NCBI GenBank assembly: GCA_037043015.1
Contig: CM073322.1
Location: 7,885,601 to 7,949,600, forward strand
Length of the DNA: 64,000 nt
Source: Bryum argenteum
Lineage: Eukaryota; Streptophyta; Bryopsida; Bryales; Bryaceae
Reading direction: 5' to 3'
Program-made: the position numbers and the translations under genes
Shown: one piece after another, positions 1-64,000 of the stretch
Layout: the number at the start of each line of letters is the position of its first letter
Position numbering within the stretch: position 1 is the first letter of the stretch
The notes under the pieces: model-generated
The model's input: the letters and a program-made list of their open reading frames with translations, nothing else
Database searches by the model: none
Told to the model about the DNA's origin: nothing

Positions 1-1
1 A

Positions 2-1913
2 TCTGGGGATCCAGATTGGCACGTCAGGAGATTTAAGGTAATAGCACGCACGAACGGCATTTTTCAGCCCACGGACTTACAGAACATTTTTGGTACCACG
101 CTCCAAGGGAATCACATTAACTGGTACATTGACTTCGAATCTGAACACAGCAATGCCAGTTGGGAAGATATGGAGCGTAGTTTTTTGCACAAGTTTAGGA
201 AACTGAAGACAAGTTCGGAAGTCCTCCGAGCACTGGGATCAATTACGCAATCTACGAATGAGCCTGTGGATAAACTCTATGATCAATTCAAGCAGTTGGC
301 GGATAAACTTAGCCAACGACCCGAAGAAGAATATATGTGCGAATGGTTTAAAAAGGGGCTACTTCCTTGGATCCAACAGGGCATTGTCATACGGGGCGTG
401 AAAACGTTACCAGACATCCTATCCGCGGCCAATGACATCAGCCGAGAGCTCACGGCTATCAAACAGACACAAGCACCCATACTACCATTGCCCACAACAA
501 GGCAAGATGCTCGATTGGCACCCCCATTGTGTGACACATGCGGAAAAACACACCTAGGAAGGTGCTGGTACTCAAACAATGCAACCCCGCCCCAGGACCA
601 GAGACGTTCCAGAAATACCATGGCCGCGGTATACCCCGAGGAAATCAACGGGGATGCTTTCCAACCTGGCCGTACCGATGCATGCTGGGAATGCGGCGGC
701 TTAGATCACCGAAGAAGCCAGTGCCCAGTATTCAAACAAAGGTGGGCACAAAATCGGAGCAGTAACCCCCCGGGGTCCTCAAACACAAACGCCGCGGCAC
801 CAAGGAGAGGGGGAGTAACATTAACTGAGGTCCACGGGCCGGAGACGAATGTGTCCACGATATCCGCCTCCGCAGTAACCACGCGGTCCAAAGTAAACCT
901 TCCGAACCACGTGGTAGAGCACAGGAAACCATTTCCAGAAAATCACTGGGAACGGCTGCATAATCTGAGAAAGGACCTGCAGAAGGACCTGGAGACAACG
1001 TCTACGGATCAAGGACATGCCACGGACCCCACCTTGCAGCAGATACTCGATACCACTAATGTGACTATCACCTTGGCAAAATTAGTACAGATTAGCCCAG
1101 AATTGCAGCAATTCTTACAACGGGCTGTGGTGACTACAACCAAACCGGACCCCACATTCGTGGAGGTAAACGCCACCACCTTAGACCCGGACGCGGCAGT
1201 GATACATGTTCAGCTGGGAGGACAGACACTAACCAACGTCCTTGTCGATGGCGGATCGGGCGTAAACGTAATGAGCAATCATGTCCGAGAAGCGCTGGGG
1301 TTGCCACAACCCCGGAACGCCCGCTTCATATTACGCATGGCTAACGATGCCCCCGTCACGCCCCTGGGAATCCTGACCATGGTTGGAATTACAATACATG
1401 GGGTATCCACACCGGCAACCTTTGTGATTATCGAAATGCCCCCCGACAGCAGTTTTCCGGTCATATTAGGACGACCCTGGCTACGGGACATGCAGGCAAT
1501 CCACGACTGGACCAAGAATCACATCCGCATCCAACGCCACGGGAGAACCGTGGTCATACCTGTGGACAGTTGCCTTACTCGCGCCAAAATGAGCCAAATC
1601 AGAACCTCGGCGGGAACTGACTGGCCGGAAGAATTCACCAATGATCAGGAGGCCCTCGTACTCCACGTACATCCAAGTCTGGTCCCTGTGGCGGAAATAC
1701 ATCTAGCCAGCCTGGTGCAGGAGGAGGAAAAATTGGACATTCCCAAGCACTTCACCCGTGAGATATCCGAGGAAGTAGTGGTGAACGCTGTCCCCGCCAA
1801 AGCAGCATTACACCACGAAACCATTACAGGGTGGACGCACGGGGCCAAGGAGAGAGTCCAGTTAGTCAACCTTGGGACGGAGGACGATCCCAAATACATC
1901 AAAATCAACACCG
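2..1913 (+). pseudogene. gag-pro: gag capsid/nucleocapsid and aspartic protease of C1, partial
   Basis: The frame is open from base 2, so the N-terminus is outside the window. The first ~140 residues resemble the retrotransposon gag capsid domain (a WEDMERSF...KFRKLK segment and a long helical region). Two zinc-knuckle-like motifs follow: CDTCGKTHLGRC near 530-570 (CX2CX3HX3C) and CWECGGLDHRRSQC near 683-724 (CX2CX4HX4C). Further on, the protease active site reads VDGGSGVNVM near 1246-1274 and a conserved LGRPWL lies near 1466-1483. The frame runs about 60 bases into the inserted MITE and stops at 1972, so the protease-RT junction is broken. Gag, protease and RT were probably one polyprotein in the intact element. 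Confidence 0.88.
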
Positions 1914-2534
1914 GGGCAATGGTAAGCTTGGGGTATCACTTTTTGGACACACTAATTAGGTTATTTTATTGAAAGTCTCCAAAGTTTGTCTAATTTAGTC
2001 ATTTTAATCAAGTAAAAAGACCCTAAAATAGAAAATAAAATATCATGCACCTCACTGAAATCAAAGTATATATGCCTATAGATTTTCTTTTAGATTTTTT
2101 ATTTTTTTTGGATCCATTCATAGATGAGGGAAAAAGTGCTGAATTTGGGGATTTGCAGGCATTATAGTGCACAATGAATTAATTTTTTTATTATTAAATA
2201 TATTTTTTTGTATTCTATACAAGAAGATGTAGGTCATATTCAAAAATTATATTAAAATAAAAATGGTTGATATTCCATTTGCTTGATTCAATGGATTTTA
2301 GATTATTGGGACATGACTTACTTTTTCAACTAAAAAATCAAATAAAATTACTCCAAATTATTTTTTTTAATTTTTAATTTTTTTTCTTGATACATTATAA
2401 GTATAGACAACTAAAACCACATCTAATGAAGTCTTATTGTATTACAGTTTAAAAATGGATATGTTTGTCACACCAGCATAGAGTGCAATTGTTCATGGGA
2501 CAACCTTTTTGGGTACCCCAACCAGACTATCACC
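1914..2534. mobile_element. AT-rich 621-bp MITE-like insertion in pol of C1
   Basis: The AT-rich composition breaks sharply from the GC-rich flanks. Copies C1 and C2 align on both sides, and C2 lacks this segment (its uninterrupted site is near 20640). The insert is flanked by CACCG at 1909-1913 and 2535-2539. Its first and last ~23 bases form imperfect inverted repeats (about 16 of 23 matching), best seen as TTGGGGTATC at 1928-1937 against GGTACCCCAA at 2512-2521. It has no coding capacity. I read it as a non-autonomous DNA transposon. The superfamily is unclear, because a 5-bp duplication fits neither Harbinger (3 bp) nor hAT (8 bp) cleanly. Confidence 0.7.
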
Positions 2535-4080
2535 CACCGATGCGCCACCAGCCATCAAAAACGCAGCCATTGCCTTGTTCCACGAATACCGAGATATATT
2601 TGCGTGGAACCACGAAGATCTCAAGGGTATACCCAATGCCCTGGCCGAGCACACCATCGATCTCCTCCCCGGGGCAACCCCAGTGAGGCGCTATAGAATG
2701 AACCCAAATTACGCTGCTCGGGTCAAGGCAGAGCTTGACAAACTACTCCACGCAAAATTTATCTCCCCCGTGGACGCGGCACCGTGGCTCTCACCCATGG
2801 TAATTATCCCCAAGAAAAACGGCACATTGCGCATCTGCGTGGATTTCCGGAAACTTAATGCGGCAACAAAAAAGGATCATTATCCACTGCCGTACATGGA
2901 GGAGATCATCGACGAGGTAGCAGGACACGAGATGTACTCGTTCCTCGACTGCTTTTCGGGATACTACCAAGTGGCCATGGCAGAACAGGACAAAGGCAAA
3001 ACAGCCTTCTCCACGGAATGGGGCCCGTACCAGTTCGAAAGGATGCCCTTCGGGGCCAAAAACGCACCCATGACATTCCAACGTGTCATGGAACTAATCT
3101 TCAGGCCATACCTTAAACGATTCTTCCGAATCTACCTAGATGACGGCACCGTTTATGGGAAAATGACCGACCACGTTGCTCATCTCAGACAAATTTTCCA
3201 CGCATGTAGAGCCAACGGGGTCAGTCTCAACGCAGATAAGTGCATGTTTCTATATTTCGCCGGGGTGATCCTTGGGTACATCGTATGTAAACATGGTAAA
3301 CTACCGGACCCCGAGAAGATCAAAGACATCCTGGGCATGACACCCCCGTTGAATCAGAAGGGGGTACAAAGATTTTTAGGCTTGGCACAGTTCAACCGCA
3401 TCTACATTGAGAAGCTGGCGCACATCACCGCCCCGATCACTGCGTTGAACCACGCCAAGTATTCCTACCCCCGGGACTGGACCCCGGAAGCACAGGCGGC
3501 ACTAGAAAAAATAAAACATGCGTACTCTAACGCACCCATACTCATCGCCCCGGATTGGTCCAAACCATTTCACGTACACACCGACGCATCCAACATTGCC
3601 GTGGGAGTAATGTTAGCCCAAAATATAAATGGCAAACACGATCAACCCGTGGCTTACGCCAGCCGACTACTCAACCAAGCTGAACGGAACTACTCGACCA
3701 CGGAACGGGAAGCTCTGGCGATGATCTACGCTGTCAAAAAATTTCGGCATTATCTCCTCGGAAAGAAATTCCGGTTCATGGTCGATCATCACAGTCTGTC
3801 GTACCTCGTCAACCAAACCTTGGTCACAGGGAGAGTGGCGCGGTGGATTATGATACTACTCGAATACGATTTCGAAGTAGTATACGTCCCGGGGAAGCGA
3901 CACATCGTGGCCGACTATCTGTCCAGGGACACTAACACCACCGCGGAAGGAATCGATGATTCCTTTAACGAAGCCTACGTACAGGCTGCACAAATAACAA
4001 CGGACCCGACGAGTACGGGGATGATTGGAGGACCGATATTATCCGGTACCTTACCACCGGCATTACCCCCGGGGACTTGA
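2535..4080 (+). pseudogene. pol: reverse transcriptase and RNase H of C1
   Basis: The frame resumes after the MITE. RT motifs in order: a MNPNYAARVKAELDKLL segment, SPMVIIPKKNG, RICVDFRKLN, YSFLDCFSGYYQV, FERMPFGAKNAP, and a catalytic box IYLDDGTVYG near 3130-3160 in place of the common YIDD. RNase H follows with VHTDASN, TEREALAMIY and FMVDHHSL, supplying the acidic active-site residues, then PGKRHIVADYLSR. A TGA at 4078-4080 ends the frame, while the next coding segment continues in another frame from about 4077. That implies a single indel. Product: copies element RNA to DNA in a virus-like particle. Confidence 0.92.
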
Positions 4081-6062
4081 CCGGCACGCGAAAGATCAGT
4101 TTCGTGCAGACAACCTTGCCATACACCGTGGTCCAAGGAAAGCTATACAGACGTGGACCTGACCAAGAAATACGGTTGTGCGTCCCAACCCAGCAACAGC
4201 AACAAATCATCGAGCACCTCCATGATGGACCCGCGGGAGGGCACCAGGGTACAGACACCACGATAAAAAAGATACTATCTGCCAAATACTGGTGGCCGAC
4301 GCTTCACAAGGACGTGTTTAACTACGTCAAAAATTGCCACGCCTGCCAAGTCTCCACGACGAATTTCCAACACCAAGGCAGAGTACCGTTGAAATCTATA
4401 CCACCCCTCGGGCCATTCCAAAGATGGGGGCTGGATTTCGTGGGGCCAATCAAACCAGTGACAAGCCAGGGGTACAAATATATCCTCGTAGCCACGGATT
4501 ATACCACAAAGTGGGTCGAGGCTAAACCCCTGCGAACCAACACCGCGGTGGTCACAACATCGTTTATTTATGAAAACATAATTACAAGGTTTGGGTGCCC
4601 CCTGGAGATAGTATCTGACCAAGGCACACATTTTGTAAACACGGTCATCCAAGACCTCCTCGACAATCACATCATCCAGCATCGAACCAGCACCGTGTAT
4701 TACCCCCAAGGAAATGGCCAAGCAGAGTCGACAAACAAGACATTAATCAACATGCTCAAACGATTTGTGCATGCGAACCAGGCAGACTGGGACGATTGCT
4801 TACCAGCTGCGCTGTGGGCATACCGCGTAGCCATCAAAACCGCCACGAATGCCAGTCCATTTGAAATGGTCTATGGCACCCAACCACTGCTACCCACGGA
4901 ATACATAGTACCGACATTCCAGACCCTCCAGCCCAGGGATTATACACCACACAGGGTACTGGCAGCCCGTATCAGAGATCTCCACCACCTGGAGGAAATT
5001 CGAACCACGGCAGCCACCCACGTACTGCACAAACAAGCCTTGTCAGCTCGGCATTTCCAAGGCACACAACCCCCGCGGGTGTCCCAAAAGGGTGACCAAG
5101 TACTGTGGTGCCCCAGGGACCCAAAACTCAAAAGATCAAAGTTTGAATCAATATGGCATGGCCCCTACACTGTTCAACTGGCGTTACCTAACAACACGGT
5201 CCTCCTCGTCAACGGCCCATATTACGACCCCCACGCCACCATCGTCAATTCGGCAAAATTAAAACAGTATCATACCACGACACCACAAATCACAACCGCC
5301 CTCAGCCTCCAAGATATTCACACCACTCTGGCAGCCGAAGCAACATCCGTGGAAGACGACCCCGGGGTACAGCAACTTCCCGAAGAACAATCCCAAGAAG
5401 CCATGGACATCCAATCCGAAACGCTTCACGACCAAGGCATCAGGGCACGCCAGGCACAAACCCGGGGGGACAACCACGGGCAGACACACACAAAACCCAA
5501 GGGGACAATACACACGCAGGCCACCCGAGGACAAACCCAAGAATACACTGACACTACAGCAGCAAAGCAGAGAACAACCCCATGGGACCTAGCCGCGGAA
5601 GGGGCCTCCCCCGCCTCGGCCATACCCATACACATCCCATGTGCATACATAAACCACATCCACGTCATCCAGGAACTAGGCTCAGAAAGTCACAGTCGCC
5701 ACCCGACTACCGAGACATGGCAAATCAGTACCATAATTACCCCCCAAGATCTTCCCGAGGCATCACCACCTTATTCCCCTACCGAGGCATCATTACCTGA
5801 TTATACCGCCGAGGCCTCATCACTCCCCATCATAAAAGCAGACACCGCCGCCACGGACAGGTCTCTCATTATCACCACTCTCGCCATTCCGCAGCCAGCA
5901 AGAGCTCAAGTACCGAGGGTTTTGCCGGGGAGAAGACACATTCGCGCACCACCGCCATCATCCGTTTCGCTCAGCGCTTGTAGTGATCCACATTCTCTCT
6001 TCCCCTCGCTCACACACACTTGCTTTCCACGTTCGGACCCCCCGGTGCAGGTTTTAGCAGCC
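4077..6062 (+). CDS. int: integrase of C1 with long C-terminal linker
   Basis: The zinc-binding HHCC region includes [10 protein letters not shown] and CHACQ near 4220-4350. The DDE core shows [10 protein letters not shown] with [11 protein letters not shown] (first Asp), [10 protein letters not shown] near 4610-4640 (second Asp) and a Glu in [12 protein letters not shown] near 4706-4740. A basic C-terminal domain with a W-x-GPY turn follows (near 5155-5170). No chromodomain is seen. Instead a ~250-residue low-complexity segment rich in Q, T, P and H (about 5290-6000) continues without a stop into the accessory domain. Product: inserts element cDNA into chromosomes. The frame is open to 7850, so integrase and accessory protein could be made as one polyprotein. 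Confidence 0.9.
6048..6062 (+). promoter_or_regulatory. candidate 3' splice site before the accessory ORF
   Basis: A C/T-rich stretch (about 5990-6040) ends in GTGCAG at 6045-6050. It is followed after 12 bases by an ATG in good context (GCCATGGC, ATG at 6063). This layout fits an accessory protein translated from a spliced subgenomic RNA, as for envelope-like ORFs of other plant LTR elements. In C2 the equivalent bases read GTGCGG, so the AG is lost there or miscalled. Inference only; no donor was identified. Confidence 0.35.
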
Positions 6063-8450
6063 ATGGCGCGCGGTGCTCCCCGGGATCAGAAACCTCTGTA
6101 CGTGCCTCGACAGATCGCGGAGTGGAAAAAGTACCCAGACGTGGAATGGCTAACGCAGGCGGGGTTATTTCGCTACGCCAGCCACCTCCGCGACACAATC
6201 GACCTCGGTCGATGTCGTGCTTTTATCGCCTCGATGCGGGAGCGGCAGTTGGAGGATCCCAACAACAGGGACGTGGCCGGGGTTGTGGAGGGGGTCCTTG
6301 TCCGATACTCCCCGCGATACCTGTATCAATTTTTCGGGTGGGATGGCACGGGAGTCACAAGCTGGGCTCCGCACAGCAGCAATTTGCCGCAGCCCGACAC
6401 CACGGTCTACACCCACGGGTACCCAGCACAGGGGGATGGCAAGTTTGATGTCTACGAGATCACGCGTAGCAATCCAAAACTGCCCGACCCGTGGTTCGGC
6501 AGAATCCGTGGGATCCTTAGTCAAGTATTTTTTCGAAACGACTGCAACGCAGTACACCCGAATCAACTCGCGTTGTGTGTCATGGCGGGCCGGGGAGAGA
6601 AGATCAACTGGGGAAAACTCGTGGATGGAAACGCAGTAAGCCAAATCCAGGGGCATGTCCACAGCGATACATACGAGAGCCCCATAGCCCCGTTCCTGAC
6701 CCAGTTTATTGGCCATTTTTTGGACTACCACAGGGCAAACCATCACCCGTGGACCATGGGTACTTTCTTGGATGTGCAGCGGGAAATCGCAGAGGCTGCG
6801 AGGCCAAGTACGACACCGCCCCACAGAGGCAAGCGCCCACGCACCGAGGAAGCCGAGGTGGCTGACGCAGGCCCCATGGAGGTAGCCAGTACATCCACGG
6901 CCACACAGTTTGGCCCGCGAGCCACGGCGTTCGAAGTGCAGAAACGCACCATCGAGACATGCATGGAGGACATCCTCAATTTCCTCCATGCCATCGAGCA
7001 GCAGCAGCAGACCGCCACGGCAAAATATAAGGAGTGGGAGACGCGACACAAACGACACACCGCCCAGCTGGTGCAAACCACCCAGGCCGCGGCTCACAAA
7101 ACCATGGCGGAGTACAAGATGGAAGTACAGCTGCACACAGAGCAGCTACAAGGGCAGGTAACCTCCCTGCGCAACCAACTCAACACGAGGGATCTGGAGC
7201 TGCAGGCTGCCACGGAACGAGCCAAGTCCTTCAAAGACCAGGGTGCCAGAGATCGAGAAAGGATTGAGCGGTTGGACCGCCAAACGACCGAACTCGTGGC
7301 ACAATGTAAAGCGCTCACCGAGGAACTAGCACTCAAATCCTCGGCCCCGGCACCCCGCACCATGGACGTGGAATCGATACAACGGCATCGCCAGGAGGTG
7401 GACGACGCCCGGGAGAATTTCGAGGCCAACAAACTGGCCTGGACAAACCACGCGGCCCGAGTGATAGCCACCACGGCCTATCAACTCCTGCGGACCACGT
7501 CACTCACATCCGAGGAACCCCCCGCATCGTTCCTCGATCAGTGCACCGGAGATGCACTCATCACGTTGGACCTGGAGAGCTCCGACAATAACTGGGGTAG
7601 CCAAGGGGAGCCATTCCTCGGAGAAGATGAGGACACCCAGCACCAGGAGGAGCCGGCATTGACACAAACCCAGGCACACACCCACGAGGAGGATTACGAC
7701 GCACAGGAGGAGGACACCCACGCACAGCAAACCCACGCACAAGCAGAACACAGGGACATGGACGCTGACTCCGGGGAAGGGATGTACGAATTCTCAACAC
7801 AAATCGGAGATGAGAGAGTGGACATACCCGAGGGGTTTACGGACCATGAATAGACGCCACACCAGTCTCCGCGGCAGCACACCACAGCAAGTTCACCGCA
7901 GTACCATCTCCCGGTTCTGTCCCTCCCAACACAATACGAGTCCCCGGTCAGGCAAAACGCTGACGGTACTTACCCGTGGCCAAGGCGGGTCGAATCTCCC
8001 ATGACTCCCTCGAATCCTCTGCCGGTATTTTCTCCATTGCGATCGAGGCCTTCCCCCCAGTCCTTGGCTCGGCACAGGCAGGTCATCCTCCAGCAGGAGG
8101 AGCACGACGGTTGGAACATCGAGGACCCGGACGAGGACGGGGATGAGGCCTCGGAGTCAATGCATTTTGTCTTGAAATACTTTCACGAACACCCCGACCT
8201 CGCAGCACATTATACGGACCCCGAAGCACAAGGCCGACAATGCCCGACGTGCAACAGGACATTGGGAGGCACGGTATTTGATGTTTACACCCACGCGCTC
8301 AATTTCCGTGGCAATCACGTTCTGGTACATCGAGCCGTGGCCGAGGCACTTCGGCGGATCCACAACGATGAGGAACCCCCTCGCAGCGGCCGGCAACTTC
8401 CCCGAGAACAGGCCAGGCCGAACAGGAGGCCCGCCCCCACACGACGCTGA
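6063..8450 (+). pseudogene. accessory ORF of C1: plant-transposon-protein-like domain, coiled coil, CxxC module; one amber codon
   Basis: The putative start MARGAPRD is followed by about 240 residues including [18 protein letters not shown] and a segment with [12 protein letters not shown] near 6605-6640. The layout resembles the 'putative plant transposon protein' family often found 3' of pol in plant gypsy elements. About 6950-7480 is strongly heptad-like ([15 protein letters not shown] onward) and should form a long coiled coil. An acidic QEED-rich tail follows. A TAG at 7851-7853 breaks the frame. C3 has CAG at this position, so it is probably a C-to-T change. After the TAG the same frame runs to 8450 and ends in a compact module, CPTCNRTLGG...H...H, that could bind zinc. 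Function unknown. Confidence 0.6.
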
Positions 8451-8480
8451 CACAGCAATTCGGGACGAATTGCACTCTGC

Positions 8481-8494
8481 GAGGGAGGGCAAAA
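8481..8494 (+). other. polypurine tract of C1
   Basis: GAGGGAGGGCAAAA directly precedes the 3' LTR and is the expected priming site for plus-strand DNA. The matching position in C2 (14734 on, minus strand) also reads as a purine run. Confidence 0.75.
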
Positions 8495-9289
8495 TGTTAC
8501 CCGCCATGGCACGCGGGTATCATCACCGAAGACCAACAGCCACGGAGAAGACCAGAACTTAACAACCACGGGGCTCGAGGCCGAGGCAGTGACAGAGGAC
8601 CACGAGGATCGAGACCATGGGTGCAGGCAGTTAAGATCGAACAACAGCGCAAGCATTAGGTTTTATTATAAAGAGGGGTAGAATTTACACAATAGGCAGT
8701 TCTGTATCGCACGGACTTAGTGATAGCGCTGCGAGCACTTGGCCGCGATTACATGTAGCCAAATTGGGCATTTTCACTGATCAATGCAATACGGGCTCAC
8801 GCCCATTTCTATCCTACTTGTCTATCCTCTAAACTCCCCTTTTCTTGCTTCTACTGTGGAATACCCTAGCTCGGACACTCACCACGACGCCGAGGAAATC
8901 CTTGGACCGACTGTGTCGGGAATCCACACCGTGGCTAAAGAAGGCGCTGGTACCATTGCTCCCGCACCCTCACGACAGTCACGCCACGGACGATCGCCTT
9001 GGCCGGGGAAGCTCTCTCTGAGAGCGACGTCGCAAGACCGCAGCCCTGTGGCACCACGGCGCAGCACCCTCACAGGACCTCCTCCGCGTGAACTCGTTCG
9101 ATCGTACTAATCAAACCGTGATTACGGTTGGTGAGTCAACGGGTCTCGCGGCATACCCTGACCTTCTCCTTCCCCGGGGATTACCGTGATATCAAACCAC
9201 GCACCCGGTCATCTCTTGCACTCTGCCACCCCCCCTGTTCCTCCCTTCCCCGCACCTCGGGCACCTCCATACTTGTACCCCGGCTAACA
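8495..9289 (+). repeat. 3' LTR of C1 (795 bp)
   Basis: Starts TGTTACCCGCC and ends CGGCTAACA, giving the inverted terminal TGTTA/TAACA that also bounds the C2 and C3 LTRs. Length matches those LTRs (795-797 bp). The first ~200 bp align with C2, but the rest is strongly diverged, so C1 belongs to an older or different subfamily. A TATAAAG at 8667-8673 is a candidate core promoter in U3. Confidence 0.85.
8667..8673 (+). promoter_or_regulatory. candidate TATA box in C1 LTR
   Basis: TATAAAG follows TTTTAT about 170 bp into the LTR. The same region of C2/C3 reads TTATTATAAG in element orientation, so the element is conserved despite the divergence of the LTR around it. Confidence 0.4.
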
Positions 9290-9386
9290 ATCTCCCTCAT
9301 CTCGGATCTCCCTCAATTTTCAAGAAACCGGTAATGAATATTTAATTCATGGTCATTCCCGCCATTTCTCAGGCCAGGACCCATCA

Positions 9387-9393
9387 TATAAAT
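9387..9393 (+). promoter_or_regulatory. candidate TATA box in flanking DNA
   Basis: TATAAAT lies in a plain promoter-like setting about 100 bp beyond the C1 LTR. No start site or CCAAT box could be confirmed. It would drive rightward transcription toward the ORF at 39075 in the uninterrupted locus. Confidence 0.25.
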
Positions 9394-9996
9394 CTGTGTT
9401 CCACATTCTCTTTTGATTCCGTCTGACTTACAGTAGTAGCACTCGCCCATGCCATTCTCTGCAGAACATTACGTATTTTGATTTCATTGTGTCACGCAGT
9501 GTTTGTGTGAATGGAGTTGATGCTGGAGCTAGGGTTCTTCTAGTTGGGGGAGACAATCTTTTGTATCGGTAGCAAAGTGTCGGCGGTTCAATCTGGAGTT
9601 GATGGCTACTGGCTACTGATCTTGAAATTTTAGTTCGACGTGTTACCAAGAACTTGCGATTTCGGCATCAGACATCTGCTGCACAAGACGACCTCGCCGC
9701 TGATTGAGGTACATTGCTCAATATCCAATACCAATCTTGAAGTTTTCATTAGAACAGCTAGTGGATTCTGTAATCGTGTCTTAGTACTAGATTGCATTCT
9801 ATGCCAGAGGAAGTCATCACAGTCCTCTTAGTCATTCTTTATGAAAAGGTCTTGTTGAGTTGTAATTGTTCTTCATAATCAGTAAGCACTCTTAGGTCGA
9901 CCGAGGGAAGATCTTGTATAGAATCTGTGAGAAGGATGATCACAGCAAGCTCAAGATTACAATAGTTGTGGTGGATTTGTTGTGGTGTAATTCATA

Positions 9997-10242
9997 TTAC
10001 ACCTTGATTGGATCAGAGTAAGCCTGTGAGTATCTGAATTGAGTGCCCATCATATGATAATGGCATTCCCAGGTTTCAGAGCTTTCTTCATCTGCCCCAA
10101 TCTCTTCTGATATTACGGCCATTTCTGCATAGGTGATTTGGTTGTAGTAGCTCATGAATTCTCGGAAGTGGATCTCGAGTTTAAGTTTCTGCAGTTCTAC
10201 TATTTTCGTGTTATGACAGAGGGCTGCACGGATGGTTTCCAA
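9997..10242 (-). CDS. short minus-strand open frame, possible exon, unrecognised
   Basis: About 81 codons are open with a fairly protein-like composition (charged, mixed residues, for example YYNQITYAEMAVISEE). There is no ATG start and no recognisable family. It may be an exon of an unseen minus-strand gene or a chance frame. Listed only because this stretch has no better candidate. Confidence 0.15.
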   Translation of the reverse strand: METIRAALCHNTKIVELQKLKLEIHFREFMSYYNQITYAEMAVISEEIGADEESSETWECHYHMMGTQFRYSQAYSDPIKV

Positions 10243-10461
10243 CGCTTAGTTATCAATATTGAGGAATCGGAGCGAGAATACTTCTTACTTAATTAACATT
10301 TTACTCCCCACCCACCCTATTTGCAGGCTGAGCATCAATGGGAATTCGATCACCTCGAATCACCCGGCCTGGATGAACAGATGCTTTGACAGTATGACAG
10401 CCATTTCCTGCTGCGCGTTTCTCAGAATCGATGCGGCGTTGACTGTCTCCTTTCCTTATGT

Positions 10462-10763
10462 ATCGGGCGATCCCCCGATAGACCCGACGAGGCTGTTGCT
10501 GATACCATCATCGGACGATCCCCCGATACACTGTCTTCACTGTTGTGATTGCAGTCACCGAGGATATCCTCGACTGTGGGTGGATTGATCTGTTGTCGAT
10601 AGCATCGGGCGGTCCCCCGATACACCCGACGAGGTTGTTGTTGATGCTAATATCGGGCGATCCCCCGATACAGTGGCTAGAATGATTTGATTGGAATTAC
10701 CGAGGAAATCATCGAGTGTGGTTCGACTGATCCTTTGACGACAGCATCGGGCGGTCCCCCGAT
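10462..10763. repeat. tandem palindrome array, left half (five 18-bp dyads)
   Basis: Five copies of ATCGGGCGATCCCCCGAT or close variants start at 10462, 10510, 10604, 10652 and 10746. The spacing alternates exactly 48, 94, 48, 94, so the true repeat is 142 bp with two dyads per unit. Interdyad sequence is also conserved (ACCCGACGAGG near 10481 and 10623; a GAGG-ATATCCTCGA or GAGGAAATCATCGA block near 10559 and 10702). Each dyad is a near-perfect palindrome around a central GATC or GGTC. Element D inserted 16 bp after the fifth dyad; the array resumes at 38755. Confidence 0.85.
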
Positions 10764-11121
10764 AAGTGAAGGAGATTCTTGTGATGAGAAAAGAGCTTTA
10801 ATTAGGCTCAAATGTCCAATAGAATGTAAAAAGGGTTATAATTAGATAAGACAAATAGACAAGATAGGAAATAATAGGACAAAATGGTTTTAGAAATAGA
10901 AAGGTGGATCTCAAAAGGTCTACATATGTACCTTTTCGTCTTAAGAGAGATAAAAGGTGTGGGAAGACAAGACATTCTTGTCTACACCCTTCTCTCCGTG
11001 TATTCCACTTAGAACAATTTTAATTCATTAATACACTTTACATTTCAAGCTTTAAGATTGTTCATAGTTGTTTAAAGTGTAAGTGTAAATCTCATTACTC
11101 CGGGAGTAATAAGAAGGCGAG

Positions 11122-11226
11122 TGCCGGAAGCGGACTTCAACAAAGAGCCATTGAAGCAAGAGGCTTCAATTGTGCCGGAAGCGAAATCCAACAAAGAAGA
11201 GCAATTGAAGCAAGAGGCTTCAATTG
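11122..11226 (+). repeat. duplicated 51-bp unit, each with a hairpin, in D LTR
   Basis: TGCCGGAAGCG begins units at 11122 and 11173. Each ends in a stem-loop. The second, 11202-11226, pairs CAATTGAAGC with GCTTCAATTG around the loop AAGAG (10 of 10). The first (11149-11172) has 9 paired bases. The duplication is present in both LTRs. A structured RNA signal is possible. Confidence 0.7.
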
Positions 11227-11581
11227 GCGAATTCAACACTTAATTGTGTAAAGCATTTCTAATTGTTATTGAATTATTAATATACTTGTCAACTTGATGG
11301 AATGCTTGTGTGAGTATGTAGAATTGTCTAATTGACATGCATAAATTGTCAATTGTATGAATAACTTGGTATTGAATGTGTAATGGCATTCATATGTGGA
11401 AGTTGATTCGAATAGACAATAGAACATAGTATGAAGAGAAACGGTTGATATAGAATAAGTCGATTAGACTGGAGAAACCACTTGGACATGAAAGGTCAAG
11501 TGTAAGGAGTCTATTGGTCGCTAATATTAAAGTGCACATTTAGTGAAAGGAGAATCAAAATCCTTCACTATATAATTGTTA

Positions 11582-11670
11582 TTCTTAAGATTAGAGAAGA
11601 GTCTAATCTTAAGAAAAAGGGATGCTTGGAAGCATTGCCGTTGTAATAGATCTTCTAAGGAGTAGAAGAT
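11582..11670 (+). other. stem-loop cluster in D LTR
   Basis: A 14-bp perfect stem (TTCTTAAGATTAGA at 11582-11595 with its complement at 11602-11615, loop 6) is followed by a small ATGCTT/AAGCAT palindrome near 11622 and an 8-bp stem ATCTTCTA/TAGAAGAT at 11650-11670. All are repeated in the 3' LTR. A transcript crossing this region would fold strongly. Confidence 0.65.
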
Positions 11671-11992
11671 AAGGTTGGCCAACACCATTAAGCATTATTG
11701 AAGTCTAGCTAGCTTCAGATAGTGAAATAAGCATATGCAATAAAAGATATTCTTAAGAGGGTCCCTAATTTTCTCAAAGATTAATAGTGTAAGGATTGAT
11801 CAACCTCATATTATTATCTTATATATATTTGACCCCCTACTAATAAGAAATACTATCTTAAGAATGCTTTGCAGATAGGACATGGAATGATGAAGATAGA
11901 AGCGATTTGAGGAACAAATAGGGAAGGACTAAAGCAGATCTTGATAAGTCCTCTAACCTTAAGACTTATTGAATTGGAAGAGTGAGATGATA

Positions 11993-12169
11993 GTCAAATG
12001 GACTTAAAGCTTTTAAATGCAGGTTGTCAATTTGACTTAAGACCTTCAGATTACCGAATGTCAATTTGACTATAACCCTCTGTCCATTTGACCACCCGTG
12101 ATACTAAATGCACCCGTGACCATTGTCAATTTGACCAAACCAAAGCCCATAACATGATGTCCAATTGAC
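11993..12169 (+). repeat. six phased GTCNANTNGAC palindromes in D LTR
   Basis: Copies start at 11993, 12026, 12060, 12082, 12125 and 12159. The intervals 33, 34, 22, 43 and 34 are close to whole multiples of 11, so all sites face roughly the same side of the helix. Two further copies lie at 11326 and 11459. In the 3' LTR the equivalent of the 12060 copy has lost its first C (GTT). Confidence 0.8.
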
Positions 12170-12373
12170 CAATGGGTTCACTTAGATATTGAGTGGTTGT
12201 GGAAAGTGATCTAGAGTATCTTGGGTTGAGTTTAAGATCCCAACATTACTATTTATTAACATATGACATTAGTTGCATTAAAACGTTAGACGCATGAAAC
12301 CTTCCATTAAAGATCCCCCACTAGGATTTTATTTGAGATATAATTGTCTTAGATAAAAAACCCTTCTACATTT

Positions 12374-12391
12374 TGGCGCCGCTGCCGGGGA
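12374..12391 (+). other. primer binding site of D (tRNA-Asp type)
   Basis: TGGCGCCGCTGCCGGGGA begins 3 bases after the LTR. From memory it differs by one base from the tRNA-Asp-complementary site common in plant Athila-type elements. Confidence 0.85.
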
Positions 12392-12692
12392 AGGTTCGGC
12401 TAACGGCGACTAAGATGTTAAGAAAAATAGTTCTTATTTTTTCTTAAACTCAAGAATTAGAATAGAAAGAAAAACCAAAGAATTTGTAGTCTATCGCGCC
12501 AAAATACTTGCGGGTTTTTAAGACACATTAAAACTTAAAAAGCCTTAGAAAAAGTGAAGATAGAACAATGGTTTTTTCTTTAAATTTTGAACTATCTTAA
12601 GAGAGACCAATTTAATTAAATTACACTTAAGATAATTCAACCAAGAACTCTAAAAAGTTTAGAAAAAAAATTCAAGGACTCATGAATGAAGC
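12392..12692 (+). other. untranslated leader of element D
   Basis: A 301-bp AT-rich leader between the primer site and ORF1. No ORF is seen. It contains runs such as TTTTTTCTTAAACTC and would hold the packaging signal by position. Confidence 0.5.
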
Positions 12693-13193
12693 ATGTTTCC
12701 TTGGGAAGTAAATAGAGAAAGGGTTACTCAATTTTACACAGGCCCTTATTTATTTTCCGCATTATTTAGAGCTTACAAAGGAGCGTATTTTGGTCAAGGA
12801 TTTCAATTGACAGGAAATCTACCAAAACTATCTAAAGACTTTCAAATTTTATTTGATAGATTACCCTTAGAAGTTAGGGGAATAATTTTGAGTAAAATTT
12901 GGGAAGAAGGAAGGGATTACAATATTTTTATAATAGAAAAAGGAGAATTATTGCTACCCTTAAAGCTTCAATTTTTATTTGCCCAATATGGTAGAATAAA
13001 ACACCTTACCCAAAGTCTTATTCCAAAGGGATGCGGTGCATGGAATGGCAGCTTAGCATCACCAAACAGATCCCGACGCTACGTATTTAAATACGGCGTA
13101 CCAAATCTCAAAAGTAAAGTTTTAATACCGGATTTTCTGAATAGTGAAAGAGGGAAACCATTGGCTATTCATTACGGATTATTATGTCCATAA
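12693..13193 (+). CDS. ORF1 of element D, 166 aa, unrecognised, upstream of gag
   Basis: Starts at ATG 12693 and ends at TAA 13191-13193. The product is compact and mixed hydrophobic/charged (FQILFDRLPLEVRGIILSKI; LPLKLQFLFAQYGRIKHL) with no zinc motif, signal peptide or clear membrane segment. The TAA is followed at once by ATG of ORF2 in the same frame, so readthrough would give one ~248-aa protein. Ogre elements also carry an ORF upstream of gag, but I recognise no sequence similarity. Confidence 0.6.
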   Translation: MFPWEVNRERVTQFYTGPYLFSALFRAYKGAYFGQGFQLTGNLPKLSKDFQILFDRLPLEVRGIILSKIWEEGRDYNIFIIEKGELLLPLKLQFLFAQYGRIKHLTQSLIPKGCGAWNGSLASPNRSRRYVFKYGVPNLKSKVLIPDFLNSERGKPLAIHYGLLCP

Positions 13194-13439
13194 ATGGAAA
13201 TTCCAAATGAATTAGTCCAACCTTTAATCCATTTGAAAAAATTATTGGTAGTATATGAAAATACCACAAAAAATTGTAAGGAATTAATACAGTTATTAGT
13301 TCAACATATAGAGGAACTTAGGGGAATTAATAGAAATAATTTCTTTGTAGAAACCTTGATTAAGGAATACAATTATCCAAAATCATTCCCAGACATTCCC
13401 GAGACATTAGAATTGGAGTCTTTCTACCTTAGGCGATAA
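13194..13439 (+). CDS. ORF2 of element D, 81 aa, helical, unrecognised
   Basis: The ATG abuts the ORF1 stop codon (TAAATG), same frame. It is rich in Leu, Glu, Lys and Asn with heptad-like spacing (LIHLKKLLVVYENTTKNCKE), suggesting a short coiled coil. Ends at TAA 13437-13439, 14 bases before the gag ATG. It may be a separate small protein or the C-terminal part of an ORF1-2 protein split by a stop. Confidence 0.5.
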   Translation: MEIPNELVQPLIHLKKLLVVYENTTKNCKELIQLLVQHIEELRGINRNNFFVETLIKEYNYPKSFPDIPETLELESFYLRR

Positions 13440-13453
13440 GGTATGACTAATAA

Positions 13454-13937
13454 ATGTCGGACAAGGGAAAGGGGTTATTGATTAAACAACAGACTCAAGA
13501 GAGAACCAATCGTGCTTTTACAAGAGAGCTTAAGAAGAGATTAGCTAATATTGAATTATTGGACAAAAAATCTCAATTGCAATTGAGCAAAACCAAACAA
13601 CGTAGTGTTAATAAGAAACCTCAAAAAGTAAATGTTTCCTTGGAGTCTATAGATAGTCCAACACCTAATTTATTAGGATTAGAAGACCCAATATCCGGTC
13701 AAGCTTCTCCAAATTGGGAAAGATCTCAAGAAGGAAACTTGACAGAATATTTGTTTTCTAGACCAAAAGATTTAAATGAAATTTATGACATAGGACAAAC
13801 GAGTTCTCCTAAAATAGAAATTTCAAGTGGACAAATATCCTTACATGATTCTGATGATGTTGATATTGAAACCCCAATATTAACTATTCAATGGGTTTTA
13901 GATAGCTTTGGAGGAATCGAACAAGAAGGACATTCTC
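13454..13937 (+). CDS. gag: gag of D, N-terminal part, cut by C2
   Basis: ATG 13454 begins a basic, Lys/Gln/Asn-rich N-terminus (MSDKGKGLLIKQQTQERTNR). The frame runs into the C2 LTR and stops at 14041. Removing C2 and one copy of TTCTC puts the frame exactly in register with the segment at 23881, so gag was intact when C2 arrived. The N-terminal ~160 residues look disordered, with a polar, Ser/Asp-rich stretch. Confidence 0.8.
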
Positions 13938-14733
13938 TGTTAGCCTGGGTTTCGGGTATGGAGACGGCCGAGGTGTACAGGGAAGGTAAGAACGGGGAAG
14001 GATGTGCGATATCCGGACCTGTGGCTTGTACCCACGGTTGATCCCGGGGTTCAGGGTAAGTAGGCCCGATGTGGCTCGGCCACTGTAATCGGGAATGATT
14101 ACTTCAACCGAGCCAGGTCAACCTTGCGGTGTCGGGGTCCTGGTTTGAACTGCCTGAGGCTCCGGGGGCTGAGTTCCGCGGTGTTGTTTCCTTCGTCCAG
14201 GGTGCCCCGGTCCGTGTGTATGCGCCACTGTACTGAGTCGAGGGAGCTGATACCACTAAGTCGTGCAAACTCACAGCCGGTCTGGAGCACAGATGGTTCT
14301 ATCCAAGGAGTCCACGGTGCCGCGAGTGGTGTGGAAGGAGAAGACGAATCAGCAATCAAGCACAGAAGAGAAGGGTTTAAGTGAGGGTAGACAATAGCAA
14401 TAGCCAGAATGTAGAAAGAGAAGCGAGTCCTGAATTGGTATTGAATCGGTGAATGCCGAGTGGCTACAAGATTGTGTCCGTGGTGTTCGTGGCTATCACG
14501 CTATTCGGGAATCCGGGAATCGCCCCTTCAGTAATTCTACTCGCTACTTATAATAAAACCTAATTCCTCGCGCTGTCTTGTTGCCTTAATGATTCTGCGC
14601 CCGTGGTCTCGATCTTCGTGGTCCCAGTCACTGTGCCTCCGGCCTCGAGCCCCGTGGTCGTCGTTATGCCTTGGTCTCCCCGTGGACCTCCTGGTCGTTG
14701 GTAATGATACCCGCGGCGCCATGGCGGGTAACA
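13938..14733 (-). repeat. 3' LTR of C2 (796 bp)
   Basis: It lies downstream of the minus-strand coding region, so it is the 3' LTR. It is close to the C3 LTR at 61354-62150 (same GGCTCGGCCACTGTAATCGG stretch), closer than to its own partner in places. A TATA-like TTATTATAAG is present in element orientation near 14565. Confidence 0.92.
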
Positions 14734-14779
14734 TTTTGCCCTCCTTTGCAGAGTGCAATCCGTCCTCGGAGTGCTTGGG

Positions 14780-17178
14780 TTAACGGCGTGAGGGGGCGGG
14801 CCTCCTGTTCGGCCTGGCCTGCTCCCGGGGCAGTTGTCGGCCGCTGCGAGGGGGTTCCTCCCCGTTGTGAATTCGCCGAAGTGCCTTGGCCACGGCTCGG
14901 TGCATCAGCACATGGTTTCCGCGGAAGGTGAGGGCGTGGGAGTACACATCGAATACGGTACCTCCCAATGTCCTGTTGCATGCGGGGCATTGCCTTCCCT
15001 GTGCCTCGGAATCAGTATAGTGCGCGGCAAGATCGGGGTGTTCGTGGAAATACTTTAGCACAAAATGCATGGACTCCGTGGCCTCGTCCCCGTCTTCATC
15101 TGCGTTCTCGATATTCCACCCCTCCTGTTCCTCCTGTTGGAGTAGAATCTGCCTGTGTCGGGCCAAAGACAGGGGAGATGGTCTTGTTCGTAGTGGCGAA
15201 AATGTGGGCAGGGGGTCCGAATGGGATCTTGGGGACTCCGCCGCCTCGGCCATGGGTAAGTGCCGTCCTCATTACGCTTTACCGGGGACTCATCTTGTGT
15301 CGGTGGTGACAGAACCGGGAGGTGATCTTTGCGGGGAGTTCGCGGTATCTTTGCCGTGGCGATGGGTGTGGCGTCGTCCGCTCGTGGTCCGTAAAGCCCT
15401 CCGGTATGTCGACTCTTTCTTCCCCTATCTCGAGTCGAGAATCGGTATAGGTCCTCCCGGAGTGTGTGTCCCCCTCCTTGTCCTCGGTTTGCCAATGGGG
15501 GTGTTGATCGTGGGCTTGCCCTTCGTGGCCCTCATCGTAATTCTCCTCGGGGCGTGGGCGTGGGGTGTGTTAGTCGCTCGTGCATGGGTGCAGGGCCGTG
15601 TCTCCTCCTCGTCTTCTCCCGGAAGGCCTCTCCTTGACTTCCCCAATTATTATCCGAGCTCTCAAGTTCCCGGTGCTATCGATGCATCGCTCATGCACCG
15701 GTCGAGGAATGCGTCGGGGGGCCATGGACGTGGGCGGTGTGGACCACATCAACTGGTACGCCGTTGTTGCGATTACTCGAGCGCGTGGTGTGTCCAAGCC
15801 AATTTATTGGCTTCAAAATTCTCCCTAGCATTTTCGATTTCTCGGCGTTGTTGTTGTGCCGCTTCCAAGTCCATGTGGGCCGGATGATGGGGCCACGGGT
15901 TTAGTGGCCACTCCCTCGGTCAAAGTTTTACATTTGGCCACGAGCTCCAATGTCTGTCGATCCAGCCGGGCAATCCTCTCTCGATCCCGGGTGCTTTGAT
16001 CCTCGAATGTCTTGGATCTCTCCGTGGCCGCTGCGATTCTAAGTCCCGTGCGTCGAGCCGGTTCTGCGAGCCGTCACACACCACCCCTTGGAGGTGGTCT
16101 CGTGTGGAGTTGAACCTCCAACTTGTACTCCTCCATGGTTTTGCGTGCCGCGGCTTGGGTTGTTTGCACCAATCAAGCCGTGTGGCGCTTATGGCGCATT
16201 TCCCACTCCTTGTTTTTGGCCGCGGTTGCTGCTGCTGCATTGCCACGCCGTGTGGAGGAAATTTAACATTTCCTCCATACATGCCTCCATGGTGTGCTTA
16301 CGTGTCGCGAATTCCGTGGCACGAGGTCCGAGCTGTGTGGCCGTGGAGGTATCGGGCGACCTCCATGGGAGTCTGTTTCCGTGGCACCATCCTCCTCGAT
16401 ACGCAATCGTTTTCCCGGTGTGTGGGTGTGGCGACCGGTTGCGCGACTCTGCTACTTCACTACAGTATGTCCGAAAAAGTCCCCATGGTCCACGGATGAT
16501 GATTCACCCGGTGATAGTCGAGAAATGCCCGATGAATCGTAGGTCGAAACGGAGCAATGGGGCTCTCATACTCGTCACTCAACGTGCCCTGGATCTGATT
16601 GATTGCGTTCCTATCCACGAGCTTTCCCCAATTAATCTTCTCGCCGCGGCCTGCCATGACGCACAAATGCGCGATTTGATCTGGGTGCACCGAATGCGCT
16701 CATTTCGGAAGAAGACCGACCGAGGATGCCGCGGATTCTCGCCAAACCACGGGTCCGGCATGTTCGGATTGTTTCGTGTGATGTCGTAGACATCAAACTT
16801 GTTCCTTTCCTTTACCGGATATCCGTCGGTGTAGATCGAGGTGTCGGGTCGCTGGGAACTTGGCGGGTGCGTGGCGACCAACTGGTCACCCCCGCCGTCC
16901 CCCCAAAAAAATTGATGCAAGTACCTCGGGAGTATCGCACTAGGACCCCCTCCACGACCCCGGCCACCTCCATGTTGCGAGGATCCTCCCGCCGCCTCTC
17001 CCGCATCGAGGCGATGAATGCTCGACAGCGTCCGAGGGTCGATGTTGTCGCGGAGGTGGTTCGCATAACGAAACAAGCCCGCGTCGGTGAGCCACTCCAC
17101 GTCCGGGTACTTTTTCCACTCCGCGATCTGCGCGGTACGCATACAACGGCTTGCGTTCCCGGGAGCACCGCGCGCCAT
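14780..17178 (-). pseudogene. accessory region of C2, broken
   Basis: Minus-strand counterpart of 6063-8450 in C1. The start MARGAPGN lies at 17178. The plant-transposon-protein-like domain spans ~16460-17178 ([12 protein letters not shown] near 16620). The coiled-coil part lies at ~15900-16290 and the acidic segment at 15055-15690. The C-terminal CPACNRTLGG module lies at 14780-15253 and ends 47 bases before the LTR. Reading frame changes at least five times. Most breaks sit where C3 has CAG or CTG, so part of the damage may be sequence error. Confidence 0.7.
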
Positions 17179-17954
17179 GTCTCGCTTCTACCGCACCGAG
17201 GTATCTACACGGAAAAAACTGAGAGACACGGTAGCGAAGTATGCGGAAAGACAGAAAAACAACAAGCTCGAGTACAACGGCGGAGAGAAGGAAATGAGAG
17301 AGCTCCCGGGGAATCCCACGGCTTTTGAGGTCTCACCGGCACGGGAAGGGGGAGTGGGAGTGATTATGGGGCTGGCCGTGGCGGCGCCCCTTTTAACCGA
17401 TAATGTAATGATGCCTCGGGGTCGAATGTGGTGATGGTGCCTCGGGTGGATTCGGGGGGTAATTATGGCACGATTGGCCACTCCCGGGACTATGACTCCC
17501 TGGTTTTTTTTTCATGTGTGACATGTATGTGATTGATGTATGCACATGGTATGGGGATGGGCATGGCCGAGGCGGGGATTGCCCTTGTCTTGCTAAGTCC
17601 TGGGGACTGACGGTGGTGTCTGGCGACGGTGCCTCCCGTGTCCCGAGTCTGTCTTCTAGTGGTCTGTGTGGGTTTTTCGGGGTTTGTGTTTGCCTGCTCG
17701 TGCTTTTCTCCCGGTGTGTTGCCTGGCTTGGCCTCGATGCCTTGATCTGCCGAGTGCCACGGGGTGTGTCCCATGGGTCTTGCGCATGGTTTTGCTTTGT
17801 CGTTTGTGTCAACACTTTTTCTCTTCCCCGTTTTGTGCCTCGGCCGCTAATGTTGTATGGATGTCTTGTAGGGTAATTGTTGTCGTCGTGCGCCGGGGTA
17901 TTGTGGCGTGGTATTGTTTTAGCTTTCTTTGAGTTGACAATCGTGGCATGAGGA

Positions 17955-19049
17955 TCATAGTGGGTCTTTGTTGACGAGGAGTCTTGTGTTGTTAGGCAAT
18001 GCGAGTTGTCTTGTATATGGACCATGCCATATTGATTCGAATTTGGCTCGTTTGAGCTTGGGGTCTCGGGGACACCAAAGTACCTGGTCCCCTTCGGAAT
18101 ACTCGTGGAGGCTACGTCCCTTGGAAATGTCGGGCGACCAAGGTTTGTTTGTGCGGATGTGCTCGTTTCTTTGAGACTCGAATTTCTTCGAGGTGGTGTA
18201 GGTCTCCGAGGCGGGCCCCACTACTCGTGGGTGCGTAATCCCGTGGTCGTAGTGTTTGGAATGTTGGCACGATGTATTCCGTGGGTAGCGGTGGTGCCGT
18301 ACACCATTTCGAATGGGCTGGCATTCGTGGAGGTTTTGATAGCTACACGGTACGCCCACAAATAGCAATGGGTAAGCAATCATCCCATCTGCTTGGTTAG
18401 CGTGCACGAATCTTTTCAACATGTTGATCAAGGTTTTGTTAGTCGATTCACTTGTCCATTACCCCCTGGGGTAATATACCGTGCTAGTTCGGTGCTTGAT
18501 AACGTGGTTGTCAAGGAGGTCTTGTATGATGCGTTCACGAAATGTGTGCCCTGGTCCGATACGATTTCAAGGGACATCCGAACCTGGTGATTATGTTTCG
18601 TAAATGAACGAGGTTTGTGACAACCGCGGTGTTAGTTCGTAGCGGTTTAGCCTCGACCCATTTCGTGGTATAGTCTGTGGCCACGAGGAGGATGTACTTG
18701 TATCCTTGGCGTGTCGGCCGGGCTTGATTGGGCCTACGAAATCTAGTCCCCAGCGTTGGAAGGGACCCAGGGGGGGTATCGATTTTAATGGCACCTTGCC
18801 TTGGTGCTGAAAGTTCGTCGTGGAAATTTGACAGGCGTGGCAATTCTTGACATGCTGGATTACATCCTTGTGCATTGTCGGCCACCAGTATTTGGCTGAG
18901 AGGATCTTCTTTACTGTGGTGTCGGCGCCTTGGTGCCCTCCCGCGGGTCCATTATGGAGGTGAGTAATGATGTGTTGCTGTTGGTTTCTTTGATGCACGC
19001 ACGGCGGATCTCTTGATCCGTCCCCGCTTATATAACTCTCCCGGACCAC
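17955..19049 (-). pseudogene. int: integrase of C2, broken
   Basis: Two minus-strand frames cover the zinc-binding region and catalytic core (18535-19049: [36 protein letters not shown]) and the C-terminal part (17955-18431: a WHGPYTRQL turn). The Glu-containing segment falls near the break at ~18430-18530. It is followed by the degraded linker at 17188-17950. Confidence 0.8.
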
Positions 19050-19079
19050 GGTGTATGGTAGTGTTATGCAGCATAAAGC

Positions 19080-20575
19080 TTATTCGCCGCGTCCCGTGAG
19101 ATCCTTGGGTGTGCTGCCCGTGGTAAGATAACGTATGATGTCGGTCCTCCAGTCCTTCTCAAGTTCCCTCGGTTCCGTGGCGATTTGTGCGGTTTGTATA
19201 TATGCCTCATTGAATGAGTCGTCAATCCCTTCCGCGGTGGTGTTGGTGTCCCTGGATAAGTAATCTGCTATGATGTGTCGTTTCCGGGAACGATATACGA
19301 CCTCAAAATCGTATTCCAGGAGTATCATGATCCATCGAGCAACTCGCCCGCGACCAGGGTTTGATTCACGAGGTACGACAAGCTGTGATGGTCAACCATG
19401 AATCGAAATTTCTTTCCGAGGAGGTAGTGCCGGAATTTTTTGACAGCATAGATCATAGCCAAGGCCTCGCGTTCCGTGGTAGAGTAATTTCGCTCGGCTT
19501 GGTTAAGTAACGGTGGCGTATGCCACGGGTTGATCGTGTTTGCCATTTATGTTTTGAGCTAACATTACTCCCACGGCAATGTTGGATGCGTCCGTGTGGA
19601 CGTGGAAAGGTTTAGTCCAATCTGGGGCAATGAGGATGGGTGCGTTTGAGTATGCATGCTTTATCTTTTCTAAGGCTGCGCATGCCTCGGTGTCCAATCC
19701 CGGGATAGGCATACTTGCATGGTTCGGGTCGCGATCGGGGCGGTAATGTGAGCTAGCTTTTCGATGTAGATGCGATTGAACTGGGCCAGTCCCAAGAGTC
19801 GTTGAACTCCTTTCTGATTGACTGGCGGTGTCATTTCTAGGATATCCTTAATCTTCTCGGGGTCGGGGAGCTTGCCATGTTTGCATACGATGTAGCCGAG
19901 AATTACTCCTGCGAAGTACAAGAACATACATTTATCCGCGTTGAGGCTTACCCCGTTGGCTCGGCATGCGTGGAAGATTTGTCTGAGGTGCGCAACGTGG
20001 TCTTTCATTTTCCCGTAAACCGTCCCATCGTCCAGATAGATTCGGAAGAACCGCTTGAGGTATGGCCTGAAGATGAGTTCCATGACTTGTTGGAATGTCA
20101 TTGGTGCATTTTTGGCCCCGAACGGCATCCGCTCAAACTGGTATGGTCCCCATTCCGTAGAAAAAGCTGTTTTCCCTTTGTCCTGTTCCGCCATGGCTAC
20201 TTGATAGTAGCCTGAAAAGCAATCCAGGAATGAGTACATCTCATGCCCGGCTACTTCATCGATGATTTCCTCCATGTAAGGTAAGGGGTAATGATCCTTT
20301 TTCGTTGCGGCGTTGAGTTTCCTGAAGTCCACACAGATACGTAGCGTGCCATTCTTCTTGGGGATAATAACCATGGGTGAGAGCCATGGTGCGGCATCCA
20401 CGGGTGATATGAACTTGGCCTGGAGTAGTTTGTCTAGTTCGGCCTTGACCCGAACGGCGTAGTTTGGGTTCATCCCGTAGCGCGTTCTTCTTTGTGCGGA
20501 GTTGCCCTGGGACGAGATCGATTGTGTGCTTCGGCCAAGGCGTTGGGGATACCCCTTAGATCCTCGTGGTTCCAT
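19080..20575 (-). pseudogene. pol: reverse transcriptase and RNase H of C2, broken
   Basis: RT spans 19670-20575 in one frame with SPMVIIPKKNG, CVDFRKLN, SFLDCFSGYYQV, MPFGAKNAP and IYLDDGTVYG, the same YLDD variant as C1. RNase H follows in two further frames to 19080 (HTDASNIAVG; TEREALAMIY; FMVDHHSL; ADYLSRD). The site matching the C1 MITE, near 20640, is uninterrupted here. Confidence 0.88.
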
Positions 20576-20951
20576 GCAAATATGTCCTGGTATTCGTGGA
20601 AATGGCGATGGCCGCTTGTTTGATGGCCGGGTGCGTCGGTATTAATTTTAATATACTTGGGCTCCTCTCTGTACCGAGGTTAACCAACACTCGCTCCTTG
20701 GCGCCCCGTGTGTCACCCGTGACAATTTCGTGGTGTAACGCCTGTCTTTGCGGGGACGAGATTTACCACTACTTCCTCGGCAACTTCCCGTGTGAAATGG
20801 TCGGGTATGTCCAATTTTTCTTCTTCTTGAGCCAAGTCACTAAATGGATTTCTGCCACGGGTATTAAGTTTGGGTGGACGTGGAGTACGAGGGCTTCATG
20901 TTCATTGGAGAGTTCTTCCGGCCGATCTGTTCGGCCGAGGTCCCGATCGAT

Positions 20952-21372
20952 TCATCTTGGCACGGGTAAGGCGGCTATCCACGGAATAACCACGGTCCGT
21001 CCCTGGCGTTGGATGTGAATCGATTTTTGGTCCAATCGTGAATAGCCTCGCATGTCTCGCAACCAAGGTCTCCCCAGGATGACGGGAAAACCACTGTTGT
21101 GGGGCATCTCAATTATTACAAAGGTTGCCGGTGTTGATACTCCGTGTATGGTTATCCCTACCATAGTGAGGATTCCCAGGGGTGTGACGGGGGCGTCGTT
21201 AGCCATGCGTAGAATAAAACGAGCGCGCCTCGGGGTTGAGGCAATCCTAATGCTTGTCGTGCGTGGTTGCTCATCACGTTTACACCGGATCCTCCATCAA
21301 CGAGGACATTGGTTAATGTTTGTCCCCAAGTCGGACATGTATTACCGCAAAGATCGGGGTCCATTGTTGTAG
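20952..21372 (-). pseudogene. pro: aspartic protease region of C2
   Basis: Two overlapping frames: VDGGSGVNVMSN near 21270-21300 (active site) and a later LGRPWLRDM near 21050-21080. A frameshift near 21200 separates them. Sequence follows C1 closely. Confidence 0.75.
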
Positions 21373-21581
21373 CATTAACCTCTATGAACGCAGGATCTGG
21401 TTTGGCCTCGGTACCCCGGTCCGTTGCAAGTATTGTTGCAATTCAGGGGCTGATTTGTACTAATTTTGCTAAGGTAATTGTGACGTTGGTCGTGTTTAGT
21501 ATCTGTTGAAGGGTGTGGTCCGTGGCATGCCCTTGGTCCGTGTTCACCGTTTCCGGTCCCCTTTGCGGCTTCGTCCTCATG

Positions 21582-23054
21582 TTATGCGGCCGTTCCCGAT
21601 GATTTTCGGAAATGGCTTCCGGTGTTCCACGACGTGGTTTGGGGGTTCGCCTTTGCCCTCGTGGTTCTGCGGAGGTGGATATCGTGGAAACGGTAGTCCC
21701 CGGGCCGTGTACCTCGGTAAGTGTTACCCCTCCCCTCCCGGAGCCGCGGTGTTTGCGTTTGTTGGTCCCGAGGGTGGTTGGTTCTGTTTTGTGTCCATTT
21801 TTGCTTTAATACAGGACATTGGCTCCGTCGGTGGTCCAGGCCTCCGCACTCCCAGCATGCATCCGCCCGGCCGGGTTGGAAAGCATCTACATTGACCTCC
21901 TCGGGGTATACCGCGGCCATGGTGTTCCTGGGTCGCCGGTGATCTTGGACTGGAGGTGTATTGTTTGCGTACCAGCACCTCCCGTGGTGTGTCTTTCCAC
22001 ATGTTTCGCATGATGGAGGTGTTATTCTGGCATCTTGCCGTGTCGTGGGTAGGGGTAACAGGGGAGTTTGCGTTTGTTTTAAGGCTGTGAGTTCGCGGCT
22101 GATGTCGTTGGCCGCGGAAAGGATATCTGGTAATGTTTTCACGCCACGGATAACAATGCCTTGTTGTATCCAAGGAAGCAATCCCTTCTTAAACCATTCG
22201 CACATGTATTCTTCCTCGGGTCGTTGGCTTAATTTGTCTGCCAGTTGCTTAAATCTATCATAGAACTTGTCCACAGGCTCGTTTGTGGATTGAGTGATTG
22301 ATCCCAACGCTCGAAGGACCTCCGAGCTCGTTTTTAATTTTCTAAATTTGTGTAAAAAACTACGCTCCATATCCTCCCAACTGGCATTGTTGTGTTCGGA
22401 CTCAAAATCAATGTACCAGTTGATGTGATTCCCTTGGAGCGTGGTCCCGAAAATATTTTGTAAGTCCGTGGCATGAACAATGCCGTTCGTGCGTGCTATC
22501 ACCTTGAACCTCCCGATGTGCCAATCCGGATCTCCGGACTCGTCAAATACGGGGTAGGGGATCTTGGGTAGTTTCGCCTGGTGTCAAGGTTCCCGAGGCG
22601 CGATGATGACACGAGGGAATCCCCGTGGAGTCTCGCTACTACTGCTGGTGATGGCATTCCCGAGGTGCTAGAACTCGCCGCGGCATTGTTTCCGCGAGGT
22701 ATGGTTGCCGATCGTACGACTTCTTCCGGTCCTCCTCCCCACTCCTTGGCGTGGATGCAATGGCCTCGGGGTTAGTGTTGCCCCGAATCTCGCGGTATTT
22801 CAAGTGAGTAATTCCAGCTTGGCGTTGGTGGCCTCGTTTTGAGCGGCGAGATCTGTCATTTGTTGCTTCATCCATTGTAATAATTCCCTGGTTTCATCTT
22901 CCTGTTGCACTATTTCCTCCATATCCGCAACTACGTTTTCCACGGCTTTTTCCGCGGCGTGTCGTTTTGGAGGCATTTTCCTCCTGCGCAGCTCGTGAGC
23001 CCGATCTCTCTCTTTCTCTCTCTTTTTTTTTTTTTTTTTTTTTTTACTCGGCAT
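21582..23054 (-). pseudogene. gag: gag of C2, broken
   Basis: A start at 23054 gives MPSKKKKK..., a poly-Lys N-terminus encoded by an A-run of about 20 bases, then a basic and coiled-coil segment to ~22800. After a frame break the capsid domain runs 22502-21700 (FGTTLQGNHINWYIDF; WEDMERSFLHKFRK). Two knuckles follow: CETCGKTHHGRC and CWECGGLDHRRSQC. The homopolymer right after the start codon is prone to slippage and to sequence error. Confidence 0.8.
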
Positions 23055-23059
23055 TCCAT

Positions 23060-23077
23060 CCCCAAAGATGGTCGCCA
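23060..23077 (-). other. primer binding site of C2
   Basis: On the minus strand, 3 bases inside the 5' LTR, it reads TGGCGACCATCTTTGGGG. TGGCGAC...GGGG resembles the tRNA-Arg-type site of Tat/Ogre elements rather than the tRNA-Asp type used by A, B and D. Confidence 0.6.
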
Positions 23078-23080
23078 AAA

Positions 23081-23875
23081 TGTTAGCCTGGGTTTCGGTA
23101 TGGAGACGGCCGAGGTGTACGAGGAAAGGTAAGAACGGGGAAGGATGTGCGATATCCGGACTGTGGCTTGTACCCGGTTGATCCCCGGGGTTCGGGGTAA
23201 GTAGGCCCGATGTGGCTCGCCACCACATGTCGGGAATGATTACTTCAACCGAGCCAGGTCAACCTTGCGGTGTCGGGGTCCTGGTTTGAACTGCCTGAGG
23301 CTCCGGGGGCTGAGTTCCGCGGTGTTGTTTCCTTCGTCCAGGGTGCCCCGGTCCGTGTGTATGCGCCACTGTACTGAGTCGAGGGAGCTGATACCACTAA
23401 GTCGTGCAAACTCACAGCCGGTCTGGAGCACAGATGGTTCTATCCAAGGAGTCCACGGTGCCGCGAGTGGTGTGGAAGGAGAAGACGAATCAAAGAATCA
23501 AGCACGAGAGAGAAGGGTTTAAGTGAGGGTAGACAATAGCAATAGCAGAATGTAGAAAGAGAAGCGAGTCCTGAATTGGTATTGAATCGGTGAATGCCGA
23601 GTGGCTACAAGATTGTGTCCGTGGTGTTCGTGGCTATCACGCTATTCAGGGAATCCAGGAACTGCCCTTACTGTAATTCTACTCGCTACTTATAATAAAA
23701 CCTAATTCCTCGCGCTGTCTTGTTGCCTTAATGATTCTGCGCCCGTGGTCTCGATCTTCGTGGTCCCTGTCACTGTGCCTCCGGCCTCGAGCCCCGTGGT
23801 CGTCGTTATGCCTTGGTCTCCCCGTGGACCTCCTGGTCGTTGGTAATGATACCCGCGGCGCCATGGCGGGTAACA
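23081..23875 (-). repeat. 5' LTR of C2 (795 bp)
   Basis: Same ends as the 13938 LTR, directly followed by the second TTCTC. It precedes the primer site on the minus strand, so it is the 5' LTR. Confidence 0.92.
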
Positions 23876-23880
23876 TTCTC

Positions 23881-24827
23881 CTACTTTAAGTACTGATTCC
23901 TCTTTAAGGAGTGGAAACAATACTTCAAGAACGTCATCTTCAAGTTCAAGTTCTGGAAGTAACTTAAATAATCCACTCCCATTATATACAAACCCATTGG
24001 TAGGCCAAGTAACAATGGCTCAGCAAAGAGTCTTAAATGTGGCTCCATATCCATTGTTTCATGGAATAATTGGGACAGATCCAGATAGACATGTAGACAG
24101 ATTTTTAATAGTAGCTAGGGCAAATCAACTACCAGAACCCCTATATTTAACTACATTCCCGAGTACTCTAATTGACATAGCCGGTGATTGGTACTCCCAA
24201 TTACCTGCTGCCCCAGCCACATGGGATGAATTACGCGATAATTTCCTAAGAAGATTTAGACCTCGATCGTTTGTACCTGGTCTAATTGATAGGATAAGAA
24301 ACATTAAAATGGGAATGAATGAGGGAATAGATTCTTACTATACGCGTATGAACACACTCTTAAGGAGATGGCAAGGGCATCATATGCCAGATGATTTCTT
24401 GGTAAGCACCTTTATTGGAGGTGTATACCCAGAAACGTTACGAATTTATTTAAGGGAGCAGAACCCTGGAGATGTTGCAACTGCTTATACATTAGCTAAA
24501 ACTTGGGAGGAAGCTAGGGTCAATCATGATTATGTCCAAATTGAGGACCCATCCTTGTACCCACCAACTAGACATCACCCAAGTCATTTATATGGAGTTG
24601 ATCCACAAGGAAAGGATATATATTCTAGGGGGGGTGAGGAACTCTTAAGATTAGAGGCTCCACCTCCAATATATAATCCCAAACCCTTGGCGATAAAACC
24701 TCCAACAATGGATCCGGTAACAGATCCTATTTCAAAATTAGAAAGGAAATTAAATGATCTTACAATTAGGTTCACCCAAGCTAGAGAGAAACGTCCTAAG
24801 TCTTCAAATCAAAGGACTAATATGTAG
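23881..24827 (+). CDS. gag: gag of D, capsid part, ends at an amber codon
   Basis: Continues the frame of 13454-13937. A Ser-rich linker leads into a capsid-like domain (FHGIIGTDPDRHVDRFLIVA; PATWDELRDNFLRRFRP; MPDDFLVSTFIGGVYPETLR). This matches the retrotransposon gag family pattern, including W-x-x-L...F-x-x-R-F. The frame stops at TAG 24825-24827, immediately before the first zinc knuckle, which continues in the same frame. Function: forms the virus-like particle. Confidence 0.88.
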
Positions 24828-25514
24828 TGTACTCACTGTAAAGGACATGGGCATTTAGCCCATGAATGTCCCTCACCTACCGTAGGAAATATTAGTTTTG
24901 ACATTAAATGTCAATTATGTGGTGGTAACCACTCAACTGAGAGGTGTTGGAATTTGGGAAAGGCTGTAGCCGCAATAAGTGAGATGCAAAATAATAACAA
25001 TAGAAACCCCCAAACCAATAATATCAAACCTCCTTACAATGTTACCTCAAAACGTCCGTTCACCCGTCCTAACAACGGACTCCCTTATAAACCGGGAGAC
25101 GGTGGGGCAAGGTGGAATAACGCCTCTACCAGTTGGAATGGACCATCATCCAACATTAACCCTCGGAAGTCAGGGATGAACAATAGAGGTAGAACTTTGG
25201 AGTGTTACAATTGCGGGCAACTAGGACATTTTGCAAGAGATTGTCCTGCACCTAAGAAAGAAACAGGATACGATTTGTTTTGTAGACGATGTAAGAAACC
25301 TGGCCATTTGGCTGAGGATTGTCGAGCACCGGAACCGGTTAAACAAGTGCAATTCTCAAACCCTGAAAAAATTCAAGAGGTCAATTGTGTTTTAAGGACA
25401 ACCAATTTCTTTGATGATAAGGATTGTCAAGTAGTCACTAGGTCCAAAGCACGGGAGAGAGGAATTAATCTTGAATCCAATCAAGAAAGTAGTTCGTTCG
25501 ACAATCGATTATAG
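24828..25514 (+). CDS. gag: nucleocapsid part of D gag, four zinc knuckles, after the amber
   Basis: In frame with the capsid segment across TAG. Knuckles: [27 protein letters not shown] (one residue shorter), [14 protein letters not shown] and [14 protein letters not shown]. The first pair and second pair are separated by ~80 Asn/Pro-rich residues. The frame ends at 25514. Pol continues in the +1 frame and overlaps by about 75 bases (open from 25435). Function: RNA binding and packaging. Confidence 0.82.
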
Positions 25515-27957
25515 AAAACCGGTTAAGAGACAATTATCTACCCCTAAAGAATGGACGGAATTAAAAGGCAATCAAATCATTAATGAGCCCTTGGTACCAA
25601 ATACTACACCCAAAACCGTAGACGAACTTAACAATACACATGTACCACCTATTATAGAAACACCTCGAGATGTCAATTTAGACAAGTCTAATATAAATGA
25701 AAATTTGCCTAAGGAAGATCCATTGAAAGTGTTAAATCAAGAGCAAATGGCTCCCTTAACACAACCATCATTCTACAAACCACCTAGGAAAATAATTAAG
25801 AAAACTATAAGAGAAATTCTCCCTACCACAAAAAGAGAAAAACATAATAGAATCATGAATCTTATGGTAGGAATGAACCCTTATAACATCCTTACAAATA
25901 TGGATAGTATTCAACCTCAAATATCCTTAAGGCAATTATTGGCCGTTTCCCCCCAATGTAGGAGCGAACTTAGCTCCTCGTTGGTTAAGAAACGTCCAAA
26001 AATAGTCGAGGTACATGATATTTCTATAGATCCTGGTGCACCAACCATAGACATTTTTATAGATGGGACTTTGATTGAAAATGCTCAAATTGACGGTGGG
26101 TCTAGTGTAAATTTAATGAATCTAGATACTATGGAGGAGTTAGGCTTACAAACCATGACTACTACTCCTATAATTTTAAGAATGGCCGACCAACGAAGGG
26201 TTAAACCCTTGGGAGTGCTTAAACAAATTCTTACAATGATAGGAGGGTTGAACTATAAAATTGACTATATAGTCTTTAAAATTAGTGAACCTATCGCCGC
26301 CTATCCGGTACTTTTGGGTCGACCTTGGTTGTATTTAGCAAAAGCTAGGGATGATTGGGGTAAAGGCACAATAACCTTAGGCAGGGGAAAAGACAAAATT
26401 ACAATACCTATGTACCCATCCAAATACCACGGGGAAACTCAAGAGGAAAACTCTGAGTACACGACGGGTAGCATAGAAGAAGATGAAACCACAAATCAAG
26501 TGGGTAAAGAGGAAACCATAGTTAAAACCTTAAGACCGGGAGAATATTACAACCCTTTAAACGGGGAGGATTCAGATGCAGCTATATTAGCATGGCAGAA
26601 TTCTCCGGTTTATACGGTTAAGGTTGAGGAGGAATCTGAGGAGGAACCCCCTTACTTAACCGATTCAGAGGAATTATTAGACAATATGTCTCATAGTGTG
26701 TTAAAAAATTTAAAATCACCCAAAAGTATTTGTATTGACATGGAACTTGGAACACCCGAAAATTCAAAAACCATAAGGATTTATGAAAACTTAAGCCCAA
26801 AAGAAAGGGATCAATGGTTTAAATTTTTCAAAAAGTATCAAACTGCATTTGCATGGACATATAAGGACTTGAAAGGGATCCCTGCACATGTTTGTCAACA
26901 CCGCATAATCCTAGAACCTGACACTAAACCTGTGCGTCAAAGACAATACAGGATGAACCCCAAATATTCATTACTAGTTAAGGAAGAAATTGACAAATTA
27001 TTAGAATGTGGGTTTATTTATTCTGTACCATATAGCGAATGGGTTTCTCCCATCGTCGTTGTACCAAAAAAGAATGGGAAATTAAGGATATGTCAGGATT
27101 TTAGAAAGTTAAACAGTGTAACTCGGAAAGATTATTTTCCCTTACCTTTTACAGATGCAATATTAGATGCAGTAGCTGGGCATGAATGTTACTCTTTTTT
27201 AGATGGATTTTCGGGGTATAATCAGGTTCAAATTGCCCCAGAAGATAGACCTTTAACAACTTTTACAACTGATTGGGGCACATTTGCCTATAACGTCATG
27301 CCGTTTGGTTTGTGCAATGCCCCTGCTACATTCCAACGGGTTATGACTATAGCATTTCAAAAATATATGCGAAAATTTATTGAAATATTTTTAGATGATT
27401 TTTGTGTTTTTAGCACAAAGGAAGAACATGGGGAGTGTTTAAGAAAATGTTTTGAGCAATGCCAAGAATATGGCATTTCTATAAACGCGGCTAAATCCGA
27501 ATTTATAGTACCTTATGGACGTCTTGTAGGACATATAGTGTCTAAAGATGGTATTGCTGTAGACCCAGATAAGGTTAAGGCAATATTAGCAATTGAAATT
27601 CCAAAAAATATTACCGATGTTAAGTCATTTTTGGGAGGTACGGGCTACTATCGCCGCCATATTTATTTCTTTGCTCAAATAGCACACCCGTTGACTCATT
27701 TAACCAAACAAACAGAAATGCCGGGAGTCTGGACGGAGGAGTGCACTAAAGCTTTTAATAAACTTAAGAAAAGGCTTACTACAGCCCCCGTACTAATTCC
27801 CCCTGATTGGAATAAAATATTTGAAGTCTATGTGGATGCCTCAAATGTGGCCATTGGTAGTGTGCTAAGTCAAAAAGATGATAAGGGTCGTGATAGACCA
27901 ATTTATTTTGCTAGCGTGCAATTGAGTGCGGTGAAAAAGGAATTATTCTGTGACTGA
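25471..27957 (+). CDS. pol: pol of D: protease, reverse transcriptase, start of RNase H
   Basis: Protease active site [11 protein letters not shown] near 26090-26120, then LLGRPWLY near 26310. RT covers roughly 26870-27560: [68 protein letters not shown], and the catalytic box IFLDDFCVF (FLDD) near 27390. RNase H begins with [12 protein letters not shown] one-base frame change near 27940, in an A-run, ends the frame at 27957 while coding continues at 27950. No ATG suits the start. Expression by +1 frameshift from gag, or a separate start, is possible. Confidence 0.92.
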
Positions 27958-29512
27958 ACGAGAGGGCTTAGGGATGATTTACTCAGTTCAAAAGTATAGA
28001 CATTATTTATTGGGATATAAATTTAATTTTTATGTTGATCATGATGCTCTTAAGTATATGATTAATAAACCTCAACTTAGTGGGAGAATAGCACGTTGGG
28101 TATTGCTATTACAAGAATTTGATTTTACAATTAATGTTAGACCGGGAAGACAACATGGTAATGCGGATTTTTTGTCTAGAATAAGTAAAGAAGTAAATCC
28201 CGAGCCTATAGATGATAGCTTTCCCGATGCGCATATTTTTAACGTTGACATTATTCCATTGGAATATGCCGATGTTATTCATTATTTGACCACTAACACT
28301 TTTCCTTTAGACTATAACGAAAAGCAGAAGCAAAACTTAGCTTATAAAGCTCAACCTTATACAATAATTGCTAAGGTTCTGTATAAGCAAGGCAAAGACG
28401 GAATCTTAAGAAGATGTGTGAATCCTAGTGAAGTACCATTGGTCTTAAAAGCGTGTCATGATGACGGTTGTGGGGGCCATTTCGCAGGAATGGTAACCGC
28501 ACAAAAAGTCTTAAGGGCCGGGTATTGGTGGCCCACCTTGTTCTCAGATGCCGCAATTCATGCTCGAAAATGTGATGCGTGTCAAAGAGTAGGCAAACCA
28601 ACACCAACCAAAGCCATGCCCTTAAACCCAATTCTAGCCCAAGTACCTTTTGAGAAGTGGGGTATAGACTTTGTAGGCCCAATTAAACCCCCTAGCCGTT
28701 ATGGCCAAAAACGATATATTCTTGTAGCTACGGAATATGTCACAAAATGGGCAGAGGCCATCCCCACTAAAAAGGATGATGCAGAAACCGTAGCCAAATT
28801 CTTGTATGAAAATATAATAACTCGCTTTGGTTGTCCAAAAGAATTGGTGAGTGATAGAGGTACACATTTCATGAATAAAACTATAGAAGAGTTGACTACA
28901 AAATATCTTATAAAACATAGACCATCTACACCTTATCACCCCCAGACTAATGGACAAACCGAGAAAACTAACGGCATTTTGTGTAAGATTATCACAAAAA
29001 CTGTACAAGGGTCAACTACGGACTGGGATAGTCGTGTATTAGACGCACTTTGGGCTTATAGGACTGCCTATAAAGTTACTCTTAAGGACACACCGTTCAA
29101 TTTGGTCTATGGTCAAGAAGCCATACTCCCTATTGAATTAGAATTGCCGTCCTTAAGAATTGCCATAGAAGAAAGACTAGGAGACCAGGATTCTTTAAAG
29201 CAAAGATATATAATGCTAGAAAAATTGGATGAATCAAGGGCTCAAGCATATTTAAATATGCTAGCCATACAAAAACATAGAAAATCGTACTATGATAGTA
29301 AACTTGGGACAAAGGAATTAAAAGAAAATGATTTGGTTTTACTTTATGATAGTAGATTCCAAAAATTTCCGGGAAAATTTAAAATGAGATGGTTTGGCCC
29401 ATATAGAGTCTTAAAAAGCTATCCAAATGGTTCAGTTGAAATTCAGGACTTTGCAGGAAACGTTCATCAAACGCGTTATAATGGTCATCGTCTAAAACTA
29501 TACATAACTTGA
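27950..29512 (+). CDS. pol: pol of D: rest of RNase H and integrase
   Basis: Begins in the RNase [13 protein letters not shown] motif, then FYVDHDALKY and an ADFLSR motif. Integrase zinc region: HDDGCGGHFAG and CDACQR. Core: WGIDFVGPIK with ATEYVTKWAEA, VSDRGTHFMN, and Glu in PQTNGQTEKTNG. C-terminal domain has MRWFGPYRVLKSYPNGSVEI near 29385-29445 and no chromodomain. Ends with a short basic tail at TGA 29510-29512. Complete apart from the frame break at its start. Confidence 0.92.
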   Translation: MTEREGLGMIYSVQKYRHYLLGYKFNFYVDHDALKYMINKPQLSGRIARWVLLLQEFDFTINVRPGRQHGNADFLSRISKEVNPEPIDDSFPDAHIFNVDIIPLEYADVIHYLTTNTFPLDYNEKQKQNLAYKAQPYTIIAKVLYKQGKDGILRRCVNPSEVPLVLKACHDDGCGGHFAGMVTAQKVLRAGYWWPTLFSDAAIHARKCDACQRVGKPTPTKAMPLNPILAQVPFEKWGIDFVGPIKPPSRYGQKRYILVATEYVTKWAEAIPTKKDDAETVAKFLYENIITRFGCPKELVSDRGTHFMNKTIEELTTKYLIKHRPSTPYHPQTNGQTEKTNGILCKIITKTVQGSTTDWDSRVLDALWAYRTAYKVTLKDTPFNLVYGQEAILPIELELPSLRIAIEERLGDQDSLKQRYIMLEKLDESRAQAYLNMLAIQKHRKSYYDSKLGTKELKENDLVLLYDSRFQKFPGKFKMRWFGPYRVLKSYPNGSVEIQDFAGNVHQTRYNGHRLKLYIT

Positions 29513-31493
29513 GGACAAGTTATATTTTAAAGAGGGGGGCTAATGAATAACAAATTTAAAATCATGAAAAATCTAAGTTACTTAACCCCAAACATTAAAA
29601 TATCTTAAATTAAACTCTTTAAATTTTAGTCAAATCGACGTATAAGTAAAGTAATCAATGATGCATTAATTATAGCAAAGTCAATCGGATAGCAAGAAAA
29701 GTTAGAGCAAGTGGAATCATTATGTTAGAACCTTCTTTATAAAAGTAATTATAAAGTGTTTCTGAAGTGATTTGAAGTAAACAGAAGTCAAGCCATGATG
29801 AACTTTATAGTACAAAGAAAGTTTTAACCCCAAGGAAAATAGATGTAATTATGGGATTAACTAGAAGAAGTAGCATAATCTCTTATAAGGACAAATTTAG
29901 AATTTAGACTTATAAAGAGAGTGGGCAATAAATAAGTAATAAACCAAGGAAACGTAAAAAACAAGAAAGATCTTCCAATTTTAGACACCAAATAGTCCTA
30001 ACTAAGAAAAGGATTAGGGATACCCACTACTTTTAAGTCTTAATTATCTAAATTTTGTGAATATTTCAAACATTCTAAAATATTAGAATATTAAACCTTG
30101 ACTAACAAAGTAAGTTAGAAAATAAAAACTCTAGATTTTGTCTACAAAGACTTAATTATTAAAAAAAAGGATATTGTCAAATAGACTTAACACAAATGAT
30201 TAAAAATAATAATAAAAATACAAATGGTCAAATCAACAAAGTAATCATGATAAGTATACTGGTGGCCGGTCAAATTGACTAACTGGAGTTAGTGGGGTCG
30301 AATAGACTGGCAGTTACGGCGTCATGCGCCGCCACCAAATGATCATGATTTCATGACCTTGTTAAAACCACCTCCTTCTTGAGTCTCCCGCCCTCACTGC
30401 GCATTCAGTTTGAGTCTTCCGCTCCTTCCACTCCTTCGTGTTTTCGATCCTTTATGTGTTTCGGGTGGTTGTCTGTGTTGACTCGCGCGGCCTGCTAAGT
30501 GTCAAGTGGACACGCGCTGCTGCTGAGTGGGAGTACTCGCAAAACGAACAGGAGGTCGAGTCGACTGGAGCAGGGAGTCAAGTCGACCAGGGCGAGGAGA
30601 ACAAGGTTTGCTCGCTGCATGTGAGTGGCGTGACATAGAAGGTAAGTTTTCCAGAAAGAAAGCTGATGTCTTGATGCGAGAAGCAAAGTTTCGGAAGTCG
30701 AATAGACTCTGAATGAAATTGTAAAGAACGAAGAGCGAAGGAATTAGGTCAAATAAACAGTGTGTTATACGGTGAAAAAATTGTGTTCGTTGTGAACGTC
30801 AAATGGACTGTGCTGTAATAGGAAGGTCGAAGGTGTAAGTAAGAAGAAACTGTCAAATGGACCTAATTAGAGGATAATGCATGTGAGATCATGAATTGGT
30901 GTCAAATGGATGAAAAAAGGTCTACATGTTTGTGTTGATTATTGTAAAATAAGAGGTCAAATGGACAAAAGAAATCAAAGAACCGAGGCTGTTGTATGCT
31001 GATGAATGTCAAATTGACAAATAAAATGCATGAACGTGGAATTGACAAGGAGGAGTCCATTTGACCTAAGTAATGGAGTAATATACATGCCTAACTAACT
31101 TTTGTGCAATGGATTGGCAGTTGTTTTTCTTTCAAATTTTCAAGTAACACTTCTGAATTTTCACAATGTCGAGAGTAGCTGTAAAACAAGAAAATAATAC
31201 CACAGGTAAGTAAGGAAAGAATACACCAATCTCAAAGTCTAATTGACAATGAAAGTTTGAATGAATGAGCTGTTGTAAAAGACCAATTGACCATGTGTAG
31301 GATGTCGAACGACATGATCCAATTAGGCTGAAGTCCAGTTGACAAGCAATGTGTGTATTGTATGAGTCTAATTCACATACTGATTGAATGAGGAATGTTC
31401 GAAAACGAATCTAATAGACAATCGAAATGGATAAAGATGCTAAAAATCGTGTCAAATTGACAGAAGATATCAAATCGAATTAAGGAGGTCAAA
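29513..31493 (+). other. noncoding spacer of D, start of the palindrome field
   Basis: Two kilobases after integrase with no convincing ORF. The first 650 bp are very AT-rich. From 29629, and densely from 30176, the 11-bp palindrome GTCNANTNGAC recurs. A splice or internal-promoter role for this spacer is possible because the accessory ORF starts at its end, but no clear signal was identified. Confidence 0.6.
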
Positions 31494-32597
31494 TTGACAC
31501 GGATAAGGATGAGCACTTGTCAAGTAGACAAACCACCTAACAAAATGTTTGCTCCTGTGTCTAATCGACTACAAACAGGAGAAGCGGGAGGACAGGGCAG
31601 CATGGCACCTGTATTAAAAATTGAGAAGGCACCGACCTTCTCCTTTTCACCAGAAGGCTGGGTCTACATCGAATCGAACAAGGAGAATCTGATCGATGCA
31701 GGGCTATGGAACTTTCTTCATGAGACACTTCCAGAGATGGATTCGCAGCTGGTGAGCGAATTCATCAAAAATTCGTACTATGGAGCTTCAGAAGAAGTCA
31801 CGGTGCGAGGGAAAAATGTTCGGTTCACACCAGAGGTAGTTGCTGAGAAGCTCGGGCTGCAAGGGACAGGACTCACATTGGGAGGAGTCAACAAGTTGAC
31901 TAACAAGAAGGTAGCTGAAATTTTCGGGAAGAATCCGAAAGGTGGTGCGAATTATGTGATCTCAAAAGCAAAAGGTTTCTGGAAGGAGTGGCTCCACTAC
32001 ATGAACCAGAAGATTCTCATGGCGCTGAACGGAGTAGAGGTGATTGAAGAGCATGGTTTGTCAGCGGCCATCATGGCGTGGGAAGGCAAGGAGCTGAACT
32101 GGGGTCGCATCATCTGGAACCAGACAAGGGTCGAGTTGAATCGGAAGCGGACGAGAAATCCTTTGATCCTGTTCAGTGGAGTATATATCTCGGAGGTGTG
32201 CCAACTATGCATGAGTCCGATTCCAACTGTGAGGCAGATCGACACTGGAAGGAGGAGCGGTCGAATAGACCCAGCAACACCAGTACCAGCGAGCACCACC
32301 GCAACGACAAGCGCTCCATCTGGGTCAATTAGACGAAGTCAAGTGGCCGCACCAACAACTGTTACACCTCTGAGTCAGACCGAGTCTATTAGACGAGGAA
32401 AGCGGGTGCGAGATGCAGAAGAGCAGGAAGAGGACGTCTCAGAGGAAGTAATGAGAGAACCGCAAACTGCTCGAGGATTCGCCAATGCATTAGCCTTATC
32501 CCTGTCTGCCGCACCAGTTCAACTTCAGATTCCGGACAATTTGACCAAGCAACAACTTGTATGCGAGTGGGCAGCCGAGCCAAAGAAGGAAGGGTGA
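31494..32597 (+). CDS. accessory ORF of D, plant-transposon-protein-like domain
   Basis: About 367 codons. After a polar N-terminus, residues ~50-230 show the layout of the 'putative plant transposon protein' family: LVSEFIKNSYYGASEEVTVR with NVRFTPEVVAEKLGL, then a helical stretch and GKELNWGRIIWNQ near 32087-32125. The C-terminal third is Arg/Ser/Thr-rich and acidic (likely disordered). Most plant relatives sit next to gypsy pol genes; their function is not established. The frame may continue after a shift into 32561-32758. The segment carries eight copies of the 11-bp palindrome. An ATG at 31506 or 31545 may be a better start than 31494. Confidence 0.65.
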   Translation: MTRIRMSTCQVDKPPNKMFAPVSNRLQTGEAGGQGSMAPVLKIEKAPTFSFSPEGWVYIESNKENLIDAGLWNFLHETLPEMDSQLVSEFIKNSYYGASEEVTVRGKNVRFTPEVVAEKLGLQGTGLTLGGVNKLTNKKVAEIFGKNPKGGANYVISKAKGFWKEWLHYMNQKILMALNGVEVIEEHGLSAAIMAWEGKELNWGRIIWNQTRVELNRKRTRNPLILFSGVYISEVCQLCMSPIPTVRQIDTGRRSGRIDPATPVPASTTATTSAPSGSIRRSQVAAPTTVTPLSQTESIRRGKRVRDAEEQEEDVSEEVMREPQTARGFANALALSLSAAPVQLQIPDNLTKQQLVCEWAAEPKKEG

Positions 32598-32758
32598 TGC
32601 AAGAGCTCCAAGAAGTATTGGGAAGAGAGATCCGGATGAAGCTACAAATCAAGAAGTTGGAGGGCGATGTCAATGTATGGAAAGGAAATGCGGCCCGAGA
32701 GAAAGCGGAACTTGACCAGGCTCACGGTGGAGAAGGTCGAATTGACATCATTGAATGA
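32561..32758 (+). CDS. coiled-coil segment following the D accessory ORF
   Basis: An overlapping frame of 65 codons (MQELQEVLGREIRMKLQIKK) with clear heptads. It is probably the frameshifted continuation of 31494-32597, because C carries a coiled coil in the same place after its related domain. Ends at TGA 32756-32758. Its last residues are encoded by a palindrome copy (32736). Confidence 0.45.
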   Translation: MRVGSRAKEGRVMQELQEVLGREIRMKLQIKKLEGDVNVWKGNAAREKAELDQAHGGEGRIDIIE

Positions 32759-32979
32759 TCAACTCATTCAAGCGACGCGAAAACGGCCGAAAACAAGGTC
32801 AAGTCGACAATGGAACAAGAAGGGAGCGATCCACCATGACCGATGAGTCGGGGCCGTCAAGTGGACCATTGTTGACCTTTTACAGTCCAAATGAAGGAGA
32901 AGGAGGATGATAACGTCATCTTGGCCCGGATTTAGCTTGCTCGAAACAAGAATGTATCGCTTTAAAGAAACAAACAATT

Positions 32980-33843
32980 ATGTGGTCGAGTCGACTCAAA
33001 CCACCCCGCCACATGATATTTCCACCATGGCGGATAGAGCAATACAAAGAACGAGGAGGTGGAGACATGGAAGGCGAAGCGGACAAGCTAAGGGAGGAGA
33101 ATAACCACCTAAGTGTCGAGGTGACTATTCTAATGAGTCGATTGGACCAGCTCGTCACGGCAATGTGGGAGCAAGAAGCTAGAGCACCACCGAGCTTCTC
33201 TCTGTTCCGAGCTTACGAGCTCCAACGTTCAATCCTCTTGTCTATGTACAATCTGCAGATCCGAAGTCAAATAGACGGAGAGGCTTTCCTCCGAATCTGG
33301 AATAGGGCAAGTCGATTTTCGAACCAACAGAATTTGTTGTGTGAGATGCTGGCAAGACAAGACTTGGAGCTGACGGAGCCGAGGCAATTCCTTATACCAA
33401 TTGGGCACTTGGGAGCAAGAGTGCTGGCATATTACTTAGCACTCGAGGAGCAGCAACAAGTTAAGCGTCGACTCGACAAGACACCTGAGGAGGTCCGATT
33501 GGTGCGAGTTGGAGATAGCACAGATGAGCTGCAAAGGCTCACACAGATCCATGGCATGGGAGGTTTTGAGAGATGGCACGCCATACTCTGTATGATGAAG
33601 GGTCAACTCAACGATCGAGTAGAGATCCAGAGGAAAATAGCTGTGGTACTGGAACGAGAAGCGGTAGCACTGCGTGGAGAATTTTCGGCTGGGACATATG
33701 TGTATGCTATGGCCACCATTTATAGTGAGATTCAGGCGTCGCTAAAGGGACTCGGAGAGGGTCGATTGGACATAGCACCCCTGCCAAGCCAAGTCAAATT
33801 GACAACACCGCCAAAGAATATTCAAAGCCACCGAAGTGGGTGA
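32980..33843 (+). CDS. second 3' ORF of D, 287 aa, unrecognised
   Basis: A helical, Leu/Glu/Arg-rich product with a coiled-coil start (DKLREENNHLSVEVTILMSR) and a central segment (FSLFRAYELQRSILLSMYNL; YYLALEEQQQVKRRLDK). No family recognised. ATG choice is uncertain (32980 or 33067, the latter MEGEADKL). The next ORF overlaps its stop by 4 bases. Five palindrome copies are embedded. Confidence 0.45.
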   Translation: MWSSRLKPPRHMIFPPWRIEQYKERGGGDMEGEADKLREENNHLSVEVTILMSRLDQLVTAMWEQEARAPPSFSLFRAYELQRSILLSMYNLQIRSQIDGEAFLRIWNRASRFSNQQNLLCEMLARQDLELTEPRQFLIPIGHLGARVLAYYLALEEQQQVKRRLDKTPEEVRLVRVGDSTDELQRLTQIHGMGGFERWHAILCMMKGQLNDRVEIQRKIAVVLEREAVALRGEFSAGTYVYAMATIYSEIQASLKGLGEGRLDIAPLPSQVKLTTPPKNIQSHRSG

Positions 33844-34337
33844 GTCTACGATCCATGGTGACAGGCTCTGAGTTGAAGAAGCGATACCTTGGAAATTACG
33901 AGAGTCTATTTGACAATCCATCGGAGCAACCAGTGCCATCCTGGAAGGCCATTGAATGGTTGTTGGAGGATTATGGGCTCTCGAGAGTAGAAAAGCGCGC
34001 CTGGGACTTGGTATACAAAGAAATGGGGCGATTTGGAGCCCTGGTCGATTGGACTATAGATCCTCCACCAGCAGTTTCTACCAACGCACACTGCGTGATG
34101 AACGCGAGGAGGAACAAATGGCCAAGGGAGGCCACCATCGACTCCATCGAATACAACTGGCCAGTGATACCAGGTCAATTTGACAAGCCAGAGGCGTGTG
34201 CGGATGCGTACAAGAGGTTTTTCGAGCAGCACAAGAGCCACACCGACCCTGTGTGCTTTCGAGCAGCTGTGTTTTGTAATTTTCTAAGTATCTTTGTCAA
34301 GGGATTATGGTGTGCAGATCGATGTGAACAGGTTTGA
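33840..34337 (+). CDS. third 3' ORF of D, 165 aa, unrecognised, likely a continuation
   Basis: The open frame overlaps the end of the previous ORF and lacks a strong ATG start (first ATG at 33855). It is mixed and soluble (WKAIEWLLEDYGLSRVEKRA). A shift or short intron near 34280-34320 would join it to 34294-34638. Taken together, 32980-34638 looks like one ~550-codon gene broken twice. Confidence 0.4.
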   Translation: MSLRSMVTGSELKKRYLGNYESLFDNPSEQPVPSWKAIEWLLEDYGLSRVEKRAWDLVYKEMGRFGALVDWTIDPPPAVSTNAHCVMNARRNKWPREATIDSIEYNWPVIPGQFDKPEACADAYKRFFEQHKSHTDPVCFRAAVFCNFLSIFVKGLWCADRCEQV

Positions 34338-34638
34338 AGAGCTTAAGCCGGAGTTTCAGCTCTCCCTGAAGTTGCAGTATCGATGCACCAGGTGGAACCG
34401 AATGATAGAAGTGATGGCAAGTACGCATTTCCTTCACGGTGCTCATGGCTGCTTCATCAATGAGTTCAATGGAACGAGGAAAATTGCAATTGACAAATGG
34501 CTATCGGCGCAACGCAAGAACGACACGAAGTTGTTGCTGGACGATGATGTGCGCAAGGCAGTCGACCGTCTGGAGGCAGAGGAGTACAGGAGGGAGCTGC
34601 TTAACAAGGATAGGTACCGAAATTGGCTTGCACGATGA
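34294..34638 (+). CDS. fourth 3' ORF of D, 114 aa, unrecognised
   Basis: Overlaps the previous frame by 44 bases. Basic, helical C-terminus (DDVRKAVDRLEAEEYRRELL). Ends at TGA 34636-34638. Best read as the C-terminal part of the broken gene described above. Confidence 0.4.
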   Translation: MSRDYGVQIDVNRFEELKPEFQLSLKLQYRCTRWNRMIEVMASTHFLHGAHGCFINEFNGTRKIAIDKWLSAQRKNDTKLLLDDDVRKAVDRLEAEEYRRELLNKDRYRNWLAR

Positions 34639-35873
34639 AGTATGGGTCAATTTGACGTCAGTAATGTTCCGGTTGTACATAGGCTGTCGTAGGCATTTAG
34701 TGTGAGGTCGAGTAGACAGTTATTGAACATTCTCCCTCAGCACATTGCCTTGTTATATTCACTTTCACTTTTCAGTATACTCTCTTTCTCAGCATATAAG
34801 TCGTGTCGAGTAGACACCGTGTCAAACAATCAAATGCATAAGTACCTTTTACCAAAAACACTTGTTTCTCTTTTCAGTTTTAATGCAATTCCATCCATGG
34901 GAAAAGCTTTCTGAAATCTTTGTATTACACATTTTTTCTTGTGTTGGAGTGTAGGTTGAGGTCAAATAGACAGGATCAGCACATTCTCTCTCAATGCATT
35001 GCCTTGTTCATATTCGTCTTGTGTTTACTTTGCAATGAATAATGGACTTTGAGTTGAGTTAGAGAATGGAAAATGAAATTTCATCAAGGTCAATTAGACT
35101 AAGTAACATAGGTTCAGAAAGAGTCTGTTTTAGGAATCTGAAGAGTAAAGAACTCGGAGTCAATTTGACAGAGAGTATAAACAACAGAAAGTCAATTAGA
35201 CAGGGAATGTCAAGTATGAATGAATACCACAAGGAGTAATAAACTCGAGCCAATAAGATGGAGAGTTTAAGTTTCTATCAAGTCCATTAGACTGTGTTAA
35301 GTGGTTTAGGAGATAGAAAGTAAGGCGAGAATGTGTCGAGTAGACAGGAAGCTTGAGTAAGAAGCAAGTATGAAAATAGACGGGTCAAGTAGACTGTAAA
35401 CCAGAGAGTGTGAGTACAATTGAGTCGAATTGACTAAGAGAAACAGGAGGAAAGATTGCTCAGTTCCGGAGGCATAATAAAGAGTTGTAAATCAGTCAAG
35501 TAGACAGAGAAAAATGGTTCCAACAACTTGTACAAAATAATTCAAGGATTCAGTTACGTCTTAAATGTTCAAATACTTAGTTGAATTCTGAAGAGAGAAA
35601 GGGAGAATTCTCAAGAAAAGTCAAGTAAACTTGGAAACTCCAATTGAAAAAGTTTCACTCAGCAGATCTAAAACCTTCAAAGAAAGAGTTTTTAATAGGT
35701 CAATTAGACTGACCAAAGGCTTGATAAGGAAGTCATGTAACATTTTAAAGTCAGATAGACTCAACCAATTCTTAAGCAAGAGGGAAAAGTTTAAGGCTAC
35801 GTCTAATAGAATTTCTTAATGTTCCTAAGTTGAGTTTCTTATGTCCAATCAAAAAGTCAAAAGTAATAAAGAA

Positions 35874-36597
35874 AACATGATAAGTAAGAAACATGATAAA
35901 AGAACATCACTAAGGTAATAAGGAAAACATGATAAATAAGAAGAAATTAATCATAAAGAAACATGATAAATTGAACATAATTAAAATTAAGTTAAAAAAA
36001 AAAAAAAAAAAATCAACAAAAGAAGAAGACAAGATGCAAAGTGATAGGAGCAAATTGCCGAGTGAATGAAACAAATTAAAGAAAGAATCCGTTGAGTATT
36101 CAAAGTTTTATTCTCAAAAAACAAAACTATTAGCATGCCGAGAGGGAAAAATAAGAGAGAACATGATAATGGAGTGAGTAGAAATTTGTCAACAATAATG
36201 TTTTGAGAGAAGAACAATTAGCATCCTTGTCCCACAATCTAAAATATGAGTATATGTCATATAGGCTTTGAAAGAAAATGAGTAAGAATGTAAGACCATG
36301 AGTGAAAATAAAGGCAAAAAGAGAAAATGAGCGTTTTAAGAGAAAATGAGCGTTTTAAGAGAAAATGAGAGTTCTGAGAGAAAATGAGCGTTCTAAGAGA
36401 AAATGAGCGTTCTAAGAGAAAATGCGCGTTTTAAGAAGAAAAGAGCACTTTGAGAGAAAATGAGAGACTCGAAAGAAAAAAAGAGAGACTTGAGGAGATG
36501 AGAGAGTCTTAAGAGGATAAATATAGAAAAGTTTATAATGAGCAAAGTAAGTCATAAATAGGAGTCTCAAGTGAGGAATATGGTCAAAACATGATAA
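35874..36597 (+). repeat. six dispersed copies of AACATGATAA
   Basis: Exact copies start at 35874, 35890, 35926, 35960, 36160 and 36588. Composition is A-rich, which raises the chance rate, but six exact 10-mers in 725 bp is still far above expectation. Distinct from the GTCNANTNGAC field, which ends at 35709. Confidence 0.6.
36321..36472 (+). repeat. 19-bp minisatellite, eight units
   Basis: Unit GAGAAAATGAGCGTTTTAA, variants GTTCTAA, GTTCTGA and ACTTTGA. Phase is strict at 19 bp; the last two units are diverged. Each unit has an in-frame ATG only by chance (19 is not a multiple of 3). Confidence 0.85.
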
Positions 36598-37131
36598 TGA
36601 AAGAAATGAAAGAAAAGTTCTGAGTAAAGTGAGCAAAATCATGAAAAAATTCCCGAGAGAATAATGAGTTGTTGAGGGAACATCATTGAGAAAAAAGTCA
36701 AGTGGATAAGAAAGTTTCAAGTAGTAAGTATCAATAATGAGGGATGATTAACAAACATTGAGTCTAATAAGTTATAAAGTTGACAAAAATACCTCTTAAG
36801 AGGAAATGAACCAGAAATTTCAAGGACAATACCTAGACGTTACATGGAGATTTCGAGGTACGAGAAAGATCAAGAAACCAGAATCCGAAAAGGGGATCTG
36901 GGAAGACGTTTAAAAGATTATAATCAAAAAGAATCAAGAAGCCAGAAATCAAAAAGAAGTGTACGCGAAAATCAAAACTAAAGTTGACAACTTGTTACAT
37001 CAATTAAGAAATCAAGCGAATGACATACGGATGTACAAGGACAATTCTAGCGGACAAATAGCCTTCCTTAAGAGATGAAAAGTGCAAGAAGTACCAGGAG
37101 GCAAGCAGGGCTTGTCAGGTGCCAAGCCTTT

Positions 37132-37145
37132 AAAGAAGGGGGCTA
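37132..37145 (+). other. polypurine tract of D
   Basis: AAAGAAGGGGGCTA immediately precedes the 3' LTR. Canonical plus-strand primer location. Confidence 0.85.
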
Positions 37146-38736
37146 TGTGATGAGAAAAGAGCTTTAATTAGGCTCAAATGTCCAATAGAATGTAAAAAGG
37201 GTTATAATTAGATAAGACAAATAGACAAGATAGGAAATAATAGGACAAAATGGTTTTAGAAATAGAAAGGTGGATCTCAAAAGGTCTACATATGTACCTT
37301 TTCGTCTTAAGAGAGATAAAAGGTGTGGGAAGACAAGACATTCTTGTCTACACCCTTCTCTCCGTGTATTCCACTTAGAACAATTTTAATTCATTAATAC
37401 ACTTTACATTTCAAGCTTTAAGATTGTTCATAGTTGTTTAAAGTGTAAGTGTAAATCTCATTACTCCGGGAGTAATAAGAAGGCGAGTGCCGGAAGCGGA
37501 CTTCAACAAAGAGCCATTGAAGCAAGAGGCTTCAATTGTGCCGGGAAGCGAAATCCAACAAAGAAGAGCAATTGAAGCAAGAGGCTTCAATTGGCGAATT
37601 CAACACTTAATTGTGTAAAGCATTTCTAATTGTTATTGAATTATTAATATACTTGTCAACTTGATGGAATGCTTGTGTGAGTATGTAGAATTGTCTAATT
37701 GACATGCATAAATTGTCAATTGTATGAATAACTTGGTATTGAATGTGTAATGGCATTCATATGTGGAAGTTGATTCGAATAGACAATAGAACATAGTATG
37801 AAGAGAAACGGTTGATATAGAATAAGTCGATTAGACTGGAGAAACCACTTGGACATGAAAGGTCAAGTGTAAGGAGTCTATTGGTCGCTAATATTAAAGT
37901 GCACATTTAGTGAAAGGAGAATCAAAATCCTTCACTATATAATTGTTATTCTTAAGATTAGAGAAGAGTCTAATCTTAAGAAAAAGGGATGCTTGGAAGC
38001 ATTGCCGTTGTAATAGATCTTCTAAGGAGTAGAAGATAAGGTTGGCCAACACCATTAAGCATTATTGAAGTCTAGCTAGCTTCAGATAGTGAAATAAGCA
38101 TATGCAATAAAAGATATTCTTAAGAGGGTCCCTAATTTTCTCAAAGATTAATAGTGTAAGGATTGATCAACCTCATATTATTATCTTATATATATTTGAC
38201 CCCTACTAATAAGAAATACTATCTTAAGAATGCTTTGCAGATAGGACATGGAATGATGAAGATAGAAGCGATTTGAGGAACAAATAGGGAAGGACTAAAG
38301 CAGATCTTGATAAGTCCTCTAACCTTAAGACTTATTGAATTGGAAGAGTGAGATGATAGTCAAATGGACTTAAAGCTTTTAAATGCAGGTTGTCAATTTG
38401 ACTTAAGACCTTCAGATTACCGAATGTTAATTTGACTATAACCCTCTGTCCATTTGACCACCCGTGATACTAAATGCACCCGTGACCATTGTCAATTTGA
38501 CCAAACCAAAGCCCATAACATGATGTCCAATTGACCAATGGGTTCACTTAGATATTGAGTGGTTGTGGAAAGTGATCTAGAGTATCTTGGGTTGAGTTTA
38601 AGATCCCAACATTACTATTTATTAACATATGACATTAGTTGCATTAAAACGTTAGACGCATGAAACCTTCCATTAAAGATCCCCCACTAGGATTTTATTT
38701 GAGATATAATTGTCTTAGATAAAAAACCCTTCTACA
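37146..38736 (+). repeat. 3' LTR of element D (1591 bp)
   Basis: Same length and ends as 10780-12370 with about three differences, followed by ATTCT at 38737-38741. Repeats the hairpins (14-bp stem near 37949-37982) and all but one of the palindrome copies. Confidence 0.96.
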
Positions 38737-38754
38737 ATTCTTCTGGGGGCCATC

Positions 38755-39056
38755 ATCGGGCGATCCCCCGATAAGGTCCCATTGAATGCGAGTAGTAACA
38801 GTTCTGTGTACACAGTGGACGACGATCTAGTGAGAGCCCGCATCGGGCGATCACCCGATACGCGGAACAAGGTTGTTGCGATCGGACACATCGGGCGATC
38901 CACCGATACACCTCGGGGATAGTCGGTGACCGCCAAGATCAGTCGAGACTACCATCATCGTGACGAGTGCAACATTGATTTATCAGCCTCGGTCGACCGT
39001 GACATTCCAGCGTTGATACCATACCCCTACTGAGCTGCATCGGGCGAGCGCCCGAT
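38755..39056. repeat. tandem palindrome array, right half (four dyads plus one degenerate)
   Basis: Dyads start at 38755, 38842, 38890 and 39039. Removing D puts 38755 47 bp after the dyad at 10746, so the 48/94 rhythm carries across the insertion. A degenerate dyad (CCTCGGTCGACCGTGA) near 38983 fills the gap before 39039. The last copy, ATCGGGCGAGCGCCCGAT, is a palindrome with perfect 8-bp arms and lies 19 bp before the ATG at 39075. Confidence 0.82.
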
Positions 39057-39074
39057 ATACTTTTGCTCTACATA

Positions 39075-39383
39075 ATGGCGTCGGGTAGTTTTTCTAATTC
39101 TGGTTGGGTTAGTGGAAGCAGTTCACACGACAATTTGTACCGGAATGGGATGGATGTCACACTTCTTTATCCTGGGATCGGCGAGGTTGGGTCTGGTTTC
39201 ATTATTGATGCCCATCCTTCTGGCGACTGGAGGGGTATTGAGTTGCATGGCAACAGTAATGACTATGTCTTGCTACGGCCATCCGAGATCATTCCACAAT
39301 TTTCGGATTTGCCCATCGATCCACGCCAGGTTGGTGTTACTGTGCTCGGCCAGGCAGTTGATAAGTCTGTAAGGGGATATTAA
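39075..39383 (+). CDS. short plus-strand ORF, about 102 aa, unrecognised, possible first exon
   Basis: ATG in fair context (ATAATGGCG). Product: Ser/Gly-rich start, then LLYPGIGEVGSGFIIDAHPS and IIPQFSDLPIDP. Codon use and composition look protein-like. A GTAAGG at 39370-39375 close to the stop could be a splice donor, so this may be exon 1 of a larger gene. The layout loosely recalls beta-rich regions of plant transposon proteins (DUF8039-like), but I cannot claim that. It sits directly downstream of the palindrome array and is convergent with the DUF7869 gene. Confidence 0.4.
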   Translation: MASGSFSNSGWVSGSSSHDNLYRNGMDVTLLYPGIGEVGSGFIIDAHPSGDWRGIELHGNSNDYVLLRPSEIIPQFSDLPIDPRQVGVTVLGQAVDKSVRGY

Positions 39384-39930
39384 GTATTTTGAGACAATTT
39401 GCAATCTCAATTTAAATCGGTGGTTAAAAATAGTAAATCTGGTGTCAAGTAAAATGAGACTCAATTGAAAATGAGACTCGAATGAACCCAACAAAAGAAT
39501 GTAATTTGAACCCTCGATACCAAAAATTCTATTAATATATTTGTTGATCATTAATATTCATTATTTTGAGACGGAAAGTATATTGAGACTACTTCACATC
39601 TCATTACTCGAGTCATAGATTGCAAGCTTCGAGGACCAAAAAGTATTATGCATGATGAATATTATTACTTTAAAGAAAAATATATATAAGAAGTAATCCG
39701 ATCAAAGGACATATTAATTTCTATAGGGAAATAAAATTATCACAACACCAATGGAAGGAAATAATCCCATGGAAATACATTGAAATAGATATATCATCTT
39801 ACTATAAATAGATAAATCATCTCTAGAAGTAGTGTCATACTACTCTAATTTGCATTGGCTACATTGCGATGAGAAAGAATGCACCATTGTAACTAATATA
39901 AGCTAATATAACTATATATTAATATGAGAA
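39384..39930. other. AT-rich spacer with TTTTGAGAC repeats
   Basis: Between the convergent ORFs. Short direct repeats of ATTTTGAGAC occur at about 39387 and 39563, with AAAATGAGACTC twice near 39450-39475. The TTTTGAGACGGAAAGTA stretch resembles the terminus of Stowaway/mariner MITEs. No matching inverted partner or TA duplication was found, so at most a degraded remnant. Confidence 0.35.
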
Positions 39931-41151
39931 CTACTCATCAAACTCGATAATTGAGTCTTTAATAATTGAAATTTGTAGCTCCGGTATGCACATCTTGGGA
40001 TTAACGGTTTCAAGACGAAATCTTGGCTTCCAAGCTCCCATGATTGATGATGTAGCCACCCAAGTTGGATCATAATCCATATCTTTACACCAAGAGTTAC
40101 CTCTTCTTGTATCCCACCCTTCGTAAGTGTCAGGATTGACATGTTTCGAAGATACCGGCTTCCAATACTCAATGTGGATTTCTTGAGGATGCTCTACACT
40201 AGCATTTGGATTGCTCAAAGCACGAGCTATCCAAAATTTCTTGAGATCTCCATCAGCCGGACGTAGCACAAGTAGGTATCCCTCATAAACATCCCGTCCA
40301 ACTCGGAATGATGCTTGTGGACGATCTCGTATTTGTCCTACGAACGGAGGATCAACAGCAAATTCCTCGCGTAATTCTCCGTTATCTTCAAATCGATCCT
40401 CTTCACTTGGAGAGTACCTAGAAGTGGGCCAAAATCCATCCCTAAATGTTGATGGAGTAGGGACGGGTAAATCTAAAGCCTCACGAAATGCTTTCCAATA
40501 GTAAATGAATTGCTCATGATGTCTACGATAGTCCCCTGTTGGATCCGCATCCGCCAAAGACTCCCACAAGCTCACAAAACCACTAATTCCCTTTCGAATA
40601 TCTTCAATATTCTTCATTTCGTTTGGAACTAGTAACGTAGGATCTCCAAGAGGAACCTGAGGTTGACCATTTGGCAAAACTTTCCACAACCTAACCCCTG
40701 CACTATCTTGAGGAAGCCACTCGCTATCCGTACATAGAATTTTGTACTGCATCAAAGGCCAGCCGGAAGCATCTCTAAAAAACCTAAATTGTTGGGCACT
40801 AGTATGCCCAGATAACGCCTCGTCGCCATCACAGAGGTAACCTTTGATGAACGTCTTGAAATCCGGAACTTCCTCAATTAAGTGAGGAATTACCGGCTTA
40901 TCCTCTGTGTCCATGAAAGATCTCATGAGAAGGGGAACAGTAGGGTAGCTGTTGGTCTTGAGTTTACTACTCCATCGCCCGAAAAGAGCATCAATATCCT
41001 CATGAGTGTGACCCACAATAAGGAAGTTCAAGTAAATCTCTCTAAAAACGCCCTTGTAAACGAGCAATGAAAAGAATGCAAAAACAAACCGATTCTTATT
41101 ATCCCCGCAAGCATTATCAAGCTGCATGTGTAGCACCGGAGGAAGAGGCTT
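39931..41151 (-). pseudogene. DUF7869-type protein, C-terminal part, cut off by element A
   Basis: The minus-strand frame is open from the junction at 41151 (reading K-P-L-P-P before LHMQLDNACGDNKNRFVF) to a stop at 39931, about 405 codons. LHMQLDN...NKNRF followed by VGHTHEDIDALFGRWS is the hallmark of the DUF7869 family, seen in plants, algae, oomycetes and others and often linked to mobile DNA. The conserved D-N...H-E-D-I-D residues suggest an RNase H-like fold (inference). The remaining ~300 residues carry no motif I know. The N-terminal half lies beyond element A, outside the window, so the gene is broken here. Confidence 0.7.
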
Positions 41152-44100
41152 TGTCGAACCCTGTTCTCCAATATTTTTGTTTTTAGCAATTAATTAGGAG
41201 TAAAATAGCTGATTTAGCAAATAGGAATAAAAACCGGCCTGTTTAAACCGGTTCGTAGGTAGTAATTTTGTGTTAAGATTCTTCCGGCTAACCTTATGGG
41301 ATTTTAGAGCTTATCGATAGCCGGGTTGATACCCTACGATACCCCCGAGATGCCCGGATGGCCCGGTTCTCCTCATCGGTTGATGACCGAGCCGCCCGGT
41401 CGACCGGGAGAAAGGGCCGAAAAAACTTCAGGCGCCCGACATAATCACCGGCGGCTCAATGATGACCGGGTACTTCCCGGTGTACGTCTCGAGCGGTGGG
41501 TGATGATGTCTCGGAAGGAGAGTTCCGGTTTGTTGTTATTAGAGCGCCGCCTCCATTCTCACCATTCCATCCAGCGCGTTTTGAGAGATAGAGCAATTTT
41601 GAGAGCTCAACGATCCGAGAGTGTTGGAAAAGCGAGTTTGGAGAGATTAGGGTTTCGGGAAGTAGGGTTTCTACCGGAATCGATCCGGGAAAGCGAGGGA
41701 GAGAAGAGTTCCGGCGACTACGGGATACCGGAGCGATGCCGAAGAGGAGGGAGGTGGTCCCGTGGCGACCGGGGATGCCGATCCCCTCAAGTCGGTGAAG
41801 CCGCAGTACCCGAGCTTCCACCGCACTGGCGGAGCCGAGGATGACCTCCTCCGGATGGGGTGCGCCGGTCAGACGATGCCCCGTGGGACTTGGCGGACTG
41901 CACCATCATCGAGAAAACAATCCCACCGCTTCCCGAGATGTACGTGACGCACTTCGAGGGGAAGACGGACAATCGGGACCCCGCCATTGGAGGGCGACTT
42001 ACAAATTTCCGGACTCCCCAATCGGCTACATCAAGAAGAAGGGCGACGACGGATTGAGGAATCGGTTTCGCAGGGGGCCCACGAGAAGGACGGATTCAAA
42101 CCGAGGACTGCAAGACCCCGGGTGACGCGCCTCCTCCGGTTTCTTCTCCCCATACTCACCGGACAAGCCGACCACCGCACCGTGAAGGCGATGAAGGCTA
42201 TCTTGGGAAATTACGATGGGCGGATGCGGTCGGGTGGCACCACATCATCGGCGAGGTGGTGCAATGAGAGGTGATGAAGATCGGGAATCGAAAGGGGTGC
42301 CCACCGCCCCTACATCTTCCATCTCTACCAACGGCACGGCATCCTCACCGACCGGGAGATATTTTATTGGCACGAGAAACACGACCTCCCATCCGGAGAT
42401 CCGCGCAGGGCCAACCTCTTCCGAGTCCGGGAGGAGATGGAGCAAGTCCAGGCTACCGACCGGAGGGGTCACCGAACCAGCCACTCTGACAGTTCGAGCG
42501 GTGGGACCCAGCCAAGCCGGACCAAAGACAAAGACCCGGGTGGCCACCCGCGGGAAGGAGGAAGTAACCGGGTGAATCCTACCCGGACTTCTCAAACCAT
42601 GCCCTCCCCCTTCATGCCAAATGCGAGAGGAGGAAGAGGAGGAAGAAGAAGAGGTCGTCCCCCTCATCCGGAGGACAAGAGCCCAAAGAACGAAGGGTCG
42701 AGGAGATAGCCGAGGCGGGTGGAGACCAATCCGCGGAGGAGGAGGGCCAGCGAGGATGACGAGGAAGAGGAAGAAGAGGAAGCCCCACCTCGACAGGGCA
42801 AGACCATCCCGAGGGGTGAGGAGGAAGGATACGACCGGCTTTGGGAGAAGACGTTCTCCCGTCCGGATCCCACCCCCTGGTACAGAGGTCCCGAACGAGG
42901 AGGTGGTCTGCGGCGGAGGCTATTGCGGCAGGTGCCTCCCACCCGGACAGACCCCGGAGGGAGAGTGCCCAACCCGAAGCGCAAGGCCAAGAAGAGGAAG
43001 AGGTCACGAGTCCGGTGGCACACCGAGGGCCACGAGGAGGAGCGTGCCCCAAGTCCGGATCTCGCGCCAATGCAAGATCCGACTCCGCCCCGATAGCCGA
43101 GCCGATCCCGGAGAGCCACCAAGACGAAGAGGAGGTCAAGCCTTGCGGAGGAGGAGGACACCCCCGAGAAGGCCACACCCCCCCGACTAGAGTTACCGGA
43201 GCAGGGATTGACCCCGCCCCGCCACTCCAAAGATCGATGGCGCCCCGAGTCGTCCCACGAGGACATGTGACCCCGGGGCGCGGGCAACACCACCCCGGTG
43301 CTCCCCGCCCTACTACCGGATACCCAAATGAGGGTATCCTCCACCCCATCCGGCTGGCCATGGAAGAGGTAGATCGGGAGAATGAACAATTGTTCACCTC
43401 CCTGGCGCGACTCGAGCGGGTTTTCCAGACCCCCAACGTGGAACGGTACCCGGAGTTGGCCGAGGAGATGCAGCGGAAACGCCAAGGCGAGAAGAGAGAA
43501 GGTGGAGTCTGCGCGAAGGCCCGGCCAAAGGAGAAGGCATCCGTGGGAGTCCAGTGTGGACCGGACCCCTCGGACACGGAGGCACATCCGGAGGTGGAAG
43601 CCCTCAGGAGGATTGTGGAGGAGCAGGAGGCTGCACTCCGGAGGTTGCAGAACATTGATCGGACGGTGCTGCACTCCATCTTGAAGGTGCCGCAACCGGA
43701 TGCAGAGGCCCAAACGAAGGCGGCCTTCTATGATGCTCGGATTGGGATCGAAATCACCCCAATCCCCGGAGCTCGGGAGGCACGCCACCGGCATCAACCA
43801 ATGTCTCAAGGAGTTCCGCACCCTCACCGGAAGGTCATTTGGGGGCCCTCCCCACGTGGAGATTCGTGAAGCCCTTCCGGAAGAGGAGGTAATCGCACCC
43901 CGAGAGGTGCCCGGAGGGGGCCGGTGCCCATGGAAATAGAAGAAGTGCCCCGACCGCTTGAAGGAGCAAAGGATCCCGGTCGACGGTGCCATTCCGGAGA
44001 ACGGGGAGGAGAACGAGCTGCGACTCCCCTCGTAGAAGCGGATACCTCGGAGAACCAGGATTACCCGGTCCCTCCGAGGTGGAACAGTGGTGGAAGGAGA

Positions 44101-45023
44101 GGTGAACCCCTCTCAACAACCGGATGAGCACCGGATGGCGATGTCACAGAGAGAAGGGCGTACTCCCGAACAGGTTGAAGAGGTAATACCTCACCCGGAG
44201 GCCCAAGTCAACGAGGTGGGAGATCCGGGCGAACAAGGGCAGCAGGAGGAGCCCGAGGTCCCTCAAGAGGAAGTTGAGGTCCAACCCGTGGGCCCTCAGG
44301 TACAGCTGGAGGAACCCGTGGTTCCTCATGAAGAAGAGGAAGTCCACCCCGTGCCCCCTCCATCGAAGTTGAAGGCACTCCGGGACAGGTGGAAGAGCCG
44401 GAGGACGCAGTAAAATCCGAGATTTTACATCCACCCCGGGTTGATCAGGGAGGGAGATTCCTCCCCGCGAGTTGGCAGGCCCTTCCAGGATGAATACGCC
44501 GCCGTCAAACCCCTCGAGCCGACCCACGCCGCCGGAAGAAGACACTAGTCAGTAGTTAGTTAGGTTAGAATGGGTAGGATTAGTAGGTGCCTTTTTGGCC
44601 ACTCACCCGGGAATCTCGGAAGCCCGAGAATTCCGGATCTGATAGGGTTTCCGGGAAAACCGGGACCCTCTGTACTTACCGAAGACTCTGCGGAGTCCTT
44701 CGGGTCTTCTCTGTGTTTCCGTACCTGTGAGTAAAGGTTGATCTTTGCACCTAAAATTCGTGATTGTGTGTAAGTCGTGATCTTGTAATTGTGTGTGCGT
44801 AGTTGATGTCTGAGCCGGGTCGTGGATACAGGAAGTCCCTCGTAGATTCGGTGGTTGCAATCCCAGAACCCGGGAGAGGTCTCTAGGAGAGTGACAGAGT
44901 CAGTGAGAGGTCCGTGTGAGAAGTACTAGAGCATATCTGGGAGTAGTCGTCACCTAGGAAGGTGATACACTAACCGGGTTGGGCTGAGGTACTAGGGTTA
45001 GCAAGAAACGCTAACCTGATTGC
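41152..45023 (+). repeat. 5' LTR of A, first part (3872 bp)
   Basis: Aligns throughout with the solo LTR from 52026. Breaks at 45024, where element B begins, and resumes at 59718 after ATTGC is duplicated. Contains the LTR-encoded gene remnant described separately. Confidence 0.92.
41736..44413 (+). pseudogene. gene inside the A LTR: plant-transposon-protein-like domain, acidic and coiled-coil tail
   Basis: A start MPKRREV at 41736 is shared with the solo LTR (52596). Coding continues in changing frames. DDAPWDLADCTIIEKTIPPL and MYVTHFEG lie near 41870-41960, and VTRLLRFLLPIL with MKAILGNYDGRM near 42120-42230. A fragment APYIFHLYQRHGILTDREIF follows near 42305-42370. The middle matches the layout of the plant retroelement accessory family (LLRFLLP... 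then an aliphatic-G segment). About 42610-43100 is Glu/Arg-rich, 43360-43730 is a coiled coil (EVDRENEQLFTSLARLERVF), and 44090-44413 is an acidic Glu/Pro/Val-rich tail. The same order in two diverged LTR copies argues for a real gene. Several frame changes coincide with CCG, CAG or CTG differences between copies. Confidence 0.55.
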
Positions 45024-47070
45024 TGTCAAACCTCATTTTTTCGTTTTTGCCCCAATTTGGTCCGGATAGTGCTTAGTAGTAGTTAAATAGGATAAATAAC
45101 GCCCTGGTAACCGGCTATCCGGGTAATAACCGGGTAGGGTTAGCTTAGCCAGGGACCTGCCTGTCCGGGAGCATCCTAAAGCTTAGTGGGCAGGATAGGA
45201 TAGCGGAATTTCTAACCCGCCTTTTGCTTCGTAACCTTTGCTTTTAAAACTCGTGCACGGACTCACCGTGCCTAGCCCGAGCACTGAGCGCCCGGGTAGG
45301 GCTTAGCCGACCAGTCTCGGGTCTGCCTCAAACCGGGAAGGCATATACTGACCCGGGATGCACCGATCGGGCATGTGCCGACCGGGCATGAGAGGCCCGG
45401 GTACGATCTGTCCGGGCACGACCCGGACAGTCATTGCCCGGCCCGGCTATGGCCCGACCGAACATAGACCGACCGGTTATAACCCGGCCGGTTATCAATG
45501 GCCGGAGAGGCCGCCGGGTGGAAGGACGGTCCGGGCGGTATAACCACCGGCGGCGCCGACAACCCGGGCTGAGCATAGAGATGCTGCAGGCACCCCCCTG
45601 CCCGGATCCGGTCGTCCCATTGGAGCCATCTGATTTCGGGGCCCTCCCCGAGAAGGCACTGCCCGCGGAGATCATCCCCCTCATCCACGAGGACTTGATC
45701 GAGGTCCCGGAGATCGGGGAGGCCCTCCCGGACACCTCAGCCCCGATGCCTTCTGGAGACACTGAGATCCTTGGGAGTGAAGAGACCGCTCCAGTGCTCC
45801 AGGAGACGGGGAACGAGGAGGAGGAGGTCACCTCCCAACCCGGGTTGGGAGCGCAGAAGGTCGCGACTACCGAGACTGCCGAGGCTTCCGAGGCTGCGAA
45901 GTAGGATGGGCGGGACAGGAAGAACCAAGGCCGAGTCGATTGAGGGCGGATGCAGCTGGCCGAAGATAGGGTTGGATTTCGGTGCCTTTATGGCAGTAGG
46001 AGAATGACGGCGCTAGAGTGTCAGAGGCTAGATTTAGAAAGATTCCCTGGCACAGGGTTTTGTCCTCTCTGGGATGCTAGGGAGGATCCGCTACTTAGCC
46101 GAGGGAAGGATACTCCCTCGGGGTCTTTTTGTGATTCTGCAATACTCTAATCCAGTGCAAGCCCGCCTCTTTCTCATCTCCCTCGTGTGTGTGCGTGTGT
46201 GTCTGATTGTGTGTCCTTCTCCTTTTCCTGTCTTGTCTGCTGGGGTCGGGGTGTTTGCGAGTCCGAGGGACCCTTGCTATCCGGCAAGAGAGAGAGCGGT
46301 TCCGTCCTTGAACGGAGAGTAGTACGGGAGGTAGAGAAGCTGACAGGGGAGGAGTGCGGCTAGCGAACGGCACTTGCCACTTAGGGTTCGGTCCGGTCTG
46401 TCCGTGTAGCGTCTGGGATTACAGCGGCCAGGAAGGGATTCCGGCCGCTCAACCGACTCCCGAGAACACCATCGGTTGAGTCCCCTAGATCGCCAAGTCC
46501 GGGTAGCGCAGTTTTGTCTCGTAGGTGATAGCGGTGAACTCCGGGCCAGTCGCACCATCCCCCAGTCCAGTAACCCGGGATCTACTAACCCGGGTAGTAA
46601 GTTGTGATAACCGGACCATAGGAGAACCGGATACCAACCTTTGTGACATGCGTGTGGATTTAGAGTCCAGGCGTAGAGGAGGTATAAGGGAAGTTCCTAA
46701 CAGGTAAGGAGAGAGAGAGTCTCGGTGACCTTTCCGGTCACGTTAATCAACGGGAGAAGTGGCCTAATCCCCCCACTTATCTAAGTCCGGGAAAATCCCT
46801 CTGAGGTGAATACAGAGGCTAAATTAAACCACAAAGACCAAACACCCTCTCCTCTCCTGTCCGGGCAGCTCTTCCAGGACAGGATATAGGGCACAGAGGG
46901 GATAGGATAGAACCCGGATAGCACAAGTCCGGGTTAGCTAATCGGTGGAAATCATGCGTTTGCACTTCACAGATCTCCGTGGAACGAATACTCGGGTTCT
47001 TGTTTAGGAAACCTCTTTTACCGTGAAAAAGGGTTATCCGGGGCACGAATCGGGAAAGCACGTTACGACA
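45024..47070 (+). repeat. 5' LTR of B (2047 bp)
   Basis: TG...CA ends. Compared with the 3' LTR, nearly every difference lies at a CAG or CTG triplet or in a CCGG run. It carries a conserved acidic ORF (45581-45904) and a G/T-rich stretch near 46185-46215. Confidence 0.94.
45581..45904 (+). CDS. small acidic ORF inside the B LTR, 107 aa
   Basis: ATG 45581 to TAG 45902-45904. Product is Pro/Glu-rich with no fold motif (MLQAPPCPDPVVPLEPSDFG; LIHEDLIEVPEIGEALP), acidic throughout. The upstream frame is open from 45434, so a longer form is possible. The copy in the 3' LTR keeps the first half and shifts frame near 58380. It resembles the acidic tail of the gene in the A LTR, so it may be the last remnant of that gene. 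Confidence 0.4.
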   Translation: MLQAPPCPDPVVPLEPSDFGALPEKALPAEIIPLIHEDLIEVPEIGEALPDTSAPMPSGDTEILGSEETAPVLQETGNEEEEVTSQPGLGAQKVATTETAEASEAAK

Positions 47071-47080
47071 CGATTACTTT

Positions 47081-47098
47081 TGGCGCCACGCCGGGATC
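47081..47098 (+). other. primer binding site of B
   Basis: TGGCGCCACGCCGGGATC starts 10 bases after the LTR. Homologous to the better-preserved site of A (60431). tRNA-Asp type with decay, or sequence errors, in the GCCGCCGGGG part. Confidence 0.65.
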
Positions 47099-47204
47099 CT
47101 AAAGTCGCAAGTTCGACATTTCTCGCCGGGAGAGAAGGAGATTCGCTACTGGAGGTTCTCGGTGACGAGATTGAAGCTCACTCACCTCGTCTTGCGGGAA
47201 GGAG

Positions 47205-48369
47205 TTGCAAGTGCGAGCCAACCACAAGTCTAGAAGCCGCCGAGAGTATACCCGTGTCTTGCTTCATGACTCGAGGCGACGGGTGAGCCAAGTGGAAGTC
47301 GAGTTACCCGGCAGCCGGAGAAGAGCTACAGCCAAGATCGAGCAGCTCGCACAAGCTCGCGAATTTGCTTACGAAGAGGAGGATATCCACTACGCATCCC
47401 CTCCCGAGGAGGTAGTCGTCCCGGTTGCGGTAGGGGTGATTCGATACAAGACCCCATCCGAGAGCGACGCACCGAGCTCCCCTCCGGGAAGCGAAGGACC
47501 GCCCAGTCCGGGCCGAGTCAACCCCGGACCCATGGACCCTAACCCTGTCCTTCCGTTGCGTCGCGCTCCACTCACCCGGTTAAAGTACAGCCGCTTCGCA
47601 GGTGATGGTGGCAAGGACGTGGACGATTGGGTCGAGGAGTTCGTGGCCACCGCTGATGCTAACCTGGAAGATCCGGAGTCCAGACTCCGTGTCTTTTCCG
47701 GGTTGCTAAAAGGGGAAGCGTTGAAGTGGTACAATGATGTACCCGCGGATGTGAAGGCTAACTGGGATCAGCTGAGGATAGCCTTCCTACATGCTTTCCG
47801 GGAAGCCGGAGGAGAGGCTCGGGCTCTGATGCAACTCGGGAAAGTCCGGAAGCGCGAAGACGAGTCCGTCGGGAAATGCGGGCGGAGGGTGAAAGCCCTC
47901 ATGAACAAGGTGGCCTTCGACATCGCCCCTATGGTAGCCGTCCCGGTGGTACGTGGGAGGGCTACCGGAGGATATGTCCTTCCAGATCCGGAGAAGCAAA
48001 CCGGAAACGCTCCGGGAAGCCATGGATGCTGCCCTGGATTACGAGGACTCCGCTCAAGCCCTCCGTAGCAGCCGCAGGAAGGGGAAGGATAAGAAGAAGG
48101 AGAAGGGTAAGAAGAAGAAGGACACTGACTCGGACAGTTCCGCGGGTAGCGACGACCCGGACTCGAACGACCCGGATAGCTCGGAGAGCGGGGAGGAGGC
48201 CAAACCGGAGAAGGCCAAGAGTTCAAAGAAATCTAGTTCTGCCACGGTAAAGGTGAAGGTTGAGAAGGAAGATGGTCTCAAGAAAGTCCTGGCAGAGCTC
48301 GAAGCTATCAAGGTGAACATGGCCGAACTCCAGAGTGGCCGCAAAATCCTCTCCGACGCAGAGGGCTAA
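47205..48369 (+). pseudogene. gag: gag of B, capsid domain and basic/acidic linker, one frameshift
   Basis: Frame 1 (to ~47950) has the capsid-like domain: PLTRLKYSRFAGDGGKDVDD, ESRLRVFSGLLKGEALKWY and FLHAFREAGGEARALMQL. Coding then shifts to 47953-48369 (GLPEDMSFQIRRSKPETLRE), followed by a Lys-rich and Asp/Ser-rich linker and a short coiled coil. Aligns with the gag of A (60563 on). Confidence 0.82.
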
Positions 48370-48904
48370 CGTGTGGTGCTCCAAGTGCAAGGAGTACGGA
48401 CACAACCCCACGGAGTGCCCCAATACGTCTACCCGGAGATCCTCGAAATGGACTGACCCCCAGACCGGGGTCAGATACGTGTTGGCTGAGGAGGAAGAGG
48501 AACCGGAAGAGGAGGATGTGGTTACCCTGTACCAGGTTCATGCGGGATATGGGCGTGGCCGAGGTGTCACCCCGCGTTCAGAAGGCAGGTCGTACCCAGC
48601 CGCCCCAGGAAGGAGTCTACCCGGACAGTCATCCGGGCAGCCCCTCACTGGCACCTACCTGGACTACGTCATCTGTTACCGATGCGGGAGAAGAGGGCAT
48701 TATGCCAGTGGCTGCGACGTACCTGACGTCGAGCCCGTGCCCCAAGAACTTACCCCCGTCGGGGTTGCCACGAATACGGACATAACCTCGAGGTTGTCCG
48801 AAGAAGCCCTCCGAAGGTCATCTACAAGTCTCATGCAGGACCCCTCCGCGTTCTCAGTCCGGCCTCAACTACGGTTCCACGGCCGGCATAGAGAACCCGG
48901 ATAA
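48335..48904 (+). pseudogene. gag: nucleocapsid part of B gag, two zinc knuckles
   Basis: CSKCKEYGHNPTEC near 48374-48415 and CYRCGRRGHYASGC near 48673-48714, both CX2CX4HX4C. Between them is a ~85-residue acidic then Gly/Arg-rich spacer. Overlaps the end of the capsid frame, so another indel lies near 48340. Confidence 0.8.
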
Positions 48905-48917
48905 ATGAGGGTGCGAG

Positions 48918-50141
48918 GTGGAGCTACCCGGCGAACAGGAGGCCGCAGTCAATAAAGTCTCCACGCGTAGCTCCACCCAGAAAAGAACAACACAGCTCGA
49001 GGCGGCGAAGAAGGCGATCCGGGAGGCAAACCGAAAGCACAAGAAGATGAGGAACCCGGGGAGAAGAGGAAGACGAAGAGCCTACCCGGGTAGAGCTCCC
49101 AACACCACCCCGGCAGACGCCGAAAAAGGGGTGGAACCCACCAAGCTTGATCGTGACATCGCGACGAGGTCGTGGCGGACCTTGCCGCAACCCGGCGGAC
49201 CGGACCGCGGTTGTCCATTTCGAGACAACCCGATCGTGATCAAACCCGGACCCCAAGTGAGGGTTGATGAGTATGATATCCTGCAAGACATCAAGGACAC
49301 GCAGCCAATGTGACTATCGGGCAGCTTCTCCACGATAACGCCAATTATCGAAGACCGTCCGGGAAGCCTGGATTCAACGGCGGAAGAAGAGATACAAGCT
49401 TCCTTGATTGCGGTGTGAACTTCGGCAGTGGAGGATTTCGCGCGCCCGAACCGCAGTCGAAGTTGATGGTCGCATCATCCCGATGTCCCAAGATGGTGGC
49501 TCGGCGTGAACCCGATGTTGGAGGACACGGCTCACGACCTCGGATACACTACCCTGGAAACGACCAGTTGGTCCTTCGCATGGTGACCAATCCCGGGTAG
49601 CCCCGGTTGGGAGGCTTTCCAGGTTCCCACCATCATAGGGGAGTGACTTACCCCCTCGAACTTTGTCATTATCCGGGTAGCAACCGGGCGACCTTTCCGA
49701 ATGCTTTCGGTCGGCCCTGCTCTACATGGCCCGGGTAATAGTGGATCAGGCGAGAAAGAATTCCGGGTGGGAAAGCGGCCAACCCTCATCATCCCCTGGA
49801 TGCATTCCGCCCACGAAAGGCGAGACACACGAATCCGGACGGCTACACCACGGAGTGGTCGGATACGGAGAATTCTACTACACGAGCCCGATTACCTGGT
49901 GGGCGAATTCTCCGGGTTGGTAGAGCAGGACTTCGCATTCCCGGATTCCGTGACGGAAGAAGGACGGGAACTGGGTGCAGATGAGGAAATTGAGGAAAAA
50001 CCGGAGATGGATGACCGATCCCTTGGTGAATCGTGCGTAGCCCTATCCGAGAAGTGGGTACGGAAGCAACTCGCCGACCCCGCCGGACAACCCCAATCGA
50101 CTCACGGGGAGGGGGTTATTCCCTGGGAAACTTGGGAATAA
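48918..50141 (+). pseudogene. pro: protease region of B, badly broken
   Basis: Several frames: basic linker 48918-49313, then a protease-like active site (a QDGGSA segment near 49490-49508, interrupted by a stop) and a FGRPWLYMARV-like element near 49700-49735. A further frame (49701-50141) leads toward RT. Frames change about every 200-400 bp. Confidence 0.55.
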
Positions 50142-50375
50142 CCCCGGAAGAGGCCGAACCCGAGCGCATTAAAGGCGTCGTATCGCCCAAGGATTTTGAG
50201 GAGGTCGAAGTAGGCCCCGGAAAGAAGTTCTTCCTGGGGAAGACCCTGACTGCCCGGGAAAGGAGCGAGTACAGCTCCCTGTTGACCGGGTTTGCCGATG
50301 TGTTTGCTTGGGCGCCCACAGACCTCCGAGGAATTCCTCCACAGCTAGGGGAGCACCAAATCGACTTAGTCGAAG

Positions 50376-52025
50376 GTGCCACCCGATTCGCCAGCGCCGA
50401 TGCAGCTTAACCCGAAATACTCCCTCATGGTGAAGGAGGAGATTGACCGGTTACTGGAGGCCGGATTCATTTACCCGGTTAACAACACGGAGTGGGTGTC
50501 CCCGATTGTGGTGGTACCGAAGAAGACCGGGGCGGACGGGAAGGTGAAGATCCGGGTTTGCCAGGACTTCCGTAAGCTCAACGCCGCCACCAAGAAGGAT
50601 TACTTCCCGCTCCCGTTTACCGACATTATCCTGACCATGTGGCGGGGCAGAGCTTTACGATTTCTGGGCGGGTTCTCCGGGTACAACCAGGTCTCCATCC
50701 GCGAAAGTGACCAGCTTAAAACGACTTTCACTACGGAATGGGGGACCTACGCGTTCAACCGGATGCCGTTCGGGTTGTGTAACGCCCCGGGCACCTTCCA
50801 GCGGCTCATGATGGATATCTTCAAGGACTTTCTTCGGCATTTCCTAGAAGTATTCATTGATGATTTCGCAGTGTTCGGAAAGCGGGAGAACCACCTGGAG
50901 CACTTGAGGAAAACCTTCCAGCGCTGCAGGGAGACCAACCTCAAACTCCACCCCGGGAAATGCTTTTTCGGAATGGAGACCGGGTTACTACTCGGGCACG
51001 TGGTGAGCCGGAGAGGGCTGCAGGTGGACACGGACAAGGTCAGTGCTATCCTAACACTGGCCCCACCGCGAACTGTGAAGGAGGTTCGTGGATTCCTGGG
51101 TTGTGTGGGATACTACAGGCGCTTCATCGACGGATATGCCCGGAAAGCGGCCCCATTAACGGCCTTGCTGAAAAAGGACGAGCCCTTCCTGTGGAAACCG
51201 GAGAGGCAGGCCGCTTTTGAGGACCTGAAGCAGCAGTTAACCCGGGCACCTATCCTGGCACCTCCGGATTGGACCCGGGAATTCCATGTTACCCTGGACG
51301 CCTCGGGGTGGTGCCTAGGAGCCATTCTGTGGCAGCCGGATGAGCAGAAACGGGAGAGGCCTATCTACTACGCCAGTCGACAGATGAGTTCCGCGGAAAG
51401 GAATTACACCACCACCGAACGCGAGGCCCTGGCTGTAGTCTATGCCTGTAAGAAGTTCCGGCATTACCTCCTCGGCTACCGGGTGATCTTTCATACGGAT
51501 CATGACTCGCTCAAGTACCTGGTGAACAAGCCGGATCTGTCCGGACGGATAGCCCGGTGGATTCTCCTGCTACAGGAGTTTACCTACGAGGTGATCGTCA
51601 AACCGGGTAGGGCAAATGCCAATGCCGACTACTTGTCCAGGATGCGAGGCGAGCCGGCCCTGGAAGACATTTCCTCCCTGTTCCCCGACGAATTCCCGGA
51701 TAGCCAGGATAGGCCGGAAGTTGCTGTGCTGCAAGTGGAAAGCGAGGCACTTTCCGAATTCCAGGAGATCCGGGATTACCTTCTGACCCAGCGTTACCCC
51801 GCAGGCATGAACCGGGAAGAAAAGAGCGTCTTCCAACACCGTGTGGCTCCATATACTTTAATCAACGGAGTCCTGTTCCGGATGGGAGCCGATGACAGGC
51901 TGCGCCGGTGTTTGGAACCCGGAGAGCGGAGGCAGGTGATGGAGGCGTTACACGCGGGAGATTCCGGAGGGCACCTAGCCGCCATGAGTACGGTTAACCG
52001 TATTAAGAGCGCAGGGTATTGGTGG
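50376..52025 (+). CDS. pol: reverse transcriptase, RNase H and start of integrase of B
   Basis: RT motifs: [50 protein letters not shown] (the usual Leu-Asp before it is altered to LGG near 50663), [14 protein letters not shown] and FIDDFAVF near 50857. RNase H: VTLDASGWCLG, TEREALAVVYAC, FHTDHDSLKY, ADYLSR. The integrase zinc region begins (GDSGGHLAAM) before the solo A LTR cuts the gene at 52026. The loss of the first catalytic Asp motif in a block next to a CATGTGG tract (50636-50662) could be mutation or sequence error. Confidence 0.88.
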
Positions 52026-55000
52026 TGTCGAACCCTGTTCTCCAATATTTTTTGTTTTTAGCAATTAATTAGGAGTAAAATAGCTGATTTAGCAAGTAGG
52101 AATAAAAACCGGCCTGCTTAACCCGGTTCGTAGATAGTACTTTTGTGATAGGATTCTTCCGGCTAACCTTAGGGGATTCTAAAGCTTACGGATACCCGGC
52201 CGATACCCGGCCGATACCGAGAGATGCCCGGATGGGCGGTTCTCCTACCGGGTTGACGACGGGGCGCCGGTCGACCCGGAGAAAGGGCGGAAAAACTCGC
52301 GGGCGCCGACATAATCACCGGCGGCTCAATGATGACCGGGTACTTCCGGTGTACGTCTCGGCTGGGGGTGATGATGTCTCGGAGGAGAGTTCCGGTTTGT
52401 TGTTATTAGAGAGCGCCGCCTCCATTCTCACCATTCCACCGCGTTTTGAGAGATAGAGCGAGTTTGAGAGCTCGGCGATCCGAGGGTGTTGGAAAAGCGA
52501 GTTTGGAGAGATTAGGGTTTCGAAGTAGGGTTTCTACCGGAATCAGTCGGGAAAGCGGGAGAGAATAGTTCCGGCAACTACGGGAGACCGGAGCAATGCC
52601 GAAGAGGAGGGAGGTGGCCCCGTGGCGACTGGGGATGCCGATTCCCCTCAAGTCGGTGAAGCCGCAGGTGCCCGAGCTGCCACTGCACCAGGCGGAGTTG
52701 AGGGATGACCTCCTCCGGATGGGGTGCGCCGGTATGATGATGCCCCGTGGGACTGGCGGACTGTGCCATCATCGAGAGACCGTCACCCACCGCTTCCCGA
52801 AATGTATGCGACGCACTTCGAGGGGGAAGACGGATAATGGGGACCTCGCCATTGGAGGGCGACTTACAAATTCCCGGACTCCCCGATCGGCTACATCAAG
52901 AAGAAGGGCGACGACGGATTGAGGAACCGGTTCCGCAAGGGGCCAACGGAGAAAGACGGGTTCAAACCGGAGGACTGCAAGGACCCCCGGGTGACGCGCC
53001 TCCTCCGGTTTCTTCTCCCCATACTCAGCCCGGACAAGCCGACCACCTGCACCGTGAAGCTGATGAAGGCTATTTTGGGGAATTACGATGGACGGATGCA
53101 GGTCGGGTGGCACCACATCATCGGCCGAGGTGGTACAAATGGGGTGATGAAGATTGGGAATCGAAGGGGTGCCCACTGCCCCCTACATCTTCCACCTCTA
53201 CCAACGGCACGGCATCCTCACCGACCGGGAGATATTCTACTGCACACGAGAAGCACGACCTCCCATCCGGAGATCCGCGAGGGCCAACCTCTTCCGAATC
53301 CGGGAGGAGATGGAGCAAGTCCGGGCTACCGACCGGAAGGGTCACCGAACCCGCCACTCGACAAGGCGGGCGGGTGGGGCCCAGCCAAGCCGGACCAAAG
53401 ACAAAGACTCCCAGGTGGCCACCCAGGAGAAAAAGAAGTAGCGGGTGAACCCCACCCGGAATTCTCGACAATGCCCTCCTGCTCATGCCGAATGCGAGAG
53501 GAGGAAGAGGAAGAAGAAGAAGAGATCGTCCCCCTCATCCGGAGGACAAGAGCCCAGCAGAAGAAGGGAGAGGAGATAGCCGAGGCGGGTGGAGACCAAT
53601 CCGCGGAGGAGGAGGCGCCGAGCGAGGAAGAGGAGGAAGAGGAAGCCCCACCTCGACAGGCAAGACCATCCCGAGGGGTGAGGAGGAAGGATACGACCGG
53701 CTTTGGGAGAAGACGTTCTCCGTCCGAATCCCACCCCGGTGATACAGAGGTCCCGAATGAGGAGGTGGTCATGCGGCAGAGGCTATTGCAGAGGTGCCTC
53801 CACCCGGACAGAGGCCCCCTGGAGGGAGAGTACCCAACCCGGCGCAAGGCCAAGAAGAGAAGAGGTCAGCGAGTCCGTGGCACAGCCGAGGGCCGTCGAG
53901 GAGGAGCGTGCCCCAAGTCCGGACCCTCACCGATCAGAGATCCGGCTCCGCCCGATAGCGAGCCGATCCCGGAGAGCCACCCAAGGTGAAGAGGAGGCTG
54001 CTCATTGCGAGAGAAGAGAACACCCGGAGAGGGCCATACCTCCCCGACCGGAGCTACGGGAGCAGGGAGTGACCCCGCCCGGCCACTCCAAAGATCATCG
54101 GTGGCGGCTCGAGTCATCCCACGAGGGACATGTGACCCCGGGGACGGGCAACACCACCCCGGTGCTCCCCGCCCCTACTACCGGATACCCAAATGAGGGT
54201 ATCCTCCACCCCATCCGGTGGCCATGGAAGAGGTAGATAGGGAGAATGAACAATTGTTCACCTCCCCAGCGCGACTCGAGCGGGTTTTCCACACCCCAAC
54301 GTGGAGAGGTACCCGGAGTTGGCCGAGGAGATGCAGCGGGAAACGGCCAAGCTGAGGAGGGAGAAGGTAGAGCTGGTGCTGAAGGCCCGGCCAAAGGAGA
54401 AGGCATTCGTGGGAGTCCAGTGTGGACCGGACCCCTCGGACACGGAGGCACATCCGGAGGTGGAAGCCCTCAGGAGGGTTGTGGAGGGGCAGGAGGCTGC
54501 ACTCCAGAGGTTGCAGAACATTGATCGGACGGTCCTGCACTCCATCTTGAAGGTGCCGCAACCGGATGCGAGGCTCAAACGAAGGCGGCCTTCTATGATG
54601 CTCGGATTGGGATCAGTGAATCACCCCAATCCCTGGAGCTGCTCAGGAGGCACGCAACCGGCATCAACCAGTGCCTAAAAGAGTTCCCGACTCTTACGGG
54701 TAGGTTGTTGGGGGCCCTCCCCCACGTGGAGATTCAGGAAGCCCTCCCGGAAGGGGAGGTAATCGCACCCCCAGAGGTGCCCACGGAGGGGCCGGTGCCC
54801 ATGGAGGTGGAAGGAGTATCCCTGCCCGTTTCGTAGGAGCAGAGGATCCCGGTCGATGGTGGCGTTCGGAGGGCGAGGGAGGGAGAACAAGCCGCAACTC
54901 CCCTCGGGAGATGATACCCCGGTGAGACAGACTACCCGGTCCCTCCGAGGTGGAGCGGTGGTGGAAGGAGAGGTGAACCCCTCTCAACAACCGGATGAGA

Positions 55001-56577
55001 TCCCGGTTGACGGTGCCACAGAGAGAAGGGTCGACTTCCCGAGCGGATCGAGGAAGTAGCAGCTCACCCGGAGGCCCAAGACAACGAGGTCGGAGATCCG
55101 GGTGAACAGGTCATCGGGGATGAACCCGTGGCCCCGCAGAAACGAGAGGAGGAGCCCGTGGTTCCGCATGAAGAAGAGGAAGTCCATCCCCGCCCCTCCC
55201 TCAAAGTTGAAGGCACTCGGGGACAAAGTGGAAGAACCGGAGGACACAAGAAAACTCGAGGTTTTACTTCTACACCCGGGGTGATCGGGAGGCGATTCCT
55301 CCCCGCGAGTTGGCGAGCACTTTCGGGAGGAATACCCCGCCGTCGGCCCCCGAGCGCCCCCGCGCCGCCGAAAGAAGATTAGTTAGTCATTAGTTAGGTT
55401 AGAAGTAGCTAGAAATAGTAGATGCCCTTTTGGCCACTCACCCGGAAATCTCGGAGACCCGGGAATTCGGATCTGATAGGGTTTCCGGAAATCCGAACCT
55501 TCTGTACTTACCGAAGGCTCTGCGGAGTCCTTCGGGTCTTTCCTGCGATCCACCCCCCCTGTGAGTAAAGGCTCAATTTTGCATCTAAACTTTGCGTCCT
55601 TGCTGTGTGTGTGCATGCGAGTGATTTGCTTGGTCTTTTGTGCAAGGTGAGGTTTGGAAACCGGTAGTGGATACAGGAAGTCCCTTGTTGGTCTGGTAGT
55701 CACGAGTCCGAGATATCCGAGAGGGGAATAACCGGAGGGGTGACACCGTCAGTAAGAGGTCCTAGTGAGAGGAGTCCGAACGTCCTGGAGGAGTTGTAGC
55801 AAGTGCCCAAGGGAGGGGAGGTCGTGACTCTAACCGGACTGGACAGGAGAGCCGGGATTGGTGAGTAAAGCCACCCCGCAGACCCACCCCCCGGATGGGA
55901 TATTCGGGTGAGGAAAGTCCACGAAGGGAGTAGCCCCAATCCCGGACACCAGCTAACCGCCGGGGTGCGTAGTAGGAAATCTTGTGGGCCGAGTAGTGGG
56001 ATGCTACTCACTGCAGACCGGATCACAAGTTGTGTCGCTCAGGAAGAAGGAGAGAACCGGACAGCCGCCGGTGTGACCTACCGTTTGAGGGAATTTATCA
56101 AGTGGTAGCGGCAGTTGTAAGGGAGGAACCCCAGAGAGAGAGATACAAGTATAGGTGAAATTCCTGTCACCCTAATCAACCGGAGGAGAGTGCCCCTTCC
56201 GTACTCTACTGAAAACTCACAGGAAGAACCCCTCCGAGGATTCACGGAGGTTAAATTAAATCACCCCGCACAAACAGGCCCTAACCGGCCAGAATATTAA
56301 TCGAGTTGTAAGGAAGGCAACCGGATCAGAATCTACCGGTCACCCTGGGGTTTTGGGTTTAAGTATTAGTTGGGTCTTAATTCCCGAGTTCCCTAATCCG
56401 GTAGATTAGAACGTTTTCTGTCGTTGTAGCGTCCATAGGTTGTTGGTCCGGATTTCATTTGGTCTTCACACTTCACAGAATCTCCGTGGAACGTTACCCG
56501 GAAGGCGAACCATTTTGCTTGGTTGCATAAGTAAAATTGTGCTGTTTTTGGTCTTCTCGGTCTGGTAACTCACGACA
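52026..56577 (+). repeat. solo LTR of family A (4552 bp) inside B
   Basis: TGTCGAACC to CTCACGACA, flanked by GGTGG (52021-52025 and 56578-56582). No internal region is present, so it arose by recombination between the LTRs of a full A insertion. It matches 41152-45023 plus 59718-60418 in order and nearly in length (4573 bp). Confidence 0.95.
52596..55382 (+). pseudogene. second copy of the gene inside the A LTR
   Basis: Same start (MPKRREV) and order as 41736-44413. The middle frame is longer here: one frame runs 52919-53989 from NRFRKGPTEKDGFKPEDCKD through VTRLLRFLLPIL and MKAILGNYDGRMQVGW to the Glu-rich stretch. The coiled coil (~54220-54570, EVDRENEQLF) and the acidic tail to 55382 follow in other frames. 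Differences from the first copy include many short indels in C/G-rich triplets. Confidence 0.55.
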
Positions 56578-56582
56578 GGTGG

Positions 56583-57541
56583 CCCTTCGTAATCCGGGAT
56601 GTCCGGCAATACGTCCAGCGCTGCGACCAATGCCAGCGGACAGGACAACCGGGTTTCAGGAACCACTGGCCCCTGACTCCGATTTTTCCCCTGGCCCCTT
56701 TTGTCAAATGGGGAATCGACTTTGTAGGTCCGATCGCCCCCATTACCAAAACCCGGAAGCGTTACATCATACTCGCGACCGATTACGCCACGAAGTGGGT
56801 GGAAGCCAGGGCAACCCGCGGAAATGATGCCAGGACGGCAGCATCGTTCCTGTTCGAGGAGATCATGATGCGGTTCGGCCATCCCCTGGAACTGGTCAGT
56901 GACCGGGGAACACACTTCATCAATGATGTCATCGAGGACATCACCACCAAGTATGCAATCCGGTACCGCAAGACAACCCCGTACAATCCCAAGGCCAATG
57001 GTCAGACAGAGCGGTCAAATGGCACCATCGGCAAAATGTTAAACAAGATGGTATCCGCCCATAAGACCGATTGGGGCAGAAGCTTGCGTCCGCGGTTCAC
57101 GATACAACACGGCGGAGAAAACAACCACCGCAAGACCCGTACTTCATGGTCTTCGGCCAGGAGGCCATTCACGGAGTTGAGCTTGCAGTTGAGACTCACC
57201 GGGTTATGGCTACGCGGCTCGGAGAAGAGGGAGACGGCAAACCGGAAAGGTTGCAAGCCATCGATGCCTTGGAGGAGGGCCGGGCAGAAGGTATGGGGAG
57301 AAACCGGAAAGTGCAGGAGGATCGGAAGGAGAAGTATGATACGAGACTTCCCGGGGACCACGGAATCCGAGAAGGCGGCCTTGTGCTCCTGTACGACAGC
57401 CGCCATCAAAACTTCCCGGGTAAGCTACACACCCGCTGGATGGGCCCTTACCGGGTAGCCCAAGTGTTTCCCAACGGATCCCTCCAGTTGGAGGATTTAC
57501 AGGGTAACCGCATGGATACGCGTGTGAACGGGTCGAGGTGA
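56583..57541 (+). pseudogene. int: integrase of B, remainder after the solo LTR
   Basis: Resumes with the second half of the zinc region (CDQCQ near 56625). The core has WGIDFVGPIAP, ATDYATKWVEA, VSDRGTHFIN and a Glu in KANGQTERSNG. A frame change near 57080 leads to 57071-57541 with the C-terminal TRWMGPYRVAQVFPNGSLQL segment. Ends shortly before the purine tract. Gene split in two by the 4.55-kb LTR. Confidence 0.85.
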
Positions 57542-57660
57542 AACAAAGACCACCCGGAGGAGTTGACGGATGAAGAGGTTACATCACAGAGGACGAACCT
57601 CCACCGCACGAGTCCGAGTAATCGCGTTCTCAGGGGGTGAGTGTTCGCGAGGACGCTCAC

Positions 57661-57677
57661 GAGATGAAAAAGGGTAA
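57661..57677 (+). other. polypurine tract of B
   Basis: GAGATGAAAAAGGGTAA directly before the 3' LTR. Confidence 0.75.
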
Positions 57678-59712
57678 TGTCAAACCTCATTTTTCGTTTT
57701 TGCCCCAATTTGGTCCGGATAGTGCTTAGTAGTAGTTAAATAGGATAAATAACGCCAGTAACCGGCTATCCGGGTAATAACCGGGTAGGGTTAGCTTAGC
57801 CAGGGACCTGCCTGTCCGGGAGCATCCTAAAGCTTAGTGGGCAGGATAGGATAGCGGAATTTCTAACCCGCCTTTTGCTTCGTAACCTTTGCTTTTAAAA
57901 CTCGTGCACGGACTCACCGTGCCTAGCCCGAGCACTGAGCGCCCGGGTAGGGCTTAGCCGACCAGTCTCGGGTCTGCCTCAAACCGGGAAGGCATATACT
58001 GACCCGGGATGCACCGATCGGGCATGTGCCGACCGGGCATGAGAGGCCCGGGTACGATCTGTCCGGGCACGACCCGGACAGTCATTGCCCGGCCCGGCTA
58101 TGGCCCGACCGAACATAGACCGACCGGTTATAACCCGGCCGGTTATCAATGGCGGGAGAGGCCGCGGGTGGAAGGACGGTCCGGCGGTATAACCACCGGC
58201 GGCGCCGACAACCCGGGCTGAGCATAGAGATGCTGCAGGCACCCCCCTGCCCGGATCCGGTCGTCCCATTGGAGCCATCTGATTTCGGGGCCCTCCCCGA
58301 GAAGGCACTGCCCGCGGAGATCATCCCCCTCATCCACGAGGACTTGATCGAGGTCCCGGAGATCGGGGAGGCCCTCCCGACACACCTCGGCCCGATGCCT
58401 TCGGAGACACCGAGATCCTTGGGAGTGAAGAGACCGCTCCAGTGCTCCAGGAGACGGGGAACGAGGAGGAGGAGGTCACCTCCCAACCCGGGTTGGGAGC
58501 GCAGAAGGTCGCGACTACCGAGACTGCCGAGGCTTCCGAGGTCACAAGTAGGATGGGCGGGACAGGAAGAACCAAGGCCGAGTCGATTGAGGGCGGATGC
58601 AGCTGGCCGAAGATAGGGTTGGATTTCGGTGCCTTTATGGCAGTAGGAGAATGACGGCGCTAGAGTGTCAGAGGCTAGATTTAGAAAGATTCCCTGGCAC
58701 AGGGTTTTGTCCTCTCTGGGATGCTAGGGAGGATCCGCTACTTAGCCGAGGGAAGGATACTCCCTCGGGGTCTTTTTGTGATTCTGCAATACTCTAATCC
58801 AGTGCAAGCCCGCCTCTTTCTCATCTCCCTCGTGTGTGTGCGTGTGTGTCTGATTGTGTGTCCTTCTCCTTTTCCTGTCTTGTCTCACGGTCGGGGTGTT
58901 TGCGAGTCCGAGGGACCCTTGCTATCCGGGCAAGAGAGAGCGGTTCCGTCCTTGAACGGAGAGTAGTACGGGAGGTAGAGAAGGCGACGGGGAGGAGTGC
59001 GGCTAGCGAACGGCACTTGCCACTTAGGGTTCGGTCCGGTCATCGTCGTGTAGCGTGCAGGATTACAGCGGCCGGAAGGGATTCCGGCCGCTCAACCGAC
59101 TCCCGAGAACACCATCGGTTGAGTCCCCTAGATCGCCAAGTCCGGGTAGGCGGTTTGTCTCGTAGGTGATAGCGGTGAACTCCGGGCGCCGCACCATCCC
59201 CGATCCGAAGAACCCGGGATCTACTAACCCGGGTAGTAAGTTGTGATAACCGGACCATAGGAGAACCGGATACCAACCTTTGTGACATGCGTGTGGATTT
59301 AGAGTCCGGGCGTAGAGGAGGTATAAGGGAAGTTCCTAACGGGGGTAAGGAGAGAGAGAGTCTCGGTGACCTTTCCGGTCACGTTAATCAACGGGAGAAG
59401 TGGCCTAATCCCCCCACTTATCTAAGTCCGGGAAAATCCCTCTGAGGTGAATACAGAGGCTAAATTAAACCACAAAGACCAAACACCCTCTCCTCTCCTG
59501 TCCGGGCAGCTCTTCCAGGACAGGATATAGGGCACAGAGGGGATAGGATAGAACCCGGATAGCACAAGTCCGGGTTAGCTAACTGGTGGAAACTGTTGCG
59601 TTTGCACTTCACAGGATCTCCGTGGAACGAATACTCGGGTTCTTGTTTAGGAAACCTCTTTTACCGTGAAAAAGGGTTATCCGGGCACGAATCGGGAAAG
59701 CACGTTACGACA
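57678..59712 (+). repeat. 3' LTR of B (2035 bp)
   Basis: Matches 45024-47070. Followed by ATTGC and the rest of the A LTR. Confidence 0.94.
58230..58553 (+). pseudogene. copy of the acidic ORF in the 3' LTR of B
   Basis: ATG 58230 and the first ~50 codons equal 45581 on. Around 58378 the frame shifts (CCCGACACACC against CCCGGACACC), so the C-terminal half is out of frame. Confidence 0.35.
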
Positions 59713-59717
59713 ATTGC

Positions 59718-60418
59718 CAACCTCCCGAATGGGATGTTCGGTTGAGGAAAGCCTCTCCCAGGAGTAGGGTACGAACCCGGTTCTATGTTATTGGAACTCT
59801 AATGGATTAAGTGGCGGGATACCACCCACTGTGATCCGGGTCACGAGTAAACAACCCCCCTCGTTGGCTCAGATTAGGGAGGAAACCGGGCCACTGCTGT
59901 GTGACCCACTGTTTGGGTGAGAATCCGGATAGTGGCAGTTGTAGCAAGGAAGGAACTCCCAGAGAGAAGGAAAGGGTAGTCGAGATACTAAGGGTGGAAC
60001 TCCGGACACCTTAATCAACCGGTAGGGAGCGACATTCCGCGCTCTTCCAAATAAATAGGAAAGACCCCTCCGAGGATTTACGGAGGTTAAACTAAATCAC
60101 CACAGATACTTAGTCCCCCTCCCGGACAGGAGGCCGTTCGAATCTAGAAAACCACCGGATCGGACGCAAAAAGTTGGTTTCCTTGGGGTTTTGGGTTTGG
60201 GAGCTAGTCGACCCCAACCCCCCCCCGAGTTCCCTAATCCGGTAGATTAGAACGTTTTCTGTCGTTGTAGCGTCCATAGGTTGTTGGTCCGGATTTCAAT
60301 TGGTCTTCACACTTCACGTAATCTCCGTGGAACGTTACCCGGAAGGCGAACCATTTTGCTTGGTTGTATAAGTAAAATTGTCTTGTTTTTGGTCTTCTCG
60401 ATGCAGTAACTCACGACA
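59718..60418 (+). repeat. 5' LTR of A, second part (701 bp)
   Basis: Continues the A LTR after B, matching 55870-56577 of the solo LTR. Ends CTCACGACA 12 bases before the primer site. Confidence 0.92.
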
Positions 60419-60430
60419 TGAGTGAAACTT

Positions 60431-60448
60431 TGGCGCCGCCGCCGGGGA
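60431..60448 (+). other. primer binding site of A (tRNA-Asp type)
   Basis: TGGCGCCGCCGCCGGGGA, close to the tRNA-Asp-complementary sites of plant Athila-type elements and to the D site at 12374. Confidence 0.85.
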
Positions 60449-60562
60449 TTCTAAAGTCGTGAAGCCACGAATTCCCAGTGGGACGCCGAGTTCCTTTTGT
60501 AGATCCGGTGGGAGCAGCGGAGATCGGAATGTTGGTGAGCTCGTCGGCACGAAGTCGCAAGT

Positions 60563-61353
60563 GTGAGTCGGATCAACGAGGGAGAGGCTCTCTTGAGAAT
60601 ACCAAACGATTTGCTTCATGACTCAAGGGCAAACCAAATGAACCGGACTCACGACGTGTTACCCGGTCTCATGAGAAGGAGTACCATTCCGGTAGTTACC
60701 CCAACTGCCCAAGCACGAGAGGTTCCGTACGGCCTAGAAGAAACGCTATACGCCGCTCCACCGGAAGAGGTTGTTGTTCCTGTGAGGGAGTGGAACGTAC
60801 CAGCCCCTCCACCGGGTGTGGAGATACTAGTTGCACCGGAGGAAAGGAGGCCAAACCCCATGGAGGCTCCCCGCCGTCAAAGGAGAGCTGCCCCACTCAC
60901 TCGCCTGAAGTATAATCGCTTCCAAGGAGATGGCAGCAAGGACGTGGACGACTGGTTGCAAGAGTTCACCACCACGGCGAACGCCAACCAGGAAGATCCG
61001 GAGTCCCGGTTGAGAGTCTTCTCCGGAATGATGAAGGGGGAAGCACTCAAGTGGTTCATGGATGTTCCGGATGAGGTACGCGAGAACTGGGAGGAGCTCA
61101 CGGCGTTGTTCCTGCATACCTTCCGTGAAGCGGGAGGGGAGGCCAGAGCCCTGGGCCGGTTGAGCGAGATCACCAAGAAGAAGTCTGAGAACATCCGGCA
61201 AAGAGGGGATGAGGTTAAGTCCCTCATGAACAAGGTCACAACGGACATTGCTCCGATTGTGGCCATTCAGTGGTACATAGCCGGTCTACCGAATGAGATG
61301 GCCTTCCAGATCCGGAGGACCAAACCGGTTACACTCCGAGCGGCGATGGAGGC
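60563..61353 (+). pseudogene. gag: gag of A, N-terminal part, cut by C3
   Basis: The open frame runs from 60563 into the C3 LTR (stop at 61405). First ATG in frame 60641 (MNRTHDV). A Pro-rich N-terminus is followed by a capsid domain: PLTRLKYNRFQGDGSKDVDD, ESRLRVFSGMMKGEALKWF, FLHTFREAGGEARAL and AFQIRRTKPVTLRAAMEA. Clearly homologous to the gag of B. No frame break before the insertion, so C3 may have hit an intact gene. Confidence 0.85.
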
Positions 61354-62150
61354 TGTTAGCCTGGGTTTCGGGTATGGAGACGGCCGAGGTGTACAGGGAA
61401 GGTAAGAACGGGGAAGGATGTGCGATATCCGGACCTGTGGCTTGTACCCACGGTTGATCCCCGGGGTTCAGGGTAAGTAGGCCCGATGTGGCTCGGCCAC
61501 TGTAATCGGGAATGATTACTTCAACCGAGCCAGGTCAACCTTGCGGTGTCGGGGTCCTGGTTTGAACTGCCTGAGGCTCCGGGGGCTGAGTTCCGCGGTG
61601 TTGTTTCCTTCGTCCATGGTGCCCCGGTCCGTGTGTATGCGCCACTGTACTGAGTCGAGGGAGCTGATACCACTAAGTCGTGCAAACTCACAGCCGGTCT
61701 GGAGCACAGATGGTTCTATCCAAGGAGTCCACGGTGCCGCGAGTGGTGTGGAAGGAGAAGACGAATCAAAGAATCAAGCACAGAAGAGAAGGGTTTAAGT
61801 GAGGGTAGACAATAGCAATAGCAGAATGTAGAAAGAGAAGCGAGTCCTGAATTGGTATTGAATCGGTGAATGCCGAGTGGCTACAAGATTGTGTCCGTGG
61901 TGTTCGTGGCTATCACGCTATTCAGGGAATCCAGAACTGCCCTTACTGTAATTCTACTCGCTACTTATAATAAAACCTAATTCCTCGCGCTGTCTTGTTG
62001 CCTTAATGATTCTGCGCCCGTGGTCTCGATCTTCGTGGTCCCTGTCACTGTGCCTCCGGCCTCGAGCCCCGTGGTCGTCGTTATGCCTTGGTCTCCCCGT
62101 GGACCTCCTGGTCGTTGGTAATGATACCCGCGGCGCCATGGCGGGTAACA
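61354..62150 (-). repeat. 3' LTR of C3 (797 bp)
   Basis: TGTTAGCCTGGG to GGCGGGTAACA. Nearly equal to the C2 3' LTR. Confidence 0.93.
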
Positions 62151-62196
62151 TTTTGCCCTCCTTTGCAGAGTGCAATCCGTCCTCGGAGTGCTTGGG

Positions 62197-63996
62197 TTAA
62201 CGGCGTGAGGGGGCGGGCCTCCTGTTCGGCCTGGCCTGCTCCCGGGGCAGTTGTCGGCCGCTGCGAGGGGGTTCCTCCCCGTTGTGAATTCGCCGAAGTG
62301 CCTTGGCCACGGCTCGGTGCATCAGCACATGGTTTCCGCGGAAGGTGAGGGCGTGGGAGTACACATCGAATACGGTACCTCCCAATGTCCTGTTGCATGC
62401 GGGGCATTGCCTTCCCTGTGCCTCGGAATCGGTATAGTGCGCGGCAAGATCGGGGTGTTCGTGGAAATACTTTAGCACAAAATGCATGGACTCCGTGGCC
62501 TCGTCCCCGTCTTCATCTGCGTTCTCGATATTCCACCCCTCCCCGTTCCTCCCGTTGGAGTAGAATCTGCCTGTGTCGGGCCAAAGACAGGGGAGATGGT
62601 CTTGTTCGTAGTGGCGAAAATGTGGGCAGGGGGTCCGAATGGGATACTGGGGACTCCGCCTGCCTCGGCCATGGGTAAGTGCCGTCCTCATTCTGCCTTA
62701 CCGGGGACTCATACTGTGTCGGTGGTGACAGAACCGGGAGGTGATACTGCGGGGAGTTCGCTGTGGTATGCTGCCGTGGCGATGGGTGTGGCGTCTGCTC
62801 GTGGTCCGTAAAGCCCTCCGGTATGTCGACTCTTTCTTCCCCTATCTGAGTCGAGAACTGGTATAGGTCCTCCCCGGAGTGTGTGTCCCCCTCCTTGTCC
62901 TCGGTTTGCCTGTGGGGGTGTTGATCGTGGGCTTGCCCTTCGTGGCCCTCATCGTAATTCTCCTCGGGGGCGTGGCTGTGGGGCTGTGTTAATTCTGGCT
63001 CGTGCATGGGCTGGGGCTGTGTCTCCTCCTCGTCTTCTCCCAGGAAGGCCTCTCCTTGACTTCCCAATTATTATCCGAGCTCTCAAGTTCCAGTGCTATC
63101 AGTGCATCGCTCATGCACTGGTCGAGGAATGCGTCGGGGGGCTCCATGGACGTGGGCGGTGTGGACCACATCAACTGGTACGCCGTTGTTGCGATTACTC
63201 GAGCCGCGTGGTGTGTCCAAGCCAATTTATTGGCTTCAAAATTCTCCCTAGCATTTTCGATTTCTCGGCGTTGTTGTTGTGCCGCTTCCAAGTCCATGTG
63301 GGTGGATGATGGGGCCACGGGTTTAGTGGCCACTCCTCGGTCAAAGTTTTACATTTGGCCACGAGCTCCAATGTCTGTCGATCCACCCGGGCAATCCTCT
63401 CTCGATCCCGGGTGCTTTGATCCTCGAATGTCTTGGATCTCTCCGTGCCGCTGCAGCTTCTAAGTCCCGTGCGTCGAGTCGGGTTCTGCAGAGCCGTCAC
63501 CCGCCCTTGAGGTGGTCTCGTGTGAGTTGAACCTCCAACTTGTACTCCTCCATGGTTTTGCGTGCCGCGGCTTGGGTTGTTTGCACCAATCGTGCCGTGT
63601 GGCGCTTATGGCGCATTTCCCACTCCTTGTTTTTGGCCGCGGTTGCTGCTGCTGCTGTTGATACGCGTGTGGAGGAAATTTAACATTTCCTCCATACATG
63701 CCTCCATGGTGTGCTTCGTGTCGCGAATTCCGTGGCACGAGGTCCGAGCCAGCGGCCGTGGAGGTGCTGGCGACCTCCATGGGAGCTGTTTCCGTGGCAC
63801 CATCCTCCTCGGTACGCAATCGTTTTCCCCGGTGTGTGGGTGTGGCGACCGGTTGCGCCGACTCTGCTACTTCGCGCTGTATGTCCAGAAAAGTCCCCAT
63901 GGTCCACGGATGATGATTCACCCGGTGATAGTCGAGGAAATGCCCGATGAACTGTGTCAGAAACGGAGCAATGGGGCTCTCATACTCGTCACTCAA
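62197..63996 (-). pseudogene. accessory region of C3, less damaged, N-terminus outside window
   Basis: Minus-strand frames from right to left: 63460-63996 (end of the plant-transposon-protein-like domain, [20 protein letters not shown], then linker), 63195-63500 and 62989-63333 (coiled coil), 62513-63067 (acidic segment through FTDHEQTPHPSP, where C1 has an amber), and 62197-62691 (C-terminal CPACNRTLGG module, same end as C1 and C2). Keeping CAG at the C1 amber position shows that the ancestral frame ran through to the C-terminal module. Confidence 0.72.
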
Positions 63997-64000
63997 CGTG

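Follow-up and report, generated by a model that had tools for sequence, protein, structure and literature searches.

The window analysed here is a 64,000-nucleotide stretch of Bryum argenteum DNA (assembly GCA_037043015.1, contig CM073322.1, positions 7,885,601 to 7,949,600 of the forward strand). It contains an LTR retrotransposon, element D, whose parts are listed in Table 1. The order of its Pfam domains (reverse transcriptase, RNase H, integrase) identifies D as a Ty3/gypsy-type element. The LTRs share 99.75% identity (1,595 aligned columns) and are flanked by a 5-bp target site duplication, ATTCT, at 10775–10779 and 38737–38741. The original prediction of a giant retrotransposon holds for the ~28 kb span, but ~10 kb of this belongs to a nested element and D proper measures 18.0 kb. 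Athila-type elements are characterised by a tRNA-Asp primer-binding site and a long 3′ region; D, whose primer site TGGCGCCGCTGCCGGGG we take to be of the tRNA-Asp type, is probably Athila-like, sharing with that group the type of primer site, a 1.6 kb LTR, RNase H and a sense ORF past pol.

Table 1. Features of element D and of the element nested within it, in window positions.
Feature	Position	Strand	Basis and remarks
5′ LTR of D	10780..12370	+	self-comparison; 8 motif sites, six at 11993-12169 towards LTR 3′ end
Primer-binding site	12374..12390	+	sequence
Nested element, own LTRs, separate from D	13938..23875	.	self-comparison; TTCTC flanks both ends
gag capsid (Retrotrans_gag) and zinc knuckles	23997..25514	+	Pfam
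pol: protease-like, reverse transcriptase, RNase H, integrase	25471..29512	+	Pfam; zero motif sites
Motif field, 47 exact GTCNANTNGAC sites	29629..35709	.	count and simulation; site starts 29629-35699
Accessory gene piece 1	31461..32597	+	open frame: N domain and beginning of middle part
N domain of accessory protein, 202 aa	31602..32207	+	predicted globular, pLDDT 94.8
Accessory gene piece 2	32914..33843	+	different frame
Accessory gene piece 3, conserved C domain	33729..34337	+	alignment with related copies
Accessory gene piece 4, C domain end	34288..34638	+	alignment with related copies
Polypurine tract preceding 3′ LTR	37132..37142	+	sequence
3′ LTR of D	37146..38736	+	self-comparison; 7 motif sites

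Several other features of the window may be recorded. A 19-bp tandem repeat (7.7 copies, 36319–36464) lies between the motif field and the 3′ LTR. The palindrome TCTTAAGA occurs five times in 9001–12000 and seven times in 36001–39000, both bins overlapping a D LTR, and CCGGN11CCGG six times in 45001–48000 and seven times in 57001–60000, bins harbouring a 97% identical repeat. A 1258-aa open frame (4077–7853, + strand) has integrase domains only in its first ~210 residues, the rest giving no Pfam match at E 0.001, and a DUF7869 protein of 401 aa is encoded at 39931–41136 on the − strand.

The ORFs originally noted past pol proved to be pieces of one gene, which in some related copies is a single open frame. 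Its product combines an N domain predicted to be globular with a long coiled coil and with a C domain that is conserved. The N domain of the window piece matched PF20167 (Transposase_32) weakly (E 2e-4, 21.6 bits, under the 45-bit curated cut-off), as did 4/37 homologues with E values no higher than 0.01 (lowest 2.9e-5, 24.5 bits); Pfam gave no match to PF04195 (TRP28). No transmembrane segment was found: the highest 19-residue hydropathy was 1.25 in a related copy, copy A (L018+L069), and 1.31–1.58 in five homologues, where the usual threshold for a membrane segment is 1.6. By sequence similarity to solved structures, the copy-A protein had no match and the window N domain only two irrelevant ones, and in viral contigs no relative was encoded. 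Among the 60 matches listed of 196 in a profile search, the best stretches, at profile positions 217–501, corresponded to the coiled coil. One weak structural hint of VANC, the anti-silencing protein of VANDAL transposons, was obtained, which was not recovered when the domain from the window copy was searched.

The 47 exact sites of the field compare with means of 0.1, 0.175 and 0.25 (maxima 1, 4 and 3; 200 runs per order) under first-, second- and third-order Markov models of the region, close to the chance level of about 0.1 originally put forward. One-mismatch forms, also part of that description, numbered 17 against 2.4 simulated, while two-mismatch forms were at the simulated level (25 vs 28); the excess therefore resides in exact sites. 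The window holds 62 exact sites, all 62 inside D (the 47 of the field plus 15 in the two LTRs, split 8 and 7), so that its other elements are indeed free of any such run. Likewise, pol had been described as lacking the motif, and none was found either in the window pol or in ~3 kb of pol at each of 30 integrase-bearing loci. Sites are spaced irregularly and, as claimed, cross the accessory gene in every frame, all three frames being hit within its pieces.

The genome has 3572 single GTCNANTNGAC sites, compared with 1848 occurrences of the reversed pattern, and 280 pairs of sites 15–45 bp apart, compared with 7. Among 50 places listed of the 280 pairs, 47 had a D-family match (integrase, LTR or accessory gene) no more than 2.5 kb away, which bears out, for the places listed, the expectation that motif density would peak only in D-family elements. 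The other three were at G000:C1:231055, C1:2534959 and C1:6720711; the former two are identical over 37 bp and so are probably part of some other repeat. The same pair test gave 6 vs 20 when the half-site was altered to GAC...GTC and 2 vs 28 when the centre base was deleted, indicating that half-site and spacing are both specific.

An integrase search returned 40 matches, resolved into 30 loci. In clade I, 10/11 copies had 4–15 GTCNANTNGAC sites in the 1.5 kb past integrase, compared with zero in the other 19 copies. Over the same distance, 6/8 copies of clade II carried a different palindrome, GACTATAGTC (1–4 exact and 2–4 one-mismatch sites; shuffles of four clade-II copies gave 0.00 exact and ~0.04 one-mismatch), which was absent within one mismatch from every clade-I copy. 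Two of the exceptions may be accounted for by insertions: homology of L015 to its kin extends only ~304 bp past integrase, with a field ~32 kb further on beside an accessory-gene match, and L036 has an exact GACTATAGTC 13 kb on, adjoining an accessory-gene match. In the third exception, L038, a GACTATAGTC-type pair was found 2.7 kb on. Genome-wide, GACTATAGTC occurred 360 times vs 138 for its reverse. Of the 40 distinct places listed with GACYATAGTC pairs, 32 followed a clade-II integrase at a distance of at most 10 kb (expected share 0.085%), none followed any of the 18 other listed integrases, and 8 were near neither kind. Mapped on the integrase tree, word labels required 6 changes vs 15.4 when shuffled, an outcome that near-copies favour. 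The half-sites, GTCNA in clade I and GACTA in clade II, have the common form G-T/A-C-N-A, which may reflect common descent. On this sequence evidence, the palindrome field is clade-specific, strictly spaced and a property of the DNA, and another palindrome occurs in a sister clade whose accessory gene is related.

A third word, ACAANTTGT, may tentatively be assigned to L026, L029 and L032, which have 2, 3 and 4 exact and 7, 6 and 4 one-mismatch sites after integrase (shuffles: ~0.05 exact, ~1.4 one-mismatch); genome-wide it occurred 13607 times vs 6671 reversed, and one element had five exact sites in 3.3 kb. For a fourth clade (8 copies: L020–L025, L027 and L037), a de novo palindrome scan of 1.5 kb (8 shuffles per locus, A/T-only half-sites excluded) found nothing above shuffles. 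Integrase identity to the window was 98% for L013 and 93% for L016, the post-integrase region being far more diverged, and the LTR of the L016 element was 72% identical. The 3′ region thus evolves, or recombines, at a much higher rate than pol.

Post-integrase DNA identity to the window was 55% in copy B (L016+L070) and 54% in copy A by DNA alignment. Where copies have diverged strongly, DNA alignment may be biased towards the motif itself, and it is therefore protein-anchored counts, restricted to sites in aligned codons, that carry the argument. All eight fixed bases were kept at 6/10 sites between window and copy B, 7/11 between window and copy A and 5/8 between copies A and B (2, 1 and 3 gapped sites dropped, respectively), compared with 42/2325, 65/2432 and 50/2551 other 11-mers (Fisher p 1e-8, 4e-9 and 2e-7), while at the kept sites 4/18, 8/21 and 4/15 N positions differed. 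In the C domain only, 3/3 sites were kept vs 26/749 other 11-mers, and 3/3 vs 51/763. In five LTR pairs, differences affected 3/64, 4/64, 8/56, 4/64 and 1/32 fixed bases, 1/24, 1/24, 4/21, 7/24 and 2/12 N bases, and 125/1500, 175/1443, 304/1389, 361/1430 and 375/1478 background positions (pairs 1 to 5), fixed bases thus changing less than background in 5/5 pairs and less than N bases in 3/5. Near-identical copies showed no significant difference (8/112 vs 150/1273, p 0.16) and the window compared with L017 shows little (4/10 vs 329/1224), so the evidence for conservation comes mainly from diverged copies. Conservation of the fixed positions between D-family copies had been named beforehand as a check, together with the claim that selection acts on DNA and not protein; the fixed bases do outlast other DNA in diverged copies, and these comparisons show that selection maintains the palindrome as DNA.

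The orientation bias originally described is real (position 4 vs complement of position 8, p = 7e-4) but uneven among copies. In the window copy and copy B, sites are polar, with a purine at position 4 and a centre C at only 1/47 and 0/30 sites; in copy A, 4/15 sites have centre C.

We consider the chances about even that the field is a binding-site array for a dimeric, sequence-specific DNA-binding protein, the likeliest candidate being the accessory protein of the same family. This protein would recognise the sites of its own family, both those in the LTR and those lying between pol and the 3′ LTR, would pair through its coiled coil and, by binding, would counter silencing or activate transcription, in the manner of VANC in VANDAL transposons. 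With its accessory gene broken, the window copy would rely on intact copies elsewhere in the genome. That the accessory protein is the binder is an inference, and an anti-silencing outcome would be a further step beyond it. A broader scenario, in which a VANC-fold anti-silencing factor evolved in, or was captured by, Ty3/gypsy elements whose clades, with coevolved palindrome fields, became mutually blind escape systems, is possible but doubtful.

The sites might instead be bound by a host transcription factor, the element having accumulated them as enhancers or stress-response sites, a sense in which Sirevirus palindromes have been discussed (excerpts of PMC2829016). W-box cores (GTCAA or TTGAC) are, as first noted, present in some forms of the site and missing from others: they occur at 32/47 window, 20/30 copy B and 5/15 copy A sites but are absent from 15/47, 10/30 and 10/15, and W-box/WRKY was rejected as a common denominator. 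Dense sites are, moreover, a property of D-family elements, and two sister clades in one genome have two different palindromes, which a single host factor does not explain; such a factor seems unlikely. There is also a small chance that the accessory protein binds the sites for some other step, be it nuclear cDNA retention, integration guidance, compaction or insulation. The anatomy fits this equally, sites traversing the coding region and both LTRs, and coiled-coil proteins are able to bridge sites; nothing in the anatomy, however, favours such a step over anti-silencing, and the sole structural hint, a weak one, is to an anti-silencing protein.

Action of the motif at the RNA level, in small hairpins that serve packaging or translation, would agree with the polarity of the sites, centre C being rare both in the window copy and in copy B. 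Copy A, however, often has centre C; the complementary A5 and T7 beside the centre could not form a hairpin pair; complementarity of positions 4 and 8 was seen at 12/47 sites vs 12.1 expected; and flank complementarity is not above chance. The RNA hairpin was rejected and is very improbable. That the field is neutral, arising from repeat expansion or mutation, is scarcely credible: many sites do share one consensus, yet no tandem array overlaps them (arrays within 29500–37200 lie only at 35863–36486, outside the field), the columns flanking field sites have no shared sequence, fixed bases outlast other DNA and altered patterns are unenriched. A tandem-repeat origin was rejected, given the lack of any overlapping array.

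For an accessory protein that binds its family's own sites, the VANC/VANDAL system is, by analogy, the nearest mechanism. VANDALs are Mu-like DNA transposons. According to excerpts of Hosaka et al. 2017 (PMC5735166) and Sasaki et al. 2023 (PMC10398659), they have dense short motifs inside the element, different motifs in related families, an accessory gene per family, and motifs in tandem repeats of noncoding DNA. D resembles them in its dense in-element motifs, in words that differ between related families and in its accessory gene, but is an LTR retrotransposon with gag, reverse transcriptase, RNase H and integrase; its sites are dispersed and partly coding, and the sequence-specific loss of methylation that VANC expression brings about would be a putative effect in D. 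The VANC-like system originally proposed is partly supported: clade-specific words and one weak structural hint favour it, but the sites, unlike VANC targets, are non-tandem and overlap a gene. Unpublished VANC structures with target DNA, presented at a 2025 meeting, are reported to suggest coevolution (PMC12859917).

The nearest described anatomy, also an analogy, is that of Sirevirus RM boxes, which in excerpts of Bousios et al. 2010 (PMC2829016) are family-specific palindromes, 8–32 copies per element, located in LTRs and also, where the element has an ENV-like gene, between pol and the 3′ LTR, as in D, with versions differing between elements. Sireviruses are, however, Ty1/copia; all but one of their palindromes have a CGG-CCG core, forming CpG islands, whereas the half-sites of D and its sister clade are GTCNA or GACTA and the fixed bases of GTCNANTNGAC contain neither CGG nor CCG. 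Their pol–LTR palindromes are mostly upstream of ENV, in contrast to sites running through an accessory gene whose product has no membrane segment. Retand ORFs are mainly antisense and encode TRP28 (PF04195), with tandem repeats there in about half of elements (excerpts of PMC11963269), while the accessory gene of D is sense and lacks PF04195, and its palindromes are dispersed. No palindrome field in Athila-like elements appeared among the open-access titles and abstract openings listed.

Much of the DNA in plant genomes consists of LTR retrotransposons. Should the accessory protein bind the sites, these elements would possess a means of self-recognition comparable with the one in VANDAL transposons. 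In sunflower and Arabidopsis, Athila subgroups have distinct methylation patterns, and excerpts of that 2026 study (PMC12844716) leave open whether Athila encode such ORFs and whether the ORFs shape methylation. The two palindromes and two groups of accessory genes described here would make this question testable with defined sites and proteins.
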